64,000 nt of DNA, taken from NCBI GenBank assembly GCA_902363665.1, contig CABJAW010000011.1, positions 1-64,000 of the forward strand, given 5' to 3'. Positions 1 to 64,000 of the stretch are shown in pieces (within the stretch, counting starts at the first letter, position 1; the number at the start of each line of letters is the position of its first letter). The stretch comes from Lachnospiraceae bacterium. Lineage in GTDB: Bacteria > Bacillota > Clostridia > Lachnospirales > Lachnospiraceae. Below the pieces are notes generated by a model. It worked only from the letters and a program-made list of their open reading frames with translations. It had not been told where the DNA came from and made no database searches. Made by a program: the position numbers and the translations under genes.

Positions 1-1
1 C

Positions 2-1137
2 CCGCTTCGCCAGACGCTGGGGATTTACCGTTCCGCTGTCTGTTATCTGACCGAAGTATATGGGAAAGCGTGGGAAGAGCTGTCTGTAATTCCGGATGCA
101 AAAAGGCGGTTTAATGTTGCAGAGCATCTGGTGCATACGACAAAAAAGAATTCCGCTTGTGTATGAAAACCATGCCATGCCAGTTTTTTTACCGCGGAGT
201 GATGTACCGGGAAGGGGAAGTGGGAAAAGATGAGGCATATCTGAAACTGTATGACGGCCATGACTGGAAATGGTTTCCGGTGCGGCTTTTGCATACAGAT
301 ATGGAATATCTCCGGAAGAACTGGTATGGGGAAAAGGCATCTGCCCCAACATTGGAGAAAAAGCACCGTAAATATTTCCTGCGTTTTTCTTATACGAAGG
401 AAGTAACACTTACAAAAACACCGGTAAAAAATCAGGTAGTCTGCAGCGTGGATCTGGGGATCAATACCGATGCGGTCTGTACTATTATGCGGCCAGACGG
501 AACTGTCCTGGGAAGAAAATTCATCAATTTCCCCAGTGAAAAAGACCGGATGTACCGTACACTGGGACGGATCCGAAAATTCCAGCGGGAACACGGCCCT
601 GCACAGGCAGGGGGAAGGTGGGCATATACGAAACGCCTGAACACAGAACTTGGCAGAAAAATCGCAGGGGCAGTTGCAGCATATGCAGAAGAAAACCATG
701 CTGACGTTATTGTATTCGAATATCTGGAAATGCAGGGGAAGATATCCGGAAAGAACAAACAGAAGCTGCACCTGTGGAGAAAGCGGGAGATCCAGAAAAG
801 ATGTGGACACCAGGCACACAGAAAAGGAATAAGGGTTTCAAGAGTCTGTGCGTGGAATACCAGCAGACTGGCGTATGATGGTTCTGGCCAGGTGCACCGT
901 GGCCCGAAAAACCATAGCCTTTGTACGTTTCAGACAGGAAAAAGATACAATTGTGACTTATCAGCAGCTTATAATATCGGTGCAAGATATTTTATAAGAG
1001 AACTTTTAAAACCCCTTCCGGCAACGGAAAGGTCTTTGCTGGAGGCAAAAGTCCCTTCGGTAAAGCGTAGAACCTCATGCGCTTATGCAGACTTAAGGGA
1101 ACTCCGTTTACAGATGGAAGTTTTAAAAGCAGCATAA
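2..1137 (+). pseudogene. TnpB-family (IS605 OrfB-like) nuclease remnant, 5' partial and disrupted
   Basis: TnpB proteins are RNA-guided nucleases carried by IS200/IS605-type elements. Frame 2 from the window edge to 166 reads as a TnpB N-terminal part (YRSAVCYLTEVYGKAWEEL, then EHLVHTTKKN) and then stops. Frame 1 from about 157 carries the rest: RuvC motifs VDLGIN, VIVFEYLE and NCDLSAAYNIGARYF. From memory of this Clostridia family, a helical segment (PSYLRR region) normally lies between the two parts, so a deletion plus frameshift is inferred. The usual CxxC zinc-ribbon pairs are not evident; CAWNTSRLAYDGSG stands there instead, which I recall as normal for this subfamily. The start of the gene is outside the window. 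The 326-residue downstream ORF might still be translated, but it lacks the N-terminal RNA-binding part, so activity is unlikely. Confidence 0.75.
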
Positions 1138-1306
1138 CTGCAGGCAGATATACAGCGGACTACCTGTGGTGTGGGGACCTGCCATATCTGGCAGGAAAAA
1201 GCGCATAACTGCGCACATCCTAAGTTACAGGCGTATCCGCCGATATTTAGTCTGACGCTTAAAGCGTCTGGAAGCACGTGACTTCAGTCATGTGAGGACT
1301 TCACTA
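1000..1306 (+). ncRNA. Candidate omega/reRNA region and right end of the TnpB element
   Basis: In TnpB elements the guide scaffold RNA overlaps the 3' end of tnpB and runs to the right end of the element. Here the noncoding stretch after the stop at 1137 contains several short inverted repeats and ends in a hairpin with arms CACGTGAC and GTCATGTG around TTCA (about 1275-1294), followed by AGGACTTCAC. This resembles the subterminal hairpin and terminal sequence typical of these IS right ends. Boundaries are approximate. Whether the RNA is made is unknown, because the protein gene is broken. Confidence 0.4.
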
Positions 1307-1352
1307 TGTAATTGGTTTGGCAGACAGGAGATACAAAATAATAGAGAAAAAA

Positions 1353-1409
1353 TTAATTGTCAACTTGAAAACGGAATGAGTTGACAATTAAGCGAAAGGA
1401 AAGTATAAT
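1353..1409 (+). promoter_or_regulatory. Candidate BirA operator overlapping a perfect sigma-A promoter for bioY
   Basis: A perfect 13-bp inverted repeat, TTAATTGTCAACT (1353-1365) and AGTTGACAATTAA (1379-1391), is separated by 13 bp. Its inner TTGTCAAC/GTTGACAA halves resemble the BirA operator of Firmicutes (TTGTnAACC, spacer, GGTTnACAA). The right arm supplies the -35 box TTGACA (1381-1386), with a 17-bp spacer to TATAAT (1404-1409), so a bound repressor would block polymerase. This fits biotin repression of a biotin transporter gene. The assignment to BirA is inferred from the motif and from the downstream gene. Confidence 0.75.
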
Positions 1410-1474
1410 ACAACTCGGAAACTATTCAGGTCGCCTGTATCGGTGTGTCCTGAAAGAAAACGAGGAGAGAAAAA

Positions 1475-2044
1475 ATGAGCGATATTACAGCAAAATCAAA
1501 TGCAAAAAGCGGCCTTACCGTCTCGCAGATCGCTGTGATCGGCGTGATGACGGCGGCTACATGCGTGCTTGCACCGCTGTCCCTTCCGATTGGACCGGTG
1601 CCGATCTCACTGACGAATCTGGTAATCTATTTTTCCCTGTACACCCTTGGAACGATGAAGGGAACGATCAGCTATCTGGTTTATCTGCTGCTCGGTCTTG
1701 TCGGACTTCCGGTATTTTCCGGCTTTACAAGCGGCCCTGGAAAGCTGTTTGGACCGACCGGCGGTTATCTGATCGGCTTTATTCCGATGGCGATCATCGC
1801 AGGCCTTGTGATTGACCGTTACATCAATAAGCGCATCGTATGTCTGCTTGGCATGATCGCAGGAACCGCAGTCTGCTATCTGTTCGGTACTGCATGGCTT
1901 GCATATCAGGCAAACATGGGCTTTCAGGCTGCACTGATGGCCGGCGTGATCCCGTTTATTGCGGGTGACCTGATCAAGATGGTGCTTGCGATGCTGATCG
2001 GACCGCAGATCAGAAGCCAGCTGAAGCGGGCAAATCTGTATTAA
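1475..2044 (+). CDS. bioY: BioY family biotin transporter (S component)
   Basis: This is the substrate-binding membrane subunit for biotin uptake, working alone or with the shared ECF energizing module. The 189-residue product has about six membrane segments. It shows the BioY hallmarks: an N-terminal helix with ATCVLAPLSLPIGPVPISLTN, the GLVGLPVFSGF loop, the GPTGGYLIGF motif and a C-terminal PFIAGDLIKMVLAMLI helix. Length matches the family. The ATG at 1475 follows a GAGGAGAG ribosome binding site. The gene is monocistronic, with its own promoter and operator upstream and a terminator downstream; no ECF ATPase genes are adjacent, so a group II (shared energizer) arrangement is likely. Its last codons are duplicated just downstream. 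Confidence 0.93.
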   Translation: MSDITAKSNAKSGLTVSQIAVIGVMTAATCVLAPLSLPIGPVPISLTNLVIYFSLYTLGTMKGTISYLVYLLLGLVGLPVFSGFTSGPGKLFGPTGGYLIGFIPMAIIAGLVIDRYINKRIVCLLGMIAGTAVCYLFGTAWLAYQANMGFQAALMAGVIPFIAGDLIKMVLAMLIGPQIRSQLKRANLY

Positions 2045-2099
2045 AGCGGATATTCGTAGCCAGCTGAAGCGGACGAATCTGTATTAAAACGGATATTCG
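2015..2099 (+). repeat. Tandem duplication of the bioY 3' end (two 42-bp copies, 43-bp period)
   Basis: Positions 2015-2056 (last codons of bioY, stop and the following CGGATATTCG) recur at 2058-2099 with three mismatches. The second copy lies outside the reading frame, so it has no coding role. It places two copies of the CGGATATTCG motif next to each other, the second continuing into the dispersed hairpin repeat. Confidence 0.85.
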
Positions 2100-2112
2100 C
2101 AATCCGCTTCGC
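2086..2112 (+). repeat. Dispersed intergenic hairpin repeat, copy 1 (degenerate left arm)
   Basis: ACGGATATTCGCAATCCGC followed by TTCGC matches the repeat family seen best at 29647-29675 (11-bp arms, 7-nt loop ATTCGCA). The left arm is partly eroded here. Confidence 0.6.
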
Positions 2113-2154
2113 TTACAAATAATCAATAATGACCCTCATGGTGTCATGACAGGA

Positions 2155-2200
2155 TTCCCCTTAGACAGACAAAGTGATCTGCTTAAGGGGAATTTTTTAT
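2155..2200 (+). terminator. Rho-independent terminator after bioY
   Basis: TTCCCCTTA (2155-2163) pairs with TAAGGGGAA (2184-2192), with further pairing inside the loop, and is followed directly by six T. Confidence 0.85.
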
Positions 2201-2216
2201 TCCTTTTTCACCCATG

Positions 2217-2245
2217 TTGTGATTTTTGGCAGATTGGATTATAAT
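2217..2245 (+). promoter_or_regulatory. Sigma-A promoter for the PHP phosphatase gene
   Basis: TTGTGA (2217-2222), 17-bp spacer, TATAAT (2240-2245); the transcript would start about 30 bp before the start codon at 2281. Confidence 0.65.
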
Positions 2246-2280
2246 TTTTACAGTTGATTTTACAAGAGGAGGATGAAAAA

Positions 2281-3057
2281 ATGATCGCAAATTATCATAC
2301 ACACACGTGGCGGTGTCACCATGCAAGCGGAACAGAGCGGGAATACGTGGAGGCAGCGATTCGCGGAGGACTGAAAATTCTGGGATTTTCGGATCATACG
2401 CCGCAGATTTACCCGGACGGCTATGTCAATCATACAAAAATGCTGCCGGATCAGCTGGAGGATTACGTAAACGTCATACTGGCACTCAAAAAGGAATACG
2501 AAAAGGACATCGAAATCCATCTGGGTCTGGAAGTAGAGTATTATCCGGCCTATTTTGATAAACTGCTGGCGCTGACTGCGCAGTATCCGATCGAATACTA
2601 TATTCTGGGACAGCACAACCTTGGAAATGAGATTGGTGATGTGATGGTATTTGCGCCGTTTTCCTCGGATGAGACGCTGCAGCGCTACTGTGACCAGGTG
2701 ATCGAGGCGATGGAGACCGGATGTTTTTCCTATGTGGCACATCCGGATGTGATTCACTATGTCGGCGATCCGCAGGTCTACGAGAAAAAGATGTATGCGA
2801 TCTGTGAGAAGGCGAAAGAGCTTTCCATTCCGCTCGAACTGAACTTCCTGGGACTCTGGGATCACAGACATTACCCGAACCCGGACTTCTTCCGCATGGC
2901 GGGGGAGGTCGGCTGTGATGTGATCTTTGGCAGCGATGCCCATCAGCCGGAACGCGTGTGGAATCCGGCAGCACTTGCGATGGCACAGGAAATGGTAAAG
3001 CAGTATGATTTACATGTCATTGAGACGCTGCCGCTTCGAAAGCCGGAGCGGCGATGA
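2281..3057 (+). CDS. PHP-domain histidinol-phosphatase family protein
   Basis: Histidinol phosphatases of the PHP family dephosphorylate L-histidinol phosphate in histidine synthesis, using a trinuclear metal site. The 258-residue product shows the metal ligands in order: YHTHTWRCHHA at the N-terminus, GFSDHTP, GLEVEYYP, GQHNL, VAHPDVI and GSDAHQPERV near the C-terminus. The start at 2281 is set by AGGAGG eight bases upstream. No other his genes lie nearby, so the true substrate could be a different phosphoester. The family assignment is firm; the exact substrate is inferred. Confidence 0.85.
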   Translation: MIANYHTHTWRCHHASGTEREYVEAAIRGGLKILGFSDHTPQIYPDGYVNHTKMLPDQLEDYVNVILALKKEYEKDIEIHLGLEVEYYPAYFDKLLALTAQYPIEYYILGQHNLGNEIGDVMVFAPFSSDETLQRYCDQVIEAMETGCFSYVAHPDVIHYVGDPQVYEKKMYAICEKAKELSIPLELNFLGLWDHRHYPNPDFFRMAGEVGCDVIFGSDAHQPERVWNPAALAMAQEMVKQYDLHVIETLPLRKPERR

Positions 3058-3099
3058 ACTGAGATTGCCTGAGAGGGAGAAAGCTGAGGTGTGGGGGAA

Positions 3100-3588
3100 A
3101 TGAAAAAGAAAAAAAGGGGAAAAATAGTATCAATTCCCTGTTTTTTGATGGTAGCAGTACCAAGCTTTGTACTCACGCTGTATGATAACGAAATGATTCA
3201 GCTGAAAGACGAAGAGCCGTGGTATGCTGCCTACACGATCATTATGATATTGGTCATTGTGATTTCTCTGTTTCAATGCGGATTGCGGGGAATCTGGATT
3301 GGACCGCTGCGGTTTGTGCTTGGTACTTTTATTGGTGCACTTGGCGCAGTTGGATGGATTTTATTGATAGGAGTTTTACTGGTGGTCGGAATGGCAGGAG
3401 GAGGCAGCAGAGGAGATACAACACTGCGGATCAATAAAGATGGAAGGCTGATTGAGATTTATCCGGCCGGATTGGATGGCAATGGAAATATGAGGTATCA
3501 GGATGCCGAGGGAGAAGACTACACCTCCGAGGAAGGCCGTGACGGCTACGTTTTTGACCGCCTGGGGTATTCTCACATGATTGTATAA
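3100..3588 (+). CDS. Small membrane protein of unknown function
   Basis: I do not recognise the family. The 162-residue product begins with a lysine-rich MKKKKRGK, has a first hydrophobic segment (about residues 9-27), two more long hydrophobic stretches (about 44-62 and 70-101) ending in a GMAGGGSRGD linker, and then a soluble acidic tail of about 55 residues (TTLRINKDGRLIEIYPAG, later YQDAEGEDYTSEEGRDG). The start at 3100 sits behind GTGGGGGAA; a GTG nine bases earlier is possible. It follows the PHP gene by about 40 bp and may be cotranscribed. Confidence 0.6.
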   Translation: MKKKKRGKIVSIPCFLMVAVPSFVLTLYDNEMIQLKDEEPWYAAYTIIMILVIVISLFQCGLRGIWIGPLRFVLGTFIGALGAVGWILLIGVLLVVGMAGGGSRGDTTLRINKDGRLIEIYPAGLDGNGNMRYQDAEGEDYTSEEGRDGYVFDRLGYSHMIV

Positions 3589-3709
3589 AAATGAAGATGT
3601 GAGACATTGTGAATCGGAATACGATTGTAACACATAGTACTGATTCATGGAGATAAAGTTGATATGTGTTTCATTACGTGCCTACCTGAATAGTCGTTTT
3701 TACAGCACA

Positions 3710-3832
3710 GCCCGCATGGAAGTTCCAGTGTCCACATGTCCGCGACAGATGTACGATTCCAGACGGATGAAATCCGTATGGAGCGCACATCTGTCAGAAG
3801 GACTAGGTGGACGCAGGAATTTCCATGCGGGC
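3710..3832. repeat. 123-bp near-symmetric palindrome (long bulged hairpin)
   Basis: In the 450-bp gap between two genes, GCCCGCATGGAA (3710-3721) pairs with TTCCATGCGGGC (3821-3832). GTCCAC pairs with GTGGAC, GACAGATGT with ACATCTGTC, and ACGGAT with ATCCGT around a GAA loop at 3769-3771. The whole is one long bulged hairpin centred near 3771. No T-run follows, so it is not a simple terminator. It could be a structured RNA or a small palindromic mobile repeat. I see no gene in it. Confidence 0.7.
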
Positions 3833-3885
3833 GTCCTGCTATCATTCGGTAATATAGCCTTCTGTTAATTTTCTGTGATAGGCGT

Positions 3886-3913
3886 TTCACATAAAAATAA
3901 TATATGCTATACT
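3886..3913 (+). promoter_or_regulatory. Candidate promoter of the exopolysaccharide operon
   Basis: TTCACA (3886-3891), 16-bp spacer, TATACT (3908-3913), in an A/T-rich stretch about 125 bp upstream of the first gene (4040). Confidence 0.5.
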
Positions 3914-4039
3914 AAAGATCGTGATGTTTTGGAAAAAAGGCTGCCGGTGAGGTATTATGTAACAGATGAAAAAGAGAAGAAAACCTTGTGGTAAGAGTCC
4001 TTATATTAGGCAGACAGATACTTGGATAAGGGAATAAAA

Positions 4040-5074
4040 ATGAGTACGACAGAAAAAGGAAAACAGGAAATTGATTTTGTCATCACCTGGGTGGATGGAA
4101 GTGATGACAGGTGGCAGAAAGAAAAACAGGAAACAAGGAAGCACCTTGGCATCGTGGCAGATGTAGACGACAGAAAAGAAAGATATCGGGACTGGGACAA
4201 TCTGCAGTACTGGTTCCGCGGCGTGGAAAAGTATGCCCCGTGGGTGAGAAAGATCCACTTTGTGACCTGGGGGCATCTGCCAAAGTGGCTGAATACGGAT
4301 CATCCAAAGCTTCGTGTCGTAAATCATGAGGACTTTATTCCGCGGGAGTATCGGCCGACCTTTAATTCGCATACAATCGAATGGAATCTGCATCGGATTC
4401 CGGATCTGGCAGAACAGTTTGTCTATTTTAACGATGATATGTTTCTGACGAATCAGGTTTATGAGGAAGATTTTTTTAAGAATGGAGAGCCAGTAGATAT
4501 GCTGGCATTGCAGCCTGATGTGGCAAATATCGATAATCCGGTCATGCCATATATCTATCTGAACAATACCATGGTGCTGGCAAAATATTTTGATAAATAC
4601 AGCAATATCAAAAAGCAGCCGGGAGCATACTTTCATATCGGATATCCGCCGATGTATTTCTTTTACAATATGCTGGAACTGGCATTTCCGAGGTTTACCG
4701 GATTTTATACGGTGCATGGCCCATCGCCTCTGTTAAAAGATACTTATCGGAAACTGTGGGACATGGAACCGGAACTGCTTGACCGGGTATGCTCCCATCC
4801 ATTTCGCCATAAAGATGATGTAAATCAGTATGTTCTGCGGGAATATCAGAAGCTGAGCGGGGAGTTTGTGCCGGAAAACGTGCGAAAATGGTGTGGATAT
4901 TATGATATAGAAGTGTATAATAAAAAGCTGGTAAAAGCGATCAGCAGACAGGAAAAGAAGATCGTCTGCATCAATGACAGCAATCATGAAATTGATTTTG
5001 AAAAGGTAAAGCACGAAGTGAACGCTGCCCTGGAACAGATCTTTCCAGAGAGATCGTCGTTTGAGCGAAAGTAG
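4040..5074 (+). CDS. Stealth-family capsule/exopolysaccharide phosphotransferase
   Basis: Stealth proteins transfer hexose-1-phosphate to growing polysaccharide chains. Conserved region 1 is IDFVITWVDGSDDRW (about residues 11-25). Region 2 follows with RDWDNLQYWFRGVEKYAPWVRKI, FVTWGHLPKWLN and the acidic FVYFNDDMFLTN. The C-terminal part carries the HGPSPLLKDTY and CSHPFRHKDDVNQ blocks. The 344-residue length is usual. The ATG at 4040 with AAGGGA upstream is preferred over a TTG at 4022. It is the first gene of a plus-strand operon that continues to 19029, which suggests that the product polymer carries phosphodiester-linked sugars in addition to a Pel-type backbone. Confidence 0.88.
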   Translation: MSTTEKGKQEIDFVITWVDGSDDRWQKEKQETRKHLGIVADVDDRKERYRDWDNLQYWFRGVEKYAPWVRKIHFVTWGHLPKWLNTDHPKLRVVNHEDFIPREYRPTFNSHTIEWNLHRIPDLAEQFVYFNDDMFLTNQVYEEDFFKNGEPVDMLALQPDVANIDNPVMPYIYLNNTMVLAKYFDKYSNIKKQPGAYFHIGYPPMYFFYNMLELAFPRFTGFYTVHGPSPLLKDTYRKLWDMEPELLDRVCSHPFRHKDDVNQYVLREYQKLSGEFVPENVRKWCGYYDIEVYNKKLVKAISRQEKKIVCINDSNHEIDFEKVKHEVNAALEQIFPERSSFERK

Positions 5075-5119
5075 TGAAGCAGCTTGCGGCTGTCCGCTTT
5101 GCCGCAGAAAGGAAAAAAG

Positions 5120-7309
5120 ATGAATATTCTGCTTATTGGCGGTTCCGGCAGACTGATGGACAGCATGATCCTGAAGCTGAGGAAGGAAGGACACAGAGTA
5201 TTTCTTCTGACGGGAGACAAATACCGCCATAATAAATATCAAAAAGTATTTGAAAGATATGATTTTTCCTATGACTGCGAAAATCTGGATGATATTCTGA
5301 ACAGTGTCAATGCAGATGTGACGATCCTTACAGGCGCATTTGATACGAATTATAACTGGAATGGGGAAGAACGGGAGACGGTTCACTTTATGTCTCACTT
5401 GGTCAATATTCTGGTGGCGTCATCCGTAGCAGGAAAAGGAAGGGTGATCTTTCTTTCCTCTGACGAAATATACAGCGGAAACTATGCAAATGATATAGAG
5501 GAGGACGAAGCTTTTTCCGGATCGGGGCAGAAAGCAGATACGCTGTCTCAGGCAGAAGAGATGTGCGAAAATTTCAGACTGAACCGGAATATGGACATTG
5601 TGGTACTGCGGCTGGATCATCTGTACGGCATTCCAAAAGAAAAAAAGAATGTCGATAACATTGTGTCGCGGATGTGCCTGGAATGTATGAAGGACGGACA
5701 TATCAAGGCGGAACTGGATCATACCTTTTCCGTGCTTGACGAGAAAGATGCAGTAGAATATATCTATCAGATCGTGAAGACGGGGCATCACAAATATGCA
5801 AAATACCATCTGTCCTCAAATGATATCGTCAGTGAAATGCAGCTGGCCGCTATGGTACAGAAAGAAATCGGAGGAGAGTCAAACCTGGTGGAGGTACCGG
5901 GTGGCAGCGGGCGCTGCGTGCTGTCGGGACGACGGTTTGAAGAAGAATTTGGCGTGCATGCTTTTGGAGATATCCAGAAGAATGTAAAGCGCATGACTGA
6001 CTATATGAAGAAGCATCAGGCGGTGTTTCTGAATGAAGACGAGCGGAAAGCACCGTGGTGGGAGAGAATGCTGGACAAATGGAAGTGGCTGATTACAGCA
6101 TTATTCCCGTTTTTTGAAAACATGGTTTGTTTCATTCCGTTTTTTATGATGAATAACCGGACAGTAGGAAGCCAGTATTTTGCCAATCTGGATCCTTTTT
6201 TGCTGTACGTGCTGCTGTTTGCCATTATCTATGGGCAGCAGCAGGCCACCTTTTCTGCTATTCTGGCTGTGGCCGGCTATATGTTCCGGCAGATGTATAC
6301 CAGAAGTGGTTTTGAGGTGCTGATCGATTACAATACCTATGTATGGATTGCCCAGCTGTTTATTCTGGGGCTGGTAGTCGGATATATGAGGGATCAGATC
6401 CGGACGATGAAGCTGGAACAGGCAGAACTGGAGGAACACTTAAGCCGCCAGATCGCAGATATCCGGGATATCAATCAGAGTAATGTCCGGGTGAAAACTG
6501 TCATGGAACAGCAGCTTGTGGATCACAGAGACAGCATCGGTAAAATCTACAGTATTACCGCAGGGCTGGAGCAGAGGATGCCGGATGAAGTTATATTCTA
6601 TGCGGTAGAGATGCTGGAAAAGCTGATGCAGACACAGGATGTGGCAATCTACAACGTGGTCAACAAAGATTATGCCCGTATTTTTTCGGCAAGTTCCGGG
6701 AAAGCCAGAAGCCTTGGCAATTCGATCCGTTATAAAGAGATGACGGAAATCTATGAAGACCTGTCAGAGCAGAAGGTGTATATCAATAAAACAATGGATG
6801 AGCGCTATCCGCTGATGGTCCGGGCAGTCTACGAAGGCGGTCAGATCCAGATGATGATCATGCTCTGGGGGCTTAGCTGGGAGAAAATGACACTGGGACA
6901 GGCCAACTTCCTTACCGTTGTCAGCTATCTGATCCAAAATGCGGTGCTGCGTTCCCAGAGATATATGCAGGCACTGGAAGAAAAGCGTTATACGCAGGGG
7001 TCAAGGCTTCTTGAGACAGATGCTTTTGAATCTCTGGTTCAGGCGTATATGGATGCGGAAAGAAAGAACCTGGTGGAATGTGTGCTGCTGAAGGTAAATG
7101 CTGCACAGGAGAATTATCTGGAGTGCGCGGAGCAGATGGCTTCGCATATGCGAGACAGCGACTATCTGGGACTGATGTCGGATGGAAGGATGTATTTACT
7201 CCTGACCAATACCACGAAAGAAAATGCGGATGTTGTGCAGGAACGATTTGAAAAGCTTGGTTATCAAACAGAAAATGTGGAGAAGATGGCGGTATGTCAC
7301 AAAGAATGA
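5120..7309 (+). CDS. pelD: PelD-like c-di-GMP receptor fused to an NAD-dependent epimerase domain
   Basis: PelD is the membrane c-di-GMP receptor that switches on Pel-type polysaccharide export. This 729-residue protein has an N-terminal SDR/epimerase-like domain (MNILLIGGSGRLM, about 1-300), three or four membrane segments (about 320-440), a coiled coil with EEHLSRQIADIRDINQ, a GAF-like domain (about 490-620) and a degenerate GGDEF domain. The last contains RDSD at about 678-681, which matches the RxxD c-di-GMP site of PelD. The epimerase part may supply the sugar nucleotide, as PelX does. I chose the ATG at 5120 (GGAAAAAAG upstream) rather than the TTG at 5084. The gene overlaps the next one by 16 bp. 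The PelD match rests on architecture and on pelF/pelG in the same operon. Confidence 0.78.
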   Translation: MNILLIGGSGRLMDSMILKLRKEGHRVFLLTGDKYRHNKYQKVFERYDFSYDCENLDDILNSVNADVTILTGAFDTNYNWNGEERETVHFMSHLVNILVASSVAGKGRVIFLSSDEIYSGNYANDIEEDEAFSGSGQKADTLSQAEEMCENFRLNRNMDIVVLRLDHLYGIPKEKKNVDNIVSRMCLECMKDGHIKAELDHTFSVLDEKDAVEYIYQIVKTGHHKYAKYHLSSNDIVSEMQLAAMVQKEIGGESNLVEVPGGSGRCVLSGRRFEEEFGVHAFGDIQKNVKRMTDYMKKHQAVFLNEDERKAPWWERMLDKWKWLITALFPFFENMVCFIPFFMMNNRTVGSQYFANLDPFLLYVLLFAIIYGQQQATFSAILAVAGYMFRQMYTRSGFEVLIDYNTYVWIAQLFILGLVVGYMRDQIRTMKLEQAELEEHLSRQIADIRDINQSNVRVKTVMEQQLVDHRDSIGKIYSITAGLEQRMPDEVIFYAVEMLEKLMQTQDVAIYNVVNKDYARIFSASSGKARSLGNSIRYKEMTEIYEDLSEQKVYINKTMDERYPLMVRAVYEGGQIQMMIMLWGLSWEKMTLGQANFLTVVSYLIQNAVLRSQRYMQALEEKRYTQGSRLLETDAFESLVQAYMDAERKNLVECVLLKVNAAQENYLECAEQMASHMRDSDYLGLMSDGRMYLLLTNTTKENADVVQERFEKLGYQTENVEKMAVCHKE

Positions 7310-8202
7310 GACTGTTTATTCTGATACTGATCATAAATCTTTGTACGGTCCTGATCTATCTGATCTGGAATCACATAAGAAGAAAAGAAAAGCTGGGGAG
7401 TGTCTGGATGAAAGCAGTGATGATGCTGCTGTGTCCGGTCATCGGCCCGACGTTTATTTTGCTTGCGTTCTTTTTCTATAAACTTTTTTCCTTCGGAGGA
7501 GTGGATCTGTCCGATGTTGTGTTCAGCAAGGATCATACAGAGAAATTTCTGCATCCGGACGAGGATGTGGAAAAAAATATGGTTTCGCTGGAAGAGGCGT
7601 TGGAGGTTTCGGACAGGAAAAGTCTCCGTACCTTAATGATGAATGTGATCCGGGGAGACTACCGGAAATCCCTGGCTTCGATTACACTGGCATTGAACAG
7701 TGAGGACTCGGAGACATCGCACTATGCAGCGTCCATCCTGCAGGATGTGCTGAATGATTTCCGAAGCGGCGTGCAGGAAAAATATCTGCTGTGCCAGGAA
7801 GAAAATGAACAGCAGACGGAGAACTGCATCCGGCTGGCAGAGTATATGAATCCAATCCTGGAACAGAAGATTCTCACGGATCTGGAACAGCATTCGATGG
7901 CAGAAAAAATGAAGGATGTACTGGAAACAGCCTGGCAGCTGGATAAAGGAAAGATCAGCAGTACCGTATACGAAGAAATCTGCTTACGTCTGCTGGAGAC
8001 AAAAGATTATGCAGCCTGTGAGGTATGGTGCGACCGGGCGATGGAACAGTATCCAAGAGTGTTGTCCAGCTATACCTGCAAACTGAAGCTGTATTTTTCA
8101 TGTGGTGAGAAGGAAAAATTTTTTCGGGTTATGAAAGAACTGAGGGAGCTTGATATTACGATCGATAATGAAACGTTGGAACTGATTCGAACATTTATGT
8201 AG
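7294..8202 (+). CDS. PelE-like membrane protein with TPR-like repeats
   Basis: PelE is a membrane and tetratricopeptide protein that works with PelD in the inner-membrane Pel complex. This 302-residue product has two N-terminal membrane helices (LFILILIINLCTVLIYLIW and VMMLLCPVIGPTFILLAFFF), a linker, then an all-helical region (about 110-300) with TPR-like pairs such as ETKDYAACEVWCDRAMEQYP. Position directly after pelD, with overlapping ends, matches the D-E order of known pel operons. Sequence similarity to PelE cannot be measured here, so the name is inferred from layout and topology. Confidence 0.65.
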   Translation: MSQRMRLFILILIINLCTVLIYLIWNHIRRKEKLGSVWMKAVMMLLCPVIGPTFILLAFFFYKLFSFGGVDLSDVVFSKDHTEKFLHPDEDVEKNMVSLEEALEVSDRKSLRTLMMNVIRGDYRKSLASITLALNSEDSETSHYAASILQDVLNDFRSGVQEKYLLCQEENEQQTENCIRLAEYMNPILEQKILTDLEQHSMAEKMKDVLETAWQLDKGKISSTVYEEICLRLLETKDYAACEVWCDRAMEQYPRVLSSYTCKLKLYFSCGEKEKFFRVMKELRELDITIDNETLELIRTFM

Positions 8203-8221
8203 AGCAAAGGAATGAGCAGAC

Positions 8222-10576
8222 ATGTCAATGACAACATTGATGATACTACAGTTTATAAAAATATTTGCTGCATATACAGGGATCACAGTGTTTCTTCCGG
8301 CGGTTATGTTCCGCAGGATTTTAAAAGGCAGAAGATTGTCAGAGAAGTTCCTGATGTGCTATACGTTTGGAAATTTTTATATTATTAATATTGTATTTAC
8401 CCTTCAGCTGATGCACATCTCCAATGTGTTTACGCTGTGTCTGGTGACTGCGTTGTTAAGCGTACTGATCGGGTGTCGTGTGAATCGTATTTCCCCGAAA
8501 GCATTGATTAAAAAAAATGGGGAAGTCTTCCGAAAACTGCTCCAGGGAACCATGGGAGTAAAAGAAGCAATCTTCAGAATCGGAAGAAAATTGACGGTGT
8601 CCGGTAGAAAAACAGGGGGAATTTTTTACAGAGAAGTAGTATGTGATGTACTGCAGTGGATTTTGACAGGAGCAGTGCTGCTCGCACTTTTCTGGGTGTA
8701 CGGAAGACAGCTGGTTCTTACTTACGGATACCGGGCATCCGATATACCGGTGCATCTGAACTGGATCAATCAGATGAGCCGCGGGAATCTTTTTGTAAGC
8801 GGTGTGTACCCATTTGGGTTTCATTGTATGATTTATTATCTGCATACGGTTTTCAGGATAGATACGTATATGATCCTGTGCCTGTTTTATCTTGTCCAGG
8901 TATTCTTTATTCATATGGTATTCCTTGCAATGCTGAAAATGTTGTGCAAATCGAAATATCTGCCGTATGCGGGAACTCTGATTTATATACTGGGAAGCTT
9001 CTGGGCAAGACAGACGTATTCCAGATTTTATTCGTCTCTTCCTCAGGAATTTGGAATGATTTTTGTGATTCCATCGGTGTATTTTCTGATCCGGTTTTTT
9101 CAGATCGAAAAAGAACAGCTGAAAACAAAAGAAACAAAAATTATTCTTGGCAATTTTGCACTGGCATTTTCATTAACACTGGCAATCCATTTTTATGGAA
9201 CGATGATAGCGGGACTTTGCTGCATCGGTATTGCGATAGGGTTTTGCACACATTTTCTGAACAAGGAATATTTCAGACGGATTATGCTTACCGGTATCAT
9301 CAGTGTGTTTCTGGCAGTATTACCGATGGCAATTGCATTTGCAGGAGGCACACCGATGCAGGGATCTCTTGGGTGGGGTCTTAGTGTAATCAGTGGTGGA
9401 AAAAAGACAGACACAGCAGACCAGGTTAAAACGGGAAATCTGTCGGTACAAAACAGAAGTCTGGAAGAAATTGCGGCGCAGCTTCAGGAAAACAGTGCAA
9501 ATCAGGATGGCGGCTCGGGAGAAGAAGTGGTACAAAATACAACAGAAGCACCAAAGCCGTCGATGACAGAAAAGATGAAATCTGTACTTGAAAAAATAGC
9601 ACGGATACCGGAAAAAATAAAAAATACCTGGAAGATGATGGCACAGCGTATCTGGGATTTTGTCATAAACACTCCGACGAAATGGCCTTCTTATGCAATA
9701 CTGGCCGGAATAGCATGCCTTATTGTTCTTGGAATCGTATTTTGTGTGATACGAAATGCCGGTTATGGTAAAATGCTGTTGTCAGTCGGCCTGTGTATGG
9801 GAATTCTTACCCTGCTGCTTTGCGCGGGAAATCTGGGACTGCCGGTGCTGATGGATCCGGCGAGGTGCAGTATTTATTACACATACCTGCTGGCAGCAGC
9901 CCTGACCGTATTGGCTGATGGAATAATTTCTCTGTTGTTTATGCAGGGAGTGTTAAAGATTTGTCTGGATCCAATCTCGTTTATGATAACAGTGGGGCTT
10001 GTTGTGGGGTGTATAAGCCAGGGATGGATGAAGGTATCCGATTTTTCATCTGGATATGTATCCAACGGCGCATTGACCTGTCTTGCTAATATTATCAAAG
10101 AGAACGAGGATAAAACGTGGACGATCGTGTCTGCGAATGACGAGACTCAGATGGGACTGGATCATGGATGGCATTATGAGACGATTACTTTTCTGAGAAA
10201 ACAGGAGAACCTGAAGAAGGATACCGAGATTATTATTCCGACCAAAAATGTTTATTTCTTTATAGAAAAAATCCCGCTGGATTATTCTGTGACGTATGCA
10301 GGAAGCGGTCAGTCCATTTCGAAAAAAGGTGCCAGCCAGTCGTTGCCGAATTCCGGAGGTATCAGCATGTACCAGGGAGAGGGAAGATGGATTCTGATGT
10401 CCAGAATGTATTACTGGGCACAGGCTTTTATGGCCAAATATCCCAATGATATGAAAGTTTATTATGAGTCGGAAGATTTTATCTGTTATGTGATGCCTCA
10501 GAATATGTACCATCAGTACAATTTTGCAATAGATTATGGATATAACCAGGTCCAGGCACAGGAGGATAAAAAGTAA
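8222..10576 (+). CDS. Large polytopic membrane protein of the exopolysaccharide operon
   Basis: I do not recognise a specific family. The 784-residue product has about 12 predicted membrane segments in two blocks (about 5-380 and 490-610). A hydrophilic, low-complexity insert separates them (about 385-480, rich in Q, N, E and K). A C-terminal extracytoplasmic-looking domain of about 170 residues ends the protein. After the first helices the loop YRASDIPVHLNWINQM resembles the first outer loop of GT-C glycosyltransferases, where an acidic residue is catalytic, so a GT-C transferase or polymerase role is possible. It lies between the pelE-like and DUF2194 genes, a place not occupied in the classic pel order. 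Confidence 0.6.
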   Translation: MSMTTLMILQFIKIFAAYTGITVFLPAVMFRRILKGRRLSEKFLMCYTFGNFYIINIVFTLQLMHISNVFTLCLVTALLSVLIGCRVNRISPKALIKKNGEVFRKLLQGTMGVKEAIFRIGRKLTVSGRKTGGIFYREVVCDVLQWILTGAVLLALFWVYGRQLVLTYGYRASDIPVHLNWINQMSRGNLFVSGVYPFGFHCMIYYLHTVFRIDTYMILCLFYLVQVFFIHMVFLAMLKMLCKSKYLPYAGTLIYILGSFWARQTYSRFYSSLPQEFGMIFVIPSVYFLIRFFQIEKEQLKTKETKIILGNFALAFSLTLAIHFYGTMIAGLCCIGIAIGFCTHFLNKEYFRRIMLTGIISVFLAVLPMAIAFAGGTPMQGSLGWGLSVISGGKKTDTADQVKTGNLSVQNRSLEEIAAQLQENSANQDGGSGEEVVQNTTEAPKPSMTEKMKSVLEKIARIPEKIKNTWKMMAQRIWDFVINTPTKWPSYAILAGIACLIVLGIVFCVIRNAGYGKMLLSVGLCMGILTLLLCAGNLGLPVLMDPARCSIYYTYLLAAALTVLADGIISLLFMQGVLKICLDPISFMITVGLVVGCISQGWMKVSDFSSGYVSNGALTCLANIIKENEDKTWTIVSANDETQMGLDHGWHYETITFLRKQENLKKDTEIIIPTKNVYFFIEKIPLDYSVTYAGSGQSISKKGASQSLPNSGGISMYQGEGRWILMSRMYYWAQAFMAKYPNDMKVYYESEDFICYVMPQNMYHQYNFAIDYGYNQVQAQEDKK

Positions 10577-10580
10577 AAGA

Positions 10581-12401
10581 ATGGTTTCAAAAAGAAATTT
10601 TTTCAGTATTGCGATCATGATGTTTGTGTTATTGTTTCTATTTCAGTTCTCTATGGTTCTCCGGGATCGCCAGAATGCCTATAATGTGAATTCGAATCTG
10701 ACGGCAAGGGAGGCAGATGGAGAGAATGCATGGGAGAAGCAGAAGATCGATCTGACTTCGAAAATACAAACGGATAGAAACTATGTCCTTTTTATAGGGA
10801 ATGCAGCGGGAGAGATGGCGCAGTCTGTGGACAGATGGTGTGATTATGCAAAATGGGATCTGGCTGTGTACGCTTCAATGGAGGAATTGCCGAAAAATCT
10901 GGAAAAACTGCCGGGTATGCTGATCTTGGAATCAGAGAAGCATGCACGGGGGAATAATCTGGAAACGCTGGAAAAGCTGGTTCGAAAAGGTGTAATTATT
11001 GTATTTGGCTGTCTGGAAGATCCTGAAAATATAGAAAATAATGAAGAATTACAGGATTTTCTTGGAATCTACAAGGTGGTAAACGAGAGCACAGAACTGA
11101 CAGGGGTAAAACTTTTTAAAGGGCTTCTGCTTGGCGGAGAGGTGGTATATGAAACACCAGAGGAGGAAAAAGAACGGCAGGATCTTGCACTGGAAGTGCC
11201 ATGGTATCAGGTGGGAAGCGGCACCAAAACATATATGGTAGGGCTTCTGGATCAGACAGGGCTGAATGTGAGCGTTAATAACGAAGATCTTCCAACCATT
11301 ATCTGGCGAAATGGAATTGCAGGCGGAAGCGTATTTGCGGTAGTGGGGGACTATATGAAGGACAGTACCGCGCTTGGCCTGCTGGATGGTATGGTAACGG
11401 AGGCATCCGAATATTATTTATACCCGGTAGTGAATGCACAGAATCTGTCCATGGTGAATTTTCCTGCATTTGCAGACGAGAACAGTGAAACAATGGCAGA
11501 GCTTTATGGCCAGCAGGTTACGGGAATTGGCAGAGATATTATGTGGCCATCCTTGGTTTCGATTGTGGAAAAGGGTAAAATGAAAATGACCTGTTTTATG
11601 CAGCCGCAGGCAGATTATGGGGATGGAGCGGTACCGGACAACAAAGATCTGGTCTTTTACCTGAAACAGATGAAAGAGCAGAATGCAGAGGCAGGGCTCT
11701 CTCTGCAGTATAAAAACGCAGAATCACTGAATAATAAGCTGGCTCAGGATGCAGAATTTTTCCGGAAATCCGGCAGCAGCTACCGATACGGAGCGGCGTT
11801 TGTGGAAGAACAGAATTTGAATACCGTACAGGAAGAGCTGAATACAGAAATGTTGAAGGATGTAAGTACACTGGTATGTGAATATACCGAAGCGGAACCG
11901 GTTGTGTCTTATTATACAGATGAGGTGACACTGCAGACTGTGACAAGTGACGGAATGAACTATCACTACAGTGACGATATCCGAATGCGGAGCATTCAGA
12001 GTGCCTTAGGCTATACGAATGTCATGCTGAACATGCAGGATATTTTCTGGCCGGAGCGTGATACTGACAGATGGCAGATCATGCAGAAACACTTTTCCAG
12101 CAATCTGCTCACTTACTGGAAAAATTTTACAGTCTTTGACAGTACGACGCTTTCAGAAAGTAATGTAAGAACGAGAACATTCCTCAATCTGGATTTTTCC
12201 CAGAGCCGGAGCGAGGATGAGATCACTCTGCAGACCTCGCGTGCGGGGAGCTGGTTTGTTCTCAGAACGCATGGCGAAGAGATCGCAGACATAGAAGGCG
12301 GTACACAGACGAAGATTGAAGAAGGGGCATACCTGATCTGTGCAGAGGATACGACAGTGAAAATTCAGGTGAAGACGGCAGGGCTTCATTACAGCAAATA
12401 A
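10581..12401 (+). CDS. DUF2194-type membrane-anchored protein (PelA-position protein)
   Basis: The 606-residue product has one N-terminal membrane anchor (NFFSIAIMMFVLLFLFQFSM) and a large outside part. Residues about 60-300 resemble a Rossmann-like DUF2194 region (YVLFIGNAAGEMAQSVDRWCDYAKWDLAVYASME). The middle part, with MTCFMQPQADYGDG and MLNMQDIFWPERD, resembles a degenerate polysaccharide deacetylase-like barrel. In pel operons PelA carries deacetylase and hydrolase domains, and this gene lies where pelA would be expected, so polymer modification outside the membrane is likely. Catalytic residues cannot be assigned with certainty. The ATG at 10581 directly follows the previous stop. Confidence 0.6.
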   Translation: MVSKRNFFSIAIMMFVLLFLFQFSMVLRDRQNAYNVNSNLTAREADGENAWEKQKIDLTSKIQTDRNYVLFIGNAAGEMAQSVDRWCDYAKWDLAVYASMEELPKNLEKLPGMLILESEKHARGNNLETLEKLVRKGVIIVFGCLEDPENIENNEELQDFLGIYKVVNESTELTGVKLFKGLLLGGEVVYETPEEEKERQDLALEVPWYQVGSGTKTYMVGLLDQTGLNVSVNNEDLPTIIWRNGIAGGSVFAVVGDYMKDSTALGLLDGMVTEASEYYLYPVVNAQNLSMVNFPAFADENSETMAELYGQQVTGIGRDIMWPSLVSIVEKGKMKMTCFMQPQADYGDGAVPDNKDLVFYLKQMKEQNAEAGLSLQYKNAESLNNKLAQDAEFFRKSGSSYRYGAAFVEEQNLNTVQEELNTEMLKDVSTLVCEYTEAEPVVSYYTDEVTLQTVTSDGMNYHYSDDIRMRSIQSALGYTNVMLNMQDIFWPERDTDRWQIMQKHFSSNLLTYWKNFTVFDSTTLSESNVRTRTFLNLDFSQSRSEDEITLQTSRAGSWFVLRTHGEEIADIEGGTQTKIEEGAYLICAEDTTVKIQVKTAGLHYSK

Positions 12402-12413
12402 GAGAGGTAGAGC

Positions 12414-13871
12414 ATGAAGGTTTGTATTGTGGCAGAGGGCTGTTATCCCTATGTGGTCGGAGGCGTTTCCGGATGGATCAACAGCATGATCAAATCCTTT
12501 CCTAATGTAGAATTTATCCTGCTTGCCATCGTGGCAAACAGGTCTCTGCGGGGAAAGTTTGTGTATGAACTGCCGGAGAATCTGACTCAGGTTTATGAAG
12601 TCTATCTGGATGACTGTGAATGGGAAGGCGGAGGAAAAAAGTCAGGGAAAAAAGTGCATCTTTCGCATAAAGAACGGGATGAACTGCTGAATATGGTGCT
12701 GAACCGCGAAACGAACTGGGGAGTAATCTTTGACCTGTTCCATAAAAAGAATCTTTCCGTGGACGAGCTTCTGATGGGACCGGATTTTTTTGAAATTGCA
12801 AGAGAGTGTTATAACCGGAATTACCCGAATATTAATTTTTCCGATTTTCTGTGGACGCTTCGCTCGATTTATCTGCCGATGTTCTGGACGCTGCGGATGG
12901 ATGTGCCAAAAGCAGATCTGTATCACTGTGTGGCAACCGGATATGCCGGAATTCTGGGAAGTATGGCAAAGCATTTTCATGGAAGCTCGCTGCTGATCTC
13001 TGAGCATGGCATTTATACGAGAGAGCGTGAGGAGGAACTGATCAAAGCAGACTGGGTAAAGGGAATTTATAAGAACATCTGGATCGAGCAGTTCAGGAAG
13101 ATGTCGTTGCTTGCGTACAATACAGCGGATGTGGTGACCTGCCTGTTTGATCATGCAAAGGAACTTCAGATTGAACTGGGATGCCCGGAGGAAAAGATCC
13201 GTGTGACACCAAACGGCATTTCGACCGAATCGCTTGCGAATCTTCCGGGAAAGAGTGAGGAAGAAAAACAGTATATCAATGCCGGAGCCGTCCTGCGTGT
13301 GACTCCGATCAAGGATGTCAAAACCATGATACAGGCGTTTGATTTCGCCAAGAAGCAGGTGAAAAATCTGAAGCTCTGGATTATGGGACCGACCGATGAG
13401 GATGAAAAATACGCAAAAGAATGCTTTGACCTGGTGGAAACCCTGGGCGTAAAGGATGTGGTATTTACAGGGAGAGTCAATATCAAAGATTATCTGGGAA
13501 AGATGGATTTTACGCTGCTTACGAGCATCAGTGAAGGTCAGCCGCTGACGATCCTGGAGAGCTATGCGGCACACAAACCGGTCATTGCGACCGATGTAGG
13601 AAACTGCCAGGAGCTGATCTACGGAAGCAAGGATGATTTTGGTGAGGCCGGAATTCTGACCCACATCATGAATATCGAAGAAATTGCAAATGCGATGGTG
13701 AGAATGGCAGTCTATGAAAATGACAGAGAACACATGGGCGAAGCGGGATACCGGAGAGTCAATGCGTTTTACCGGATTGAGCAGATGAAGGCGGTATATC
13801 AGGAAATCTATCAGGGGTTTGCGGAGAAGCATAAGATTCCATGGACAGAGGAACCGTTTCGGCTCTGCTGA
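12414..13871 (+). CDS. pelF: PelF, GT4 glycosyltransferase of Pel-type polysaccharide synthesis
   Basis: PelF is the cytoplasmic UDP-sugar glycosyltransferase that polymerises Pel. The 485-residue product opens with MKVCIVAEGCYPYVVGGVSGW, the PelF/DUF3492 signature, and contains SEHGIYTREREEE, RVTPNGI and the GT4 EX7E motif in EGQPLTILE, followed by AHKPVIATDVGNCQELI. Length and motif order agree with PelF. It is followed by pelG, the usual F-G order. This is one of the two firmest anchors for calling the operon Pel-like. Confidence 0.9.
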   Translation: MKVCIVAEGCYPYVVGGVSGWINSMIKSFPNVEFILLAIVANRSLRGKFVYELPENLTQVYEVYLDDCEWEGGGKKSGKKVHLSHKERDELLNMVLNRETNWGVIFDLFHKKNLSVDELLMGPDFFEIARECYNRNYPNINFSDFLWTLRSIYLPMFWTLRMDVPKADLYHCVATGYAGILGSMAKHFHGSSLLISEHGIYTREREEELIKADWVKGIYKNIWIEQFRKMSLLAYNTADVVTCLFDHAKELQIELGCPEEKIRVTPNGISTESLANLPGKSEEEKQYINAGAVLRVTPIKDVKTMIQAFDFAKKQVKNLKLWIMGPTDEDEKYAKECFDLVETLGVKDVVFTGRVNIKDYLGKMDFTLLTSISEGQPLTILESYAAHKPVIATDVGNCQELIYGSKDDFGEAGILTHIMNIEEIANAMVRMAVYENDREHMGEAGYRRVNAFYRIEQMKAVYQEIYQGFAEKHKIPWTEEPFRLC

Positions 13872-13907
13872 CAGATAAGATGGGAAATGCTGGATGGAGG
13901 AAAAAAG

Positions 13908-15353
13908 ATGGCTGGAATAGGTGTAAAACTTACCAATATTTATAAGAAAAATACGCTGACGACAGATATCATAGGAATGGGATACAGCATGGCGGTGACC
14001 ATTGCCCCGATGCTCGTCGTGATCGGTGCACTCGTTATCATGGAATACTGTCTGGATTTTTCTTCGGTGGATTATCTTACCAGAGAACTGTTTTCCTGTA
14101 CCGTACTGTACATTTTCATTTTTTCACTGCTGACGGCTTCCCCGTTCAACTCAGTACTGTCCAAATACATGTCGGATATCATTTATGAGGAGCGATATGA
14201 GGATATCCTGCCGTGCTATTATGTGGGGATGATCCTGAATATTCTGCTGAGCGCACTGGTCGGGATCCCCTTTTGTGCCCACGAATACCTGGTTGGAAGA
14301 GTAGATATTTTGTATGTTTTTACCGGGTACAGTGGCTATATGGCACTGGTGCTGGTGTTTTATTCGATGCTGTATCTTTCCATCTGCAAAGATTATAAAA
14401 AGATTTCGTTTTTCTTTGCAGTTGGAATGACGGTGACGGTCCTGCTGTCCTTTCTTCTGGTAAAGCGGCTTCACTGGAGCATCACCTATGGCATGCTGTT
14501 TTCCCTGACGGTCGGATTCTGGCTGATCGCCTGTCTGGAAATGGGGCTGGTAAGAAGTTACTTTAAGGAAAACAGCGGCAGGTATCGGCCGGTCCTGGCA
14601 TATTTTAAGGAATACTGGCCGCTTGTGCTCACGAATTTTTTGTATACATTAGGATTATATATACACAATTTCGTTTTCTGGACAACGGATCTTCACATGA
14701 TCGTCGTAAAATCCTTTGTATGTGTCACCACTTATGATATGGCAACGTGTCTTGCGATGTTTACAAATATTTCTGCAAGTGTTATCTTTATCAGCAGGGT
14801 AGAGATGTATTTCCATGACAGATACAAGGCATATTCGGAGGCAGTCATCGGAGGCAGAGGTTCGGATATTGCAATCACGAAAAAGAGGATGTTCCGTACG
14901 CTTTCTGAAGAGCTGATGAGTCTTGTGAGAGTGCAGTTTATTATCACGCTTGTGATTTTTCTGTTTTGCATGATCTTACTTCCGCAGATCGGATTCGGGG
15001 GAATGACCATGAGAATCTATCCCTGCCTGGCAGCAGGTTACTTCATTTTGTTCCTGATGTATGCGGAGATCATCTTTTTGTATTACTTCAATGATATGAA
15101 GGGGTGCGTGCTGACTGCCCTGGTATTCTGCCTGGTGACGATGGCCGGATCGCTGATTGCCTCAGAGGGATCGGAAATCTGGTATGGAGCCGGTGTGGTG
15201 GCAGGAAGCTTTGCCGGATGGACCATGGCATACAGCCGGCTTCGCTGGATGGAAAAACATCTGGATATTCATATATTCTGTAATGGGCATTTATTGAAAA
15301 AGAAAAAAGGAGACTGTCCGTCTCCGAAAGTATTCGACCGATACGAAAGATAA
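13908..15353 (+). CDS. pelG: PelG, MOP-superfamily polysaccharide exporter
   Basis: PelG is the 12-helix membrane protein thought to carry the Pel polymer across the cytoplasmic membrane with PelD, PelE and PelF. The 481-residue product begins MAGIGVKLTNIYKKNTLTTD, a conserved PelG start, has about 12 hydrophobic segments, and ends in a basic tail. I chose the ATG at 13908 (TGGAGGAAAAAAG upstream) over the ATG 21 bases earlier. It directly follows pelF. Confidence 0.88.
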   Translation: MAGIGVKLTNIYKKNTLTTDIIGMGYSMAVTIAPMLVVIGALVIMEYCLDFSSVDYLTRELFSCTVLYIFIFSLLTASPFNSVLSKYMSDIIYEERYEDILPCYYVGMILNILLSALVGIPFCAHEYLVGRVDILYVFTGYSGYMALVLVFYSMLYLSICKDYKKISFFFAVGMTVTVLLSFLLVKRLHWSITYGMLFSLTVGFWLIACLEMGLVRSYFKENSGRYRPVLAYFKEYWPLVLTNFLYTLGLYIHNFVFWTTDLHMIVVKSFVCVTTYDMATCLAMFTNISASVIFISRVEMYFHDRYKAYSEAVIGGRGSDIAITKKRMFRTLSEELMSLVRVQFIITLVIFLFCMILLPQIGFGGMTMRIYPCLAAGYFILFLMYAEIIFLYYFNDMKGCVLTALVFCLVTMAGSLIASEGSEIWYGAGVVAGSFAGWTMAYSRLRWMEKHLDIHIFCNGHLLKKKKGDCPSPKVFDRYER

Positions 15354-15371
15354 GGAAGGACAGAAGATATC

Positions 15372-15737
15372 ATGGGAGACATATTAAGGGTATTTGTAAT
15401 TGTTGCAGGGGTATACATGTTTCTGAAAGCGATTTTGTCTCTGGCAAAGAGGAAGATGACGGAGCCGTTTTGTCTGGCATGGGCGTTCCTGGCTGCGCTG
15501 ATGGTGCTGGCCGGAATCCTGTTAAATCCGGTTCAGCTGGATAATTTCATCAGCTTCAGAGGTCTGATTCTGGTGATTCTTGTTATCTCCGGCCTGCTCT
15601 GGGACCTGTGGTTTATCAGCTCGCAGGTATCCATTTTGAAGCGAAGAAATCAGGAGCTTGCCATGCAGATTTCTTTGCTGAACCAGGACTGCGAGAAGAT
15701 ACTGAAGGAACTGGAAGAACTGAGGAAAGAGCAATGA
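15372..15737 (+). CDS. DUF2304-like small membrane protein with C-terminal coiled coil
   Basis: The 121-residue product has three hydrophobic segments (about 4-20, 30-50 and 62-82) and then a coiled coil of about 38 residues (KRRNQELAMQISLLNQDCEKILKE). This topology is typical of DUF2304 proteins, which accompany glycosyltransferases in polysaccharide clusters; the biochemical role is not known. Its TGA overlaps the ATG of the next gene (ATGA), so the two are translationally coupled. Confidence 0.6.
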   Translation: MGDILRVFVIVAGVYMFLKAILSLAKRKMTEPFCLAWAFLAALMVLAGILLNPVQLDNFISFRGLILVILVISGLLWDLWFISSQVSILKRRNQELAMQISLLNQDCEKILKELEELRKEQ

Positions 15738-16996
15738 AAAAGGTACTGTTTGTCATCAATACACTGGGTGGTGCAGGCGCGGAGCGGGCATTGCTGGAAC
15801 TTTTAAAACGGTTTTCGCCGCAGCAGTATGAAATTGATTTGTATGTACTTCTGGATCAGGGAGAGCTGATCCATGAGGTGCCGGAATATGTGAATCTGGT
15901 GAACGGGGAGTATTTTGCAGAATCGGTTCTGTCTGCGGAGGGCAAAAAAAAGCTTGGAAAAACGGTCTGGCATCGTCTCTGGCTGCATATGGCACTTGCA
16001 AAGAATTTCATTTATCTGCTCAGGAATCTGGGCGCCATGATGAAAAAGAAACAGATACATACGGACAAGCTGCTGTGGAGGATCATGTCTGACAGTGGGA
16101 TGGTCCTGAAAAAGCACTACGATATGGCGATTGCCTATCTGGAAGGCGGAGCGACTTATTTTGTGCACGACCATGTCGATGCGGATCAGAAATTCACGTT
16201 CCTGCACGTGGATTACAGCTATGCGGGCTACACAAGAGCACTGGATCAGGCTTGTTATCCGGATTTTGACCGTATCTTTACGGTATCTGATGAGGTGAAA
16301 GAGAGTTTTTTGCAGGTCTACCCGGAATGTGCGGGGAAAACGGCAGTATTTCACAATCTGCTGGACAGAGAAGAAATAAAGAGAAAGGCAGAACTGCCGG
16401 GCGGCTTTTCGGATGGATATGAAGGAAAGAGGATCCTGACGGTAGGCAGGCTGACTGCACAGAAGGCATATGAGACGGCGATAGATGCCATGAAGCTCCT
16501 GAAAGATGAGGGGGAACAGGTGCGATGGTACGTGCTGGGGGAAGGGGAACTTCACAGAAAACTCCGGCAAAGAATAGAGGAGCTGGGACTTCAGGAGGAT
16601 TTCCTGCTGCTCGGGGCAGAGGAAAATCCGTACCCGTATTACCGGCAGTGTGATCTGTATGTGCATGCCACAAGGTTTGAGGGGAAGAGCATTGCGGTAC
16701 AGGAGGCTCAGATTCTCGGCTGTACCGTTTTGGTATCGGACTGCAGCGGCAACCGGGAGCAGGTAAGAGACGGCATAGATGGGGCACTGTGCCAGCTGGA
16801 TGCAGGGGATATCAGTGAAAAGATAAAGGAGCTTTTGCATAACAAAGAGCTCTGTGAGAAATATGGAAGAAATGCAACGAAAAAAATGGATCAGGAAGAA
16901 GAAAAAGGTTTGGAACTTTTCGAAATAAATGAGGGAAAGAGTGAGACGGATGAAAAAGCAGAAAGAAATTTTGATCATTATTCCTGCGTACAATGA
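15734..16996 (+). CDS. GT4-family glycosyltransferase
   Basis: The 420-residue product is a retaining GT-B transferase. It starts MKKVLFVINTLGGAGAERALLEL, the donor/acceptor loop typical of GT4. It then has ILTVGRLTAQKAYETAIDAM, FLLLGAEENPYPYYRQCDLYVHATRFEGKSIAVQEA with the EX7E motif, and TVLVSDCSGNREQV. The start is fixed by the ATGA overlap with the previous gene. Its last 47 bp overlap the following GT2 gene. The sugar substrate cannot be told from sequence. It probably adds side groups or makes the lipid-linked start of the polymer. Confidence 0.85.
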   Translation: MKKVLFVINTLGGAGAERALLELLKRFSPQQYEIDLYVLLDQGELIHEVPEYVNLVNGEYFAESVLSAEGKKKLGKTVWHRLWLHMALAKNFIYLLRNLGAMMKKKQIHTDKLLWRIMSDSGMVLKKHYDMAIAYLEGGATYFVHDHVDADQKFTFLHVDYSYAGYTRALDQACYPDFDRIFTVSDEVKESFLQVYPECAGKTAVFHNLLDREEIKRKAELPGGFSDGYEGKRILTVGRLTAQKAYETAIDAMKLLKDEGEQVRWYVLGEGELHRKLRQRIEELGLQEDFLLLGAEENPYPYYRQCDLYVHATRFEGKSIAVQEAQILGCTVLVSDCSGNREQVRDGIDGALCQLDAGDISEKIKELLHNKELCEKYGRNATKKMDQEEEKGLELFEINEGKSETDEKAERNFDHYSCVQ

Positions 16997-17735
16997 AGAA
17001 AAAACGATCGTGCCATTACTGGAACAGCTGGAACAGCCGGAGATCGCACAGATGGCAGACGTCCTGATTATGAATGATGCGTCCCTGGATGCAACGAATT
17101 ATATCGCGAAGAAGCGGCATCATGAGGTAGTGACCCATGTATTTAATCTTGGTTATGGAAGCGGGCTGCAGCTTGGATATAAATATGCGGTTCGGAAAGG
17201 TTACCAGTATGTGATTCAGATGGATGCGGACGGGCAGCATGATGTCTGCAATATTCCGAAGATTTATGAGGCGCTGAAAACAAAGGACAGCGACGGAAAT
17301 TATCCGGATATCGTACTTGGCTCCAGATTTCTGGAGGGAAGCAGCAGCTTTCCTGTATCTGCGGCAAAAAAGATCGCATTCACATGGTTCCGCACCATCA
17401 TCCGCCTGGGAACGGGAGCACATATCACGGACCCGACCACAGGACTGCAGGGGTTGAACTGGAGAACTTTTCTGTTTTATTCCATGTATAATCATTATGA
17501 TGATAAATATCCGGATGCAAATATGATCATGCAGATGCTGCTTCTCGGATTTCGGGTGGAGGAGATCCCGGCAGTGATGCATGCAAGGACAAACGGTGTG
17601 AGTATGCATTCCGGGCTGAAGCCGATCCTGTATATGTTTCGGATGACATTCTCGATTATTGCGGTGTGGATCAGGGAAAGAATACTGAAACTAGATGTGG
17701 AAAGCGTAAATGAGCTGGATAAATATGAAAATTAA
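16950..17735 (+). CDS. GT2-family glycosyltransferase (polyprenyl-phosphate sugar synthase type)
   Basis: The 261-residue product has the GT-A fold motifs IIPAYNEEKTI, MNDASLDAT, QMDADGQHD (DXD metal site) and GSRFLEG, with one hydrophobic stretch near the C-terminus. This form resembles dolichol-phosphate mannose synthases that load a sugar onto a polyprenyl phosphate for GT-C enzymes. That would fit the large polytopic protein at 8222. It overlaps the gene before (47 bp) and after (26 bp), so it is tightly coupled within the operon. Confidence 0.83.
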   Translation: MKKQKEILIIIPAYNEEKTIVPLLEQLEQPEIAQMADVLIMNDASLDATNYIAKKRHHEVVTHVFNLGYGSGLQLGYKYAVRKGYQYVIQMDADGQHDVCNIPKIYEALKTKDSDGNYPDIVLGSRFLEGSSSFPVSAAKKIAFTWFRTIIRLGTGAHITDPTTGLQGLNWRTFLFYSMYNHYDDKYPDANMIMQMLLLGFRVEEIPAVMHARTNGVSMHSGLKPILYMFRMTFSIIAVWIRERILKLDVESVNELDKYEN

Positions 17736-19029
17736 TCAAAAGTGGGAATGGATGCCGGAAGAACTGCAGGAAAGCACAGAAGAACTGGAAAATCCGGCAA
17801 GGGGATGGTATGAAATCTATACGTTCCGGGCAGAGGACGGCATCCATCCACAGGAACTGAGATGGAGTCTGAGGGAAGGTGAGACTCTGGCGCTGGTATT
17901 GATCGATCTGGGGGCATACCGGGACCGGGCGCTGGGGCATGAGGCACTGGAAAATATCAGAAGCATTCTCAGTTTTTTTATGCAGTACGAGAAGGATGTC
18001 ATACTTCGCCCGGTGTATGATACAGAGGGGAAAGGACGCGAGCGGGAGCCGGAAGCGTTTGATACTGTGCTGATGCATGCCGGGCAGATCGGAGAGGTGC
18101 TGCAGCAGACAGAGCACAGCGTCTGTATCTTTCAGGGAATGCTGGTTGGCAGCTGGGGAGAGATGCATGATTCCAGGTATCTGACACCGGAGCATTTGCG
18201 GAAGCTGTACGATACGATAAAACCCTGCCTTGACCGTGAAATTTATCTGGCAGTGCGCACCCCGGCGATCTGGAGAACCCTGACGGATGAGGTGCAGTTT
18301 GGGCAGGGCAGCTTTGAGAAGACAGCTGTGTTTGATGATGGGATCCTGGGTTCCATGACGCATCTTGGAACGTTTGGAACGATGACAAGAGACGCGGCAG
18401 GCTGGGAACAGGCATGGACAAGAAAAGAGGAGCTGGAGTTTCTAAGACGTATTACAAAAAATACACCCTGCGGCGGCGAGGCAGTACTTGGGATGGACGG
18501 ACGGCAGGAAAGTACCGGATTTGTGGTAAGTGAACTGAAGACCATGCATCTGACTTATCTGAACTGCGCACATGACAGGAAGGTGCTGGATGACTGGAAG
18601 CAGATAAGCTGGAGCACAGAAGGGGTGTGGAAGGAACACAGTCTGTATGATTATGTCGGAAGTCATCTCGGATACCGCCTGATCGTGCGAAGTGTGGAAA
18701 TGAAAGCGTGTCTGTGTGGAAAATGGGAGATGGAACTGGAGATCGAAAATACGGGATTTGCTGCGCCCTTTCAGGAGATGGAATTATTTCTTGTATTGGA
18801 GGGAGAAGATGGCACGTGGGAATTTCCGGTTGAGTTTGATGTCAGGCAATGTGCTCCGGGGGAAAGAAAAAAAATTGTGCAGTGTTTTCGGACAGGCCGC
18901 GTCAATCGAATGAAGGGGCACCTGTTCCTGAAACTGCGAAGAAAAAAGGATGGGCGGCCCATCCGGTTCGCAAATGGAAAAAAAGCAGACCGCCTTTTGC
19001 TTGGCAGTCTGCAGATGAGAGACAGGTGA
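17710..19029 (+). CDS. DUF4874/DUF4832 protein, probably cytoplasmic copy
   Basis: The 439-residue product has no signal peptide. It begins with the DUF4874-like ENPARGWYEIYTF block and contains LRPVYDTEGKGRE, CIFQGMLVGSWGEMHDSRY and AVRTPAIWRTL. It ends in a DUF4832-like beta-rich part (HLGYRLIVRSVEMK, LEIENTGFAAPF). These proteins look like TIM barrels plus a beta sandwich and may act on or bind polysaccharide, but no activity is established that I know of. The gene after it on the opposite strand is a paralogue with a membrane anchor. A start at 17725 is also possible. Last gene of the operon. Confidence 0.7.
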   Translation: MSWINMKINQKWEWMPEELQESTEELENPARGWYEIYTFRAEDGIHPQELRWSLREGETLALVLIDLGAYRDRALGHEALENIRSILSFFMQYEKDVILRPVYDTEGKGREREPEAFDTVLMHAGQIGEVLQQTEHSVCIFQGMLVGSWGEMHDSRYLTPEHLRKLYDTIKPCLDREIYLAVRTPAIWRTLTDEVQFGQGSFEKTAVFDDGILGSMTHLGTFGTMTRDAAGWEQAWTRKEELEFLRRITKNTPCGGEAVLGMDGRQESTGFVVSELKTMHLTYLNCAHDRKVLDDWKQISWSTEGVWKEHSLYDYVGSHLGYRLIVRSVEMKACLCGKWEMELEIENTGFAAPFQEMELFLVLEGEDGTWEFPVEFDVRQCAPGERKKIVQCFRTGRVNRMKGHLFLKLRRKKDGRPIRFANGKKADRLLLGSLQMRDR

Positions 19030-19031
19030 CG

Positions 19032-20468
19032 TTATTCAATTGTCAGGTCAGCAACAGGAACAGTGTCTTCCTCTTCTGATCCACTGTTGGCAAAATGGAT
19101 GGAATTTCCTGTGTAGGGATCTTCCATACACAGCGCAATAGAATAGGTGCCTTTTTCCCAGGAACGGATATCAAGACGGATCTGAAAGGAAGAGAAGTCA
19201 TTGCTGGCAATCTTGCGGTTATCGATATCCGTTTCCAGTTCCGTTTCTTCACCAGAGTCAAGATCAGTGATGATCAGTTTGGTATCAAACTTACGGTAAG
19301 AAGAAGAAAATCCAGTGTTTTCAATATTAATATAAAGAATAGCTGCGTCATCAGCAAAGGAATGGAAATCCAGACTGGATTCTTTCATGACATAACGGTA
19401 TCCCAGGTGGGCACTGATATAGTCATATCCGGTGCTGCCGGAAAATACATCGTCACCGGAACAGGTGGAGTTCTTCCATTTGTTGAGCACAGCAGCATCA
19501 TGCTCAGAATTGAGGTAAGATACATGCATCTGAGCAAGGTCTTCAATGGCATTTTCAAGATCATTGTAGACATTATCTACAGTAACTTCACCGCCGTTAG
19601 GCACATACTGGCATAGCTTATACTGATAGAGGAGCTCCTCGCTGCGGGTTCCTTTGGCATCAAGTGCATTGCTGGATTTCAGTGGCTTATCTCCATAGGT
19701 ACCCAGATCATAGACGGAACCCAGCATGCCGTCATTGAAAAGGCCGAGTCTGGATTCAAGAGATCCGTCATATGCGTTGGAACTGGACAGTGGTTTTTTG
19801 GTGCGCAGAATGCCGCGTAACTGACCGGGAGTACGCACAGCCAGAAAAATATCAGGAGAAATACATTTATCCAGTGTTTCTGCAATCTGTCGGATCTGAT
19901 TAATGTCATTATAATTTGAGTTGTTCATTTCACCGTTGTTACCGGTGAGTGTTCCCTGCAAAATGTAGACACAGTCAGAATAGTCATTGACCACAGAGGC
20001 AACCTGCTGAATATGATTTTTGATTCGATAGAATGCAGTCGGCTCTGAAGTCAGGGCCTGTCCCTCCCAGTCATACAGAAAGCGAAGAATGACCTGTTTT
20101 TTGCCGCTGCTACATGCCTCTAAGAGAGTACGCAGCTGTTTCAGAGCGGCAGAACTGATACGGGTCTCGGCATAGTTTTTCAGATTGATCTCCAGAAGCA
20201 GCAGAGGGTAGGGATTGGATGCGCAGTTCTTTTTGTACCACTTTGCCGCGTCGGAAGCGGTTTGTTCATCCGACAAAGTGTAGCCGTTCATCTGATAGAA
20301 CCCGCAGTATGGATTATCCAGGATCTGAGCCGATTCAGGTGCGGGATTGGAGGCATAGCTGATATGCAGGTTTCGTCCTGAGATAAAATGAGAAAGAACC
20401 AGAACGGAGAGCACAATACAAAAAAGAAAGAATACAATGTGCAGAAGAAACGATGATTTTTTTTCCAT
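19032..20468 (-). CDS. DUF4874/DUF4832 protein with N-terminal membrane anchor
   Basis: The 478-residue product starts with KSSFLLHIVFFLFCIVLSVLVLS, an uncleaved anchor or signal peptide, then a DNPYCGFYQMNGYTLSDEQ block, VILRFLYDWEGQ, YILQGTLTGNNGEMNNSNY, AVRTPGQLRGIL and a C-terminal HLGYRYVMKESSLD with NIENTGFSSSYRKFD. It matches the neighbouring plus-strand protein block by block, so the two are paralogues placed tail to tail three bases apart. One copy is outside the membrane and the other apparently inside. AGGAG precedes the ATG. Confidence 0.72.
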   Translation of the reverse strand: MEKKSSFLLHIVFFLFCIVLSVLVLSHFISGRNLHISYASNPAPESAQILDNPYCGFYQMNGYTLSDEQTASDAAKWYKKNCASNPYPLLLLEINLKNYAETRISSAALKQLRTLLEACSSGKKQVILRFLYDWEGQALTSEPTAFYRIKNHIQQVASVVNDYSDCVYILQGTLTGNNGEMNNSNYNDINQIRQIAETLDKCISPDIFLAVRTPGQLRGILRTKKPLSSSNAYDGSLESRLGLFNDGMLGSVYDLGTYGDKPLKSSNALDAKGTRSEELLYQYKLCQYVPNGGEVTVDNVYNDLENAIEDLAQMHVSYLNSEHDAAVLNKWKNSTCSGDDVFSGSTGYDYISAHLGYRYVMKESSLDFHSFADDAAILYINIENTGFSSSYRKFDTKLIITDLDSGEETELETDIDNRKIASNDFSSFQIRLDIRSWEKGTYSIALCMEDPYTGNSIHFANSGSEEEDTVPVADLTIE

Positions 20469-20555
20469 AAATAAATGCTCCTAAAAAAGTATCTATACAT
20501 ACAAAAGCGAATTCACTATAATGTATGATAACGAAAAAGAAAGGATTTGTGAAGA

Positions 20556-22100
20556 GTGAAACAGAAATCCAGGACAGAATATTCTGTCAGAAATACAACA
20601 GTGGCATTTGCGGCACAGACGGCAGCCATACTGATGGGATTTTTTACCAGGGTGGTATTTACCCATACGTTAAGCGAAGGATATGTGGGAATCAACGGAT
20701 TGTTTACGGATATTTTAAATATACTTTCCCTGTCTGAGCTGGGCGTGGGAACTGCCATTACGTATGCGCTGTATACTCCGATTGCGAGAGGAGACATTCA
20801 GAAGCAGCAGATCCTGATGCGGATGTTCCGCACCTTTTACCGGATCACAGCCGGTTTTGTGCTGACGGCCGGTCTGTGCCTGATCCCGTTTCTGGATGTC
20901 CTGATGAAGGATCGCCCGGATGTGGATCATCTGATCTGGATTTATCTGCTGTATCTGCTGAATTCGGTCGTGTCTTATTTGCTGATCTACAAGAAAACAC
21001 TGATTGACGCACATCAGATGAATTACGTTACGGTACTGTATCATAACGGGTTTCTGGTCATACAGGATCTGCTGCAGATCGCGATTTTGCTGATCACCGG
21101 CAATTTTATCCTGTTTCTGCTGGCAGCAGTGATCTGCACCATCACAGGAAATATCTGCATGTCCAGACAGGCAGACAAAATGTTTCCGTATCTGAAAGAG
21201 CCGTGCAGGGAACACCTGCCGCAGGAAGAGCGTCAGGATATCGTGAAAAATGTAAAAGCCATGCTGATGCATAAGCTGGGAAATGTAGTCGTAAACAATA
21301 CGGACAATCTGCTGATTTCCAGCTTCGTAGGTGTGGTAACAGCAGGAATCTATTCCAATTATTTTCTGATCATCGGATCCGTAAGGCAGGTCTTCGATCA
21401 GGCAATGCTTGGAGTGGCCGCCAGCGTGGGCAATCTGGGGGCAACCGAAGAAAAGGAGAGGATCGGACAGGTTTTTGACCAGCTGTTTTTCATCGGATAC
21501 TGGATGTTCGGATTTGCGGGCATCTGCCTTTTAGAACTGCTGAATCCTTTTGTGGAGCTGGCCTTTGGAAAAAAATACCTGTTCCAAAAGGAGATTGTGC
21601 TGATCCTCTGTGTGAACTTCTTTATTAATGGAATGCGCAGGGCAGTGCTGATTTTCAAAGAATCGATGGGGCTGTTCTGGTATGACCGCTATAAAGCAGT
21701 GGCGGAAGCGGTACTGAATCTGGTGATTTCGATTCTGCTGGTTACCAGCTTTGGCGTGGCAGGTGTATTTGCCGGCACATTTGCAAGCACAGTTCTGACC
21801 TCAGTGTGGGTGGAGCCGTATGTGATCTACAAATACCGCTTACAGAAGCCGGTATCCGGGTTTTTCAAAATGTATGCGGGGTATCTGGCAGTCATGGCAT
21901 CTGTGTGGGTCGTAACGGAAGGAATCTGCTGCCTGGTATCCGGCGGACCGTTTCTGCTGATGGCGCAGAGAATGGTGATCTGCCTGCTGGTGCCGAACCT
22001 GCTGCTGTGGATCGTTTACCGGAAGACGGGAAAATGCCAGAGACTGATGGCACTGCTGAAAAGAATCGCAGGAAAAGTGCTGACGGGAAATAAGGGGTGA
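20556..22100 (+). CDS. Wzx-type oligosaccharide flippase
   Basis: The 514-residue product has about 14 membrane segments and the polysaccharide-biosynthesis MOP signatures RNTTVAFAAQTAAILMGFFTRVVFTHTLSEGYVGINGLF at the N-terminus and NNTDNLLISSFVGV in the middle. Wzx proteins flip undecaprenyl-linked oligosaccharides to the outer face. GTG is the likely start. The operon also has PelG, so this locus carries two MOP-family exporters, possibly for two different glycans. A GT2 gene follows after six bases. Confidence 0.85.
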   Translation: MKQKSRTEYSVRNTTVAFAAQTAAILMGFFTRVVFTHTLSEGYVGINGLFTDILNILSLSELGVGTAITYALYTPIARGDIQKQQILMRMFRTFYRITAGFVLTAGLCLIPFLDVLMKDRPDVDHLIWIYLLYLLNSVVSYLLIYKKTLIDAHQMNYVTVLYHNGFLVIQDLLQIAILLITGNFILFLLAAVICTITGNICMSRQADKMFPYLKEPCREHLPQEERQDIVKNVKAMLMHKLGNVVVNNTDNLLISSFVGVVTAGIYSNYFLIIGSVRQVFDQAMLGVAASVGNLGATEEKERIGQVFDQLFFIGYWMFGFAGICLLELLNPFVELAFGKKYLFQKEIVLILCVNFFINGMRRAVLIFKESMGLFWYDRYKAVAEAVLNLVISILLVTSFGVAGVFAGTFASTVLTSVWVEPYVIYKYRLQKPVSGFFKMYAGYLAVMASVWVVTEGICCLVSGGPFLLMAQRMVICLLVPNLLLWIVYRKTGKCQRLMALLKRIAGKVLTGNKG

Positions 22101-22106
22101 CGGAAG

Positions 22107-23186
22107 ATGGAAGCTCAGACAAAAAAAGTTTCGGTGATCATTCCCGTTTATAATGCAGAAAAATATATACGGAAAACGCTGGACAGTGTGCTGGCGCAAA
22201 GCTTCCGGAACCGGGAAATCCTTCTGGTGGAAAATGGCTGTGAGGATCAAAGCACAGAGATTCTCCGGGAATATAAAGAAAAATACGACGAAATAAGGCT
22301 GATAAGCTGTGCTGACCGCGGTGCAGGAGCTGCAAGAAATACGGGCCTGGAGCAGGCGGCCGGGGAATATATCCTGTTTGTGGATGCGGATGATTATCTT
22401 CCGGATACCGGGATTCTGGAAAAATATGTGAAAGCAGCAGAGCAGACAGGCGTGGATGTGGTGATCAGCAACTACGCAAGACTGTGGGAAGAACGGGTAC
22501 TTCCGGCCGTGAAGCACAGCACATTTTCTGTGTACAGCCCTTCCTCCGAAGAATTTCGTTTTCAGGGATTTTTTGGAACGGGAACACTGTCTTATGTGTG
22601 GGGCAGACTTTACCGCAGATCGTTTCTTGCACAGAATCAGATCACGTTTGCAGATCTGACGTATGCGGAGGACAAGCTGTTCAATATGGAGTGCTATATC
22701 TGTAAAGCGAGATATCTGTTTCTGGAAGATGTCGGATATATCTACCGGAGAAATAAGGACTCCATTTCCTGGCAGTATCATGAAGATGCAACGGAAAACT
22801 GGCTGAAGATGGCGCATTTACTGTCGGAGCGGCTGGAGGAAAAACAGAGTCTGGAATATGAGAACATGATCTGGTATACGGTCTTTTTTGCTGTATTTTT
22901 TGACAGCAAAATGGAATACGTACAGCGCAGGAAATCTGTTTTTTCCATAAGAAAAATCCTGAAAAGATATCACCGGGATGAGCTTGGCAGGGAAGCATTC
23001 AAAAAGCTTTCAGACAGGAAACATGCACTTCCGATACAGCAGATGGCCTGGCGTGCTGCCATTCGCGTCTTTTCTTTTGGGATGGCAAGACGGTGGTATA
23101 TGGCGTTGGCTGTGGGAATCAGATTTTTGATCGAGTCAAAAATCGATGAGCGCTTTTCTGATACCGGAATAAAAGAAGAACAGTGA
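22107..23186 (+). CDS. GT2-family glycosyltransferase
   Basis: The 359-residue product has the classic GT2 (GT-A) start KVSVIIPVYNAEKYIRKTLDS, LVENGCEDQSTEI, GAGAARNTGLEQAAGEYILF and VDADDYLP (DXD). The C-terminal part is basic, with one short hydrophobic segment. It follows the flippase by six bases and shares its operon, so it likely builds the oligosaccharide the flippase exports. Its stop codon lies inside a bidirectional terminator hairpin. Confidence 0.85.
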   Translation: MEAQTKKVSVIIPVYNAEKYIRKTLDSVLAQSFRNREILLVENGCEDQSTEILREYKEKYDEIRLISCADRGAGAARNTGLEQAAGEYILFVDADDYLPDTGILEKYVKAAEQTGVDVVISNYARLWEERVLPAVKHSTFSVYSPSSEEFRFQGFFGTGTLSYVWGRLYRRSFLAQNQITFADLTYAEDKLFNMECYICKARYLFLEDVGYIYRRNKDSISWQYHEDATENWLKMAHLLSERLEEKQSLEYENMIWYTVFFAVFFDSKMEYVQRRKSVFSIRKILKRYHRDELGREAFKKLSDRKHALPIQQMAWRAAIRVFSFGMARRWYMALAVGIRFLIESKIDERFSDTGIKEEQ

Positions 23187-23206
23187 AGCCTAACGCTCAC
23201 TGTTCT
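23177..23206. terminator. Bidirectional terminator overlapping two convergent stop codons
   Basis: AGAACAGTGA (23177-23186) pairs perfectly with TCACTGTTCT (23197-23206). A/T-rich runs lie on both sides (AATAAAAG and AAATATTTTTAT). The stop codons of the GT2 gene and of the opposing nucleotidyltransferase gene both fall inside the hairpin. Confidence 0.75.
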
Positions 23207-24404
23207 CAAATATTTTTATCAGGTGGGTTTTCTGGTTGCTCTTTTTAAAGTCACGCAGCGTCTGAAGAAACGTGGTATTCCTTACGGTATAGGTGTTTTT
23301 CAGAAAACAGAAAAAGGTAACGCCCCAGAGAAACGGCCATAAAACGGGATAATGGCAGGCTTTTGGAAAACGGACCTTCATCTGGGTATGTCCTTCCTTC
23401 AGGCAGGAGGCGAAATTCACTTTCTGATAGGAGCTGCTGCCGACCAGGGAAGACGAGGTGTCAGTGCCCATATCACCGTCTTTCAGGATCTGCTGCACAA
23501 ACTGTTCGCAGTCAGCGTGGCTGTAATGGATTTCGGGATCAATCGTGTCAGACAGTCCCAGATAGATGCGGCAGCTCTCCAGAATGATCTCATAAAGGTG
23601 AAGGATCCTGGATTCCCGGCACCAGGTATGGATCCGGTCAAAATCTATTTCTCCGGCATGGCGGTTCAGATACAGGGTAAAATCACAGAGCAGCCGGATG
23701 CCGAAGCCACTGTACAGATAGTGCTTCAGCATATGGTGGATCTGATAAAATGCATATTCTGTGGGCGGGAGAACGGTGTAGGAATAGCCGCAGATGGTCT
23801 GATGGCAGTGACCGGGGCGGTTGGCAGAAAAAACTTCATCTACGATCTCGTTCGCGCGGGAGTACTGGTACAGTCCGATCACGCGGTAGTGGAGTTCCAG
23901 AAGGAAGCTCCGGCCGGTTTTGGAAAAACGGTACTGATAGGTGATGTGGTGATCGCTGAGCTCTTCCTCTTCCAGATAACCATGGGATGCCAGAATACAC
24001 TTTGCCCTGTCAAAGTCCTCTTTGTCACTGATATAGAGATCGAGATCGCCCAGTTTGCGGTATTCCGGAACCGGATAGCAGTCGGCAAGGCTCAGTCCCT
24101 TCAGCAGATAGCAGGAAATATGCTCTTTTTCCAGCAAAGAGACGGTAGTGTGCGTAAAATGCTCGATCTGGTAATAATTGAGCATCATGTTTTTCGTCTG
24201 CTGCCTGAGGGAAGCATAGCAGTCTGTCCCGTGAAAAAAGGGAAGCAGAAAAGGTGCCGTGCGGTGCTCCTGTGAAAGCACTGCGAGGGCATGTACCTCC
24301 TCCGGACGAATGGTGATGGCGGTGTCAATATTGGCATCGGCATCGGCTGAAGAACAGCAGGCCTGACGGATAACAGATAAATAAGTAGTGTAAACAGATT
24401 CCAT
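23190..24404 (-). CDS. NTP_transf_5-type nucleotidyltransferase family protein
   Basis: This uncharacterised nucleotidyltransferase family is found with PqqD and HPr kinase-like genes in several peptide-modification clusters, for example the paeninodin lasso peptide cluster. The 404-residue product shows the core CYLLKGLSLADCYP with EYRKLGDLDLYI, which gives the acidic pair of the nucleotidyltransferase fold. Further on are LLELHYRV and FYQIHHMLKHYLYSG. No membrane segment stands out, apart from a weakly hydrophobic stretch near residue 350. Here it begins a seven-gene island with PqqD, S26 peptidase, leader-bearing proteins, ABC exporter and kinase. A role in modifying the precursors is inferred from context. 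Confidence 0.75.
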   Translation of the reverse strand: MESVYTTYLSVIRQACCSSADADANIDTAITIRPEEVHALAVLSQEHRTAPFLLPFFHGTDCYASLRQQTKNMMLNYYQIEHFTHTTVSLLEKEHISCYLLKGLSLADCYPVPEYRKLGDLDLYISDKEDFDRAKCILASHGYLEEEELSDHHITYQYRFSKTGRSFLLELHYRVIGLYQYSRANEIVDEVFSANRPGHCHQTICGYSYTVLPPTEYAFYQIHHMLKHYLYSGFGIRLLCDFTLYLNRHAGEIDFDRIHTWCRESRILHLYEIILESCRIYLGLSDTIDPEIHYSHADCEQFVQQILKDGDMGTDTSSSLVGSSSYQKVNFASCLKEGHTQMKVRFPKACHYPVLWPFLWGVTFFCFLKNTYTVRNTTFLQTLRDFKKSNQKTHLIKIFENSER

Positions 24405-24552
24405 AAAAACTCCCGGTTATAGGTGGATAGTCAATTGCTTTGCAAAAAGGTTACGGAAAGTTTCCATTGACAGGCCGCAGGGCAGCTGTGTTCAGGAAAT
24501 ATGGGTAAGTATAACATGGAAGGGCAGAAAAGGAAAGATCAGGTAAGCAGAC

Positions 24553-24582
24553 AGCGAAGCGAATTGCAAACATCCGCTTTGC
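24553..24582 (+). repeat. Dispersed intergenic hairpin repeat, copy 2
   Basis: AGCGAAGCGAATTGC followed by AAACATCCGCTTTGC matches the reverse complement of the 29647-29675 repeat at all but a few positions. It lies in the 216-bp gap between the divergent nucleotidyltransferase and PqqD genes. Confidence 0.6.
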
Positions 24583-24620
24583 ACTGGATTTGAGCAGCAA
24601 CATGGAAAGAGGCAAAACGG

Positions 24621-24884
24621 ATGAAAAAAGCGGATGGCTATGTGATAAAAAAACTGGAGGATGAATACGTTATTCTCCCTTATGGAAAAAGGACAGAAGA
24701 GGTAAATGAGGTAATTACCCTGAGTGAGACTGCAGGCTTTATTTATGAGAAGGCAGATCAGGCAGAGAATATCGCGCAGCTTGCACAGCTGGTCGGAAAA
24801 GAATACGGAGTGGAAGCGTCGGTCGTATATGAGGATGTGGCAGAGGTGGTGAAGACACTGCAGGAGAAAGGGATTCTGCTATAA
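24621..24884 (+). CDS. PqqD-family protein (RiPP recognition element)
   Basis: PqqD-like proteins bind leader peptides and present precursor peptides to modifying enzymes. The 87-residue product has the expected layout: a short beta hairpin (GYVIKKLEDEYVILPYG), a hydrophobic EVITLSETAGFIYEKADQ helix, then a helical end (LAQLVGKEYGVEA, VVKTLQEKGILL) with the winged-helix pattern. AAAGAGG lies eight bases before the ATG. It faces the S26 peptidase gene tail to tail. Together with the N-terminal PqqD domain of the kinase at 28456-29625 there are two recognition elements in this island. Confidence 0.85.
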   Translation: MKKADGYVIKKLEDEYVILPYGKRTEEVNEVITLSETAGFIYEKADQAENIAQLAQLVGKEYGVEASVVYEDVAEVVKTLQEKGILL

Positions 24885-24907
24885 GAAAGCATTGTAAAAC
24901 GGACATT

Positions 24908-25390
24908 TCATGAACGCAGAATGGTGCGAAAAAAAGCCGACAGGTGGAAACAAAGCGGGCGCACCGGCAGAAGAAAGAGCCACAGGGAAGAAAGAAAACG
25001 GTAAAACGGCTGGCGGACGGAGATTTCTTTTCCGTCGCGGACAAAAGCCACCAGCCTTCCGATGACCTGAGACGGACGCAGCGGTCCCTCCACTTCCCGC
25101 TGGTTGTCGCCCACCAGATAAAAACCATTGTCTGTAATGCGGCAGATCCGGTGAAGCACTAAAATACCGGAATCCCGGCGATACAGAACCACATCGTTTT
25201 TTTTGCAGGCGTCTGCGCAGACGGATTCGATCAATGCTTCATCGCGCCCCGGCAGAAACAGTGGGTACATACTGTAGCCCTGCGGGTGGATACGGATGAT
25301 ATTGCCGTCTTTTAAGAGCTGTTCGAGATCGATCTGGCTGCCGGAAGAATCAGGCTGGCTGGTGTGGGATAAATGAGAAGTGTTTTCCAT
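24908..25390 (-). CDS. S24/S26-family (signal peptidase I-like) peptidase
   Basis: The 160-residue product has the serine motif HPQGYSMYP with Ser40 and the second block KKNDVVLYRRDSGILVLHRI. His80 stands where SipW/ER-type signal peptidases have histidine instead of lysine. A hydrophobic segment lies near the C-terminus (WLFLLPVRPLCFHLSAFF) rather than the N-terminus, unlike standard signal peptidase I. The GDNQ motif (YLVGDNQREVEGP) matches the conserved GDN of the S26 family. In this island it is the only visible protease, so removal of the shared leader of the two precursor-like proteins, perhaps after Ala-Ser-Gly, is the natural hypothesis. Confidence 0.8.
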   Translation of the reverse strand: MENTSHLSHTSQPDSSGSQIDLEQLLKDGNIIRIHPQGYSMYPLFLPGRDEALIESVCADACKKNDVVLYRRDSGILVLHRICRITDNGFYLVGDNQREVEGPLRPSQVIGRLVAFVRDGKEISVRQPFYRFLSSLWLFLLPVRPLCFHLSAFFRTILRS

Positions 25391-25600
25391 AGATAAAGCT
25401 CCCTCTGAAAAGTAATGGTGGTGAAATGATATTCAAAATCCCTCCGGCGGTCAAAGTGGATACGGGCAGGTCTTTCTTCACTGTTTTTGCCGGATGCAAA
25501 GGACTTAAGTGCCTCATGTAGAGCAGAGGTATTATAACATTGTACAGGAAAAAGAACAAGAAAAAACAGGATTCGAAAAGAAATTTTGCATTTGAATCAC

Positions 25601-25629
25601 TTGACTTTTTGAGGCCTGATGGATATATT
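25601..25629 (+). promoter_or_regulatory. Sigma-A promoter for the first leader-bearing protein
   Basis: TTGACT (25601-25606), 17-bp spacer, TATATT (25624-25629). It leaves an untranslated leader of about 115 bases before the ATG at 25751. The rest of the 360-bp gap (25391-25600) shows no gene. Confidence 0.7.
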
Positions 25630-25638
25630 AAAAAAGAA

Positions 25639-25703
25639 AAATTACAAAAATTCAGATTTTAAAAGCGAAAAAGGAAATTACAGAAATTCCGATTGTCAAA
25701 GCG
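25639..25703 (+). repeat. Direct repeat in the 5' leader of the first precursor gene (36-bp period)
   Basis: AAATTACAAAAATTCAGATT at the first copy (ending in AAAAGCG at 25667) recurs as AAATTACAGAAATTCCGATT (ending in CAAAGCG at 25703). The second copy leads into a hairpin CAAAGCG/CGCTTTG related to the dispersed repeat. It is transcribed with the gene but lies before the ribosome binding site. Confidence 0.65.
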
Positions 25704-25750
25704 GATCATGGATACTCGCTTTGCGAGCACAGAAACGAGGAGATCTTATT

Positions 25751-26134
25751 ATGAGAGAATATAAAAAACCGGTAGTTACAGTAGACGCAGGACTGGCAGA
25801 GGGAATCTACGCAGCCAGCGGAGCAGCACAGGGCACTTTGAATGTAACCTATTATGGTGTATGGGACAGATGGGGAACAAACGGAGGAAAAGGACTTGCG
25901 ATGGCAAACTGGTCGGGCATTAATGGAACTATTGCCCTTACCATTAATTTTAATGATACAGTAGATCAGATCGAGACAGATGATGCATCCGTACAGACGT
26001 CATGCTCCGGCAATACTGCGACGCTGACTTTTGCAAGCACCGCAAGTAATCCGCTGACGATCGGTATCCATCTGAATCACGGAACCAGCATTGATAATTT
26101 GCGGCTGACAGGATACAGCTATTCTGTAAAATAA
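25751..26134 (+). CDS. Leader-bearing secreted protein, candidate RiPP-like precursor A1
   Basis: This 127-residue protein has an N-terminal leader MREYKKPVVTVDAGLAEG followed by IYAASG, sharing 16 of 24 positions with the protein at 26191-26532. After the leader comes about 103 residues rich in N, T, G and S with alternating hydrophobics (LNVTYYGVWDRW, NGTIALTINFND, NTATLTFAST). This is a beta-sandwich-like pattern that vaguely resembles small carbohydrate-binding modules. There is one cysteine. It has no classical signal peptide. GAGGAG lies nine bases before the ATG at 25751; an in-frame upstream start at 25619 overlaps the promoter and is rejected. Its neighbours (PqqD, S26 peptidase, ABC exporter, kinase) suggest it is modified, cleaved and exported. 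Confidence 0.75.
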   Translation: MREYKKPVVTVDAGLAEGIYAASGAAQGTLNVTYYGVWDRWGTNGGKGLAMANWSGINGTIALTINFNDTVDQIETDDASVQTSCSGNTATLTFASTASNPLTIGIHLNHGTSIDNLRLTGYSYSVK

Positions 26135-26152
26135 GAATGACGTGAGCGTTGC

Positions 26153-26192
26153 AAAAAAAGACACAGAGAATTGACCTCTGTGTCTTTTTTTT
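26153..26192. terminator. Bidirectional terminator between the two leader-bearing genes
   Basis: AAAAAAAGACACAGAG (26153-26168) and CTCTGTGTC with a run of eight T (to 26192) enclose the loop AATTGAC. It serves both convergent genes; the minus-strand stop codon touches its end. Confidence 0.85.
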
Positions 26193-26532
26193 ACATATTC
26201 CAGTCAGTGACAGGATCGTCAGGACCGTATCCTTTCTTTTCCCAGCTTGGTTTACGGTTGCCATTGTCGACATCGTAGCTTCCGGCGTGTCCGGAATCTT
26301 CATAGTGCGTCAGAAGTCCACAGCCGTTAGCCGTATTAGCCGGGCAGCCAAGACAGGCAAACTGCTGTTTATAGCCTCTTGTACCGCCGTTCCAGCTTGA
26401 ATAATCCGGTGCCTGCCAGTTTCCTTTCATGTAGCGGCTGTCACATTTCAGGCCATTGCTTCCGCTTGCCAGATAAATACCCTCTGCCAGATCGGAATCA
26501 ATTGTAATCAATGGCTTTTTATAGGTGTTCAT
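26191..26532 (-). CDS. Leader-bearing secreted protein, candidate RiPP-like precursor A2
   Basis: This 113-residue protein begins MNTYKKPLITIDSDLAEG followed by IYLASG, the same leader as A1, but the rest is unrelated. The remainder is rich in G, N, D, W and Y with four cysteines (30, 60, 63, 71; motif CLGCPANTANGC), ending GYGPDDPVTDWNM. The ATG at 26532 follows AAAGGGGG. It has its own promoter (26559-26586) and no classical signal peptide. It is convergent with A1. The cysteine pattern could form disulfides, bind metal or be a substrate for modification; none can be chosen from sequence alone. Confidence 0.75.
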   Translation of the reverse strand: MNTYKKPLITIDSDLAEGIYLASGSNGLKCDSRYMKGNWQAPDYSSWNGGTRGYKQQFACLGCPANTANGCGLLTHYEDSGHAGSYDVDNGNRKPSWEKKGYGPDDPVTDWNM

Positions 26533-26558
26533 GTAGTATCCCCCTTTCATCTATTTTG

Positions 26559-26586
26559 ATTATAACGCGTTGAAAAGAAACGTCAA
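26559..26586 (-). promoter_or_regulatory. Sigma-A promoter for leader-bearing protein A2
   Basis: On the minus strand TTGACG (26586-26581), 16-bp spacer and TATAAT (26564-26559), about 27 bp before the start codon. Only a short untranslated leader remains, unlike the long leader of A1. Confidence 0.75.
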
Positions 26587-26640
26587 TACATATGCGATAA
26601 ATAGTTGTAATGCAATGAACCGGATCAGGCAGGTCTCTGC

Positions 26641-26670
26641 TTCGCCTGCGAAGAGCAATAAGCAGGCGAA
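26641..26670. repeat. Hairpin after the ABC exporter gene
   Basis: TTCGCCTGC (26641-26649) pairs perfectly with GCAGGCGAA (26662-26670) around a 12-nt loop. There is no T-run on either strand, so if it ends the exporter transcript it is not a standard terminator. Confidence 0.5.
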
Positions 26671-26689
26671 ACGGATTGCTGAGTATAGA

Positions 26690-28459
26690 TCAGAATTCAT
26701 TCATCATTTTCCGGATTTCTTCTTCACTCAGCACCTCACACTTCTTATCTCGTATCGCATAGACCCTCGTGCAGATGTTTAATACGGTAGGCCGGTGGGT
26801 GGTCACAATGCACGTCCGCGGATAGGTGTCCTGCATGATATTGCGCAGAACCTTTCGCTCGGTTGCCACATCCAGAGCAGAGGTGGCTTCATCCAGCAGC
26901 AGGATCGGGGATTTGCGGAGCAGTGCCCGGGCAATGGAGAGGCGCTGCGCCTGTCCTTCGGAAAAACCGCCGCCGCGTTCCTTGATCTCACTGTAGATGC
27001 CGTCCGGCAGCTTTTCCACAAAGTCCCAGGCGCAGGACTGCTTCATGACTTCGATGATTTCCTCATCGGTGGCATCCGGCTTTACATTTCGCATATTGTC
27101 GGCGATCGTGCCGGAAAACATGGTATTTCCCTGCGGTACATAAGAGAATAATTTTCTGGTGGAAGGGGAAAGCTCCAGATTGTGTTCCTGCTGCGCTCCG
27201 GCGCAGACATGAAAAGCTCCTGCCTGTGGTGTCAGAAGAGAAAGGATCAGGCGGAGCATGGTCGTTTTTCCTTCACCGGACGGGCCCACCAGCGCGACGA
27301 TCTCATGAGGATAAGCTTCCAGAGAGGCACCCTCGAAAACGGCAGTGCCATTATGGTAGGAATAACTCAGGTCCTTCAGGTTCAGCCCGATTCCTTCTCC
27401 CCGGTACTGCTTTTCAAATTGCTGCACCGCAGAATCCTGACTGTAATCTTCCTGTGGCATTTCCACAATGTCCATCAGACGTCCTGCGGAAATCATCAGG
27501 GAAATAGCGGATGGGACGAGGCTGACCAGAGAGTTTACCGCGCTGGTCAGTGTGCCGGACAGCGAGAGGAACATGGTCATGGTTCCGTAACTGATCGCAT
27601 TGCTCCACACACGGTAGATGCCCCATCCATAACAGCTGTAGGATACGATGAAGCTGATGATGGACATCAGAACAGCCGTCACCATGGACATTTTCTGAAA
27701 GTCGAGCTGCATATGAATGTAATCATCCTGGAGACTTTTCAGCTTGACGGTATAAAAATGGATCAGGTCAAACGCCTTGATCGTCTGGATATTGGAAAAC
27801 GCTTCCTGGTTGAATCCATACAGCCTGGCATTCATGGCTGCGCTGCGCTCATTGTTTTTTGTCATTCTCCGCAATAGAGGGCGGGAAAGAAGTGCACTGA
27901 ACGGCATGCCAAGGAGTGCGAACAGGGCAAAGGTTGGATCGTAATACAGCACGATTGCCAGTGCGCTGATAAAGCGGAACGTGTAAATAATCAGGTTCGG
28001 GATCCAGTTCAGAATACCGCTTGAAATATTGGAAGCATCGGAGCTCCAGCGGGTGACCAAGTCACCGGTATGATAATCAGTTAAAGATTCCCAGTCCGTC
28101 ACCAGCATTTTCGCAAAAATTTCATTTTTGATCTCCGTATCCACCTTCAGGCTGATAAAAGTAGAGGCATAGCTGGAAGCCTGGGAAACCAGGATATTGG
28201 CAATGGAAAAACCGATCATGGCGGCAAAGGTACTAAGAAGCTGCCCGGTCTGGTGGCCGGTGATGATATCCACCAGATCTTTGGAAATCAGGCTGGAAAT
28301 CAGGGAGACACCGGTGCCCATGAGCCCAAGCAGGGTATACAGCACCATTGCTTTCCAGTAGCGGTGTCCATACTGATAGATCCATACGGTCTGCGTCCAC
28401 ATTTTTTTGAAGGTGCCCTGTTTCAGGTGTTTTTTGATCAGCAGAATCTTTTCTTTCAT
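26690..28459 (-). CDS. ABC exporter, fused permease and ATPase, without peptidase domain
   Basis: The 589-residue half-transporter has an N-terminal type IV membrane domain (about 30-330) and a nucleotide-binding domain with Walker A GPSGEGKTT, signature FSEGQAQRL, Walker B ILLLDEATSALD and the switch TTHRPT. It lacks the C39 peptidase domain of bacteriocin exporters, so leader removal must be done elsewhere, plausibly by the S26 peptidase at 24908. Its start overlaps the stop of the upstream PqqD-kinase gene by four bases (ATGA), so the two are translationally coupled. Exported cargo is inferred to be the A1 and A2 proteins. Confidence 0.85.
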   Translation of the reverse strand: MKEKILLIKKHLKQGTFKKMWTQTVWIYQYGHRYWKAMVLYTLLGLMGTGVSLISSLISKDLVDIITGHQTGQLLSTFAAMIGFSIANILVSQASSYASTFISLKVDTEIKNEIFAKMLVTDWESLTDYHTGDLVTRWSSDASNISSGILNWIPNLIIYTFRFISALAIVLYYDPTFALFALLGMPFSALLSRPLLRRMTKNNERSAAMNARLYGFNQEAFSNIQTIKAFDLIHFYTVKLKSLQDDYIHMQLDFQKMSMVTAVLMSIISFIVSYSCYGWGIYRVWSNAISYGTMTMFLSLSGTLTSAVNSLVSLVPSAISLMISAGRLMDIVEMPQEDYSQDSAVQQFEKQYRGEGIGLNLKDLSYSYHNGTAVFEGASLEAYPHEIVALVGPSGEGKTTMLRLILSLLTPQAGAFHVCAGAQQEHNLELSPSTRKLFSYVPQGNTMFSGTIADNMRNVKPDATDEEIIEVMKQSCAWDFVEKLPDGIYSEIKERGGGFSEGQAQRLSIARALLRKSPILLLDEATSALDVATERKVLRNIMQDTYPRTCIVTTHRPTVLNICTRVYAIRDKKCEVLSEEEIRKMMNEF

Positions 28460-29625
28460 CGAAGCGCCTCCTGACGGTCGATCTCGTCTTTGGCGGCCTG
28501 TGCCGCAGAAGGATGCATGGTGCAGGAAAGATGAAATACAGGAACTTTATCCGCGATTTCGGATGCGAAAGACAGATTTCGGCTTAGCAGTTCCTCCGTC
28601 CAGGCAGGTGAGATCATACGCTGCATGACACGCAGGATTTTATCGGATGCGGGAAGTTCCTCGGTCTGTTCTCGTTCCTGGCTGCGGCCGAGAAGCACGA
28701 TGCCGCCAAGCGGATACTGTTTTGTGGTAAAAATACCGGAGGTTCCACACCACGGAATGCCATAGACAAAAAGCTGTCCATTTTCAATACCAATCAGATT
28801 CAGATCTCCGTTCAGATATGGTGTCTGAAACAGTTTGTGCCACAGAGCCGTGTGTGTGGTTTTCCCCATGCCGGAGTGGCCGGAAAAGAGCCATGCTTTT
28901 TCGCGGTACAAAATGGACGCCGAATGAAGGGCAAATCGGCCGTTTTTCTGCGCAAGATACAGAAAGAACAGCCGGATCGCGTGAAACAGATCGTCAGATA
29001 CTTCGCGGGTATGCACCGGCTTGCAGTAAATACGTACATAGCCGCCATCCAAAGTCATATGCGCTTCATAAATGTCCGGCATCGTCGGAAAAAGAACCAC
29101 ATAGCGGTCAGAATTTTGAAAAATGGTTATCTCTTTGTTTTGCAGCAGCACCTGTCCATAGGAACGGCTGTCCGGAGGTACGGTCAGAAGATCGATGCGC
29201 TGGTCCGCAGCCATTGCGGAAGAGTCTGCGCGAAAGGCATCAAAAGCGGCAGCCGTGAGATCAGCCGGATCGTACAGATGCAGGGAGAGACCGGCAATGG
29301 AAAGACGGCAAGAAGGTTTCTCCCGGACCGGACACAGGGATTCGGCCAGCATTCCATACTGGAGAAGCTGCATAGCCCATCCCTTTACATCCTCAAGAAC
29401 CGAAGAAAACTCCGCTTCACCAAGATTATAATGAGCGATCAGATGAGATGTCAGGTCTTCTAAAGAAGCGTTTCCTGCGTGCTGCAGCGCGTTCCACAGA
29501 AAAACACTGGTTTCATTCATCACAGTCCCCTTTTTCTGATCTGCAATCTGCTGCCCATATGGGAGCAGATAAAAGGTATTTTTTATTTGCCGGAGCGTGT
29601 ATCCGGTCTGACATTTTAGTAACAT
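28456..29625 (-). CDS. PqqD domain fused to an HPr kinase-like kinase
   Basis: The 389-residue product has a PqqD-like N-terminal domain (about 8-95; LRQIKNTFYLLPYG, VMNETSVFLWNAL, LQYGMLAE). An HPr kinase/PEP carboxykinase-like domain follows, with Walker A GHSGMGKTT at 249-257, LHSASI at 233-238 and YLNGDLNLI with GIPWCGTSG downstream. HPr kinase-like enzymes in lasso peptide clusters (ThcoK, PadeK) phosphorylate the peptide. Here the recognition element is fused to the kinase, so leader-guided phosphorylation of A1 and/or A2 is likely. There is no HPr-type regulatory domain. It overlaps the ABC exporter gene by four bases. Confidence 0.82.
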   Translation of the reverse strand: MLLKCQTGYTLRQIKNTFYLLPYGQQIADQKKGTVMNETSVFLWNALQHAGNASLEDLTSHLIAHYNLGEAEFSSVLEDVKGWAMQLLQYGMLAESLCPVREKPSCRLSIAGLSLHLYDPADLTAAAFDAFRADSSAMAADQRIDLLTVPPDSRSYGQVLLQNKEITIFQNSDRYVVLFPTMPDIYEAHMTLDGGYVRIYCKPVHTREVSDDLFHAIRLFFLYLAQKNGRFALHSASILYREKAWLFSGHSGMGKTTHTALWHKLFQTPYLNGDLNLIGIENGQLFVYGIPWCGTSGIFTTKQYPLGGIVLLGRSQEREQTEELPASDKILRVMQRMISPAWTEELLSRNLSFASEIADKVPVFHLSCTMHPSAAQAAKDEIDRQEALR

Positions 29626-29646
29626 GAAACGGGGTCCCTTCTTCGC

Positions 29647-29675
29647 GCAAAGCGGATATTCGCAATCCGCTTCGC
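29647..29675 (+). repeat. Dispersed intergenic hairpin repeat, best copy
   Basis: GCAAAGCGGAT (29647-29657), loop ATTCGCA, ATCCGCTTCGC (29665-29675): an 11-bp stem with one G-T pair. Related copies lie at 2086, 24553 and 38412, with half copies near 25697, 35651 and 60168. Confidence 0.7.
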
Positions 29676-29681
29676 TACTCC

Positions 29682-29715
29682 TTTAAATATAGCACTGTTT
29701 TAAATATAGCACTGT
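29682..29715 (-). repeat. Perfect 17-bp tandem duplication with two extended -10 motifs
   Basis: TTTAAATATAGCACTGT occurs twice head to tail (29682-29698, 29699-29715). Read on the minus strand each copy gives TGCTATATT, an extended -10 element, about 60 to 90 bp upstream of the PqqD-kinase start. The duplication may give that operon two overlapping transcription starts. Confidence 0.6.
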
Positions 29716-29762
29716 CAGAATGATGAGTACAGAAAAACCAAGTGAAAAGAACTATAAAAGCA

Positions 29763-31895
29763 TCAGAACTTTTTCACCGTAAACACTGCTACCGACCGTG
29801 GCCTCATAATAAATTTTCCATCGATCCGCACCTCCTGCCCCTCCGGGTAGCAGTAACGGCCATACTGGTCTCCGAATGTGTTGACGCAGAGATACCACGC
29901 ACCGCCGTGTGTCAGGGCCGGGAGAGAGATCTCGACGTCCTCCCAGTAGGTGTTGACGGAGAGATAAATGATATCATCCTCTCCTTTTTCTGAATCGTAC
30001 CCGGCGAAGCTGACGCTTAAGGTGCGGGCGTCGCGCGGGATGGTGACGTCGGCCGCATTTATGTTGTGCGTGTGGATCGCGTCCATACCGCAGACGGCGT
30101 CCGGCAGCTTCTGGCGGATGATCGGATGTTTGAAGCGAAATGCGATCATAAAGCGGAAGAATTCAAACAGATCATGATTTTTTGACAGCAGATCCCAGTT
30201 AAGCCAGGAGATTTCATTGTCCTGGCAGTAGCTGTTGTTGTTGCCAAATTTTGTGCTGCCAAATTCATCACCGGAGAGAAACATCGGCGTGCCGCGGCTG
30301 CACAGAAGTACGGCACAGGCATTGCGGATCATGCGGTAACGCAAAGAGAGTACATCCGGATTGGAGGTTTCGCCTTCCTCGCCGCAGTTCCAGCTTCGGT
30401 TGTCGTTCGCACCGTCGGTGTTATTCCAGCCGTTTGCTTCATTATGCTTTTCGTTATAAGAATACAGATCGTATAAGGTAAAACCATCGTGACAGGTCAG
30501 GAAGTTGACACAGGAATTATACCCTGCATAATTGTCGTTTGTGGCAGAATAGTAGCCGCCGTAAAGGTCGCCGGAGCCGGAAATGCTCCAGGCTGCATCC
30601 CAGGACTGCCAGCAGTCGCCCTTCAAAAAGCCGCGAAGCGCATCACGGTAGCGCCCATTCCATTCGGCCCAGCGGTGGTTGGCAGGAAAGCTGCCGACCT
30701 GATACAGTCCGCCGGCATCCCATGCCTCGGCAATAAGCTTGACGTTGCTAAGGATGGGATCACAGGCAAGTGTTTTCAAAAGCGGCGGATTGTTCATCGG
30801 CGAACCGTCCTCATTGCGGCCGAGAATGGTCGCAAGGTCAAATCGAAAACCATCGATGCGATAACTGATTGCCCAGTAGCGCAGACATTCCAGAATCATC
30901 TGCTGCACGACCGGGTGATTGCAGTTTAAGGTATTGCCGCAGCCACTGAAATTATAATAATTGCCGTCCGGCGTCAGCATGTAATAGATATTGTTGTCAA
31001 AGCCTTTGAAACTGAAGCTCGGACCCTTTTCATTTCCTTCTGCCGTGTGATTAAACACGACATCCAGAATGACTTCGATATCGTTGTCGTGAAGCGCTTT
31101 AATGAGTTCACGAAGTTCAGTACCCTCGCGGTTGAATTCAACGGAGGCTGCATAGCTTGTATTTGGCGCAAAAAAGCTGACAGTATTGTATCCCCAGTAT
31201 TCCAGAAGACGTTTTCCGTTTACTTCGCGGACATCCATGCACTCATCAAATTCGAAGATCGGCATGAGCTCAACAGCGTTGATTCCGAGCTCCTTGAGGT
31301 AGGGAATCTTTTCTTTCAGCCCTGCATAAGTGCCTTTGTGCTCGACACCGGAGGAGGGGTGGCGTGTAAAGCCCCGTACATGCAGCTCATAGATGACGAG
31401 CTCGCTCATTTCCCGTGTGGATTGCTTGGTATCGCCCCAGTCAAATACATCTTTTACGACTCGCGCATGGTAATGCTGCGGCTTTTTAACGCCCCAGATA
31501 TTCTGACCGGTGACAGCTCTTGCGTATGGATCGAGCAGGATTGTATTTTTATTAAAAAGAAGTCCCCTGGCGGGATCGTATGGACCATCGACGCGATAGG
31601 CGTATTCAAATTCACGGATGTTCAGGCCGTAAACAATCATGGAATAGACGTCTCCGATTTTATAGGATTCCGGAAACGGGAGGACGGCGTACGGTTCTTC
31701 TTCGCCGCGATGAAACAGCAGCAGTTCGCAGGAAGTGCCGCCGTGTGTATGAATGGTAAAATTAACGCCGCAGGGAAGCGGCAGAGCGCCATTTACGTCG
31801 AACATGCCGGGGCGGACCGGAAAACCGGAAATTTCGCCCATCGGCCGGACCGTGATCGGGTAGTCAGGCGTATATTCGTGATCGTGCAGTTTCAA
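29763..31895 (-). CDS. glgX: Glycogen debranching enzyme (GlgX/isoamylase type, GH13)
   Basis: This enzyme hydrolyses alpha-1,6 branches of glycogen. The 710-residue product has an N-terminal CBM48-like domain (about 15-130), the DPYARAVTG insert, and GH13 motifs DVVFNHTAEG, the nucleophile region GFRFDLATILGR, the acid region LIAEAWDAGG and FLTCHDGFTLYDL, ending in a beta C-terminal domain. The start is TTG at 31895: AGGAGG lies six bases before it, and a promoter and hairpin sit in the untranslated region. Longer ATG starts would run through the promoter. Monocistronic; no other glycogen genes are in the window. Confidence 0.92.
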   Translation of the reverse strand: MKLHDHEYTPDYPITVRPMGEISGFPVRPGMFDVNGALPLPCGVNFTIHTHGGTSCELLLFHRGEEEPYAVLPFPESYKIGDVYSMIVYGLNIREFEYAYRVDGPYDPARGLLFNKNTILLDPYARAVTGQNIWGVKKPQHYHARVVKDVFDWGDTKQSTREMSELVIYELHVRGFTRHPSSGVEHKGTYAGLKEKIPYLKELGINAVELMPIFEFDECMDVREVNGKRLLEYWGYNTVSFFAPNTSYAASVEFNREGTELRELIKALHDNDIEVILDVVFNHTAEGNEKGPSFSFKGFDNNIYYMLTPDGNYYNFSGCGNTLNCNHPVVQQMILECLRYWAISYRIDGFRFDLATILGRNEDGSPMNNPPLLKTLACDPILSNVKLIAEAWDAGGLYQVGSFPANHRWAEWNGRYRDALRGFLKGDCWQSWDAAWSISGSGDLYGGYYSATNDNYAGYNSCVNFLTCHDGFTLYDLYSYNEKHNEANGWNNTDGANDNRSWNCGEEGETSNPDVLSLRYRMIRNACAVLLCSRGTPMFLSGDEFGSTKFGNNNSYCQDNEISWLNWDLLSKNHDLFEFFRFMIAFRFKHPIIRQKLPDAVCGMDAIHTHNINAADVTIPRDARTLSVSFAGYDSEKGEDDIIYLSVNTYWEDVEISLPALTHGGAWYLCVNTFGDQYGRYCYPEGQEVRIDGKFIMRPRSVAVFTVKKF

Positions 31896-31911
31896 AAAAA
31901 GCCTCCTGTCT

Positions 31912-31941
31912 GACCGGCCCGGCAGAGATTGCCGGGAGGTC
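31912..31941 (-). promoter_or_regulatory. Hairpin just upstream of the glgX ribosome binding site
   Basis: GACC-CCCGGCA (31912-31924) pairs with TGCCGGG-GGTC (31930-31941) around a 5-nt loop, ending a few bases before the AGGAGG (minus strand). It may stabilise the mRNA or modulate translation of the TTG-started gene. Confidence 0.5.
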
Positions 31942-32001
31942 GGAAATAGAATGAAAGTAAAAACGAATATTCGTAACGTATGTGAATAACGTGCAAGATT
32001 C

Positions 32002-32030
32002 AGTATATCCCACTTTTTTGTAAATGACAA
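32002..32030 (-). promoter_or_regulatory. Sigma-A promoter of glgX
   Basis: Minus strand TTGTCA (32030-32025), 17-bp spacer, TATACT (32007-32002). It lies back to back with the promoter at 32040-32068 of the GntR operon. Confidence 0.75.
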
Positions 32031-32039
32031 TAAATGTAC

Positions 32040-32068
32040 TTGACAAATACAATTGACGGTGCTATGGT
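32040..32068 (+). promoter_or_regulatory. Candidate promoter of the GntR-ABC operon
   Basis: TTGACA (32040-32045), 17-bp spacer, TATGGT (32063-32068), leaving a leader of about 155 bases. YtrA-type repressors normally control their own promoter, but I could not define a clear operator here. Confidence 0.55.
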
Positions 32069-32228
32069 TAATTACACAAGTAACGAACCGAATAACTAAA
32101 TGGTAAGTCAACCGAATGAAAAGGTTGGAAGAAGAAAGTGAAACGGCAGAGGAGACGAAGCATTGGAGGAAGTAGTCTGCAAAAAGAAAATGACTGAAAA
32201 AATCAGTAAATAAAGGAAGTGAAGTTAC

Positions 32229-32603
32229 GTGAATGAGATTTTAACGCAGGAGAAATCCATTTATATTCAGATCAAAGAGATGATCGAGAATGACATTTTG
32301 CGCGACATTCTGCTGGAGGAGGAGCGCGTGCCAAGTACGAATGAACTGGCAAAGCTTTACGCAATCAATCCGGCGACAGCGGCGAAGGGGGTCAATCTTC
32401 TGGTAGATGAAGGTATTTTATATAAGAAAAGAGGAATTGGTATGTTTGTGGTACAGGGAGCAAAGAGCCAGATTACGGCGAAGCGCCGGAAGCATTTTTA
32501 TGATGATTACGTAAAGAGCCTGATGGCGGAGGCGGTCAGCCTTGGGATCACGAAGGAAGAACTGATCGAGATGATCCGGGAGTCGAAGGACGACGGAGAA
32601 TGA
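32229..32603 (+). CDS. GntR-family regulator, YtrA subfamily
   Basis: The 124-residue product has the winged-helix domain IYIQIKEMIENDILRDIL, RVPSTNELAKLYAINPATAAKGVNLLVDEGILYKKRGIGMFV and only a short helical dimerisation tail, as in YtrA-type repressors. These regulate neighbouring ABC transporter genes, often in response to cell envelope stress. GTG is the likely start (AAAGGAAGTGAA upstream). It heads a set with an ABC ATPase and two membrane proteins. Confidence 0.9.
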   Translation: MNEILTQEKSIYIQIKEMIENDILRDILLEEERVPSTNELAKLYAINPATAAKGVNLLVDEGILYKKRGIGMFVVQGAKSQITAKRRKHFYDDYVKSLMAEAVSLGITKEELIEMIRESKDDGE

Positions 32604-32752
32604 GGTGCCGGGGAAAATAAAAGACACCGGAGAATGAATAATTTTTACAACAGATAAGAAACAGAGAAGTTTCGCGGAAGGTAACGGATATGCGGGTGTA
32701 TGCACCGGAGCGTTCTTCAGATACGCTCTAAAGCAGGAAGTCGGAGGAAAAT

Positions 32753-33628
32753 ATGGAGCTGACAGGAAAAGAAATCAGGAAAAGTTATGGAAAAAAAGAG
32801 GTGCTTTGCGGCATCGATCTCACACTGGAAGAACATAAAATTTACGGTCTGATCGGAAGAAATGGAGCAGGAAAGACGACACTGCTTTCAGTATTGACGG
32901 CGCAGAGCCCATTGACGTCGGGCAGTGTCACACTTGACGGTCAGACAGTCTGGGAAAATAAGAAAGTACTTTCACATCTGTGCTTTGCACGTGAGATCAG
33001 CCAGATGGCGGGAAACGGAATTGCGGCAGTCAAGGCAAAGGACTATCTGAAGATTGCGAGGACGTTCTGCCCGCACTGGGATCAGGAGATGGCCGATCGG
33101 CTGACGGGCCAGTTCCATCTGGATGTGAAGAAGCGGATCGGTAAGCTTTCAAAAGGAATGGTTTCCATGCTGACGATCATCGTGGGGCTTGCGAGCAAGG
33201 CGGATATCACATTTCTTGATGAGCCGACTTCCGGGCTGGATGTCATTGCGCGGGAAAAGTTTTATCAGCTTCTGATGGAGGAATACACGGAAACAAACCG
33301 TACCTTTGTGATCTCGACACACATTATTGAGGAAGCAGAAGATATTTTTGAGGACGTTATCATCCTTGATGAGGGAAAAATCCTGCGCAATGAGAATACA
33401 CAGGAACTGCTGGAGCGAAGCTTTCATGTGAGCGGCCTGGCAGAGGAAGTGGATGCGGCCTGTGAGGGTCTTACGGTTTACCATGAGGAAACCATTGGCC
33501 GGAGCAAGGGCGTGACGGTGGTGCTGGAAGACGGTCAGCAGATTATGCCGGGACATGAAGTGAAAGTCCAGAAGCTGAACCTGCAGAAGCTTTTTGTGGC
33601 GCTGTGTGAAAAGGATGACGAGGCATGA
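32753..33628 (+). CDS. ABC transporter ATP-binding protein
   Basis: The 291-residue ATPase has Walker A GRNGAGKTT, the variant signature LSKGMVSML in place of LSGGQ, Walker B ITFLDEPTSGLD and the switch STHIIEE, followed by a C-terminal extension of about 80 residues. The KGM-type signature is common in YtrB/EcsA-like exporters beside YtrA regulators. It likely pairs with the membrane protein encoded at 33707 and perhaps 34567. Substrate unknown; peptide antibiotic or lipid export is typical for the class. Confidence 0.9.
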   Translation: MELTGKEIRKSYGKKEVLCGIDLTLEEHKIYGLIGRNGAGKTTLLSVLTAQSPLTSGSVTLDGQTVWENKKVLSHLCFAREISQMAGNGIAAVKAKDYLKIARTFCPHWDQEMADRLTGQFHLDVKKRIGKLSKGMVSMLTIIVGLASKADITFLDEPTSGLDVIAREKFYQLLMEEYTETNRTFVISTHIIEEAEDIFEDVIILDEGKILRNENTQELLERSFHVSGLAEEVDAACEGLTVYHEETIGRSKGVTVVLEDGQQIMPGHEVKVQKLNLQKLFVALCEKDDEA

Positions 33629-33706
33629 CAGGGTACGCAATTCGGAAAAGGAAGCGCTTAAAAGCGCAGAGGCTTTTGATGGATTGCATGGGAAGGAGGA
33701 GATAGT

Positions 33707-34390
33707 GTGAAAAAATACATAAAGTTCTGGGGAGAATATGTGCTGGGAGAGCTTGGTATTGCCCTTTTGGTGACGGCAATCTATTGCGTACTTGGAGTTA
33801 TGTTTGGAGGAATGAGCTGGAACGGCTCAGCCCTGGCATCGATACTGGCAGTGATGCCGTCGTACTTTTTGTTTTCTGCGCTGTTTGTGCACTGTATTCT
33901 GACGATCAGTATGTTTCGTATGTACACACCGGTGCTGCTCTCGATGGGACAAACCAGACGGTCCGCACTTTGGCAGCAGCTTGGCGTAAATGCGGTGAGC
34001 ATGGCACTGATTCTTCTGGCGGGCTGGATGCTGCTGGTCGGTGCTCCGAAAATATTTTCGTACCATATGCTTTTTGGGGAAAACTTTGGACTGCTTGCCG
34101 GGATCGAACTTCTGCTTGGAGGGTTCAGCATTTTTATGGGCATTCTGGTGGTGCGGTTCGGAAATAAGCTTGGCATACTGGTTGGTATGCTGTTGGGTGC
34201 GATTTTTGGAGGAACGAGTGTGGCAGCCATCGATCTGGTAAAGGGCGATGTCAATGCCATGCAGACCTGGGTATCAGTAGACGTTTCGATGAATGTGAAT
34301 GTGATTTTTGCAGTGGTTGGAGTGGCGACATACCTTGTTTCCGGAATTCTTGCGGTGAGGATGACGCGGAAGATTGAAGCGAAGCTGTAA
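33707..34390 (+). CDS. ABC-2-like membrane protein, partner of the upstream ATPase
   Basis: The 227-residue product has six hydrophobic segments and no recognisable soluble domain. A motif YTPVLLSMGQTRRSALWQQL between segments 2 and 3 resembles the coupling helix region of small ABC-2 permeases. GGAAGGAGGAG precedes the GTG start. The position after a YtrA regulator and an ATPase suggests it is the permease. A similar-sized protein (34567-35280) with a related STRKDFLVSSYIVGA loop follows, so the two may form a heterodimer. Confidence 0.75.
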   Translation: MKKYIKFWGEYVLGELGIALLVTAIYCVLGVMFGGMSWNGSALASILAVMPSYFLFSALFVHCILTISMFRMYTPVLLSMGQTRRSALWQQLGVNAVSMALILLAGWMLLVGAPKIFSYHMLFGENFGLLAGIELLLGGFSIFMGILVVRFGNKLGILVGMLLGAIFGGTSVAAIDLVKGDVNAMQTWVSVDVSMNVNVIFAVVGVATYLVSGILAVRMTRKIEAKL

Positions 34391-34566
34391 TATGCCGCAT
34401 GATAAGAGACAGAGAAAACAGAGGACTGGCAGCGAGAAGGCTCCGAAAACAGAATAATAAGAGCTGTGAAAATGAGAAAAACGGATAAAAGTAAAAGAAT
34501 TTCGGGGAACAGTGAAAATAGAGACGGTCAGAGAATGGATTAAGAGAAAGAAAAGAGGGCGTTGTT

Positions 34567-35280
34567 ATGATACAGAGTATCAAAAAACAGATAAGGTTGT
34601 CGCTTGGTGACTGTGGGATCGGACTTGGGTTCACCGCCGGATGCGTGGTGTTCGGCCTGATTTTCACCCAGATGATGCGGGTGGCCGGTCCGGTCGAACC
34701 GGCAGAGATGGCAATGTTTACGTCGGTGTTCGGAGCGCTGGGTGCAGGAATTTATATCGCTTTGTATATGGGGTTTTCACTACTGATAAATTTTAAGCTT
34801 CAGGTTGGCATGGGGAGTACAAGAAAGGATTTTCTTGTTTCCAGTTATATTGTGGGAGCTGTAAGTTCACTGGTACTGGTGTTTTTTGTGGCAGCCGCAG
34901 CGGCGGTAAGTCAGGCGGCCTATAGCAGAATTTATGGTACGAAGGATATTCTGGATGTGACACCGGTGGTTTTGAAATGGGGGATTCCTGCGGCGTTTTC
35001 ACTTCCGGCCGTGAGCAGTATGTGCGGCGCACTGATCCTGCGTTTTGGAAAGAGAGCCGGCTGGATTATCTGGGCAATCTGGATGATCGGTTGTCTTGGC
35101 TTCCCGTGGATGGCAGAGACTGTTTCCGGGATGCCAGATTCTGAGATAGGAAAAGTTGGCACGTCGGCTGTGAGCATGCTCGGAAATATTCCGGATGGTA
35201 TGTGGATTGTGCTGATCCTGATTGCCGGAGCGATCGGTTTTGCGGTGGAGGCGCACCTCCTGTCTGGGCAGGAGGTCTGA
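34567..35280 (+). CDS. Membrane protein, probable second permease subunit
   Basis: The 237-residue product has six hydrophobic segments. The loop LQVGMGSTRKDFLVSSYIVGAVSS occupies the same position as SMGQTRRSALWQQLGV in the neighbouring protein, so the two are probably distant paralogues. A 176-bp purine-rich gap separates them. Last gene of the GntR-ABC operon. Function inferred from the neighbours only. Confidence 0.65.
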   Translation: MIQSIKKQIRLSLGDCGIGLGFTAGCVVFGLIFTQMMRVAGPVEPAEMAMFTSVFGALGAGIYIALYMGFSLLINFKLQVGMGSTRKDFLVSSYIVGAVSSLVLVFFVAAAAAVSQAAYSRIYGTKDILDVTPVVLKWGIPAAFSLPAVSSMCGALILRFGKRAGWIIWAIWMIGCLGFPWMAETVSGMPDSEIGKVGTSAVSMLGNIPDGMWIVLILIAGAIGFAVEAHLLSGQEV

Positions 35281-35383
35281 GCTTTCTGACGGTTCAGTCC
35301 GGATGCAGATTGTGTAGAACTGTGAAAAAATAAAAACTCTGTGAAACAATTATGAAAAGATAATGAAGCTTTCGTGTAGCCTA

Positions 35384-35448
35384 TTGACGGAAGAAAATAA
35401 TCGGTTATAATCAGAACAACTTCCAAAGTTAGCACTGATTATAACCGA
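35384..35448 (+). promoter_or_regulatory. Promoter embedded in a perfect 14-bp inverted repeat
   Basis: TTGACG (35384-35389), 16-bp spacer, TATAAT (35406-35411). The -10 box lies inside the left arm TCGGTTATAATCAG (35401-35414). The right arm CTGATTATAACCGA (35435-35448) is its exact reverse complement, and the 20-bp spacer also contains ACTTCCAAAGT. This is the layout of a regulator binding site over the start of transcription. The right arm presents a mirror -10 on the other strand. Confidence 0.75.
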
Positions 35449-35498
35449 AGCGGCAGCAGATGCCGGACTGAGGTTCCTGTAGAAATGGAGGAATCATA

Positions 35499-35651
35499 AT
35501 GAGAGAACTTTATTATCACATTTGTTTAAATATGCCTGAGAAACTGAGAGATTTCCTGAATCGTCTGATTCCGGGACTGATCCTGGAACCGGTGAGAGTA
35601 AAAGTGCCGGTACAAAGACCGCAGGAGAGAACACGGAGAAATTATTATTAA
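35499..35651 (+). CDS. Small protein of 50 residues, unknown function
   Basis: I do not recognise it. The product starts MRELYYHICLNMPEKLRDFL, is hydrophobic in the middle (NRLIPGLILEPVRVKV) and ends in a strongly basic QRPQERTRRNYY. GGAGG lies eight bases before the ATG. It has its own palindromic promoter (35384-35448) and a strong terminator (35705), so it is a real transcription unit whose only visible product is this peptide. Confidence 0.6.
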   Translation: MRELYYHICLNMPEKLRDFLNRLIPGLILEPVRVKVPVQRPQERTRRNYY

Positions 35652-35704
35652 GCGGATTGCAAATGCCGGTTTACTGCTGGAGATAAGCATTCCTGGTTAG
35701 AAAA

Positions 35705-35747
35705 GGCCGCCCGGCCGCTGATTTTTACAGCGGCCGGGCGGCCTTTT
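35705..35747. terminator. Strong bidirectional terminator
   Basis: A perfect 16-bp stem, GGCCGCCCGGCCGCTG (35705-35720) with CAGCGGCCGGGCGGCC (35728-35743), loop ATTTTTA, flanked by AAAA and TTTT. It separates the small-protein gene from the convergent SH3-repeat gene. Confidence 0.9.
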
Positions 35748-35778
35748 GGTTGTCAGGTAAATTTGCCTGGTTATGAGA

Positions 35779-36954
35779 TTAGTAGAGATAATTTTTATTT
35801 ACATACCCGTTGCGGTCAAGCTTCGGAGAATATACATACCAGTAAGTGGAGCCGCTGGAATCGATGACAGTTACCGTATCTCCGGTATAAAGCTTTCCGA
35901 TTTCATTGGAAGCATCGTACGCCGTATCGTTTCGCAGCGCCAGATAGCCGGAGGTTACACGAACCGTTTTGGTCACGACCGGAGCCGGAGAGGAAGTATC
36001 CGTGACAAGATAGTTGCGGTTTACGTAACCGTTCTTGTCATACTTCGGGGAGTATACGTACCAGTAGGTGGAATCGCTGGTGTCAAGAAGCTGCACCGTA
36101 TCACCGGTGTAGAGCTTGCCGATCTCATTGGAGGCATCAAATGCTTTCTGGTTTCTCAGCGCCAGGTAGCCGGAGGTTACACTGACGATGCGCGTCTCTT
36201 TGACTCCGCTGGTACCGTTGTAGAGGTAGTTTTTGTTGACATAGCCATATTTTCCAAGCTTCGCAGAGTACACATACCAGTAAGTCGAATCACTGGAATC
36301 GCTGACCTCGACGGTATCGCCGCTGTAAAGCCGGCCGATCTCGTTGGAGGCATCGAAGGCCTTTGCACTGCGAAGAGCCAGATAACCGCTGCTGACGTTT
36401 ACGGTCCAGGTGTAGGCCGTAGGGATCGGAGCACTTGAGGCGTAAAGATAATTTTTGTTCACATAGCCGTATGCTCCGAGTTTCGGAGAGTATACATACC
36501 AGTAGGTGGAATCGCTGGTATCCTGCACCTGTACGGTATCGCCGCTGTAAAGCTTGCCGATCTCGTTGGAAGCGTCAAAGGCTTTCGCATTTCGAAGCGC
36601 GAGGTAGCCGCTTGAGACGCTTACCGTGTAATCGCCGGAAGAAACGATCGGAGTGGAAGATACGGCGGTTAAATAGTCTTTGTTGACATAGCCGTACTTG
36701 TCAAGCTTCGATGAATAGACAAACCAGTAAGCCGAGGTTGTCATATCGCAGAGCTCGACGGTGTCACCGGTGTAAAGCTTGCCGATCTCATTGGAAGCAT
36801 CGTAAGCCGTATCATTGCGCAGAGCCAGATAACCGCTGCTCACCGTGACGCGATAGGTGGTTCCGGCTGCCTTGCCGGAGAGTGCTGCGGATGGAAATGC
36901 AAGCGTCAGGATAAGCGCAAGCAGAGCCAGCCAGGTCATTTTTTTTGTTTTCAT
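35779..36954 (-). CDS. Secreted protein with five bacterial SH3-like repeats
   Basis: The 391-residue product has a signal peptide (MKTKKMTWLALLALILTL, then AFPSAALSGKAAG) and five tandem repeats of about 70 residues. Each has the pattern VSSGYLALRN-AYDASNEIGKLYTGDTV followed by STYWYVYSPKL-YGYVNKNYL. Bacterial SH3 domains of this kind bind cell wall peptides or other surface ligands. No catalytic domain is present, so it is likely a wall-binding or adhesive protein. AAAGGGGG lies before the ATG at 36954, as in the A2 gene. A beta-lactamase-like gene lies upstream on the same strand. Confidence 0.88.
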   Translation of the reverse strand: MKTKKMTWLALLALILTLAFPSAALSGKAAGTTYRVTVSSGYLALRNDTAYDASNEIGKLYTGDTVELCDMTTSAYWFVYSSKLDKYGYVNKDYLTAVSSTPIVSSGDYTVSVSSGYLALRNAKAFDASNEIGKLYSGDTVQVQDTSDSTYWYVYSPKLGAYGYVNKNYLYASSAPIPTAYTWTVNVSSGYLALRSAKAFDASNEIGRLYSGDTVEVSDSSDSTYWYVYSAKLGKYGYVNKNYLYNGTSGVKETRIVSVTSGYLALRNQKAFDASNEIGKLYTGDTVQLLDTSDSTYWYVYSPKYDKNGYVNRNYLVTDTSSPAPVVTKTVRVTSGYLALRNDTAYDASNEIGKLYTGDTVTVIDSSGSTYWYVYSPKLDRNGYVNKNYLY

Positions 36955-37057
36955 GTAAAATCCCCCTTTCGTTCCGGTCATTTGCCGGAAACTTTTTTAA
37001 CAGTTGGCAGTTACTTATAGCGATGCAGAGATAAAAAAGTGCTCAGGTCTGCGCTAC

Positions 37058-38305
37058 TTAGTGATAAGCATCATAAATCTGCCTGCTCAGCGAAGCAATT
37101 GTGCTCTGAGCAGCACCGCAGTCGCTCAGGTGTTCCGACATAAAGACGATGATCAGGTCGTTCTCTGTGTCGTAGAGGATCGCCGCGTCATTTTCCACAT
37201 CGTCCAGCTCGCCGGTCTTGCTTGCTGTGCGCACGCCATCCGGGAGCTGTGCCGGAATTTTGTGCCGTCTTGTCTGAGCACAGAGCAGGGCGAACATGTC
37301 GGAGGCATGCGGAGTCAGGGCAGTAGTATTTTCGGTGGTGATTTCGTCAGTATCGTCTTCGGTGGAAGCGATATTCTCTGTCACCTGTTCACTTTGCAGG
37401 TCAGATTCCGTGGTCTTCTCGTCTGTGTCCCTGTTTTCCGGTATTTTTTGCAGATATCCGTCCCAGTACACCATCTTCAAAAGCTTTCCGCAATTTTCCA
37501 CTGACGTATAATTGTCACCAAATTCATTGCTGTGCAAAAGCAGCCGCCCCATACTGCTGGTCGTATAGCCGTGCGCGAGGCAGTAATTGTTGACAATCTG
37601 CATCCCGGCGGAAGAATCGCCGGAGCCAAGATACGTGGTCAGTGCGTTCGCGGCATCATTATCGCTTACCGTGATCATGGAGTAGAGGCTGGCATCGATC
37701 GTATCCTGCCCGTACTGTGCAATGAGTGCATCATAATTTTCATAAACCGCCCCCATGATATAGAGCTTGATCAGGCTGGCTGCCTGCATCCGGTGGTCGT
37801 TGATGCTTCCCTCTGACCCGGTTTTGAGATCGCATACATATACTGCCCAGTCGCCGTTTGAAGCTGGAAGCGAAGCCTGGATCTGCGCGAGCACGGAAGT
37901 GAGTTTTTCGTCCGTAAATGAAGATTCAGACTGCGCGGAGGTATCTGCATTCTGCCCATCGCCTGCAAGCGTATCATCCGGGTTCTGTCCGTCACCTGCA
38001 AGCGTACCATCCGCACTCTGTCCGTTATCGGATGGCTTACCGTATCCCGCCAGCGTGTCGCTGTTGGCAGAAGTGCCCTGCCCATCGACGGTTTCAGCGT
38101 TCTGTCCGGCTCCTGTGGCGCCGCCGCCCTGCATCGCCTCGATGGATTCGATATCAAGCTCCTGCGCGGATACAGTCAGGCCGCCGACCGGAATTTTTGG
38201 AAGTTCACCGGTGTTCGGGACTGCGCCGGCCAGAACAGAACCGGCGAGCAATAGAAGTGCGCCTGTGCGGCAGCGTTTTCTTTTGTCTTTAAGAAAAGGT
38301 GACAT
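37058..38305 (-). CDS. Secreted class A beta-lactamase-like serine hydrolase with low-complexity linker
   Basis: The 415-residue product has an N-terminal signal segment (CRTGALLLLAGSVLAGAVPN). A low-complexity G, D, N, Q and T-rich linker of about 75 residues follows, with the repeated unit TLAGDGQN. Then comes a PF13354-type domain with SLIK (SxxK), SDN (VSDNDAAN) and KTG (SKTGEL). An acidic insertion of about 50 residues (ENRDTDEKTTESDLQSEQ and on) splits the domain before the KTG motif. Such proteins in Clostridia may be penicillin-binding or wall-associated esterases rather than true beta-lactamases. The omega-loop glutamate (ExxxN) is not obvious, so antibiotic hydrolysis is uncertain. 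Confidence 0.82.
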   Translation of the reverse strand: MSPFLKDKRKRCRTGALLLLAGSVLAGAVPNTGELPKIPVGGLTVSAQELDIESIEAMQGGGATGAGQNAETVDGQGTSANSDTLAGYGKPSDNGQSADGTLAGDGQNPDDTLAGDGQNADTSAQSESSFTDEKLTSVLAQIQASLPASNGDWAVYVCDLKTGSEGSINDHRMQAASLIKLYIMGAVYENYDALIAQYGQDTIDASLYSMITVSDNDAANALTTYLGSGDSSAGMQIVNNYCLAHGYTTSSMGRLLLHSNEFGDNYTSVENCGKLLKMVYWDGYLQKIPENRDTDEKTTESDLQSEQVTENIASTEDDTDEITTENTTALTPHASDMFALLCAQTRRHKIPAQLPDGVRTASKTGELDDVENDAAILYDTENDLIIVFMSEHLSDCGAAQSTIASLSRQIYDAYH

Positions 38306-38350
38306 TTCCTATCCTCCTTACGTCAAAGCATAAAATCTGTGCTTTATTTA

Positions 38351-38531
38351 CTATATATGCAACTGTTCAGAGCCAGGCAAAATTTCATAAAACAGGCGGA
38401 AAATGCAAGTAGCGAAAGCGGATTGCGAATATCTGCTTGATTCCTGTTTTTGAAATTTTATTTGGCGGATACGCCACACCGACGAAATGCGTAGCATTTT
38501 GGAGGTTGGCTCTGAACAGTTACCTATATAT
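38351..38531. mobile_element. MITE, 165 bp, with 18-bp terminal inverted repeats and 8-bp target duplication
   Basis: The element spans 38359-38523. Its ends GCAACTGTTCAGAGCCAG and (reverse complement) GTAACTGTTCAGAGCCAA match at 16 of 18 positions. Identical CTATATAT octamers flank it at 38351-38358 and 38524-38531, the mark of insertion with target-site duplication. Internal arms also pair (AAAATTTCATAAAACAGG with CCTGTTTTTGAAATTTT). It encodes no protein and must be moved by a transposase elsewhere. Confidence 0.8.
38412..38438 (-). repeat. Dispersed hairpin repeat inside the MITE
   Basis: GCGAAAGCGGATTGCGAATA followed by TCTGCTT is the reverse-orientation form of the repeat at 29647-29675, with a slightly degenerate right arm. 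It lies in the centre of the MITE. Confidence 0.55.
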
Positions 38532-38887
38532 TTATTATAGGAAAAGAATGACGTAAAAGCAAGGAAAGAAAACGCCGGAATGGGGAAAGAATAGTTAAGA
38601 TTTTTTTAACCGGGTCAGTCAAGGTTCCTGCTTCAGTTGCGGATATCGGCTTCGATAAAGAAAAGAAGCCAGATGATGGCAGGAAAAGCTGAACGCGGGC
38701 GGGTGACCGTGAGCAGGTGACAAAAGTAAATTTCCCAAAGACAGCCAAAGGCAAAAAACACAGAAAAAGAGCAGAAAACTGACGAAAAAATAAGAAACAG
38801 AACGCTGAGCACGAAAAACCGACTGAGCACATTGTTAATATGTTGCAAAAAAAGAAAAAAATGGCACAGATTATTGGGTATATTCAC
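38532..38887. other. Intergenic stretch without recognisable gene
   Basis: A/G-rich sequence between the MITE and the eut promoter. Short ORFs here have no ribosome binding site or protein-like composition. TTGCGGATATCGGCTTCG (about 38636-38653) is a faint relative of the dispersed repeat. I see nothing else. Confidence 0.5.
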
Positions 38888-38916
38888 TTGACTTCCGTGC
38901 TCAGAAATGGTATCCT
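38888..38916 (+). promoter_or_regulatory. Sigma-A promoter of the eut operon leader
   Basis: TTGACT (38888-38893), 17-bp spacer, TATCCT (38911-38916), placing the transcription start just before the B12 riboswitch. Confidence 0.75.
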
Positions 38917-38931
38917 ACCCCTAGAAAACCG

Positions 38932-39106
38932 AATTGGTATACAGGTGTCTGAGAGAATGCTCAGGTGAAAAGGGAAACGGGTGTAAATCCCGTACAAGGC
39001 CGTTGCTGTGTTGGAGTAGCGGCTGTTTATATCTCATTAGGGTGTGTCCTGAGAAGAGAAACAGCCGTGTTTGATGCCAGAGTCAGAAGACCTGCCTGTA
39101 TATAAC
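38932..39106 (+). promoter_or_regulatory. Cobalamin (B12) riboswitch
   Basis: The core is recognisable: GGGAAACGGGTGTAAATCCC (the AGGGAA and GGTGnAAnTCC elements), then GCCGTTGCTGT. The B12 box GCCAGAGTCAGAAGACCTGC lies at about 39076-39095. It lies in the leader of the eut operon, whose key enzyme needs adenosylcobalamin. Which conformation favours expression cannot be told by eye. In Enterococcus and Listeria a B12 riboswitch beside eut genes controls a regulatory RNA rather than the genes directly. Confidence 0.92.
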
Positions 39107-39295
39107 GCACGTAAGACTCCCCGGAACCGGGAGTGTGCAAAAGCAGCGACGAAGCGCAGCCTGCCGGAGATGCTCAGCGAAGAGACTCCGATATTATGTG
39201 TGCGAACAAGACGGCAATCCGTTATATCACCTCTTTTTTGCGGAACGCACAAGCAGGACCTGCCAGTTCAATCTGTGTGCGTTCGCCCCCTCGGG

Positions 39296-39327
39296 AGCAC
39301 CTGATCGAACAAGTCAGGTGCTTTTTT
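39296..39327 (+). terminator. Terminator in the eut leader, probable riboswitch output
   Basis: AGCACCTGA (39296-39304) pairs perfectly with TCAGGTGCT (39314-39322), followed by six T. It lies 190 nt after the riboswitch and 160 nt before the first gene, so it can stop transcription between the riboswitch and the operon. Confidence 0.85.
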
Positions 39328-39486
39328 GTTTGCTCTGTTTTTTCAGAACCGAATGAGCATGGCGTGCTCAGGACGTTGAAGAGACAGAAAGAGAAGAAGA
39401 CAGGACTAAATCAGACTGCGAAGCAGCTATTTGGCTGTAAGCAGACCTTATAAATATCTGTGTTGATTTTACAGGCAGGTGAGAAG

Positions 39487-40038
39487 ATGTATCAGGTCGA
39501 GGTGCAGGTAAAGACGCTGACCGTTCCGGAGTGGCTTGAAAAATATTGCCAGCCGGAAAAATTTGTTCCTTTATGCAGGGAATGTCCGCAGTACGGAAAG
39601 AACTGGTCCTGTCCGCCGGGAATGACAACGGCGGCGGCGCTTGCCGGAGGTTATCGGTATGTGCAGGTGATCGGGCTGAAGGTAAAATACGATGAACAGG
39701 TGCTCAGGGAGGCGGAGCATTCACCGCAGAGGACGGAAGAGCTGAGACAGGAGACGTACGAAGCAGCCAAGAAAAAAATGCTGCAGGCACTGCTTGCACT
39801 TGAACGGGAGTTTCCGGGTTCAACGACGATCATGGCAGGAGGCTGTACCTTGTGCCGGACGTGTGCAAGGGCGAAGGGAGAACCGTGCCGATACCCGGAA
39901 AAGATGCGGTATTCCTATTCCGGGCTTGGCTTTGATCTTGGAAGAATCTCAGATGAGCTGCTCGGAATGCCGCTTTTGTGGCAGAAAAGAGGCCTGCCGG
40001 CATACACCGTTGCAATTGCCTCATTTCTGCACAACTGA
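39487..40038 (+). CDS. DUF2284 cysteine-rich metal-binding protein
   Basis: The 183-residue product has two cysteine clusters, VPLCRECPQYGKNWSCPPG and AGGCTLCRTCARAKGEPCRYP. This is the DUF2284 pattern, predicted to bind an iron-sulfur cluster or another metal. The biochemical role is unknown. It is the first gene after the B12 riboswitch and terminator and precedes eutG. That suggests a part in corrinoid handling or redox support of the ethanolamine pathway. ATG at 39487 (AGGTGAG upstream) preferred over GTG at 39460. Confidence 0.8.
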   Translation: MYQVEVQVKTLTVPEWLEKYCQPEKFVPLCRECPQYGKNWSCPPGMTTAAALAGGYRYVQVIGLKVKYDEQVLREAEHSPQRTEELRQETYEAAKKKMLQALLALEREFPGSTTIMAGGCTLCRTCARAKGEPCRYPEKMRYSYSGLGFDLGRISDELLGMPLLWQKRGLPAYTVAIASFLHN

Positions 40039-40192
40039 TGCCTGGGGCGAAGGACAGGAGACTGTTTGTGAACCTGGCATCAGAATTATAACTGTTCAGA
40101 TCGGCAGGTCGGATAAACGCTTCACAGGGAGGCGCAGTGATTCAAGGCTGCCGGTCTTTGGATGGTAACAAAAAATCAGGAAAGGAGCACTT

Positions 40193-41329
40193 ATGGAACA
40201 GTTTGGATTAAAGACCAGGATTATTATGGGCGATGGTCTGGATTCCCTTACTGCCGGTATGAAAAAAGCATTTGTCGTTACGGACAGCTTTATGGCACAG
40301 AGCGGAAAGGTGTCTTACGTGACGGACAAGCTGAACAGGGCAGGTGTGGAATGGCAGGTATTTTCCGATATTGCCGGTGAACCGGATATCGGTATGGTGA
40401 CTGCAGGTACAGAAAAAATTACGGAGTTTAAGCCGGATACAGTGATCTGTCTCGGCGGCGGAGCTGCCATTGATGCAGCAAAGGCCATCGTATTTATTGC
40501 AAGAAAGACAGGCGCTGTGGAAAATCACGTTGAGTTTATCGCGATTCCGACGACGAGCGGTACCGGTTCAGAGGTCAGCCGTTTCGCGGTTATTACAGAC
40601 AAGACGAACGGAATCAAGTATCCGCTCATAGATGACAGCCTGCTTCCGGATGTGGCAGTGCTTGATGCACAGCTTGTAATGAGTGCACCGCCTTCTGTGA
40701 CTGCAGATACAGGAATTGATGTATTCACACATGCGGTAGAGGCATTCGTTTCCACAGGAAGAAATGATTTTTCCGATGCATGTGCGGAGAAGGCAATCAA
40801 ACTGGTCAATCATTATCTGATGGCGGCTTATAAAAACCCGAATGACGCAAAGGCACGTCAGGGTATGCATAACGCATCCTGCCTGGCAGGAGTTGCATTT
40901 TCCAATGCAGGTCTTGGACTGAATCACGGTATGGCACATGCGATGGGAGCAAAATTCCATATTCCGCACGGAAGAGCAAACGGTATTCTGCTTCCGTACG
41001 TCATGAGCTTCAATGCAGGCTGTGTCGATCAGCTGACACCGACCGCAAAGCGGTATGCACAGATTTCCAGACTGCTTCGTCTGGATACGAGCAGTGTTCG
41101 CCAGAGCGCACTGAACATGATCCGTACGGCACGTACCTTTATCAAGAAGATGAATATGCCGTGCACGATCGAAGCAGCAGGTGTGACAAAGGAGCAGTTC
41201 GAGGCAGAGCTTGACGAAATGGCAGCAGCAGCGCTTGCGGATCGCTGCACCGCGACGAATCCAAGACCGGTTACGGTGGAGGATATCAAGGAAATTTACC
41301 GCAAGGCTTTTATGGGCAAGATTCCGTGA
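40193..41329 (+). CDS. eutG: Iron-containing alcohol dehydrogenase EutG
   Basis: EutG reduces acetaldehyde to ethanol and recycles NAD+ inside the microcompartment. The 378-residue product has the iron ADH motifs VICLGGGAAIDAAKA (NAD binding), PTTSGTGSEVSRFAVI, DTGIDVFTHAVEAFVS and GLNHGMAHAMGAKFHIPHG with the metal-binding histidines. AAAGGAGC precedes the ATG. First enzyme gene of the microcompartment set, with eutS 50 bp downstream. Confidence 0.9.
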   Translation: MEQFGLKTRIIMGDGLDSLTAGMKKAFVVTDSFMAQSGKVSYVTDKLNRAGVEWQVFSDIAGEPDIGMVTAGTEKITEFKPDTVICLGGGAAIDAAKAIVFIARKTGAVENHVEFIAIPTTSGTGSEVSRFAVITDKTNGIKYPLIDDSLLPDVAVLDAQLVMSAPPSVTADTGIDVFTHAVEAFVSTGRNDFSDACAEKAIKLVNHYLMAAYKNPNDAKARQGMHNASCLAGVAFSNAGLGLNHGMAHAMGAKFHIPHGRANGILLPYVMSFNAGCVDQLTPTAKRYAQISRLLRLDTSSVRQSALNMIRTARTFIKKMNMPCTIEAAGVTKEQFEAELDEMAAAALADRCTATNPRPVTVEDIKEIYRKAFMGKIP

Positions 41330-41379
41330 TCGGTATTGGATGGGAGCTGGCAGGAAGCCGTTGCAGACGGAGGAACTAA

Positions 41380-41730
41380 ATGTCAGAATTTGAAGGAAAA
41401 GAGCGGATTATACAGGAATTTGTTCCTGGTAAGCAGGTGACTTTGGCACATGTTATTGCCAGTCCGGATAAGAATCTGTATGGAAAGCTCGGATTGATTG
41501 ATGCAGAGGGTGCGATAGGAATTATGACGATCACACCGAGTGAGGGAGCTATGATCGCGGCAGATATCGCAAGCAAATCCGCAGATATCCGGGTCGGCTT
41601 TGTAGATCGTTTCAATGGCTCACTTGTTATTACGGGTGATGTCGCAGCCGTAGAGGTGGCGATCCGGGATGTGATGGGAGTGCTCTGTGATCGGATGGGA
41701 TTTGCAAGGGCTCCGGTGACAAAGACATGA
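41380..41730 (+). CDS. eutS: Shell protein EutS (circularly permuted BMC domain)
   Basis: EutS forms bent hexamers of the microcompartment shell. The 116-residue product starts SEFEGKERIIQEFVPGKQVTLAHVIASPD, as in EutS/PduU, followed by the BMC core AIGIMTITPSEGAMIAADIASKSADIRVGFVDRFNGSLVITGDVAAVE. Length is typical. Its TGA overlaps the ATG of eutP by four bases. Confidence 0.92.
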   Translation: MSEFEGKERIIQEFVPGKQVTLAHVIASPDKNLYGKLGLIDAEGAIGIMTITPSEGAMIAADIASKSADIRVGFVDRFNGSLVITGDVAAVEVAIRDVMGVLCDRMGFARAPVTKT

Positions 41731-42194
41731 GCACTCAGACAAAGCACGAAGAAAGAAAAAAGAGGATCATTCTGATCGGCCGGTCAACTGCCGGGAAGAC
41801 TACCTTATGCCAGCGGATCAATAACGAAGAACTCCGTTATTACAAGACACAGACCGTACAGGTTATCAATCAGAATATGATTGATACGCCGGGGGAATAC
41901 CTGGAACGCCGGGGATTTCGGGGAGCGCTGGTCGTTACCTCCGCAGATGCGGATATTATCCTGATGGTGCAGGATGCAACGGAGGGAGGAACGATGTTCC
42001 CGCCGCTGTTTTGCAGCATGTTTTCGGGAAAACCGTGTGTCGGCATTGTGACAAAGGCAGATCTGGCCAGTGAAGAGCAGATCGAAAGAGCAAAGCAGTA
42101 TCTGAAGGATGCCGGAGCCGGCGAACTCTATGTGACCAGTGCGGTGACAGGAGACGGAGTAAATAAGCTGGTCGAGGATCTGCACATCCTGTAA
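41727..42194 (+). CDS. eutP: EutP/PduV small GTPase-like protein
   Basis: EutP has a P-loop GTPase fold; acetate kinase activity has been reported for the Salmonella protein. The 155-residue product shows G1 [11 protein letters not shown]3 DTPGEY and TKAD (G4). It is coupled by overlap to eutS and followed by eutA. A role in positioning shell proteins or in acetate metabolism is possible. Confidence 0.9.
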
Positions 42195-42312
42195 TCAGAG
42201 AAATGCATGCTTCGCAGTGCGGAGGATGCAAGGCAGGCCTGCTGTGCGGAAGCAGACAGCCCCGTGTGAAAACAGCCAGCAATTGCTGTACGGAAATAAC
42301 CAGGAGGCTGGA

Positions 42313-43743
42313 ATGAGACAGGAAATCAAAAGTATTGGTATCGACATCGGTACCTCGACGACACAGCTGGTATTCAGCCGTATCGTTGTGGAAAATGTGG
42401 CAGGCAGCTACAATGTGCCGCGAGTATCGATTGTTGAAAAAGAAGTAATTTATCGAAGCAAAATTTATTTCACACCGCTTCGCTCCGCAACGGAAATTGA
42501 TGCGGAAGCGGTGCAGAAGATTGTAAGTCAGGAGTATAAGGCGGCAGGTATGAAGCCGGAGGATCTGTCCACCGGAGCGGTAATCATCACCGGTGAGACT
42601 GCAAGAAAGCAGAATGCCAATGAAGTGCTTGCAGCACTTTCTGATTTCGCAGGAGACTTCGTCGTAGCAACGGCAGGACCGGATCTGGAGTCAGTGCTTG
42701 CAGCGCGGGGCGCGGGAACGGATGTCCTTTCGGAGGAGCACCGCAGCGTAGTAGCCAATCTTGATGTCGGCGGCGGCACGACGAATATCGCGGTATATCA
42801 GAAGGGAACGCTTCGCGGCGTGTGCTGTCTGGATATCGGCGGACGTCTGATCAAGGTTACAGATGGGAAAATTTCCTATATTTTCCACAAGACGAAGAAG
42901 CTTGCGGAGGATCATGGAATCCACATTTCTGTCGGTGAGCGCGCTGACGAGGACAAGCTGTATAAGATCTGTACACTGATGGCAGATGAGCTTGCAAAAT
43001 CGCTTCATCTGCTTCCGGCAGATGATGCGCACAAAGCACTGTATACGAATGACGGAGCCATGCTCCCGCAAGAGCCTAAACTGCTCGCCGTTACGTATTC
43101 CGGCGGTGTGGCTGACTGCATCTACGATGCAAAGGACGGTGATCCGTTCCGATACGGAGACATCGGAGTGCTGCTCGGACGGGCAATCCTGGCGCAGAAG
43201 GAGCTTTCCGGACTGACACTTTACAGGTCAAAGGAAACGATCCGTGCGACGGTAGTCGGCGCGGGTACACATGCGACAGATGTCAGCGGAAGTACGATCC
43301 GCTACGACAAATCTTACTTACCGATTAAGAATATTCCGGTTCTTAAGGTCTCAGCTGAGGACGAGGAAGATCTTAATACATTTGAAGAGGCGATCAGAAA
43401 TCAGATTCCGATGTTCCGTTCCGAAGGAAAGCTGGAACATGTGGCGATTGCTTTTCTTGGAAAGAAGCGTACCAGCTTTAAGGAAATCCAGGAGCTGGCA
43501 GACGTTATCATAAAAGGAGCCAGGGAGGTGATTGAGAGTCCGTATCCGCTGATCGTTGTGGTGGAGCACGACATCGGAAAAGTACTCGGAAATGCGCTGA
43601 ATGTAAAGCTGCATCATGAGAAGCCGATTATCTGTATTGACCGTATCCACACATCGAGCGGTGACTATCTCGACATCGGAGAGCCGCTTGTCGGAGGACA
43701 GGTGCTTCCGGTCGTCAACAAAACGTTGGTGTTTAATACTTAG
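42313..43743 (+). CDS. eutA: EutA, reactivating factor of ethanolamine ammonia-lyase
   Basis: EutA removes damaged cobalamin from EutBC using ATP. The 476-residue product has the actin/Hsp70-like phosphate motifs [13 protein letters not shown] at the N-terminus and [17 protein letters not shown] in the middle, with [13 protein letters not shown] further on. CAGGAGG lies six bases before the ATG at 42313; upstream in-frame starts lack such a site. eutB follows after 16 bp. Confidence 0.92.
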
Positions 43744-43759
43744 AAAGAGGTGATATTGA

Positions 43760-45127
43760 ATGATTTTAAAGACAAAGCTGTTTGGCCATGTTTATGAATT
43801 CAAATCTGTAAGAGAAGTTATGGCTAAAGCAAACGAGGAAAAATCCGGCGACAAACTGGCAGGTATCGCCGCAGAAACTGCAGAGGAAAGAGTTGCAGCA
43901 AAATTCGTTCTTTCAAATCTGACGCTGAATGACCTGAGAAATAATCCGGCGGTTCCATATGAAGAGGATGAGGTAACCAGAATCATTCAGGATGATGTAA
44001 ATGAGCAGATCTTCAATACCATGAAGAACTGGACGGTAGCAGAGTTCCGTGAGTGGCTGCTGGATGTCTCCACAACACCGGAGATGATCCGCAGAGCATC
44101 CAAGGGTATTACATCTGAGATCGTTGCAGGTGTCTGCAAGCTGATGAGCAACCTGGACCTGATCTACGCAGCAAAGAAGATGCGTGTATCCGCACATTGT
44201 AATACCACGATCGGTCTTCCGGGAACATTCTCTTCCCGTCTGCAGCCGAACCACACAACTGACGATCCGAAGGGTATCATCGCTTCTGTTATGGAAGGTC
44301 TTTCCCTGGGCTGCGGCGACGCAGTTATCGGTCTGAACCCGGTAGATGACTCTGTAGAGAGCGTTGCACGTATCCTGAAGATGTTTGACGAGTTCAAGAA
44401 TAAGTGGGAAGTGCCGACACAGATCTGTGTACTGGCACATGTTACCACACAGACTGAGGCAGCTCAGCGTTTCGGCGCTCCGCTTGACCTTATGTTCCAG
44501 TCTATCGCAGGTTCCCAGAAGGGTAACGAAGCATTCGGACTTACCGCAGCAATGCTGGAGGAAGGCCGTCAGACAATGCTGACCAATTCCACCGCTACCG
44601 GTCCGAACGTTATGTACTTCGAGACCGGCCAGGGATCTGAGCTTTCATCTGAAGCACATAACGGATGGGATCAGGTTACCATGGAGGCAAGATGCTATGG
44701 CTTTGCTAAGCGTTTCCAGCCGTTCCTTGTAAATACAGTAGTAGGATTCATCGGACCGGAGTATCTGTACGATTCCAAGCAGGTTACCCGTGCAGGTCTT
44801 GAGGACCACTTCATGGGCAAGCTGACCGGTGTTCCGATGGGATGTGACGCATGCTACACGAACCACATGAAGGCAGACCAGAATGATATTGAGAACCTGG
44901 CAACCCTGCTGGTAGCTGCAGGCTGCAACTACATCATGGGTGTACCGGAAGGCGATGACTGTATGTTGATGTATCAGTGTACCGGATATCATGAGGCAGC
45001 AGCACTCCGTGAAGTATTTGGACTTCGCCCGATCAAGGAATTTGATCAGTGGCTGGAGAAGATGGGCTTCTCAGAGAATGGTAAACTGACGAAACTTGCA
45101 GGCGATGCGTCTGTATTTATGAGATAA
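43760..45127 (+). CDS. eutB: Ethanolamine ammonia-lyase large subunit EutB
   Basis: EutB, with EutC, converts ethanolamine to acetaldehyde and ammonia using adenosylcobalamin. The 455-residue product is full length and highly conserved in appearance: MILKTKLFGHVYEFKSVREV, AHCNTTIGLPGTFSSRLQPN, GDAVIGLNPVDDSVES, FQSIAGSQKGNEAFG, FETGQGSELSSEAH and MGVPEGDDCMLMYQ, including the glutamate-rich substrate site of the TIM barrel. AAAGAGG precedes the ATG. Confidence 0.97.
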   Translation: MILKTKLFGHVYEFKSVREVMAKANEEKSGDKLAGIAAETAEERVAAKFVLSNLTLNDLRNNPAVPYEEDEVTRIIQDDVNEQIFNTMKNWTVAEFREWLLDVSTTPEMIRRASKGITSEIVAGVCKLMSNLDLIYAAKKMRVSAHCNTTIGLPGTFSSRLQPNHTTDDPKGIIASVMEGLSLGCGDAVIGLNPVDDSVESVARILKMFDEFKNKWEVPTQICVLAHVTTQTEAAQRFGAPLDLMFQSIAGSQKGNEAFGLTAAMLEEGRQTMLTNSTATGPNVMYFETGQGSELSSEAHNGWDQVTMEARCYGFAKRFQPFLVNTVVGFIGPEYLYDSKQVTRAGLEDHFMGKLTGVPMGCDACYTNHMKADQNDIENLATLLVAAGCNYIMGVPEGDDCMLMYQCTGYHEAAALREVFGLRPIKEFDQWLEKMGFSENGKLTKLAGDASVFMR

Positions 45128-45146
45128 GGAAGGAGGGGACAGTTCC

Positions 45147-46091
45147 ATGGAAGCAAAGGATTTAAAAGCGATTATTGAGCAGGTATTACAGGAAATGAAC
45201 GTTTCCTCAGATGAAAAAGCAGCCCCGGAAGCTACAGCAGCACCGGCACCGGCAGCAGAGTGCAAGGATGGAATCAGTCTGGAGATTCCGAAAAAAGGCG
45301 TTAAACTGGAGCCTTCTGTTATTGAGGACGGCTGCCTTCCGGATATCACAGAAATCGATATCCGTACCCAGTATCTGGTAGAGAACCCGGTAAACAAAGA
45401 AGCATATGCAGAGCAGAAGTACCTTGCTCCGTGCCGTCTTGGTATCGGCAAAGCAGGCGCAAGATATAAGACACTTCCGCAGCTTGAGTTCCGTGCAGCA
45501 CACTCCGCAGCACAGGATGCAGTTTTCAACGATGTTGACGAGGAGTTTGTAAAGAACCAGGGACTTTTCATCGTACAGACACAGTGCGACAGCAAGGATA
45601 CGTACCTGACCCGTCCGGATCTTGGACGTAAGCTCTCTCCGGAGGCAGTTGAGACAATCAAAGAAAAATGCAAGAAGAACCCGACCGTACAGATCTACGT
45701 TGCAGACGGACTTTCCTCCGCAGCAGTAGCAGCAAATATCGGAGACCTTCTCCCGGCTATCCTGCAGGGACTTGAGAGCTACAATATTGATTATGGAACA
45801 CCGTTCTTCGTAAAATACGGCCGTGTGGCAGTAGAGGACGAGATCAGCGAGATCACAGGCGCAGACGTAGTCTGCACCCTGATCGGTGAGAGACCGGGCC
45901 TTATCACTGCAACATCCATGTCCGCATATATTGCTTACAAGGCAACCGTTGGAATGCCAGAGGCAAGACGTACTGTACTTTCCAACATCCACAGCGCTGG
46001 TACTGTTCCGGCAGAGGCTGGTGCACATATCGCTGAAATCATCAAGATCATGCTTGAGCGCAAAGTCAGCGGAACTGAACTGAAGCTTTAA
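45147..46091 (+). CDS. eutC: Ethanolamine ammonia-lyase small subunit EutC
   Basis: EutC binds the lower part of the cobalamin in the EutBC complex. The 314-residue product starts with an amphipathic helix EAKDLKAIIEQVLQEMNVS and an A/P-rich linker, the typical layout of a microcompartment targeting peptide. The core has CRLGIGKAGARYKT, LTRPDLGRKLS, VADGLSSAAVAANI and IGERPGLITATSMSAYIAY. GGAGGGGAC precedes the ATG. Confidence 0.95.
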   Translation: MEAKDLKAIIEQVLQEMNVSSDEKAAPEATAAPAPAAECKDGISLEIPKKGVKLEPSVIEDGCLPDITEIDIRTQYLVENPVNKEAYAEQKYLAPCRLGIGKAGARYKTLPQLEFRAAHSAAQDAVFNDVDEEFVKNQGLFIVQTQCDSKDTYLTRPDLGRKLSPEAVETIKEKCKKNPTVQIYVADGLSSAAVAANIGDLLPAILQGLESYNIDYGTPFFVKYGRVAVEDEISEITGADVVCTLIGERPGLITATSMSAYIAYKATVGMPEARRTVLSNIHSAGTVPAEAGAHIAEIIKIMLERKVSGTELKL

Positions 46092-46110
46092 TTAAAAGGA
46101 GGTTTTTATC

Positions 46111-46761
46111 ATGAAAAGAGATCCATTACCGGCACATGTCCTTGCGACTCGTCTGATCCCGAATGTATCTGCAGATATGGCAAAGCAGCTGAACTTAAAG
46201 CCGGAGCATAAATCCCTGGCACTGATCACAGCTGACTGCGATGATGTTACTTATACCGCACTCGATGAGGCTACCAAGAAAGCTGACTGCGAAGTTGTAT
46301 ACGCAAAGAGCTTTTACGGTGGAGCTGCAAATGCGAATACAAAGCTTGCAGGTGAGATCATCGGAATCCTGGCTGCACCGAACCCGGCTGAAGCAAAGGC
46401 TGGTCTGGAAGCAGCAGTAGATATGATCGAGAATGTTTGCCATTTCGTATCCGCAAATGAAGATGACAGCATCTGCTATTATGCACACTGCATCTCCAGA
46501 ACAGGTTCTTACCTGTCTGAAGGCTGCGGAATCAAAGAGGGCGAGGCAATCGCATACCTGATCGCACCGCCGCTTGAGGCAATGTTCGGCGTCGATGCAG
46601 CACTGAAGGCTGCAGACGTAAAATGCTGTGTACTGTATGCTCCGCCTTCAGAGACAAACTTCGGCGGCGCACTGCTGACCGGAAGCCAGAGTGCATGCAA
46701 GGCTGCCTGCGATGCGTTCGCATATGCAGTAGAGGCAGTTGCTGACCGTCCGATCGAGTAA
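46111..46761 (+). CDS. eutL: Shell protein EutL (tandem BMC trimer)
   Basis: EutL forms trimers with a large gated pore in the shell. The 216-residue product has two BMC repeats; conserved blocks include DPLPAHVLATRLIPNVSADMA, SLALITADCDDVTYTALDEATKKADCEVVY, CHFVSANEDDSICYYAHCISRTGSYLS and PPLEAMFGVDAAL. AAAGGAGG precedes the ATG. Located between eutC and a BMC protein with a long tail. Confidence 0.95.
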   Translation: MKRDPLPAHVLATRLIPNVSADMAKQLNLKPEHKSLALITADCDDVTYTALDEATKKADCEVVYAKSFYGGAANANTKLAGEIIGILAAPNPAEAKAGLEAAVDMIENVCHFVSANEDDSICYYAHCISRTGSYLSEGCGIKEGEAIAYLIAPPLEAMFGVDAALKAADVKCCVLYAPPSETNFGGALLTGSQSACKAACDAFAYAVEAVADRPIE

Positions 46762-46789
46762 AATTCCGAAGGCATAACGGAGGCTTAGA

Positions 46790-47527
46790 ATGAAAGCATT
46801 AGGCATGATTGAAACACGTGGCCTGGTAGCCGCCATTGAGGCGGCAGATGCCATGGTTAAGGCAGCAAATGTGACGCTGGCCTGCAAAGAGCGGGTTGGC
46901 GGAGGCCTGGTGACAGTCATGGTTCGCGGAGATGTAGGTGCCGTCAAGGCAGCTACAGATGCAGGAGCGGCGGCTGCGGAACGGGTTGGAGAGCTGATCA
47001 GCGTTCATGTGATCCCAAGACCGCATGAGGAACTGGAAGAAATTCTCGGTGATCCGGATGACGCTGCTCCGAAAGCCCCCGAAGGCCCTGTAAAAGAAGA
47101 TCCGCCGACAAACCCGAAGGAAGCAGCACCGGTTGAAGAGGATTTGAAAGAACCGGAAGCATCCGTGACGGAGGAAGAGCCGGAAGTAAGCGGAGAACCG
47201 GAAATGGAACAGACGGAGGAGCCGGAAAAAGCGCAGACCGAATCAGAAACAGTGGAAACGCAGGAAACGGCACAGCCGGAAGAGTCTGAAACGGAAGAAT
47301 CCGAAGAGACGGATCAGGCGGCCGGACCGGAAATGGACGGTCAGCCGGAAACAGGCGTTTTGGAAAAGAAGAAATATACACCTGGTTTTCTTTCTTCCAA
47401 GTCCGTGGCAAAGCTTCGGGAGCTTGCACGGAAGCTGGAGATCGACAATATGACAAAAGCGGATATCCGCTTTGCAAAAAAGCAGGAGCTTATCGAGAAG
47501 ATTCTGGATTTTCAGACGCGACAGTGA
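46790..47527 (+). CDS. BMC shell protein with acidic linker and SAP/Rho-N-like C-terminal domain (EutK-like)
   Basis: The 245-residue product has a standard BMC hexamer domain (residues 1-85; [19 protein letters not shown] to [14 protein letters not shown]). A linker of about 105 residues rich in E, P, T and Q follows. A C-terminal domain of about 50 residues, [20 protein letters not shown] with [19 protein letters not shown], resembles the SAP or Rho-N helix-extended-helix fold that binds nucleic acid. E. coli EutK likewise combines a BMC domain with a C-terminal helix-turn-helix-like domain, but this linker is much longer. The tail may bind nucleic acid or an enzyme; neither is shown. Confidence 0.8.
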
Positions 47528-47651
47528 CAGACACAGGAATGACAGTTTAACCGGATGCCATGGATCGGCTATCCGAAATGAGAAACGGCGAAGCAGATTG
47601 TGAAGAGCCGTGTTGGCTGTAAGACAGCAACAGAACAGGAGTTAGGCCATT

Positions 47652-49133
47652 ATGAAATTGATAGACAAAGATCTTATGTCCATGCAGGAGGTTCGTGAGC
47701 TGGTGGAATCCGCCAAAGAAGCTCAGAGGGAACTTGCGCGTATGGACCAGGCACAGGTCGATCGAATCGTCAAGTCAATCGCAGATGCTGGTGTGCGTAA
47801 CGCAAAGCGTCTTGCACAGATGGCTCAGGAAGACACCGGATTTGGTGTCGTAAGCGATAAGGTCGTAAAGAATGTATTTGCAAGCCGGGGCGTTTATGAG
47901 CATATCAAAGATATGAAAACGATCGGCGAAATTGAGAGAGATGACGAGAAGGGACTTCGCAAGATTGCAGTTCCGGTTGGAGTGATTGCAGGACTGATTC
48001 CATCCACCAACCCGACATCCACCGCATTTTATAAAGCAGAGATCGCAATCAAATCAGGAAATGCGATCGTATTTTCACCGCATCCGACCGCACTTCGTGC
48101 GATTATGGAGACCGTGAAGGTAATCCGTCAGGCAATCGCCGAGGCAGGCGCAAACGAGAATCTCGTATCCTGCATCAGCATTCCGACGATGGAAGCAACC
48201 AGCACACTGATGCATCACAGAGATATTGCCCTGATCCTTGCAACCGGTGGTTCCGCAATGGTGAAGGCAGCATATTCTTCCGGAACACCGGCAATCGGCG
48301 TTGGACCTGGAAACGGTCCGGCTTATCTTGAGAAGACATGTGATCTTCCGCTGGCAGTAAAACGTATCATGGATTCCGAGACATTCGACAACGGAACCAT
48401 CTGTGCTTCTGAGCAGTCCATCATCTGTGATGAGGACATGGCAGAGGCAGTTCAGAAGGAAATGGAGCGCCAGGGCGCTTACTTCCTTGACGAGCAGGAG
48501 AGAGAGCAGCTCGGCCGCTTTATTCTCCGTGCAAACGGCACGATGAATCCGGAGATCGTAGGTAAGAGCGTTAAGACGATCGCATCTCTGGCACATCTGG
48601 ACCGCGTTCCGGAGGATGCAAGAGTGCTCGTTGCAAAGGAGACCGGCGTAGGCCGCGGTCATCCATACTCCAACGAGAAGCTTGGACCGATCATGGGCTT
48701 CTACACCGGTACCGATTACGTGGACGTATGCGAGAAAGTCTGCACAATCCTTTACTACGAGGGAGCAGGACATACCTTCTCCATGCACACGAAGGATGAC
48801 AAGATGGTAGACTACTTTGCAAAGCGTGTACCGGCATCCCGTATCATGGTAAATACTCCGAGTGCGCTTGGCGGAATCGGAGCTACCACAAACCTGCAGC
48901 CTGCACTGACTCTTGGCTGTGGTGCAGTCGGCGGAAGTGCTACTTCTGAAAACGTAGGTCCGCTTCAGCTGCTGAATTACCGTTACGTAGCTTACGGTAA
49001 GAGAGAGCTGGAGGACATCCGGGCAAGTATTCCGGATTGCTCAGAGGATATTTGCAAGCCATCTGTAAATCTGGACGAGATCGACGTAGACGAGATCGTA
49101 AAGAATGTAATTGCGAGACTTCGCAACTATTAA
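47652..49133 (+). CDS. eutE: CoA-acylating acetaldehyde dehydrogenase EutE
   Basis: EutE oxidises acetaldehyde to acetyl-CoA with NAD+. The 493-residue product has the aldehyde dehydrogenase core [23 protein letters not shown], the catalytic-cysteine block [13 protein letters not shown] and [21 protein letters not shown]-terminal amphipathic helix, [18 protein letters not shown], resembles an encapsulation peptide. Upstream a 120-bp gap separates it from the BMC-SAP gene. CAGGAG precedes the ATG. Confidence 0.95.
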
Positions 49134-49230
49134 TTAATAAAATAAAGGATTAATGATTCAGGGCAGGGCAGAACAAAACGTATTCTGGCAGACGGCTTTG
49201 AATGCAGGATTAATCAGAAGGGAGAATATT

Positions 49231-49521
49231 ATGGCTATCACACAGGCACTTGGAATGATTGAGACAAAAGGACTGGTTGCATCAATCGAGGCAGCCGATG
49301 CAATGGTAAAGGCAGCAAATGTAACGCTGATCGGTAAAGAGCATGTAGGCGGCGGACTGGTAACTGTTATGGTACGTGGCGATGTAGGAGCAGTAAAGGC
49401 TGCAACAGACGCAGGAGCAGCAGCAGCAGAGCGCGTAGGCGAGCTGATCTCCGTACACGTAATCCCGAGACCGCATGAGGAAGTAGAATTCATCCTTCCG
49501 TCCATTAAAAAAGCGGAGTAA
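49231..49521 (+). CDS. eutM: Shell protein EutM, copy 1
   Basis: EutM/PduA-type proteins form the flat hexameric tiles of the shell. The 96-residue product is a single BMC domain: [44 protein letters not shown] and [20 protein letters not shown] precedes the ATG. It differs from copy 2 only in its last few residues (IKKAE versus INK), so the pair is a recent tandem duplication. Confidence 0.95.
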
Positions 49522-49610
49522 TCCAGAAACTGATATCGTTCGGGGTCAGCCTCCAAAATGATTGGCTCTGAGCGGTAATCACAAACGAATAAGAATAAGA
49601 AATAGAGAGA

Positions 49611-49633
49611 GGCGTCCCGCCAGGCGGGGCGCC
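49611..49633 (+). promoter_or_regulatory. GC-rich hairpin before eutM copy 2
   Basis: GGCGTCCCGCC (49611-49621) and GGCGGGGCGCC (49623-49633) pair with one G-T pair around a very short loop, just before the ribosome binding site. No T-run follows. It may protect or set the 5' end of a processed mRNA for an abundant shell protein. Confidence 0.55.
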
Positions 49634-49649
49634 GGAAAGAGGTTTAAAT

Positions 49650-49934
49650 ATGGCTATCACACAGGCACTTGGAATGATTGAGACAAAGGGACTGGTTGCA
49701 TCAATCGAGGCAGCCGATGCAATGGTAAAGGCAGCAAACGTAACGCTGATCGGTAAAGAGCATGTAGGCGGCGGACTGGTAACTGTTATGGTACGCGGCG
49801 ATGTAGGAGCAGTAAAGGCTGCAACAGATGCAGGAGCAGCAGCAGCAGAGCGTGTAGGCGAGCTGATCTCCGTACATGTAATCCCGAGACCGCATGAAGA
49901 GGTAGAATTCATCCTTCCGTCTATCAATAAATAA
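49650..49934 (+). CDS. eutM: Shell protein EutM, copy 2
   Basis: The 94-residue product is a single BMC domain, identical in protein sequence to copy 1 up to the final residues, with only scattered silent changes in the DNA. AAAGAGG precedes the ATG. Two copies give a higher dose of the main shell tile, or allow separate control through the hairpin upstream of this copy. Confidence 0.95.
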
Positions 49935-49976
49935 TCGTTCTGACTTGTCAATGACCTACGGGAGGAGGGATAACAC

Positions 49977-50882
49977 GTGAGAGCAATCACGGAAGATTTC
50001 CTTCGCTATGAACTTCGAAGCAGTCAGCCGGAGGTGTATGTGATTCCGCAGGGGAAGATCCTCACACCGGCAGCACGGGAATACCTTCAGCAGCGCAAGA
50101 TCCGCATTGAAAAAGAAGGCGGCTATACGTATACACATCAGCTGAAAACCCCGGTGCAAAAGACTGAAGAGCCGGAAGAAAAAGAGGCACAAAAACAGCC
50201 GGAACCGAAGAAAACGGAGCCGAAGAACCGACCGCATGTTGTGGCAACAGAGGTTCCGCAGCCGGAGGAAGTGGAAATCCCGGTGCAGATAACTGTGCCG
50301 AAACCCAAATATGTGGATTATGAGACAAATGCATATTATTATGAGAAGCCGGAGCATATGACCCAGCTGTTCGGAAACAAGCTGGTGTGTAAGGATCATC
50401 CGCGTATCCTGTTCCGCGGCAAGCTTGATGCACTTCAGGCAGACGTGGTACTGGCACAGGCAATGATCCAGGCAGCACAGGGCAGCCAGTCACTGATCAA
50501 AGATCTTGCGGATATCTTAAAGGATCTGCGGGAAATGATGAAGTGCGAGGTGCTTGATGAGGAAATGGCTGAGACGACAGTGATCGGTCTTACCCATGAA
50601 GAGCTTCGGGCGCAGTCTCATAACCCGATGAAATATTATAACATCAAACAGATGGTTTTGCCGGATTATACGATGGGAACCGAGTATGCATGGCTGAATA
50701 AGCTGCGCACGGCGATCCGCGAAACGGAAGTGGCTGCATGCCAGGCATTCCACAGCGGAAAAACGTATATCCGGAAGGATATCATAGAAGAGCTGAATCG
50801 TCTTTCCAGTGCACTGCACATCATGATGTGCCGTCATCTGGCAGGATGGTACAGTGAAGCTGATAACGGAGGAAATGAATGA
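49977..50882 (+). CDS. eutT: EutT-type cobalamin adenosyltransferase
   Basis: EutT makes adenosylcobalamin from reduced B12 and ATP, supplying the cofactor of EutBC. The 301-residue product has an N-terminal domain (FLRYELRSSQPEVYVIPQGK, LTPAAREYLQQRKI), a P/E/K-rich linker, and an all-helical part with KDHPRILFRGKLDALQADV, MVLPDYTMGTEYAWLNKLRT and CQAFHSGKTYIRKDIIEELN. GTG start with GGGAGGAGG upstream. Its last four bases overlap pduL. Confidence 0.85.
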   Translation: MRAITEDFLRYELRSSQPEVYVIPQGKILTPAAREYLQQRKIRIEKEGGYTYTHQLKTPVQKTEEPEEKEAQKQPEPKKTEPKNRPHVVATEVPQPEEVEIPVQITVPKPKYVDYETNAYYYEKPEHMTQLFGNKLVCKDHPRILFRGKLDALQADVVLAQAMIQAAQGSQSLIKDLADILKDLREMMKCEVLDEEMAETTVIGLTHEELRAQSHNPMKYYNIKQMVLPDYTMGTEYAWLNKLRTAIRETEVAACQAFHSGKTYIRKDIIEELNRLSSALHIMMCRHLAGWYSEADNGGNE

Positions 50883-51523
50883 GAGATCTGACAGCGGCCG
50901 TAGTGGATGCGATCCATATGGCCGGATTTGTGGAAATTGAGGTATCTGCCAAGCATGTACATCTTACGCAGGAAGATGTGGAGATACTGTTTGGAAAAGG
51001 TGCGAAGCTGGAACCGAAGCGTCCGTTATCTCAGCCAGGCCAGTTCCTTTCCAACCAGCGTGTTACGCTGATCGGACCGAAGAGGAGCATGGAAAGAGTT
51101 GCAGTACTTGGACCGGTTCGCAGCGCCACACAGGTGGAACTCTCAAAGAGCGACTGCGTGGCACTTGGAGTGGACGCACCGATCAGAGAGTCGGGAGACA
51201 TTGCCGGCTCAGGCTCGATCACGATACAGGGTCCGTGCGGATCTCTGGAAGTAAAGGAAGGCGTGATCATTGCCCACAATCACATTCATGTGACGGAAGA
51301 GGATTCGATCAAAATGAACCTGAAGGATAAAGACCGGGTTGCAGTGGAGGTATACAGCGACCGTCCGGTCATCTTCAACGATGTTATTATCCGTGTGAGC
51401 AAAAATTTTGCATGCCGGATGCACATCGACTTTGACGAAGCAAATGCCGCATCCGTAAGCGGATTTACACTCGGACGGATTATTCGGAAGATCGATACCG
51501 AAGGTGTGGGAAGAAGCCGATAA
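50879..51523 (+). CDS. pduL: Phosphate acyltransferase PduL
   Basis: PduL converts acetyl-CoA and phosphate to acetyl phosphate and frees CoA inside the compartment. It replaces EutD here. The 214-residue product has the zinc-binding SAKHVHLTQEDVE motif and HNHIHVTEED, with VALGVDAPIRESGDIAGSG between. The N-terminal helix RDLTAAVVDAIHMAG may serve as encapsulation peptide. The start overlaps the eutT stop. Confidence 0.93.
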   Translation: MRDLTAAVVDAIHMAGFVEIEVSAKHVHLTQEDVEILFGKGAKLEPKRPLSQPGQFLSNQRVTLIGPKRSMERVAVLGPVRSATQVELSKSDCVALGVDAPIRESGDIAGSGSITIQGPCGSLEVKEGVIIAHNHIHVTEEDSIKMNLKDKDRVAVEVYSDRPVIFNDVIIRVSKNFACRMHIDFDEANAASVSGFTLGRIIRKIDTEGVGRSR

Positions 51524-51548
51524 TAAAGGTTAAAGGAGTTAAGGATAT

Positions 51549-52373
51549 ATGATGGATTTGCAGCGTGTCAATGAGTATATGAGCCAGGTGGAAGAGTCCG
51601 AGAAAAAAGTACTTCCTCATGGGAAAAGGCTGAAAACAGGGCTCGACCTTGGTACTGCGTTTATTGTTCTTGTCGTGCTGGATGAGAATGACCAGCCGGT
51701 AGCCTGTGAAAAGCAGGCGGCGAGCGTGCTGCGTGACGGAGTCGTCGTAGATTACAGCGGAGCATGCCGGATCGTGCGCGAGCTGAAAGAAAAGCTGGAG
51801 CAGCGTCTTGGAGAAGAGCTGATCGACTGCGCGATTGCGATGCCGGCCGGAACCGAGTCCAGCGTGCGTACGCATCAGTATGTGGCAGAGTCAGCGGGCT
51901 TTGAAGTCACAAATATACTGGATGAGCCGACCGCTGCAAATGCCATTTACCAGATTTCAGACGGAGTAGTCGTGGACATCGGCGGCGGCACCACCGGTCT
52001 TGCGATCTTCCATGACGGAAAGGTCGTACAGATCGAGGACGAGCCGACCGGAGGTACGCATCTGTCGCTGGTACTGGCAGGCAACTATCATGTAACCTTT
52101 GCAGAGGCAGAAGCAATTAAGCAGGATTATGCCAGACACAAAGAGATTCTTCCGGTCGTAAGACCGGTCATCGAGAAGATGGCGACGATCGTCAAAAAGT
52201 ACGTCAACCCGGCAGAGATCGATACGATCTATCTGTGCGGAGGTACGACGTGCCTGACTGGAATCGAGGGAATCTTTGAGAAGGTCACCGGAATCAGGAC
52301 GATCAAACCGGCGAACCCGTTTCTGGTAACACCGGCGGGAATTGCGAAAAATTGTATCCTTTCTGAAAGGTAA
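51549..52373 (+). CDS. eutJ: EutJ, Hsp70-like chaperone of the microcompartment
   Basis: EutJ is an actin/Hsp70-fold protein in most eut operons; its exact task is unproven. The 274-residue product has phosphate-1 GLDLGTAFIVLVVLD, the connector FEVTNILDEPTAANAIY, phosphate-2 VVDIGGGTTGLAIFHDG and the adenosine motif IYLCGGTTCLTGIEGIF. It shares its fold with eutA but is shorter. AAAGGAG precedes the ATG. Confidence 0.9.
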   Translation: MMDLQRVNEYMSQVEESEKKVLPHGKRLKTGLDLGTAFIVLVVLDENDQPVACEKQAASVLRDGVVVDYSGACRIVRELKEKLEQRLGEELIDCAIAMPAGTESSVRTHQYVAESAGFEVTNILDEPTAANAIYQISDGVVVDIGGGTTGLAIFHDGKVVQIEDEPTGGTHLSLVLAGNYHVTFAEAEAIKQDYARHKEILPVVRPVIEKMATIVKKYVNPAEIDTIYLCGGTTCLTGIEGIFEKVTGIRTIKPANPFLVTPAGIAKNCILSER

Positions 52374-52394
52374 TTTCAGAAGAAAGGAGAAACA

Positions 52395-53249
52395 TTGGAA
52401 AGAAATGAGATGGTAATACAGATTCTTTCCCGTGTAATGGAGAAGCTGGCGCAGGCAGGAGAGACCGTAACAGGAGCAGACGACCTGCAGAATATCGTGC
52501 AGAGTATTGTCGCAGGGACGAAAGAACCGCTTCCGGGTCTTCTGGTTCTGACGCAGGAGCATGGCGAAAAATGCCATGAGCTGCTGGAAAATCCGAAAAT
52601 CAGAGAAAAATACAATACCAGCTGTGCGCTGCTTCAGGAAAACCAGGTCAGCATGGATGGCATCGAGGCAGTTGTGCTGTTTAATCTGACGACCGATGCA
52701 ATGTGCAAGCTTGCATCCGGTATCACAGACACACCGTACACGAAGCTCGCTGCTCAGGCACTTCTGATGGGCAAAAAGCTGTATGTACCGCGGGAAGAAG
52801 TGGAGCTTTACCGCTATCCGACCGGAGGACTCGGCTCCTATCAGTGCATGATGCAGGCGAAGCTGACGAAGCTGGTTGCATTTGGACTGAAGATCTGCCC
52901 GATGGCAGAGCTGGAGGATGTGCTTCTTGGAAAAGAGGCAGAGGTCACAGCAGATGCCGTATCAGAGGCAGTAGTGAAGGCAGCAGCGCCATGTGAGGAA
53001 AACGCGGGAGAAACATCATGTGATCCGAAGCCGGAAGCAGAAAAACCATGCGAAAAAGCATGCGAGCCGGCACCGAAGGAGGAAGCTCCAAAGGAGATCA
53101 CATTTACCAAAAAAGTAATTTCAGAACGGGATATCATCGAAGCGAACCGCGAGGGCGTGAAGGTGATCCGTATCAGTGAGAGAAATATTCTGACTGCTCT
53201 TGCAAAAGATGCAGCGTCAGCAAGAAATATCCAACTGATTCGCGAGTAA
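52395..53249 (+). CDS. Conserved microcompartment-associated protein (TIGR02536-like)
   Basis: I recognise this as the uncharacterised protein found in Firmicutes eut operons. The 284-residue product starts with an amphipathic helix MVIQILSRVMEKLAQAGE, like an encapsulation peptide. A Rossmann-like domain follows (LPGLLVLTQEHGEKCHELLE, IEAVVLFNLTTDAMCKLASG, YTKLAAQALLMGKKLYVP), then a C, E, K and P-rich linker and a C-terminal ITFTKKVISERDIIEANREG part. TTG at 52395 is the likely start (AAAGGAG upstream). Function unknown. Confidence 0.75.
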   Translation: MERNEMVIQILSRVMEKLAQAGETVTGADDLQNIVQSIVAGTKEPLPGLLVLTQEHGEKCHELLENPKIREKYNTSCALLQENQVSMDGIEAVVLFNLTTDAMCKLASGITDTPYTKLAAQALLMGKKLYVPREEVELYRYPTGGLGSYQCMMQAKLTKLVAFGLKICPMAELEDVLLGKEAEVTADAVSEAVVKAAAPCEENAGETSCDPKPEAEKPCEKACEPAPKEEAPKEITFTKKVISERDIIEANREGVKVIRISERNILTALAKDAASARNIQLIRE

Positions 53250-53269
53250 CAGACAGCGAAAACGGCTTA

Positions 53270-53311
53270 TATCACTCGCGAAAGTCGAAACATGATAATT
53301 AGCGAGTGATA
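53270..53311 (+). promoter_or_regulatory. Intergenic hairpin before eutN
   Basis: TATCACTCGC (53270-53279) pairs perfectly with GCGAGTGATA (53302-53311) around a 22-nt loop. There is no T-run. It may be an mRNA processing or stabilising structure within the operon. Confidence 0.5.
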
Positions 53312-53333
53312 GTAAGAGCAGAGGAGAGATAAT

Positions 53334-53615
53334 ATGCAGGTTGCAAAAGTGATCGGAAACATCTGGGCTACAAGAAAAGATGACAAGCTTTCAGGATTGA
53401 AGCTTCTTCTCGTAAAACCAGTCGATGTACTGGATGAGACGGCGGATAAAACCCCGCTTGTTGCTGCCGATACGATCGGCGCAGGTGTCGGAGAGACCGT
53501 AATCGTAGTAGGAGGAAGTTCCGCGCGGAATGCGGCCGGAGATGTGTCCATTCCGGTGGATGCAACAGTAGTCGGGATTGTGGATGATCTGGAGATCGAT
53601 CGCTCTGTTCTTTAA
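53334..53615 (+). CDS. eutN: Vertex protein EutN (BMC-P pentamer)
   Basis: EutN/CcmL-type pentamers close the vertices of the shell. The 93-residue product has the family pattern MQVAKVIGNIWATRKDDKL, KLLLVKPVD, AADTIGAGVGETVIVVGGSSAR and PVDATVVGIVDDLEI. AGAGGAGAG precedes the ATG. Confidence 0.95.
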   Translation: MQVAKVIGNIWATRKDDKLSGLKLLLVKPVDVLDETADKTPLVAADTIGAGVGETVIVVGGSSARNAAGDVSIPVDATVVGIVDDLEIDRSVL

Positions 53616-53630
53616 ACGGGAGGGTTTGCA

Positions 53631-54983
53631 ATGAACCTGATAGAGATGGTAAAAGCTGCAGGAGTTGTGGGCGCCGGAGGCGCCGGCTTCCCGACCCATG
53701 TAAAGCTGAATACAAAAGTAGAATATTTTATCGTGAATGCGGCCGAGTGTGAGCCGCTGATCGAGACCGATAAGTATCTTTGCCGGACATTTGCGGACCG
53801 GATCGTAAAGACGATCCCGGTTATCGCTGAGTCGCTCGGTGCTTCCAGAAAAGTGATCGCATTAAAGGGCGCATACGAGAAAGAAATCGCAGCGCTTCGG
53901 GAAGCGATCAAAAACAGCGACAGCGATGTGGAAATTTTCGAAATGGGATATTTTTATCCGGCGGGTGATGAGCAGACCCTGATCCAGCAGGTGACTGGCC
54001 GGTGCGTACCGGAGCGCGGACTTCCGTCCGATGTCGGCTGTGTGGTTGACAACGTGGGTACGGTACTGAATATCGCTGATGCGCTGGAAGGAAAAGCCGT
54101 CACAGAAAAATATCTTTCCGTAGTAGGAGAGGTAACGCATACGATGCAGCTTCACGTACCGATCGGTACGTCGGTGCTCGAATGCGTACGTGCGGCAAAG
54201 CCGACGATCTCAGAATTTGCACTCATCATGGGCGGCCCGATGATGGGAAAACGGCTGACCAGCCAGGCAGAGATCGAACAGGCCGTTGTTACAAAGACAA
54301 CCGGAAATATTATGGTGCTTCCGAAAGACCATTATCTGTTTAAAAAGACGGCACTTCCGATGGAGACCGTCCGCAAGCAGACAAAGAGCGCCTGCCTTCA
54401 GTGTAAGATGTGTACCGACCTGTGCCCGAGATATCTGATCGGACATCAGATCAGGCCGAATCTGATGATGAGAGGGCTGTGGCGTGAGCCATCCATTACG
54501 GACAATGAAGAGTATCTGCGCATGTTCGGAGATGCGGCAAACTGCTGCAGCTGCGGTGTGTGCGAGATGTTCGCCTGTCCCATGGGTCTTTCCCCGCGCA
54601 AAGTCAACGAGTATCTCAAAGGTGAGTTCCGAAAGAGAGGCATTCAGGTGCCGAAGAATCCGGAAGCGCACGCAAGAGAATTCGTACAGGAGCGGAAGAC
54701 CCCGACAAACCGTCTGGTGGCAAGACTTGGCCTGAGTGAGTACTATGGAAAGCATCCATCCTCCTGCGAGGAGCTGAGCGTGGATACCGTGTTTATCCCG
54801 TTCTCTCAGCACATCGGCAAACCGGCAGCAGCAGTAAAGCAGGCCGGGGATACGGTGGCAAAAGGAGAGCTGCTGGCAGCAGCGGCAGAAGGTGCGCTTT
54901 CCGCTAATATTCATTCCAGCGTAAACGGAGTGATTGAAGAGATCACAGACAAGGGTGCACGCATAAGATGCAGAAAGGAGTGA
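53631..54983 (+). CDS. PduS/RnfC-like cobalamin reductase
   Basis: PduS-type flavin and iron-sulfur proteins reduce cob(III)alamin or move electrons across the shell. The 450-residue product has an N-terminal Complex1-51K-like FMN domain (GVVGAGGAGFPTHVKLN, NAAECEPLIETDKYLC), an SLBB part, two 4Fe-4S motifs (CLQCKMCTDLCP and CCSCGVCEMFACP) and a C-terminal biotinyl-like sandwich. It lies before a PduT-like shell protein, the same pairing as in pdu operons, where the two are thought to interact. Confidence 0.88.
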   Translation: MNLIEMVKAAGVVGAGGAGFPTHVKLNTKVEYFIVNAAECEPLIETDKYLCRTFADRIVKTIPVIAESLGASRKVIALKGAYEKEIAALREAIKNSDSDVEIFEMGYFYPAGDEQTLIQQVTGRCVPERGLPSDVGCVVDNVGTVLNIADALEGKAVTEKYLSVVGEVTHTMQLHVPIGTSVLECVRAAKPTISEFALIMGGPMMGKRLTSQAEIEQAVVTKTTGNIMVLPKDHYLFKKTALPMETVRKQTKSACLQCKMCTDLCPRYLIGHQIRPNLMMRGLWREPSITDNEEYLRMFGDAANCCSCGVCEMFACPMGLSPRKVNEYLKGEFRKRGIQVPKNPEAHAREFVQERKTPTNRLVARLGLSEYYGKHPSSCEELSVDTVFIPFSQHIGKPAAAVKQAGDTVAKGELLAAAAEGALSANIHSSVNGVIEEITDKGARIRCRKE

Positions 54984-54987
54984 GCAC

Positions 54988-55527
54988 ATGAGGCTGGCAA
55001 TTGGTATGGTGGAGCTGAACAGCATCGCCAGAGGTATTGAGACTTGTGATTACATGGTCAAGGCAGCGCAGATTGAATTACTCCGCGCATCTTCCGTATG
55101 TCCCGGAAAGTTTCTGATCCTGATCGGAGGAGAGACCGGAGATGTACGTGCATCCATGAAGGAGGGAATCATTCGCGGTGGGGAATGTGTGGTAGATACC
55201 CTGACACTGCCGAATGTTCATCCGTCTCTGATCCCGGCCATGACGGGAACCACACAGGTGCCTGAATACGGCGCAGTGGGTGTGCTGGAGTTTTACTCCG
55301 TAGCATCAGCCATCACGGCAGCAGACGTAGCGGCGAAAGCGGCAAACGTCACGCTGATGGAAGTACATATTGGCTATGCCATCGGAGGAAAGGGTTATGT
55401 GACCCTGACAGGAGATGTGGGAGCGGTGAAGGCGGCCGTAGAGGCAGCTTCCCGCAGCAGCGAACTGCTGGTAGGCACCTCAGTTATCCCGCGTCCGGCG
55501 AAAAAGCTGTTTACATCGCTGCTTTAA
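54988..55527 (+). CDS. PduT-like tandem-BMC shell protein
   Basis: The 179-residue product has two BMC domains (LAIGMVELNSIARGIETCDYM and AVGVLEFYSVASAITAADVAAKAA). SSVCPGKFLILIGGETGDV puts a cysteine at the pore position where PduT holds a 4Fe-4S cluster. It follows the PduS-like gene by four bases, so the two probably form an electron path through the shell. AAAGGAG precedes the ATG. Confidence 0.88.
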   Translation: MRLAIGMVELNSIARGIETCDYMVKAAQIELLRASSVCPGKFLILIGGETGDVRASMKEGIIRGGECVVDTLTLPNVHPSLIPAMTGTTQVPEYGAVGVLEFYSVASAITAADVAAKAANVTLMEVHIGYAIGGKGYVTLTGDVGAVKAAVEAASRSSELLVGTSVIPRPAKKLFTSLL

Positions 55528-55602
55528 AAACTTTATATTTGGAACTGAGTAATCCTGCAATTTGAGGGACATAAGTGTGGGGTTTCAGGGAAAGGAGCAA
55601 AA

Positions 55603-56799
55603 ATGAGCGTATTTACAGAGAGTATTTCATCCTGGGTACACAACATTTCGATCAACTCCGTTATCATGATGATCATGATGATCTTCATGCTGGTAGGAGC
55701 AATCGACAAGATTATGGGAAACAAAAAGGGTTATGGCGAGAAGTTTGAGGAAGGCTTCAACGCGATTGGACCGCTTGCTATCTCCATGGCCGGAGTAGTA
55801 GCAGCAGCACCGGTGCTTGCAACCATTTTAGGACCGGTTATTAAGCCGATCTACAATTTCTTCGGCGCAGATTCTTCCATGTTCGCAACAACACTTCTTG
55901 CATGCGATATGGGTGGTTATCCGCTGGCTATGGAGCTCGCAGGTGACAATGTGGCAATCGGAAACTTTGCAGGACTGATTCTCGGAACCATGATGGGACC
56001 GACAATCGTATTCACGATCCCGGTAGCACTCGGTATCATCTCCAAGGATGACCGTTCTTATCTGGGAGCCGGTGTTCTGGCAGGTCTTATCACCGTTCCG
56101 ATCGGATGTATCGTTGGTGGTCTGGCTATGAGCACAATGACTGAGTATAAGCTCGGCATCGGCACAATTCTTCAGAACCTGATCCCGGTTATCATCATCG
56201 CAGCACTGATCGTTATCGGTCTGTGGTTTGCTCCGGCAAAGATGATCAACGGCTTCAACGTATTTGGTACAGGTGTAACAATCGTTATCACAGCTTTCAC
56301 AGCAATCGCAGTATTCGAGCAGATCACAGGAATCATGTTCCCGCTGTTCGACGTAATGGCAATTAAGGACGAAGTAACAGGACTTTCACCTCTGGACAGC
56401 GGTCTTCTGACCTGCGGACAGATCGGTATCGTTCTGATCGGTGCATTCCCGATGGTTGAGTGGATTACACGTACCTTCGGTGGTGTGCTGAAAAAACTCG
56501 GCGGAGCTCTTGGAATCAACGAGCAGGCATCTGCCGGTATGGTAGCTAACCTTGCAAACAACATCGCTATGTTCAATATCATGGGCGAGATGGATCCGAA
56601 GGGTAAGCTCCTCAACGTAGCATTCGCAGTATCTGCAGCATTCGTATTCGGCGATCACCTTGGATTCACTGCCGGTGTAAATCAGGAGATGGTTACTCCG
56701 GTTATTATCGGTAAGCTGGTAGCTGGTATCACAGCTCTGATCGTAGCAAATCTGCTTGCTCCGAAGCTTCTTAGCAAGATCAAATCAGCAACAAAATAA
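55603..56799 (+). CDS. eutH: Ethanolamine transporter EutH
   Basis: EutH carries ethanolamine across the membrane. The 398-residue product has about 11 membrane segments and the family blocks INSVIMMIMMIFMLVGAIDK, MSTMTEYKLGIGTIL, LTCGQIGIVLIGAFPMVEWI and GMVANLANNIAMFNIMGEMD with VFGDHLGFTAG. GAAAGGAG precedes the ATG. Near the end of the eut operon. Confidence 0.95.
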   Translation: MSVFTESISSWVHNISINSVIMMIMMIFMLVGAIDKIMGNKKGYGEKFEEGFNAIGPLAISMAGVVAAAPVLATILGPVIKPIYNFFGADSSMFATTLLACDMGGYPLAMELAGDNVAIGNFAGLILGTMMGPTIVFTIPVALGIISKDDRSYLGAGVLAGLITVPIGCIVGGLAMSTMTEYKLGIGTILQNLIPVIIIAALIVIGLWFAPAKMINGFNVFGTGVTIVITAFTAIAVFEQITGIMFPLFDVMAIKDEVTGLSPLDSGLLTCGQIGIVLIGAFPMVEWITRTFGGVLKKLGGALGINEQASAGMVANLANNIAMFNIMGEMDPKGKLLNVAFAVSAAFVFGDHLGFTAGVNQEMVTPVIIGKLVAGITALIVANLLAPKLLSKIKSATK

Positions 56800-56804
56800 A
56801 AAAA

Positions 56805-56862
56805 GCAGCTATTCCAGAGCCAGCCGTAAAGCGGTGCATTTCTTCTGGTTCTGAACAGTTAC
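56805..56862. repeat. Short relic of the 38359 MITE family
   Basis: Left end GCAGCTATTCCAGAGCCAG and right end GGTTCTGAACAGTTAC match the termini of the MITE with a few changes; only 58 bp remain. It lies between eutH and eutQ. A clean target duplication is not visible. Confidence 0.6.
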
Positions 56863-56984
56863 GAAACAGATGCAGTCTGCCGGGAAAGTGCTTAGGCGCC
56901 GAAACGGCAGGCTGTAATACAAAAGACAGAGAAAAGTCATAAAAATCAAAAACGAAATCAAAATCGGAAAGGAAGCTGAACATT

Positions 56985-57428
56985 ATGAATATTAGTGAAG
57001 AGCTGATTCGTGAGATTATCACAAAGGTAGTACAGGAAGCAACTGCTGAGAAGAAAACCTGTGACTGCGGATTTGAAAAGCACGTTGATCCGAGCGGAAT
57101 CATCGGAATCAAAACATCTACCGTAAAATGCGAGCCGTTCGAGCAGGATGGTGTGGCATTAAAGGATGTTGTAACACTGGAAGAAGCTCCGCGTATGGGC
57201 TGCGGTGTGATGGAACTGGATCATACAAGCTTCGAGTGGACCCTGACCTATGACGAGTACGATATCGTTCTTGAGGGAACCCTTGAGATCGAGATCGACG
57301 GCAGAATCGTTTCCGGAGGTCCTGGAGACATCATCTACATCCCGAAGGGAAGCCACATCCACTTCCAGACAAAGGACAAGTGCCGTTATATCTACACGGT
57401 ATATCCGGCAAACTGGGCAGAGCAGTAA
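56985..57428 (+). CDS. eutQ: EutQ cupin-fold protein (acetate kinase)
   Basis: EutQ is a cupin protein with reported acetate kinase activity, which would turn acetyl phosphate from PduL into ATP and acetate. The 147-residue product starts with an amphipathic helix SEELIREIITKVVQEATAE (possible encapsulation peptide), then a CDCGFEKHVDPSGI segment. The cupin core follows, with MELDHTSFEWTLTYDEYDIV, LEGTLEIEIDGRIVSGGPGD and YIPKGSHIHFQT. A hairpin at about 56873-56914 lies upstream. Confidence 0.92.
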   Translation: MNISEELIREIITKVVQEATAEKKTCDCGFEKHVDPSGIIGIKTSTVKCEPFEQDGVALKDVVTLEEAPRMGCGVMELDHTSFEWTLTYDEYDIVLEGTLEIEIDGRIVSGGPGDIIYIPKGSHIHFQTKDKCRYIYTVYPANWAEQ

Positions 57429-57444
57429 AGACAGAGGAAAAACT

Positions 57445-57921
57445 ATGAATTTACATCTGAAGCAGGGCTATTATAAAGATATCCGCGCCTGTGAGGAAAT
57501 CGCAAGGGACTCCGTACTGTACGAGCGCTACTTTGCACACGGCTACCGGACGGAGGATTACATCCGCGCGTATTTTCCGGACGATGGAAGAGGCCGCCTG
57601 TATTTTGCAGAGACGGCACACGGCGAGAAGGCCGGACTGATGGTCATCAGCCGCAACGGCTTCACAAACGAGTACCACTATCTGGCGCTTCTGTGCGTGA
57701 AGAAAGAGTTCCGCAGCCAGGGCGTAGGCGCGTGGCTGTTGCAGCAGTTTGAGCAGCTGGGTCGCGAGGATGGCAGGCGGAAAGCATCCCTGACCGTCAG
57801 CGATTTCAATGTAAGAGCGTTTGAATTCTACAAAGCAAACGGCTACTATGAGGTCGGAATGATTCCGAATGCGTTGACAGAAGGAATCGGCGAGCATCTG
57901 ATGCTGAAGGACCTGTGCTGA
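57445..57921 (+). CDS. GNAT-family N-acetyltransferase
   Basis: The 158-residue product has the GNAT acetyl-CoA loop KKEFRSQGVGAWLLQQFEQ and the C-terminal VRAFEFYKANGYYEVG motif. It follows eutQ by 16 bp and precedes the terminator, so it is the last gene of the eut operon. The target is unknown; an acetyltransferase here could act on operon proteins or on a small amine. Confidence 0.85.
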   Translation: MNLHLKQGYYKDIRACEEIARDSVLYERYFAHGYRTEDYIRAYFPDDGRGRLYFAETAHGEKAGLMVISRNGFTNEYHYLALLCVKKEFRSQGVGAWLLQQFEQLGREDGRRKASLTVSDFNVRAFEFYKANGYYEVGMIPNALTEGIGEHLMLKDLC

Positions 57922-57963
57922 GAAGAAATCAGCCAAGATTTACTGAATTACAAAAATGAGAGG

Positions 57964-58001
57964 ACAGCCGCATGACAGAGGATGTTGTGCGGCTGTTTTT
58001 T
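57964..58001 (+). terminator. Terminator of the eut operon
   Basis: ACAGCCGCA (57964-57972) pairs with TGCGGCTGT (57988-57996), followed by six T. The next 190 bp (to 58190) are A/T-rich without visible features. Confidence 0.85.
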
Positions 58002-58190
58002 GTGCTGGTGCCACTTTCAAAAAATAAAAAAAATTTAAAAGGACGTACATTTGCAAGATTCTTATATTTTTATGCTGTCCTGGGAATGGCAGACGCTGTT
58101 AAAATCCTTTAGATAATCCCCCTGGCATTCCGGCGGAAAATGTCCTGATTCATAAAGTTCATAAGGACTTCACATGCAGTGATTTTATGT

Positions 58191-58219
58191 TTGACTTTTA
58201 CTTTTTCGAGTAGTATAAA
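58191..58219 (+). promoter_or_regulatory. Sigma-A promoter of the mgtE leader
   Basis: TTGACT (58191-58196), 17-bp spacer, TATAAA (58214-58219). It produces a leader of nearly 500 bases before mgtE. Confidence 0.75.
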
Positions 58220-58294
58220 TAGAAAGGGAGTCCGGGAAGTGGCAGGTGATCCTGCCGTTTTTGCGGCACTATCAAGAATTGCATAATTATATTG

Positions 58295-58415
58295 CAGGAA
58301 AGGGAGTGGCACTATGGACAGTTCAGACAGTCATGGCCGATTATTTGGCGGCGAAGCAGAAAATGATGCGTATCACATAGTTACACTCCGAAAGGGCAGT
58401 AGCTTTCTTTCCTGA
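58295..58415 (+). promoter_or_regulatory. Structured leader element upstream of mgtE
   Basis: CAGGAAAG (58295-58302) can pair with CTTTCCTG (58407-58414), and the adjoining GGAGTG (58303-58308) with CACTCC (58384-58389). This gives a closed multi-arm structure of about 120 nt. The 5' strand holds the ribosome binding site of a 33-codon ORF whose stop codon ends at 58415, one base beyond the closing stem. I do not recognise it as the M-box or any other known riboswitch class. Confidence 0.5.
58314..58415 (+). CDS. Possible leader peptide of mgtE (33 residues)
   Basis: The ORF reads MDSSDSHGRLFGGEAENDAY followed by HIVTLRKGSSFLS. GGAAAGGGAG lies upstream of the ATG. Acidic residues are frequent, which recalls leader peptides that sense magnesium through ribosome stability, but this is an inference. 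It lies wholly within the structured leader and before an attenuator-like terminator. Confidence 0.4.
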   Translation: MDSSDSHGRLFGGEAENDAYHIVTLRKGSSFLS

Positions 58416-58448
58416 CGGAAAAAACTGTGTTTTGTGTGGAAATTTCTG

Positions 58449-58481
58449 CCATCGCCGTATGCCGGGCGATGGTATTTTTTT
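58449..58481 (+). terminator. Attenuator-like terminator in the mgtE leader
   Basis: CCATCGCC (58449-58456) pairs with GGCGATGG (58465-58472), followed by TATTTTTTT. It lies after the structured element and 240 bp before mgtE, so it must be bypassed for mgtE expression. A second small hairpin TGCCC/GGGCA follows. Confidence 0.85.
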
Positions 58482-58722
58482 GCCCGAAAAGGGCAAGGGA
58501 TACCTCTGGACGGACAGCGCTTCGATCAAATCAGGTTAAGCAGTGAAGCAGGTTATAAGGAGCTGTTTTTGCTGAAACTGAGAATGAAAGAATCGCTGTA
58601 AGAAAAGACAGAAAGCAGACGAGAATGCTCGGAATGCTTTTCTGTGCGCGAAAACCTGGTGATTTGTCAGAACATATCATCGTCTGGTTTTCTGAAAAAA
58701 CAGAAAAAGGAGGTAAAAACCC

Positions 58723-60123
58723 ATGGAACCAAATGAAATGAACACATTGACACGTGCGGAAGAGATTCTGCAGATTATCCAAAGCGGAAAGACGGACGAG
58801 GAGATCCGCGATGCGCTGGATGATTACCATGAAAACGACATAGCGGAAGCACTGCAGGAGCTGGATACGGAAGGCAGAAAGAAGCTGTACCGGATTCTCG
58901 GCGTGGAGCGTGTATCTGAAATTTTTACGTATATCGATGATGTATCCGAATACCTGGAAGAGCTGCCGCTTGAGCAGGCGGCAGACGTCCTCGAAAACAT
59001 GGACGCCGATGATGCGGTCGATGCTCTGGAGGATCTCGATGACGAGGAGCAGAAGCAGAAGCTGATCTCTATGATGGATGAGGATTCCACCGAGGATATC
59101 AGGCTGATCCAGTCCTTCGAGGAGGACGAGATTGGTAGCATGATGACCACGAACTATGTGACGATCCCGGAACGCTTTACGATCAAGGAAGCCATGCGGT
59201 CTGTGGTCAGGCAGGCGCATCACAGCGATAATATCAATACCATTTATGTAGTAGACCAGGACGGTAAATACGCCGGTGCATTTGAACTGAAGGATCTGAT
59301 CATTGCGAGAGATTATGTGCCGCTTGATGATATCGTCAGCAAGAGCTATCCGAGCGTGCGCGCAAAGGCAAAGATCTCGGATGTAATCGAAGACCTGAAG
59401 GATTACGCGGAGGATTCCATCCCGGTCCTGAATGATGACGAGGAGATCATCGGTGTCATCACGGCGGACGATATCATCGAAGCAGTCGATGACGAGATGA
59501 GTGAAGATTACGCAAAGCTGGCAGGTCTTACTGCAGAGGAGGATCTGCAGGAATCTCTGAAAGAAAGCATGCGCAAACGTATGCCGTGGCTGGTGCTGCT
59601 GCTTGGACTTGGCCTTGTGGTGTCGAGCGTGGTCGGCATGTTTGAAACGGTGGTTTCGCAGATCGCGATCGTGATGTGCTTCCAGTCGCTGATTCTTGAT
59701 ATGGCCGGAAACGTCGGTACACAGTCCCTGGCTGTTACGATCCGTGTCCTGATGGATGAAAATATTTCCGGTGGCGAAAAGTTTCGCTTTGTGCTTAAGG
59801 AAATGAGAGTGGGCGGTGCAAATGGTCTGCTGCTCGGGTCTTTAACGTTTGTCTGTGTTGGCATTTACCTGCATTTCGGAAAGGGAATGACATACAGCTA
59901 TGGATTCTCGGTTGCTCTGTGCGTTGGCCTTGCACTGTTCCTTGCAATGATTATTTCGAGCCTGGTAGGCACACTGATTCCTATGTTCTTCCATAAGATC
60001 AAGGTGGATCCGGCGGTTGCTTCCGGCCCGCTGATCACGACGGTCAATGACCTGGTGGCGGTTGTGACGTACTATGGCCTCGCAGAGCTGCTGCTTCTGG
60101 GGCTGCATCTCGGGGGCGTGTGA
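58723..60123 (+). CDS. mgtE: Magnesium transporter MgtE
   Basis: MgtE is a magnesium channel gated by cytosolic magnesium. The 466-residue product has the acidic helical N domain (ALDDYHENDIAEALQELD, LPLEQAADVLENMDADDAVDALEDL), two CBS domains (MMTTNYVTIPERFTIKEAM; YPSVRAKAKISDVIED) and five C-terminal membrane helices with FQSLILDMAGNVGTQSLAVTIR and DPAVASGPLITTVNDLVAV, which form the pore. AAGGAGG precedes the ATG. Expression is likely set by the leader at 58295-58481. Confidence 0.96.
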   Translation: MEPNEMNTLTRAEEILQIIQSGKTDEEIRDALDDYHENDIAEALQELDTEGRKKLYRILGVERVSEIFTYIDDVSEYLEELPLEQAADVLENMDADDAVDALEDLDDEEQKQKLISMMDEDSTEDIRLIQSFEEDEIGSMMTTNYVTIPERFTIKEAMRSVVRQAHHSDNINTIYVVDQDGKYAGAFELKDLIIARDYVPLDDIVSKSYPSVRAKAKISDVIEDLKDYAEDSIPVLNDDEEIIGVITADDIIEAVDDEMSEDYAKLAGLTAEEDLQESLKESMRKRMPWLVLLLGLGLVVSSVVGMFETVVSQIAIVMCFQSLILDMAGNVGTQSLAVTIRVLMDENISGGEKFRFVLKEMRVGGANGLLLGSLTFVCVGIYLHFGKGMTYSYGFSVALCVGLALFLAMIISSLVGTLIPMFFHKIKVDPAVASGPLITTVNDLVAVVTYYGLAELLLLGLHLGGV

Positions 60124-60229
60124 GCTCACTGATAAGCTGCGAAGCACTCTGCGAGTTATGAGTAAGCAGCAAAGCGGATTGCTATAAATATAGAAAATGG
60201 CATGATTTTCTGAAAAGATGCAAAAAGCC

Positions 60230-60267
60230 CGGAGTTCCGATACATCAGAGGATGTGTTGGAGCTCCG
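60230..60267 (+). repeat. 17-bp hairpin between mgtE and the MATE gene
   Basis: CGGAGTTCCGATACATC (60230-60246) pairs with GATGTGTTGGAGCTCCG (60251-60267) with three G-T pairs and a 4-nt loop. It lacks a T-run. Possibly the 3' end of the mgtE transcript. The rest of this gap holds only a half copy of the dispersed repeat (about 60168-60182). Confidence 0.5.
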
Positions 60268-60359
60268 TAAATATCTGGGGAGACTTACCAAAATCAAACA
60301 GGCATCATTTTAATCGGGAAAGTCTGGACAGCATGTAAAAAGAGAAAGTGTGGGGGTAT

Positions 60360-61718
60360 ATGGAAAAAAGCCTGACAGAAGGAAATTCCTTCAAACAGAT
60401 CATTTGGTTTGCATTTCCGCTGCTGCTCGGAAATCTGTTTCAGCAGCTTTACAATCTGGCAGATACGGTGATCGTGGGAAAGACACTTGGCATCAATGCG
60501 CTGGCGTCGGTGGGCGCCAGCTCTTCTTTGAACTTTTTGATTCTGGGATTTTGTATGGGTTTGTGCAGCGGATTTGCGATTCCGGTTGCACAGACCTTCG
60601 GCGCAAAGCATTATTCAGCGATGCGCGGTTACGTGATGAACAGCACGATCCTTGCGGCGGGAGTATCGCTTGGTTTTGCTTTGATCACATCGGTTTTCTG
60701 CCGCCAGATCCTGATTTTGATCCGCACACCGGAAAATATTCTGGACGGCGCATATCAGTATCTTGTCATTATTTTTATTGGCATTCCGTTTACCGTGCTC
60801 TACAACCTGGCGGCCGGAATCCTGCGTGCACTCGGGGACAGCAAAAGCCCATTCATTTTTCTTGCCATATCGACGGTCATCAATATATTTGGCGATCTGC
60901 TCTGCATTCTCGTGCTTCATATGGGCGTGGCCGGAGCAGCGGTGGCGACGATCACGGCACAGGCGATCTCCGGAATCTGCTGCCTGGTCTATATGAAAAA
61001 GCGTTTCCGGATTCTTGCGGCCTCCAGGGAGGAGCGTCGCCCGGATGGGAATAAGATGAAAAAACTTCTTGCGATGGGCGTTCCGATGGGGCTTCAGTTT
61101 TCCATTACGGCAATCGGCAGCGTTATGCTGCAAAGTGCGGTCAATTCACTTGGCTCCTCGATTGTGGCAGCCTTTACCGCAGGCATGAAGGTCAAGCAGT
61201 TTACGATGGCTTTCTTTGATGCGATCGGCAACACAAGTGCGACATTCTGCGGACAGAATCTTGGTGCACATCGGCTGGATCGGATACGGAAAGGAATGCG
61301 TCAGATGCTTGGAATTGCGTTTGCCTACGGCATTGTGGCGAGTTTTGCGCTGATCTTCCTCGGTGAGCCGATGATCCGGATTTTTGTCGATGAGGGAGAG
61401 ACGGAAGTGATCGGATATGCGGTGCAGTATCTGCGCTGTATGGGATATTTCTTCTGGCTGCTTGCCTTTTTAATTACGACGCGAAGTGCCGTTCAGGGAC
61501 TTGGACACAGCGCTTCTGCAATGCTTGCGGGACTTCTGGAGATGGTGGCGCGGACGTCGATGTCACTGCTTACAATTCCTGCTTTCGGTTATCTGGCAGC
61601 CTGCTTTACTGACCAGACCGCGTGGGTAGCTGCGACGACTTATATTATGATTGATTATATGATGATTATGAAGAAGCAGGAACGACTGGTGTCAGAGGAC
61701 GATGGCTGGAAGAAATGA
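60360..61718 (+). CDS. MATE-family multidrug efflux transporter
   Basis: The 452-residue product has 12 membrane segments in two related halves, typical of MATE exporters driven by sodium or protons: FPLLLGNLFQQLYNLADTVIVGK, GLCSGFAIPVAQTFGAKHY, the second half GVPMGLQFSITAIGSVMLQ and FCGQNLGAHRLDRIRKGMRQ. ATG at 60360 (MEKSLTEGN) preferred over GTG at 60348. Substrate unknown. A terminator follows at 61835. Confidence 0.92.
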   Translation: MEKSLTEGNSFKQIIWFAFPLLLGNLFQQLYNLADTVIVGKTLGINALASVGASSSLNFLILGFCMGLCSGFAIPVAQTFGAKHYSAMRGYVMNSTILAAGVSLGFALITSVFCRQILILIRTPENILDGAYQYLVIIFIGIPFTVLYNLAAGILRALGDSKSPFIFLAISTVINIFGDLLCILVLHMGVAGAAVATITAQAISGICCLVYMKKRFRILAASREERRPDGNKMKKLLAMGVPMGLQFSITAIGSVMLQSAVNSLGSSIVAAFTAGMKVKQFTMAFFDAIGNTSATFCGQNLGAHRLDRIRKGMRQMLGIAFAYGIVASFALIFLGEPMIRIFVDEGETEVIGYAVQYLRCMGYFFWLLAFLITTRSAVQGLGHSASAMLAGLLEMVARTSMSLLTIPAFGYLAACFTDQTAWVAATTYIMIDYMMIMKKQERLVSEDDGWKK

Positions 61719-61811
61719 TGAAAAATAGAAATAAATGAAAAATAGAAATGATGAAAAACAGAAATGAATGAAAAGTAAAAATGAATGAAAAACAGAAATG
61801 AATGAAAAGTA
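61719..61811 (+). repeat. Degenerate A-rich tandem repeat after the MATE gene
   Basis: About six units of AATGAATGAAAAACAGAA-like sequence (13 to 18 bp, variable) lie between the stop codon and the terminator. Composition differs from its surroundings; no reading frame stays open through it. Confidence 0.65.
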
Positions 61812-61834
61812 CAGCAGAGGATTTGCGTAACTGG

Positions 61835-61880
61835 AAAAAAGCTGCGGCATATCAAAAGAAGATATGCCGCAGCTTTTTTT
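61835..61880 (+). terminator. Strong terminator after the MATE gene
   Basis: AAAAAAGCTGCGGCATATC (61835-61853) pairs with GATATGCCGCAGC plus TTTTTTT (61861-61880), loop AAAAGAA; symmetric, so it can act both ways. Confidence 0.92.
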
Positions 61881-62212
61881 ACACTTATTTGTGAATGTCC
61901 GCTTTACTATCCATTTGGATAATCCTCCGTTTGTGTGGATAAGAAGCCGCCCGGAATAGATATCTGTGGATAAGTTAGGCGGGACAATGCATGTGGAGAC
62001 TGTGGTGGGACTACAAAGGAAAGATATCTAGAAATCCTTGAATTTACGCACTTTGTAGAGTTTTTCAGTTTCAACAAAATCGGTGAAAATCACAAGGAAA
62101 AGTTGCTTGTGCAGAGAGTCACCGTTGTGGTTGCCTTAGACCTCGGTACGGGGAACACAAAAAATCCTGAATATGAAAGTGAATAGTGGACTATCAGATA
62201 TTTGATAGATTA
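61881..62212. other. Intergenic stretch with two DnaA boxes, probable junction with an integrative element
   Basis: TGTGGATAA, a perfect DnaA box, occurs at 61934-61942 and 61965-61973. CTATCAGATATTTGATAG (62191-62208) is an inverted repeat. No gene is visible. Somewhere here the chromosome gives way to the integrative element, but I cannot define the attachment site. Confidence 0.45.
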
Positions 62213-62249
62213 TAGGGATACTTGTTAAAAGCGGGTGTCCCTATTTTTT
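62213..62249 (+). terminator. Terminator upstream of the integrative element genes
   Basis: TAGGGATAC (62213-62221) pairs with GTGTCCCTA (62235-62243) with one G-T pair, followed by TTTTTT. Confidence 0.75.
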
Positions 62250-62316
62250 ATGGGGCATTCCAGAAATGGAGTGTCTTTTTATACCTAAATATTAAAAATT
62301 CAGGAGGAAAATGAAA

Positions 62317-62784
62317 ATGACAAACACAGCGTTAAGAGCAGAGAATAGCAATTCTCGCACAATTACTTTCAAGAGCAGGGAACACGAAAAATTTTATGAG
62401 GAATATCTGAAAAAATGCAGATATCAGGATGTCTACCATCGGGCTTTGGTTTATTGCCTGGGTATCGACAGAGACACAAGAAATAATGTGAATAAAATCT
62501 ATAATTTTAAAACTGGATGTGTAAAAACGGAATGCCTGCTGGAAGGATGGCAGACTAGTGGAAGTTTACGGATTGTCCGTATGGCATTTAACCTTTACTG
62601 TAATGGAACACCAAGTGTCGGAGATTATGAGGCAGAGGAAGATCAGTTAAAAGAGTGTCAGTATTATACCGTAGAAGATCTGTTTTGCTGCGGATATGCC
62701 CGGTATTTTTGGGAAGCCATTAAAATCCGTTATCCAGAGTATTGTTTTTACAAAGACTGGGAGGATATGTATGCTGAAAATTAG
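62317..62784 (+). CDS. DUF6075-like protein of an integrative element
   Basis: The 155-residue product (NSRTITFKSREHEKFYEEYL, ALVYCLGIDRDTRNNVNKIY, NLYCNGTPSVGDYEAEEDQL, YFWEAIKIRYPEYCFYKDW) matches a family I know from the left part of Tn1549-like elements in Clostridia, just before parA. Function unknown. The second of two ATGs (62317) is better spaced from CAGGAGG than 62311. Confidence 0.75.
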   Translation: MTNTALRAENSNSRTITFKSREHEKFYEEYLKKCRYQDVYHRALVYCLGIDRDTRNNVNKIYNFKTGCVKTECLLEGWQTSGSLRIVRMAFNLYCNGTPSVGDYEAEEDQLKECQYYTVEDLFCCGYARYFWEAIKIRYPEYCFYKDWEDMYAEN

Positions 62785-62935
62785 ATTACAGGGTACTTTG
62801 AGGGACATTCAATGGTTTTGCCGTATTTTGGAAAATCATAAGGAATTGGATGTCCTGGAAGTATCTGATGCTTATGCAAATAAAGGAACAAGTAAATATT
62901 TTCGTGTTTATGTAGAAGTAGAAGAAAAACAGTAA
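62771..62935 (+). CDS. Small DUF3970-like protein
   Basis: The 54-residue product MLKIRLQGTLRDIQWFCRIL, LDVLEVSDAYANKGTSKYFR, VYVEVEEKQ is a small alpha-beta protein often encoded beside the preceding gene in such elements. Its start overlaps the previous stop by 14 bp, with GGGAGG seven bases upstream. Function unknown. Confidence 0.7.
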   Translation: MLKIRLQGTLRDIQWFCRILENHKELDVLEVSDAYANKGTSKYFRVYVEVEEKQ

Positions 62936-62950
62936 ATCGGAGGAAGGTAT

Positions 62951-63727
62951 ATGTGTAAAGTAATTGCTATTGCAAATCAGAAGGGCGGAGTAGCCAAAAC
63001 AACGACAACCATCAATCTGGGAGCCGGACTGACAAAGAATGGGAAAAAAGTAGTGCTGGTAGATGCAGATCCGCAGGGACATCTGACAATGGGAATGGGA
63101 TTTCCCAAAAATCTCAAAGTGACTTTAAAGAGTATGATGGAAAATATCATCATGGGACTGGAGTTTGATCCAAAGGAAGCAGTCTTGCACCATGAAGAAG
63201 GGATGGATCTGATTCCGTCCAATAAATTGCTTGCCGGAATGGATATGTCCTTATTTACAGTTGAGGATAGGGAAAAAGTACTGAAAGAGTATCTGGAACT
63301 GTTGAAAGATGAATATGATTATATTCTGATTGACTGTATGCCATCATTGGGAATGCTGACAATCAATGCGTTGAGTGCAGCGGACAGTGTATTGATTCCG
63401 GTACAGCCACAATATTATGCGGCAGATGGACTTATGGAATTACTGAAAGTGGTAAAAGGAATCCATCAGAGGTTTAATTCGGAATTGCAGATAGAAGGTA
63501 TTTTGTTCACAATGGATAATTGCCGTTACAATAATGCAAAGAGAAACAAACAGGCAATTAAAACTACATATGGAAATGACATTAAGATTTTTGAGCAGAC
63601 GATTCCGAGAACGGAAAGTCTTGCAGAAACAGCATCTGAAGGTGTAAGTATATTTGCTTATGATGGAAAAAGCAAAGGGGCAGACAGTTACAGAGAACTG
63701 GTTCAGGAGGTGTTGAAACATGCGTAG
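62951..63727 (+). CDS. parA: ParA-family partition ATPase
   Basis: ParA ATPases segregate plasmids and stabilise excised integrative elements. The 258-residue product has the deviant Walker A ANQKGGVAKTTTTINLG, DADPQGHLTMGMG, Walker B YDYILIDCMPSLG and the later VQPQYYAADGL. CGGAGGAAGG precedes the ATG. It overlaps parB by eight bases, so the two are coupled. The place next to DUF6075/DUF3970-like genes points to an integrative element rather than chromosomal soj. Confidence 0.92.
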   Translation: MCKVIAIANQKGGVAKTTTTINLGAGLTKNGKKVVLVDADPQGHLTMGMGFPKNLKVTLKSMMENIIMGLEFDPKEAVLHHEEGMDLIPSNKLLAGMDMSLFTVEDREKVLKEYLELLKDEYDYILIDCMPSLGMLTINALSAADSVLIPVQPQYYAADGLMELLKVVKGIHQRFNSELQIEGILFTMDNCRYNNAKRNKQAIKTTYGNDIKIFEQTIPRTESLAETASEGVSIFAYDGKSKGADSYRELVQEVLKHA

Positions 63728-64000
63728 ACCGAAAAAAGAGATTCAGCTTACCTCTTATGATGAGTTACTGGGATTAGAAGAATCACCGGAAAAGAGTATG
63801 AACCAGATTGTGGAAATAGAACTGGAAAAGCTCTATCCTTTTAAAAATCATCCATTTCGTGTGAGCGATGATGAAAAAATGGATGAGACAGTAGAGAGTA
63901 TTAAAAACTACGGTGTTTTAAATCCTGCTCTGGTAAGACCCCGATCAGAAGGTGGATATGAACTGATTTCAGGTCACAGGAGAAAAAGAGGCTGTGAACT
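63720..64000 (+). CDS. parB: ParB-family partition protein, 3' end outside the window
   Basis: The 93 visible residues begin MRRPKKEIQLTSYDELLGLE and contain the ParB N-terminal boxes: QIVEIELEKLYPFKNHPFRV, ESIKNYGVLNPALVRP and GGYELISGHRRKRGCE (CTP-binding GxHRR-like motif). It is coupled to parA. Truncated by the window end. Confidence 0.9.
   Translation, partial: MRRPKKEIQLTSYDELLGLEESPEKSMNQIVEIELEKLYPFKNHPFRVSDDEKMDETVESIKNYGVLNPALVRPRSEGGYELISGHRRKRGCE

What the first reader, a model, noticed from the sequence alone, without database searches (positions are those of the whole stretch)
23190..29625. Undescribed RiPP-like modification and export island with lasso-type tailoring genes but no cyclase
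Seven adjacent genes encode a nucleotidyltransferase (NTP_transf_5), a PqqD protein, an S26-type peptidase with Ser40/His80, two proteins sharing one leader, an ABC exporter lacking a peptidase domain, and a PqqD-HPr kinase fusion. Nucleotidyltransferase, PqqD and HPr kinase-like genes are known as accessory genes of some lasso peptide clusters (paeninodin). The asparagine synthetase-like cyclase and transglutaminase-like peptidase are absent, and the substrates are about 100 residues long. A leader-guided pathway that phosphorylates and/or nucleotidylates, cleaves and exports folded small proteins would be new to my knowledge.
Basis: partly seen in the sequence, partly recalled or inferred. 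Interest (0 to 1): 0.92.

Follow-up and report, generated by a model that had tools for sequence, protein, structure and literature searches.

The report
Leader-guided protein export in Pel loci
Bacteria of the family Lachnospiraceae carry a conserved gene set that appears to reuse lasso-peptide-type machinery to mark, trim and export small folded proteins, some of them probably sugar-binding, beside the genes for a biofilm-type polysaccharide; the papers we could search do not describe it.

Summary
In detail: seven genes at 23190-29625, as described. The set is conserved. In 299 Lachnospiraceae genomes the PqqD-HPrK-like fusion (16 genomes at E<1e-100) and the A2/leader profile (17) coincide in 15 (Fisher 3e-22, kinship ignored). 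S26 peptidase, ABC exporter and NTP_transf_5 follow the same genomes; the lasso protease is over cut-off in 1 of 32, on another contig.

Two additions change the picture. (1) The leader is lasso-like: YxxPx[V/I], then a Ser 19 residues after the Tyr in 62 of 64 frames, the Tyr(-17)-Ser3 spacing at which the lasso kinase BsfK acts, with RRE help (PMC10368454 passages). Ser23 is therefore the predicted kinase site. (2) The island lies in a Pel-type exopolysaccharide locus: PelG is 6-17 kb away in 19 of 19 genomes where contigs allow a test; 15 of 16 fusion genomes have PelG against 37 of 283 others (p 9e-12).

Substrates are unrelated domains, median about 100 residues, some resembling cellulose/chitin-binding modules. 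Best reading: RRE-guided phosphorylation (perhaps a P-linked sugar), S26 leader removal and ABC export of matrix proteins. Modification, cleavage, export and function are inferred, not shown.

The parts
23190..24404 (-). NTP_transf_5 nucleotidyltransferase-like protein, 404 aa (PsmN-like role proposed)
   Evidence: PF14907 E 2.7e-34; family at E<=1e-5 in 30 of 32 system genomes (29 over cut-off) and 2 of 20 negatives
24621..24884 (+). free-standing PqqD (RRE-like) protein, 87 aa
   Evidence: PF05402 E 1.1e-14; lasso PqqD models hit below cut-off
24908..25390 (-). S26-type peptidase, 160 aa, Ser40/His80/Asp95; most hydrophobic stretch at the C-terminus
   Evidence: TIGR02228 1e-7, below cut-off; residues invariant in 7 of 7 sequences; 30 of 32 vs 0 of 20 genomes; hydropathy
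25751..26134 (+). substrate A1, 127 aa: 24-residue leader plus beta-sandwich domain
   Evidence: start read from sequence; 2097 relatives at E<=1, best 120 listed; model pLDDT 83-95 by blocks after residue 30; cellulose/chitin-binding domains head the Foldseek list
25751..25822 (+). A1 leader (Y4, P7, V9, E17-G18, Ser23-Gly24)
   Evidence: leader statistics
26153..26191 (.). terminator-like hairpin between the convergent A1 and A2 genes
   Evidence: 16-bp perfect inverted repeat; -22.4 kcal/mol, z -4.3
26191..26532 (-). substrate A2, 113 aa: leader plus conserved four-Cys domain of unknown fold
   Evidence: 231 relatives at E<=1, best 120 listed; alignment; low-confidence model
26461..26532 (-). 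A2 leader (same motif as A1)
26690..28459 (-). ABC exporter, membrane and ATPase domains, no C39 peptidase
   Evidence: 63-69% identical to 9 relatives; 31 of 32 vs 0 of 20 genomes at E<=1e-100
28456..29625 (-). PqqD-HPrK-like fusion kinase (DHK), overlaps the exporter start by 4 bases
   Evidence: PqqD 7.3e-6; H234, K255, D274 invariant in 12 of 12 aligned kinases; 16 of 299 Lachnospiraceae genomes at E<1e-100
5120..15353 (+). Pel-type exopolysaccharide operon: protein with epimerase domain (extended PelD type, inferred), 302 aa and 784 aa proteins, DUF2194 protein, PelF-like (DUF3492), PelG
   Evidence: PelG PF16933 3.8e-150; DUF3492 1.9e-74; epimerase 1.1e-11; DUF2194 3.1e-16; all six have relatives in the same order in L128
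15608..23186 (.). linking glycan genes: two glycosyltransferases, two DUF4832/DUF4874 proteins, a flippase-like protein, GT2
   Evidence: the flippase is named by eye (no Pfam hit) and has relatives in several loci
4040..5074 (+). Stealth-family protein (sugar-phosphate transfer role recalled)
   Evidence: Stealth_CR2 9.9e-47, CR1, CR3, CR4

Best explanation
A lasso-peptide-type RRE/kinase/nucleotidyltransferase/exporter set has been turned to folded proteins. The PqqD domains bind the YxxPx[V/I] part of a 24-residue leader. The fused HPrK-like kinase phosphorylates the conserved Ser23, 19 residues after the Tyr, and the NTP_transf_5 protein may then add a sugar or nucleotide to that phosphate, as is reported for PsmN on pseudomycoidin. 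The S26 peptidase cuts the leader close to Ser23, in the cytosol or at the membrane, and the ABC exporter sends out the small domain. The domains serve the matrix or surface glycan made by the adjoining Pel-type locus, as carbohydrate-binding or structural proteins. Shown here: gene content, conservation, leader and spacing, linkage to PelG, general absence of the lasso protease. Inferred: binding, modification, cleavage site, export and matrix role.
For: Fusion kinase (16) and A2/leader (17) share 15 of 299 genomes, p 3e-22. S26 30/32 vs 0/20, exporter 31/32 vs 0/20, NTP_transf_5 30/32 vs 2/20. Kinase and S26 within 1 kb in 21 of 24 genomes with both on one contig; kinase and exporter within 5 kb in 22 of 25; 48 of 62 leaders within 5 kb of a system gene. 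Leader: Tyr-Ser distance 19 in 62 of 64 frames, P+2 is V/I/L in 62 of 64, no other conserved hydroxyl; cores unrelated. BsfK phosphorylates core Ser3 of a precursor with YxxPxL at -17 to -12, accelerated by the RRE protein: also 19 residues (PMC10368454 passages). Best PDB match of the fusion profile is the lasso RRE TbiB1, E 3e-4, over the PqqD part. PelG within 6.0-16.7 kb in 19 of 19 testable genomes; 15/16 vs 37/283. In L127 (G228) S26, kinase, GT2, exporter, leader protein, NTP_transf_5, flippase-like, further glycan genes and PelG run on one strand. Sugar-binding; CBM_2 8.4e-6 in an L001 substrate.
Confidence: 0.6

Rival explanations
1. Pure export cassette: leader, RRE, S26 and ABC form a dedicated secretion route; the kinase phosphorylates only the discarded leader (a gate or timing signal) or is a chaperone-like ATPase, so the exported proteins are unmodified.
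For: Ser23 lies at the leader-core boundary and could be removed with the leader; no conserved hydroxyl in the first twelve core residues; the first Asp of the kinase motif is missing.
Against: His, P-loop Lys and one Asp are invariant in 12 of 12; NTP_transf_5 follows the system in 30 of 32 genomes and would be idle.
Confidence: 0.25
2. The exported proteins are folded bacteriocins or toxins against competitors.
For: Leader-guided ABC export with an RRE is typical of antimicrobial peptides (established knowledge); A2 is Cys-rich with a well conserved core.
Against: Several unrelated core types under one leader, sugar-binding-like folds, close link to PelG. No immunity-like gene was noticed when the loci were read, but none was searched for.
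Confidence: 0.08
3. The island is merely a passenger of a variable capsule or EPS region, with no functional tie to the Pel glycan.
For: Glycan loci collect cargo (established knowledge); 37 of 52 PelG genomes lack the strong fusion kinase; some leader genes lie elsewhere.
Against: Distance to PelG is 6-17 kb in all 19 testable genomes although gene order differs; 1 of 16 fusion genomes lacks PelG; one-strand array in L127.
Confidence: 0.15

Closest known systems
Phosphorylated/glycosylated lasso peptide clusters (paeninodin, pseudomycoidin, bsf; passages of PMC9266682 and PMC10368454)
   Same: PqqD-type RRE, kinase, nucleotidyltransferase, ABC exporter, YxxPxL-type leader; the bsf kinase acts on Ser3, at the same distance from the leader Tyr as Ser23 here
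   Different: No transglutaminase-like protease with the system; S26 peptidase instead; RRE fused to the kinase; cores are folded domains of about 100 residues; the locus is a Pel-type glycan locus
Radical SAM cassettes with HPrK-like kinase and S26, mostly also PqqD, ABC and NTP_transf_5 (L100, L101, L102, L129; L124-L126 in part; radical SAM read by eye)
   Same: Most of the same accessory genes; where a peptide was seen it has a [Y/W]xxP start
   Different: They carry a radical SAM gene and short Cys peptides (for example ...ANEYVAAC...), and their kinase has no PqqD domain
Gram-positive Pel cluster pelDEADAFG (PMC7112168, passages)
   Same: PelF, PelG, a protein with epimerase domain as in extended PelD, DUF4832 neighbours; Roseburia pel genes are reported inside a larger capsule/teichoic-type cluster
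   Different: PqqD has 0 occurrences in that paper's main text; the leader-guided protein arm is additional
C39-peptidase (PCAT/AMS) exporters with double-Gly leaders (PMC6363468, listing only)
   Same: Leader-guided ABC export with leader removal
   Different: The exporter here lacks C39; a separate S26 protein is present; the leader ends in Ala-Ser-Gly after a lasso-type motif

Membership tests
Lasso peptide cluster | B2 transglutaminase-like leader protease (PF13471) | tested here: not met
   Over cut-off in 1 of 32 genomes, G112, on another contig inside a separate lasso-like cluster; no hit among 19 window proteins
Lasso peptide cluster | asparagine-synthetase-like cyclase | tested here: inconclusive
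   No Pfam hit among 19 window proteins scanned; PF00733 was not searched genome-wide
Lasso peptide cluster | short core peptide that can thread | tested here: not met
   Core 55-277 residues, median 103, in 63 frames (the longest is the frame fusion in L104); A1 models as a beta-sandwich
Lasso peptide cluster | RRE plus YxxPx[L/V/I] leader | tested here: met
   TbiB1 match E 3e-4; 64 of 66 frames fit the motif; P+2 is V/I/L in 62 of 64
RiPP (leader-guided modified product) | conserved leader on varied cores beside an RRE | tested here: met
RiPP (leader-guided modified product) | post-translational modification of the core | not testable with these tools
   Needs mass spectrometry
C39 exporter (PCAT) | N-terminal C39 peptidase domain | tested here: not met
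   ABC_membrane 38-308 and ABC_tran 376-527 are the only Pfam families over cut-off
Sec-secreted protein | hydrophobic signal sequence | tested here: not met
   Highest 19-residue hydropathy of the first 30 residues 1.09 (A1) and 0.59 (A2)
CBM2 (for A1) | CBM_2 sequence profile | tested here: not met
   No CBM_2 hit to A1; 1 of 23 substrates scanned hits, at 8.4e-6
CBM2 (for A1) | CBM2-like fold | tested here: inconclusive
Gram-positive Pel locus | PelF and PelG | tested here: met
   DUF3492 1.9e-74 with glycosyltransferase domains, PelG 3.8e-150

The most novel reading that the evidence does not exclude
A protein-polysaccharide conjugation pathway: the kinase marks Ser23, the NTP_transf_5 enzyme turns the phosphate into a sugar phosphodiester, S26 frees that residue at or near the new N-terminus, and the exported domain is joined through it to, or displayed on, the Pel-type polymer made by the same locus.
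Probability: 0.17. Interest if true: 0.93.

Novelty: new variant of a known kind. Interest (0 to 1): 0.78.

Why it matters
It would extend RiPP-type leader guidance from peptides to folded proteins, and would give Pel-type polysaccharide loci of Lachnospiraceae a dedicated, possibly post-translationally marked, protein arm. It names one residue (Ser23) and one spacing (19) to test. It also gives a context to large, mostly unnamed protein families: 231 A2 relatives at E<=1, 2097 A1 or leader relatives at E<=1, 1767 kinase relatives at E<=1e-20; only the best 120 of each were listed.

Tried and rejected
Whole genome of the window: not held, so own-genome tests were replaced by relatives. A2 structure: confidence too low (pLDDT 64) and no Foldseek match; nothing is claimed. 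Solved structures for S26: none at E<=0.1. PilS and Big_8 Pfam hits to substrates are weak and were not used. Adaptin and toxin rows have low TM and were taken as common beta-sandwich matches. A defence reading had no support; PADLOC was not searched. A system-specific DNA operator was considered: a 28-30-base element occurs at 24553, 25697 and 29647 but also at 2084, and (at up to 7 mismatches) in none of the loci then held, so it looks like a local dispersed repeat. Taxonomic breadth: with the kinase profile at E<=1e-40, 4 of 398 genomes of the phylum rang: the centre genome and three kinases matched only from about position 110 on, without the PqqD part (at most 4 candidates were scored per genome). 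The system looks confined to Lachnospiraceae in this sample. G228 (kinase 4.9e-59) belongs with the system (L127) but was left out of the 16 counted at E<1e-100.

Bias: the 20 negatives are the 20 genomes listed without a kinase match, and none has an A2/leader match. The 32 positives are the 17 genomes of the A2 scan (L017 by a fragment only) plus 15 more with an A2/leader match or a strong kinase. Fisher values ignore kinship. Coordinates for the distance counts were typed. G162 and G236 were left out, as were the broken-up exporter of G008, the G002 leader hit on C11 (E 0.039) and the three leaders of G162; so 62 of the 66 leader matches were counted. Of 66 distinct leader frames, 2 did not fit the motif (L091 of G112; L123, cut by the locus end); some others look broken (L104, L113). 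An earlier count said NTP_transf_5 is over cut-off in 30 of 32; one search shows 29 over cut-off and one weaker.

Literature: ten full-text searches; listings and starts of abstracts seen. Passages were read of PMC9266682, PMC10368454, PMC7533575, PMC7112168 and PMC7112194. No listed paper is about this set as far as I saw, but the library lacks most subscription papers and all preprints of bioRxiv. Other HPrK-related systems are recalled from memory and were not looked up.
Full report
WHAT IS THERE. The seven genes lie at 23190-29625 as stated. Pfam and NCBIfam support NTP_transf_5, a free PqqD, an S26-type peptidase (below the model's cut-off), an ABC exporter without peptidase domain, and a PqqD-containing fusion. 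The kinase half of the fusion is not named by a curated family over its cut-off. Aligned with kinase-like genes from a lasso-like cluster of a relative (L121) and from radical SAM cassettes, it keeps one His, the P-loop Lys and one Asp in 12 of 12. The His-to-Lys spacing is 21 (H234, K255), as in BsfK (H148, K169; PMC10368454 passage). The first of the two adjacent Asp of the L121 kinases is Gly in all six fusions aligned. S26 has Ser40, His80 and Asp95 invariant in 7 of 7 sequences; in the window protein the most hydrophobic stretch is at the C-terminus, so I infer that the catalytic part is cytosolic.

LEADER. Of 66 distinct leader-bearing frames from the loci, 64 fit the motif Y..P(6-9)E[GSN].[YF]..[SC]G. 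The Tyr-to-Ser/Cys distance is 19 in 63 of 64 (62 Ser, 1 Cys) and 18 (Ser) in one. P+2 is V, I or L in 62 of 64. No other position in the leader (next highest 14 of 64) or the first twelve core residues (highest 22 of 64) has a conserved hydroxyl. The frames come from related genomes and are not independent. Lasso leaders carry YxxPxL at -17 to -12, and BsfK phosphorylates core Ser3, accelerated by the RRE protein BsfB1 (PMC10368454, abstract and passages); from Tyr(-17) to Ser3 is also 19 residues. That parallel is my inference and was noticed after the fact. Several lasso leaders of Lachnospiraceae in a rumen survey have a related W..P form, others not (PMC7533575 passages). PsmN, a nucleotidyltransferase, is reported to be needed for hexose on phospho-Ser of pseudomycoidin (PMC9266682 passages), with the caveat given there that a host enzyme may add the sugar. 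Divergent cases: G236 has distance 20, G228 has 19, and the G112 substrate has no YxxP.

CONSERVATION. All 17 genomes of the A2 scan (L017 by a fragment only) have a kinase match: 14 near full length, G007 cut, G014 in two pieces with a stop, G016 only partial. In a sample of 299 genomes of the family, the fusion at E<1e-100 occurs in 16 and the A2/leader profile matches in 17, with 15 shared (Fisher 3e-22). G112, the sixteenth, has a divergent leader gene next to its kinase (L091). In 32 system genomes against 20 without: S26 30 and 0, exporter at E<=1e-100 31 and 0 (in G008 in pieces, in G236 weak), NTP_transf_5 at E<=1e-5 30 and 2, of which 29 and 2 over cut-off, leader at E<=0.1 31 and 0. 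Lasso protease over cut-off: 1 of 32, in a separate lasso-like cluster of G112. Of 30 genomes put into the distance count, kinase and S26 share a contig in 24 and are within 1 kb in 21; kinase and exporter share a contig in 25 and are within 5 kb in 22; 48 of 62 leaders lie within 5 kb of a system gene, and 27 of 30 genomes have such a leader. Exceptions: G162 (leader proteins, no enzymes), G236 (split and divergent), G112 (no S26), and the genes on other contigs.

PEL LOCUS. The window holds a Pel-type operon at 5120-15353, preceded by a Stealth protein; between operon and island lie glycosyltransferases, two DUF4832/DUF4874 proteins and a flippase-like protein. PelG is present in 30 of 32 system genomes and 2 of 20 negatives. 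In the 19 genomes where PelG shares a contig with kinase or exporter the gap is 6.0-16.7 kb in every one; in 11 they are on separate contigs, which says nothing. In the 299-genome sample PelG occurs in 52; 15 of 16 fusion genomes have it against 37 of 283 others. In L127 (G228) S26, kinase, GT2, exporter, leader substrate, NTP_transf_5, flippase-like protein, further glycan genes (by eye) and PelG follow one another on one strand. L128 (G051) has the pel genes, then others, then PqqD, S26, kinase and ABC genes on the same strand, with no leader substrate recognised. Whitfield et al. note Roseburia pel genes inside a larger capsule/teichoic-type cluster and DUF4832 neighbours elsewhere (PMC7112168 passages); PqqD has 0 occurrences in its main text and in that of PMC7112194.

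READING. The simplest account of all this is a lasso-like RRE-kinase-exporter route reused for folded proteins that belong to a Pel-type matrix. The chain of leader binding, Ser23 phosphorylation, sugar or nucleotide addition, S26 cleavage and ABC export is inferred step by step, and confidence falls along it: leader-guided export about 0.85, Ser23 phosphorylation about 0.5, addition by NTP_transf_5 about 0.35, functional tie to the Pel glycan about 0.7, covalent conjugation about 0.17.

RELATION TO KNOWN KINDS. It works like the front half of a phosphorylated lasso pathway but is not a lasso cluster (protease absent, cores too long and folded; cyclase tested only among 19 window proteins). 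It resembles radical SAM cassettes with most of the same accessory genes (radical SAM read by eye). None of the papers listed by the ten searches appeared to describe it, within the limits of an open-licence library of which I saw listings and passages.

Noticed in passing
L100, L101, L102, L129 and L124-L126: Cassettes with a radical SAM gene (by eye), HPrK-like kinase and S26, mostly also PqqD, ABC and NTP_transf_5; in all but L102 a short peptide with a [Y/W]xxP start and an ANEYVAAC-type or FENVF-type leader was seen. Possibly an undescribed peptide class.
   Followed up: partly
L121 (G112 contig 2): A lasso-like cluster: lasso-type protease and two NTP_transf_5 by family search, ABC by profile; two cyclase-like genes, two kinase-like genes and PqqD by eye.
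   Followed up: partly
L128 (G051): Pel-type operon followed by PqqD, S26, HPrK-like kinase and ABC genes but no recognised leader substrate; substrate unknown.
   Followed up: no
window 2084, 24553-24582, 25697-25724, 29647-29676: A 28-30-base partly palindromic intergenic element, three copies in the island and one near 2084; not found in the other loci held at up to 7 mismatches.
   Followed up: partly
L104 (G011 contig 141): An A2-type leader and core start runs in frame into what reads as a lipoprotein gene start; probably a remnant.
   Followed up: no
L110, L111 (G162): Leader-bearing proteins with a different core (VKKYS-type) in a 1.6 Mb genome where kinase, S26, exporter and NTP_transf_5 were not found.
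   Followed up: partly
window about 40000-55500: By eye, a bacterial microcompartment operon (shell proteins, aldehyde dehydrogenase and others); no family search was made.
   Followed up: no
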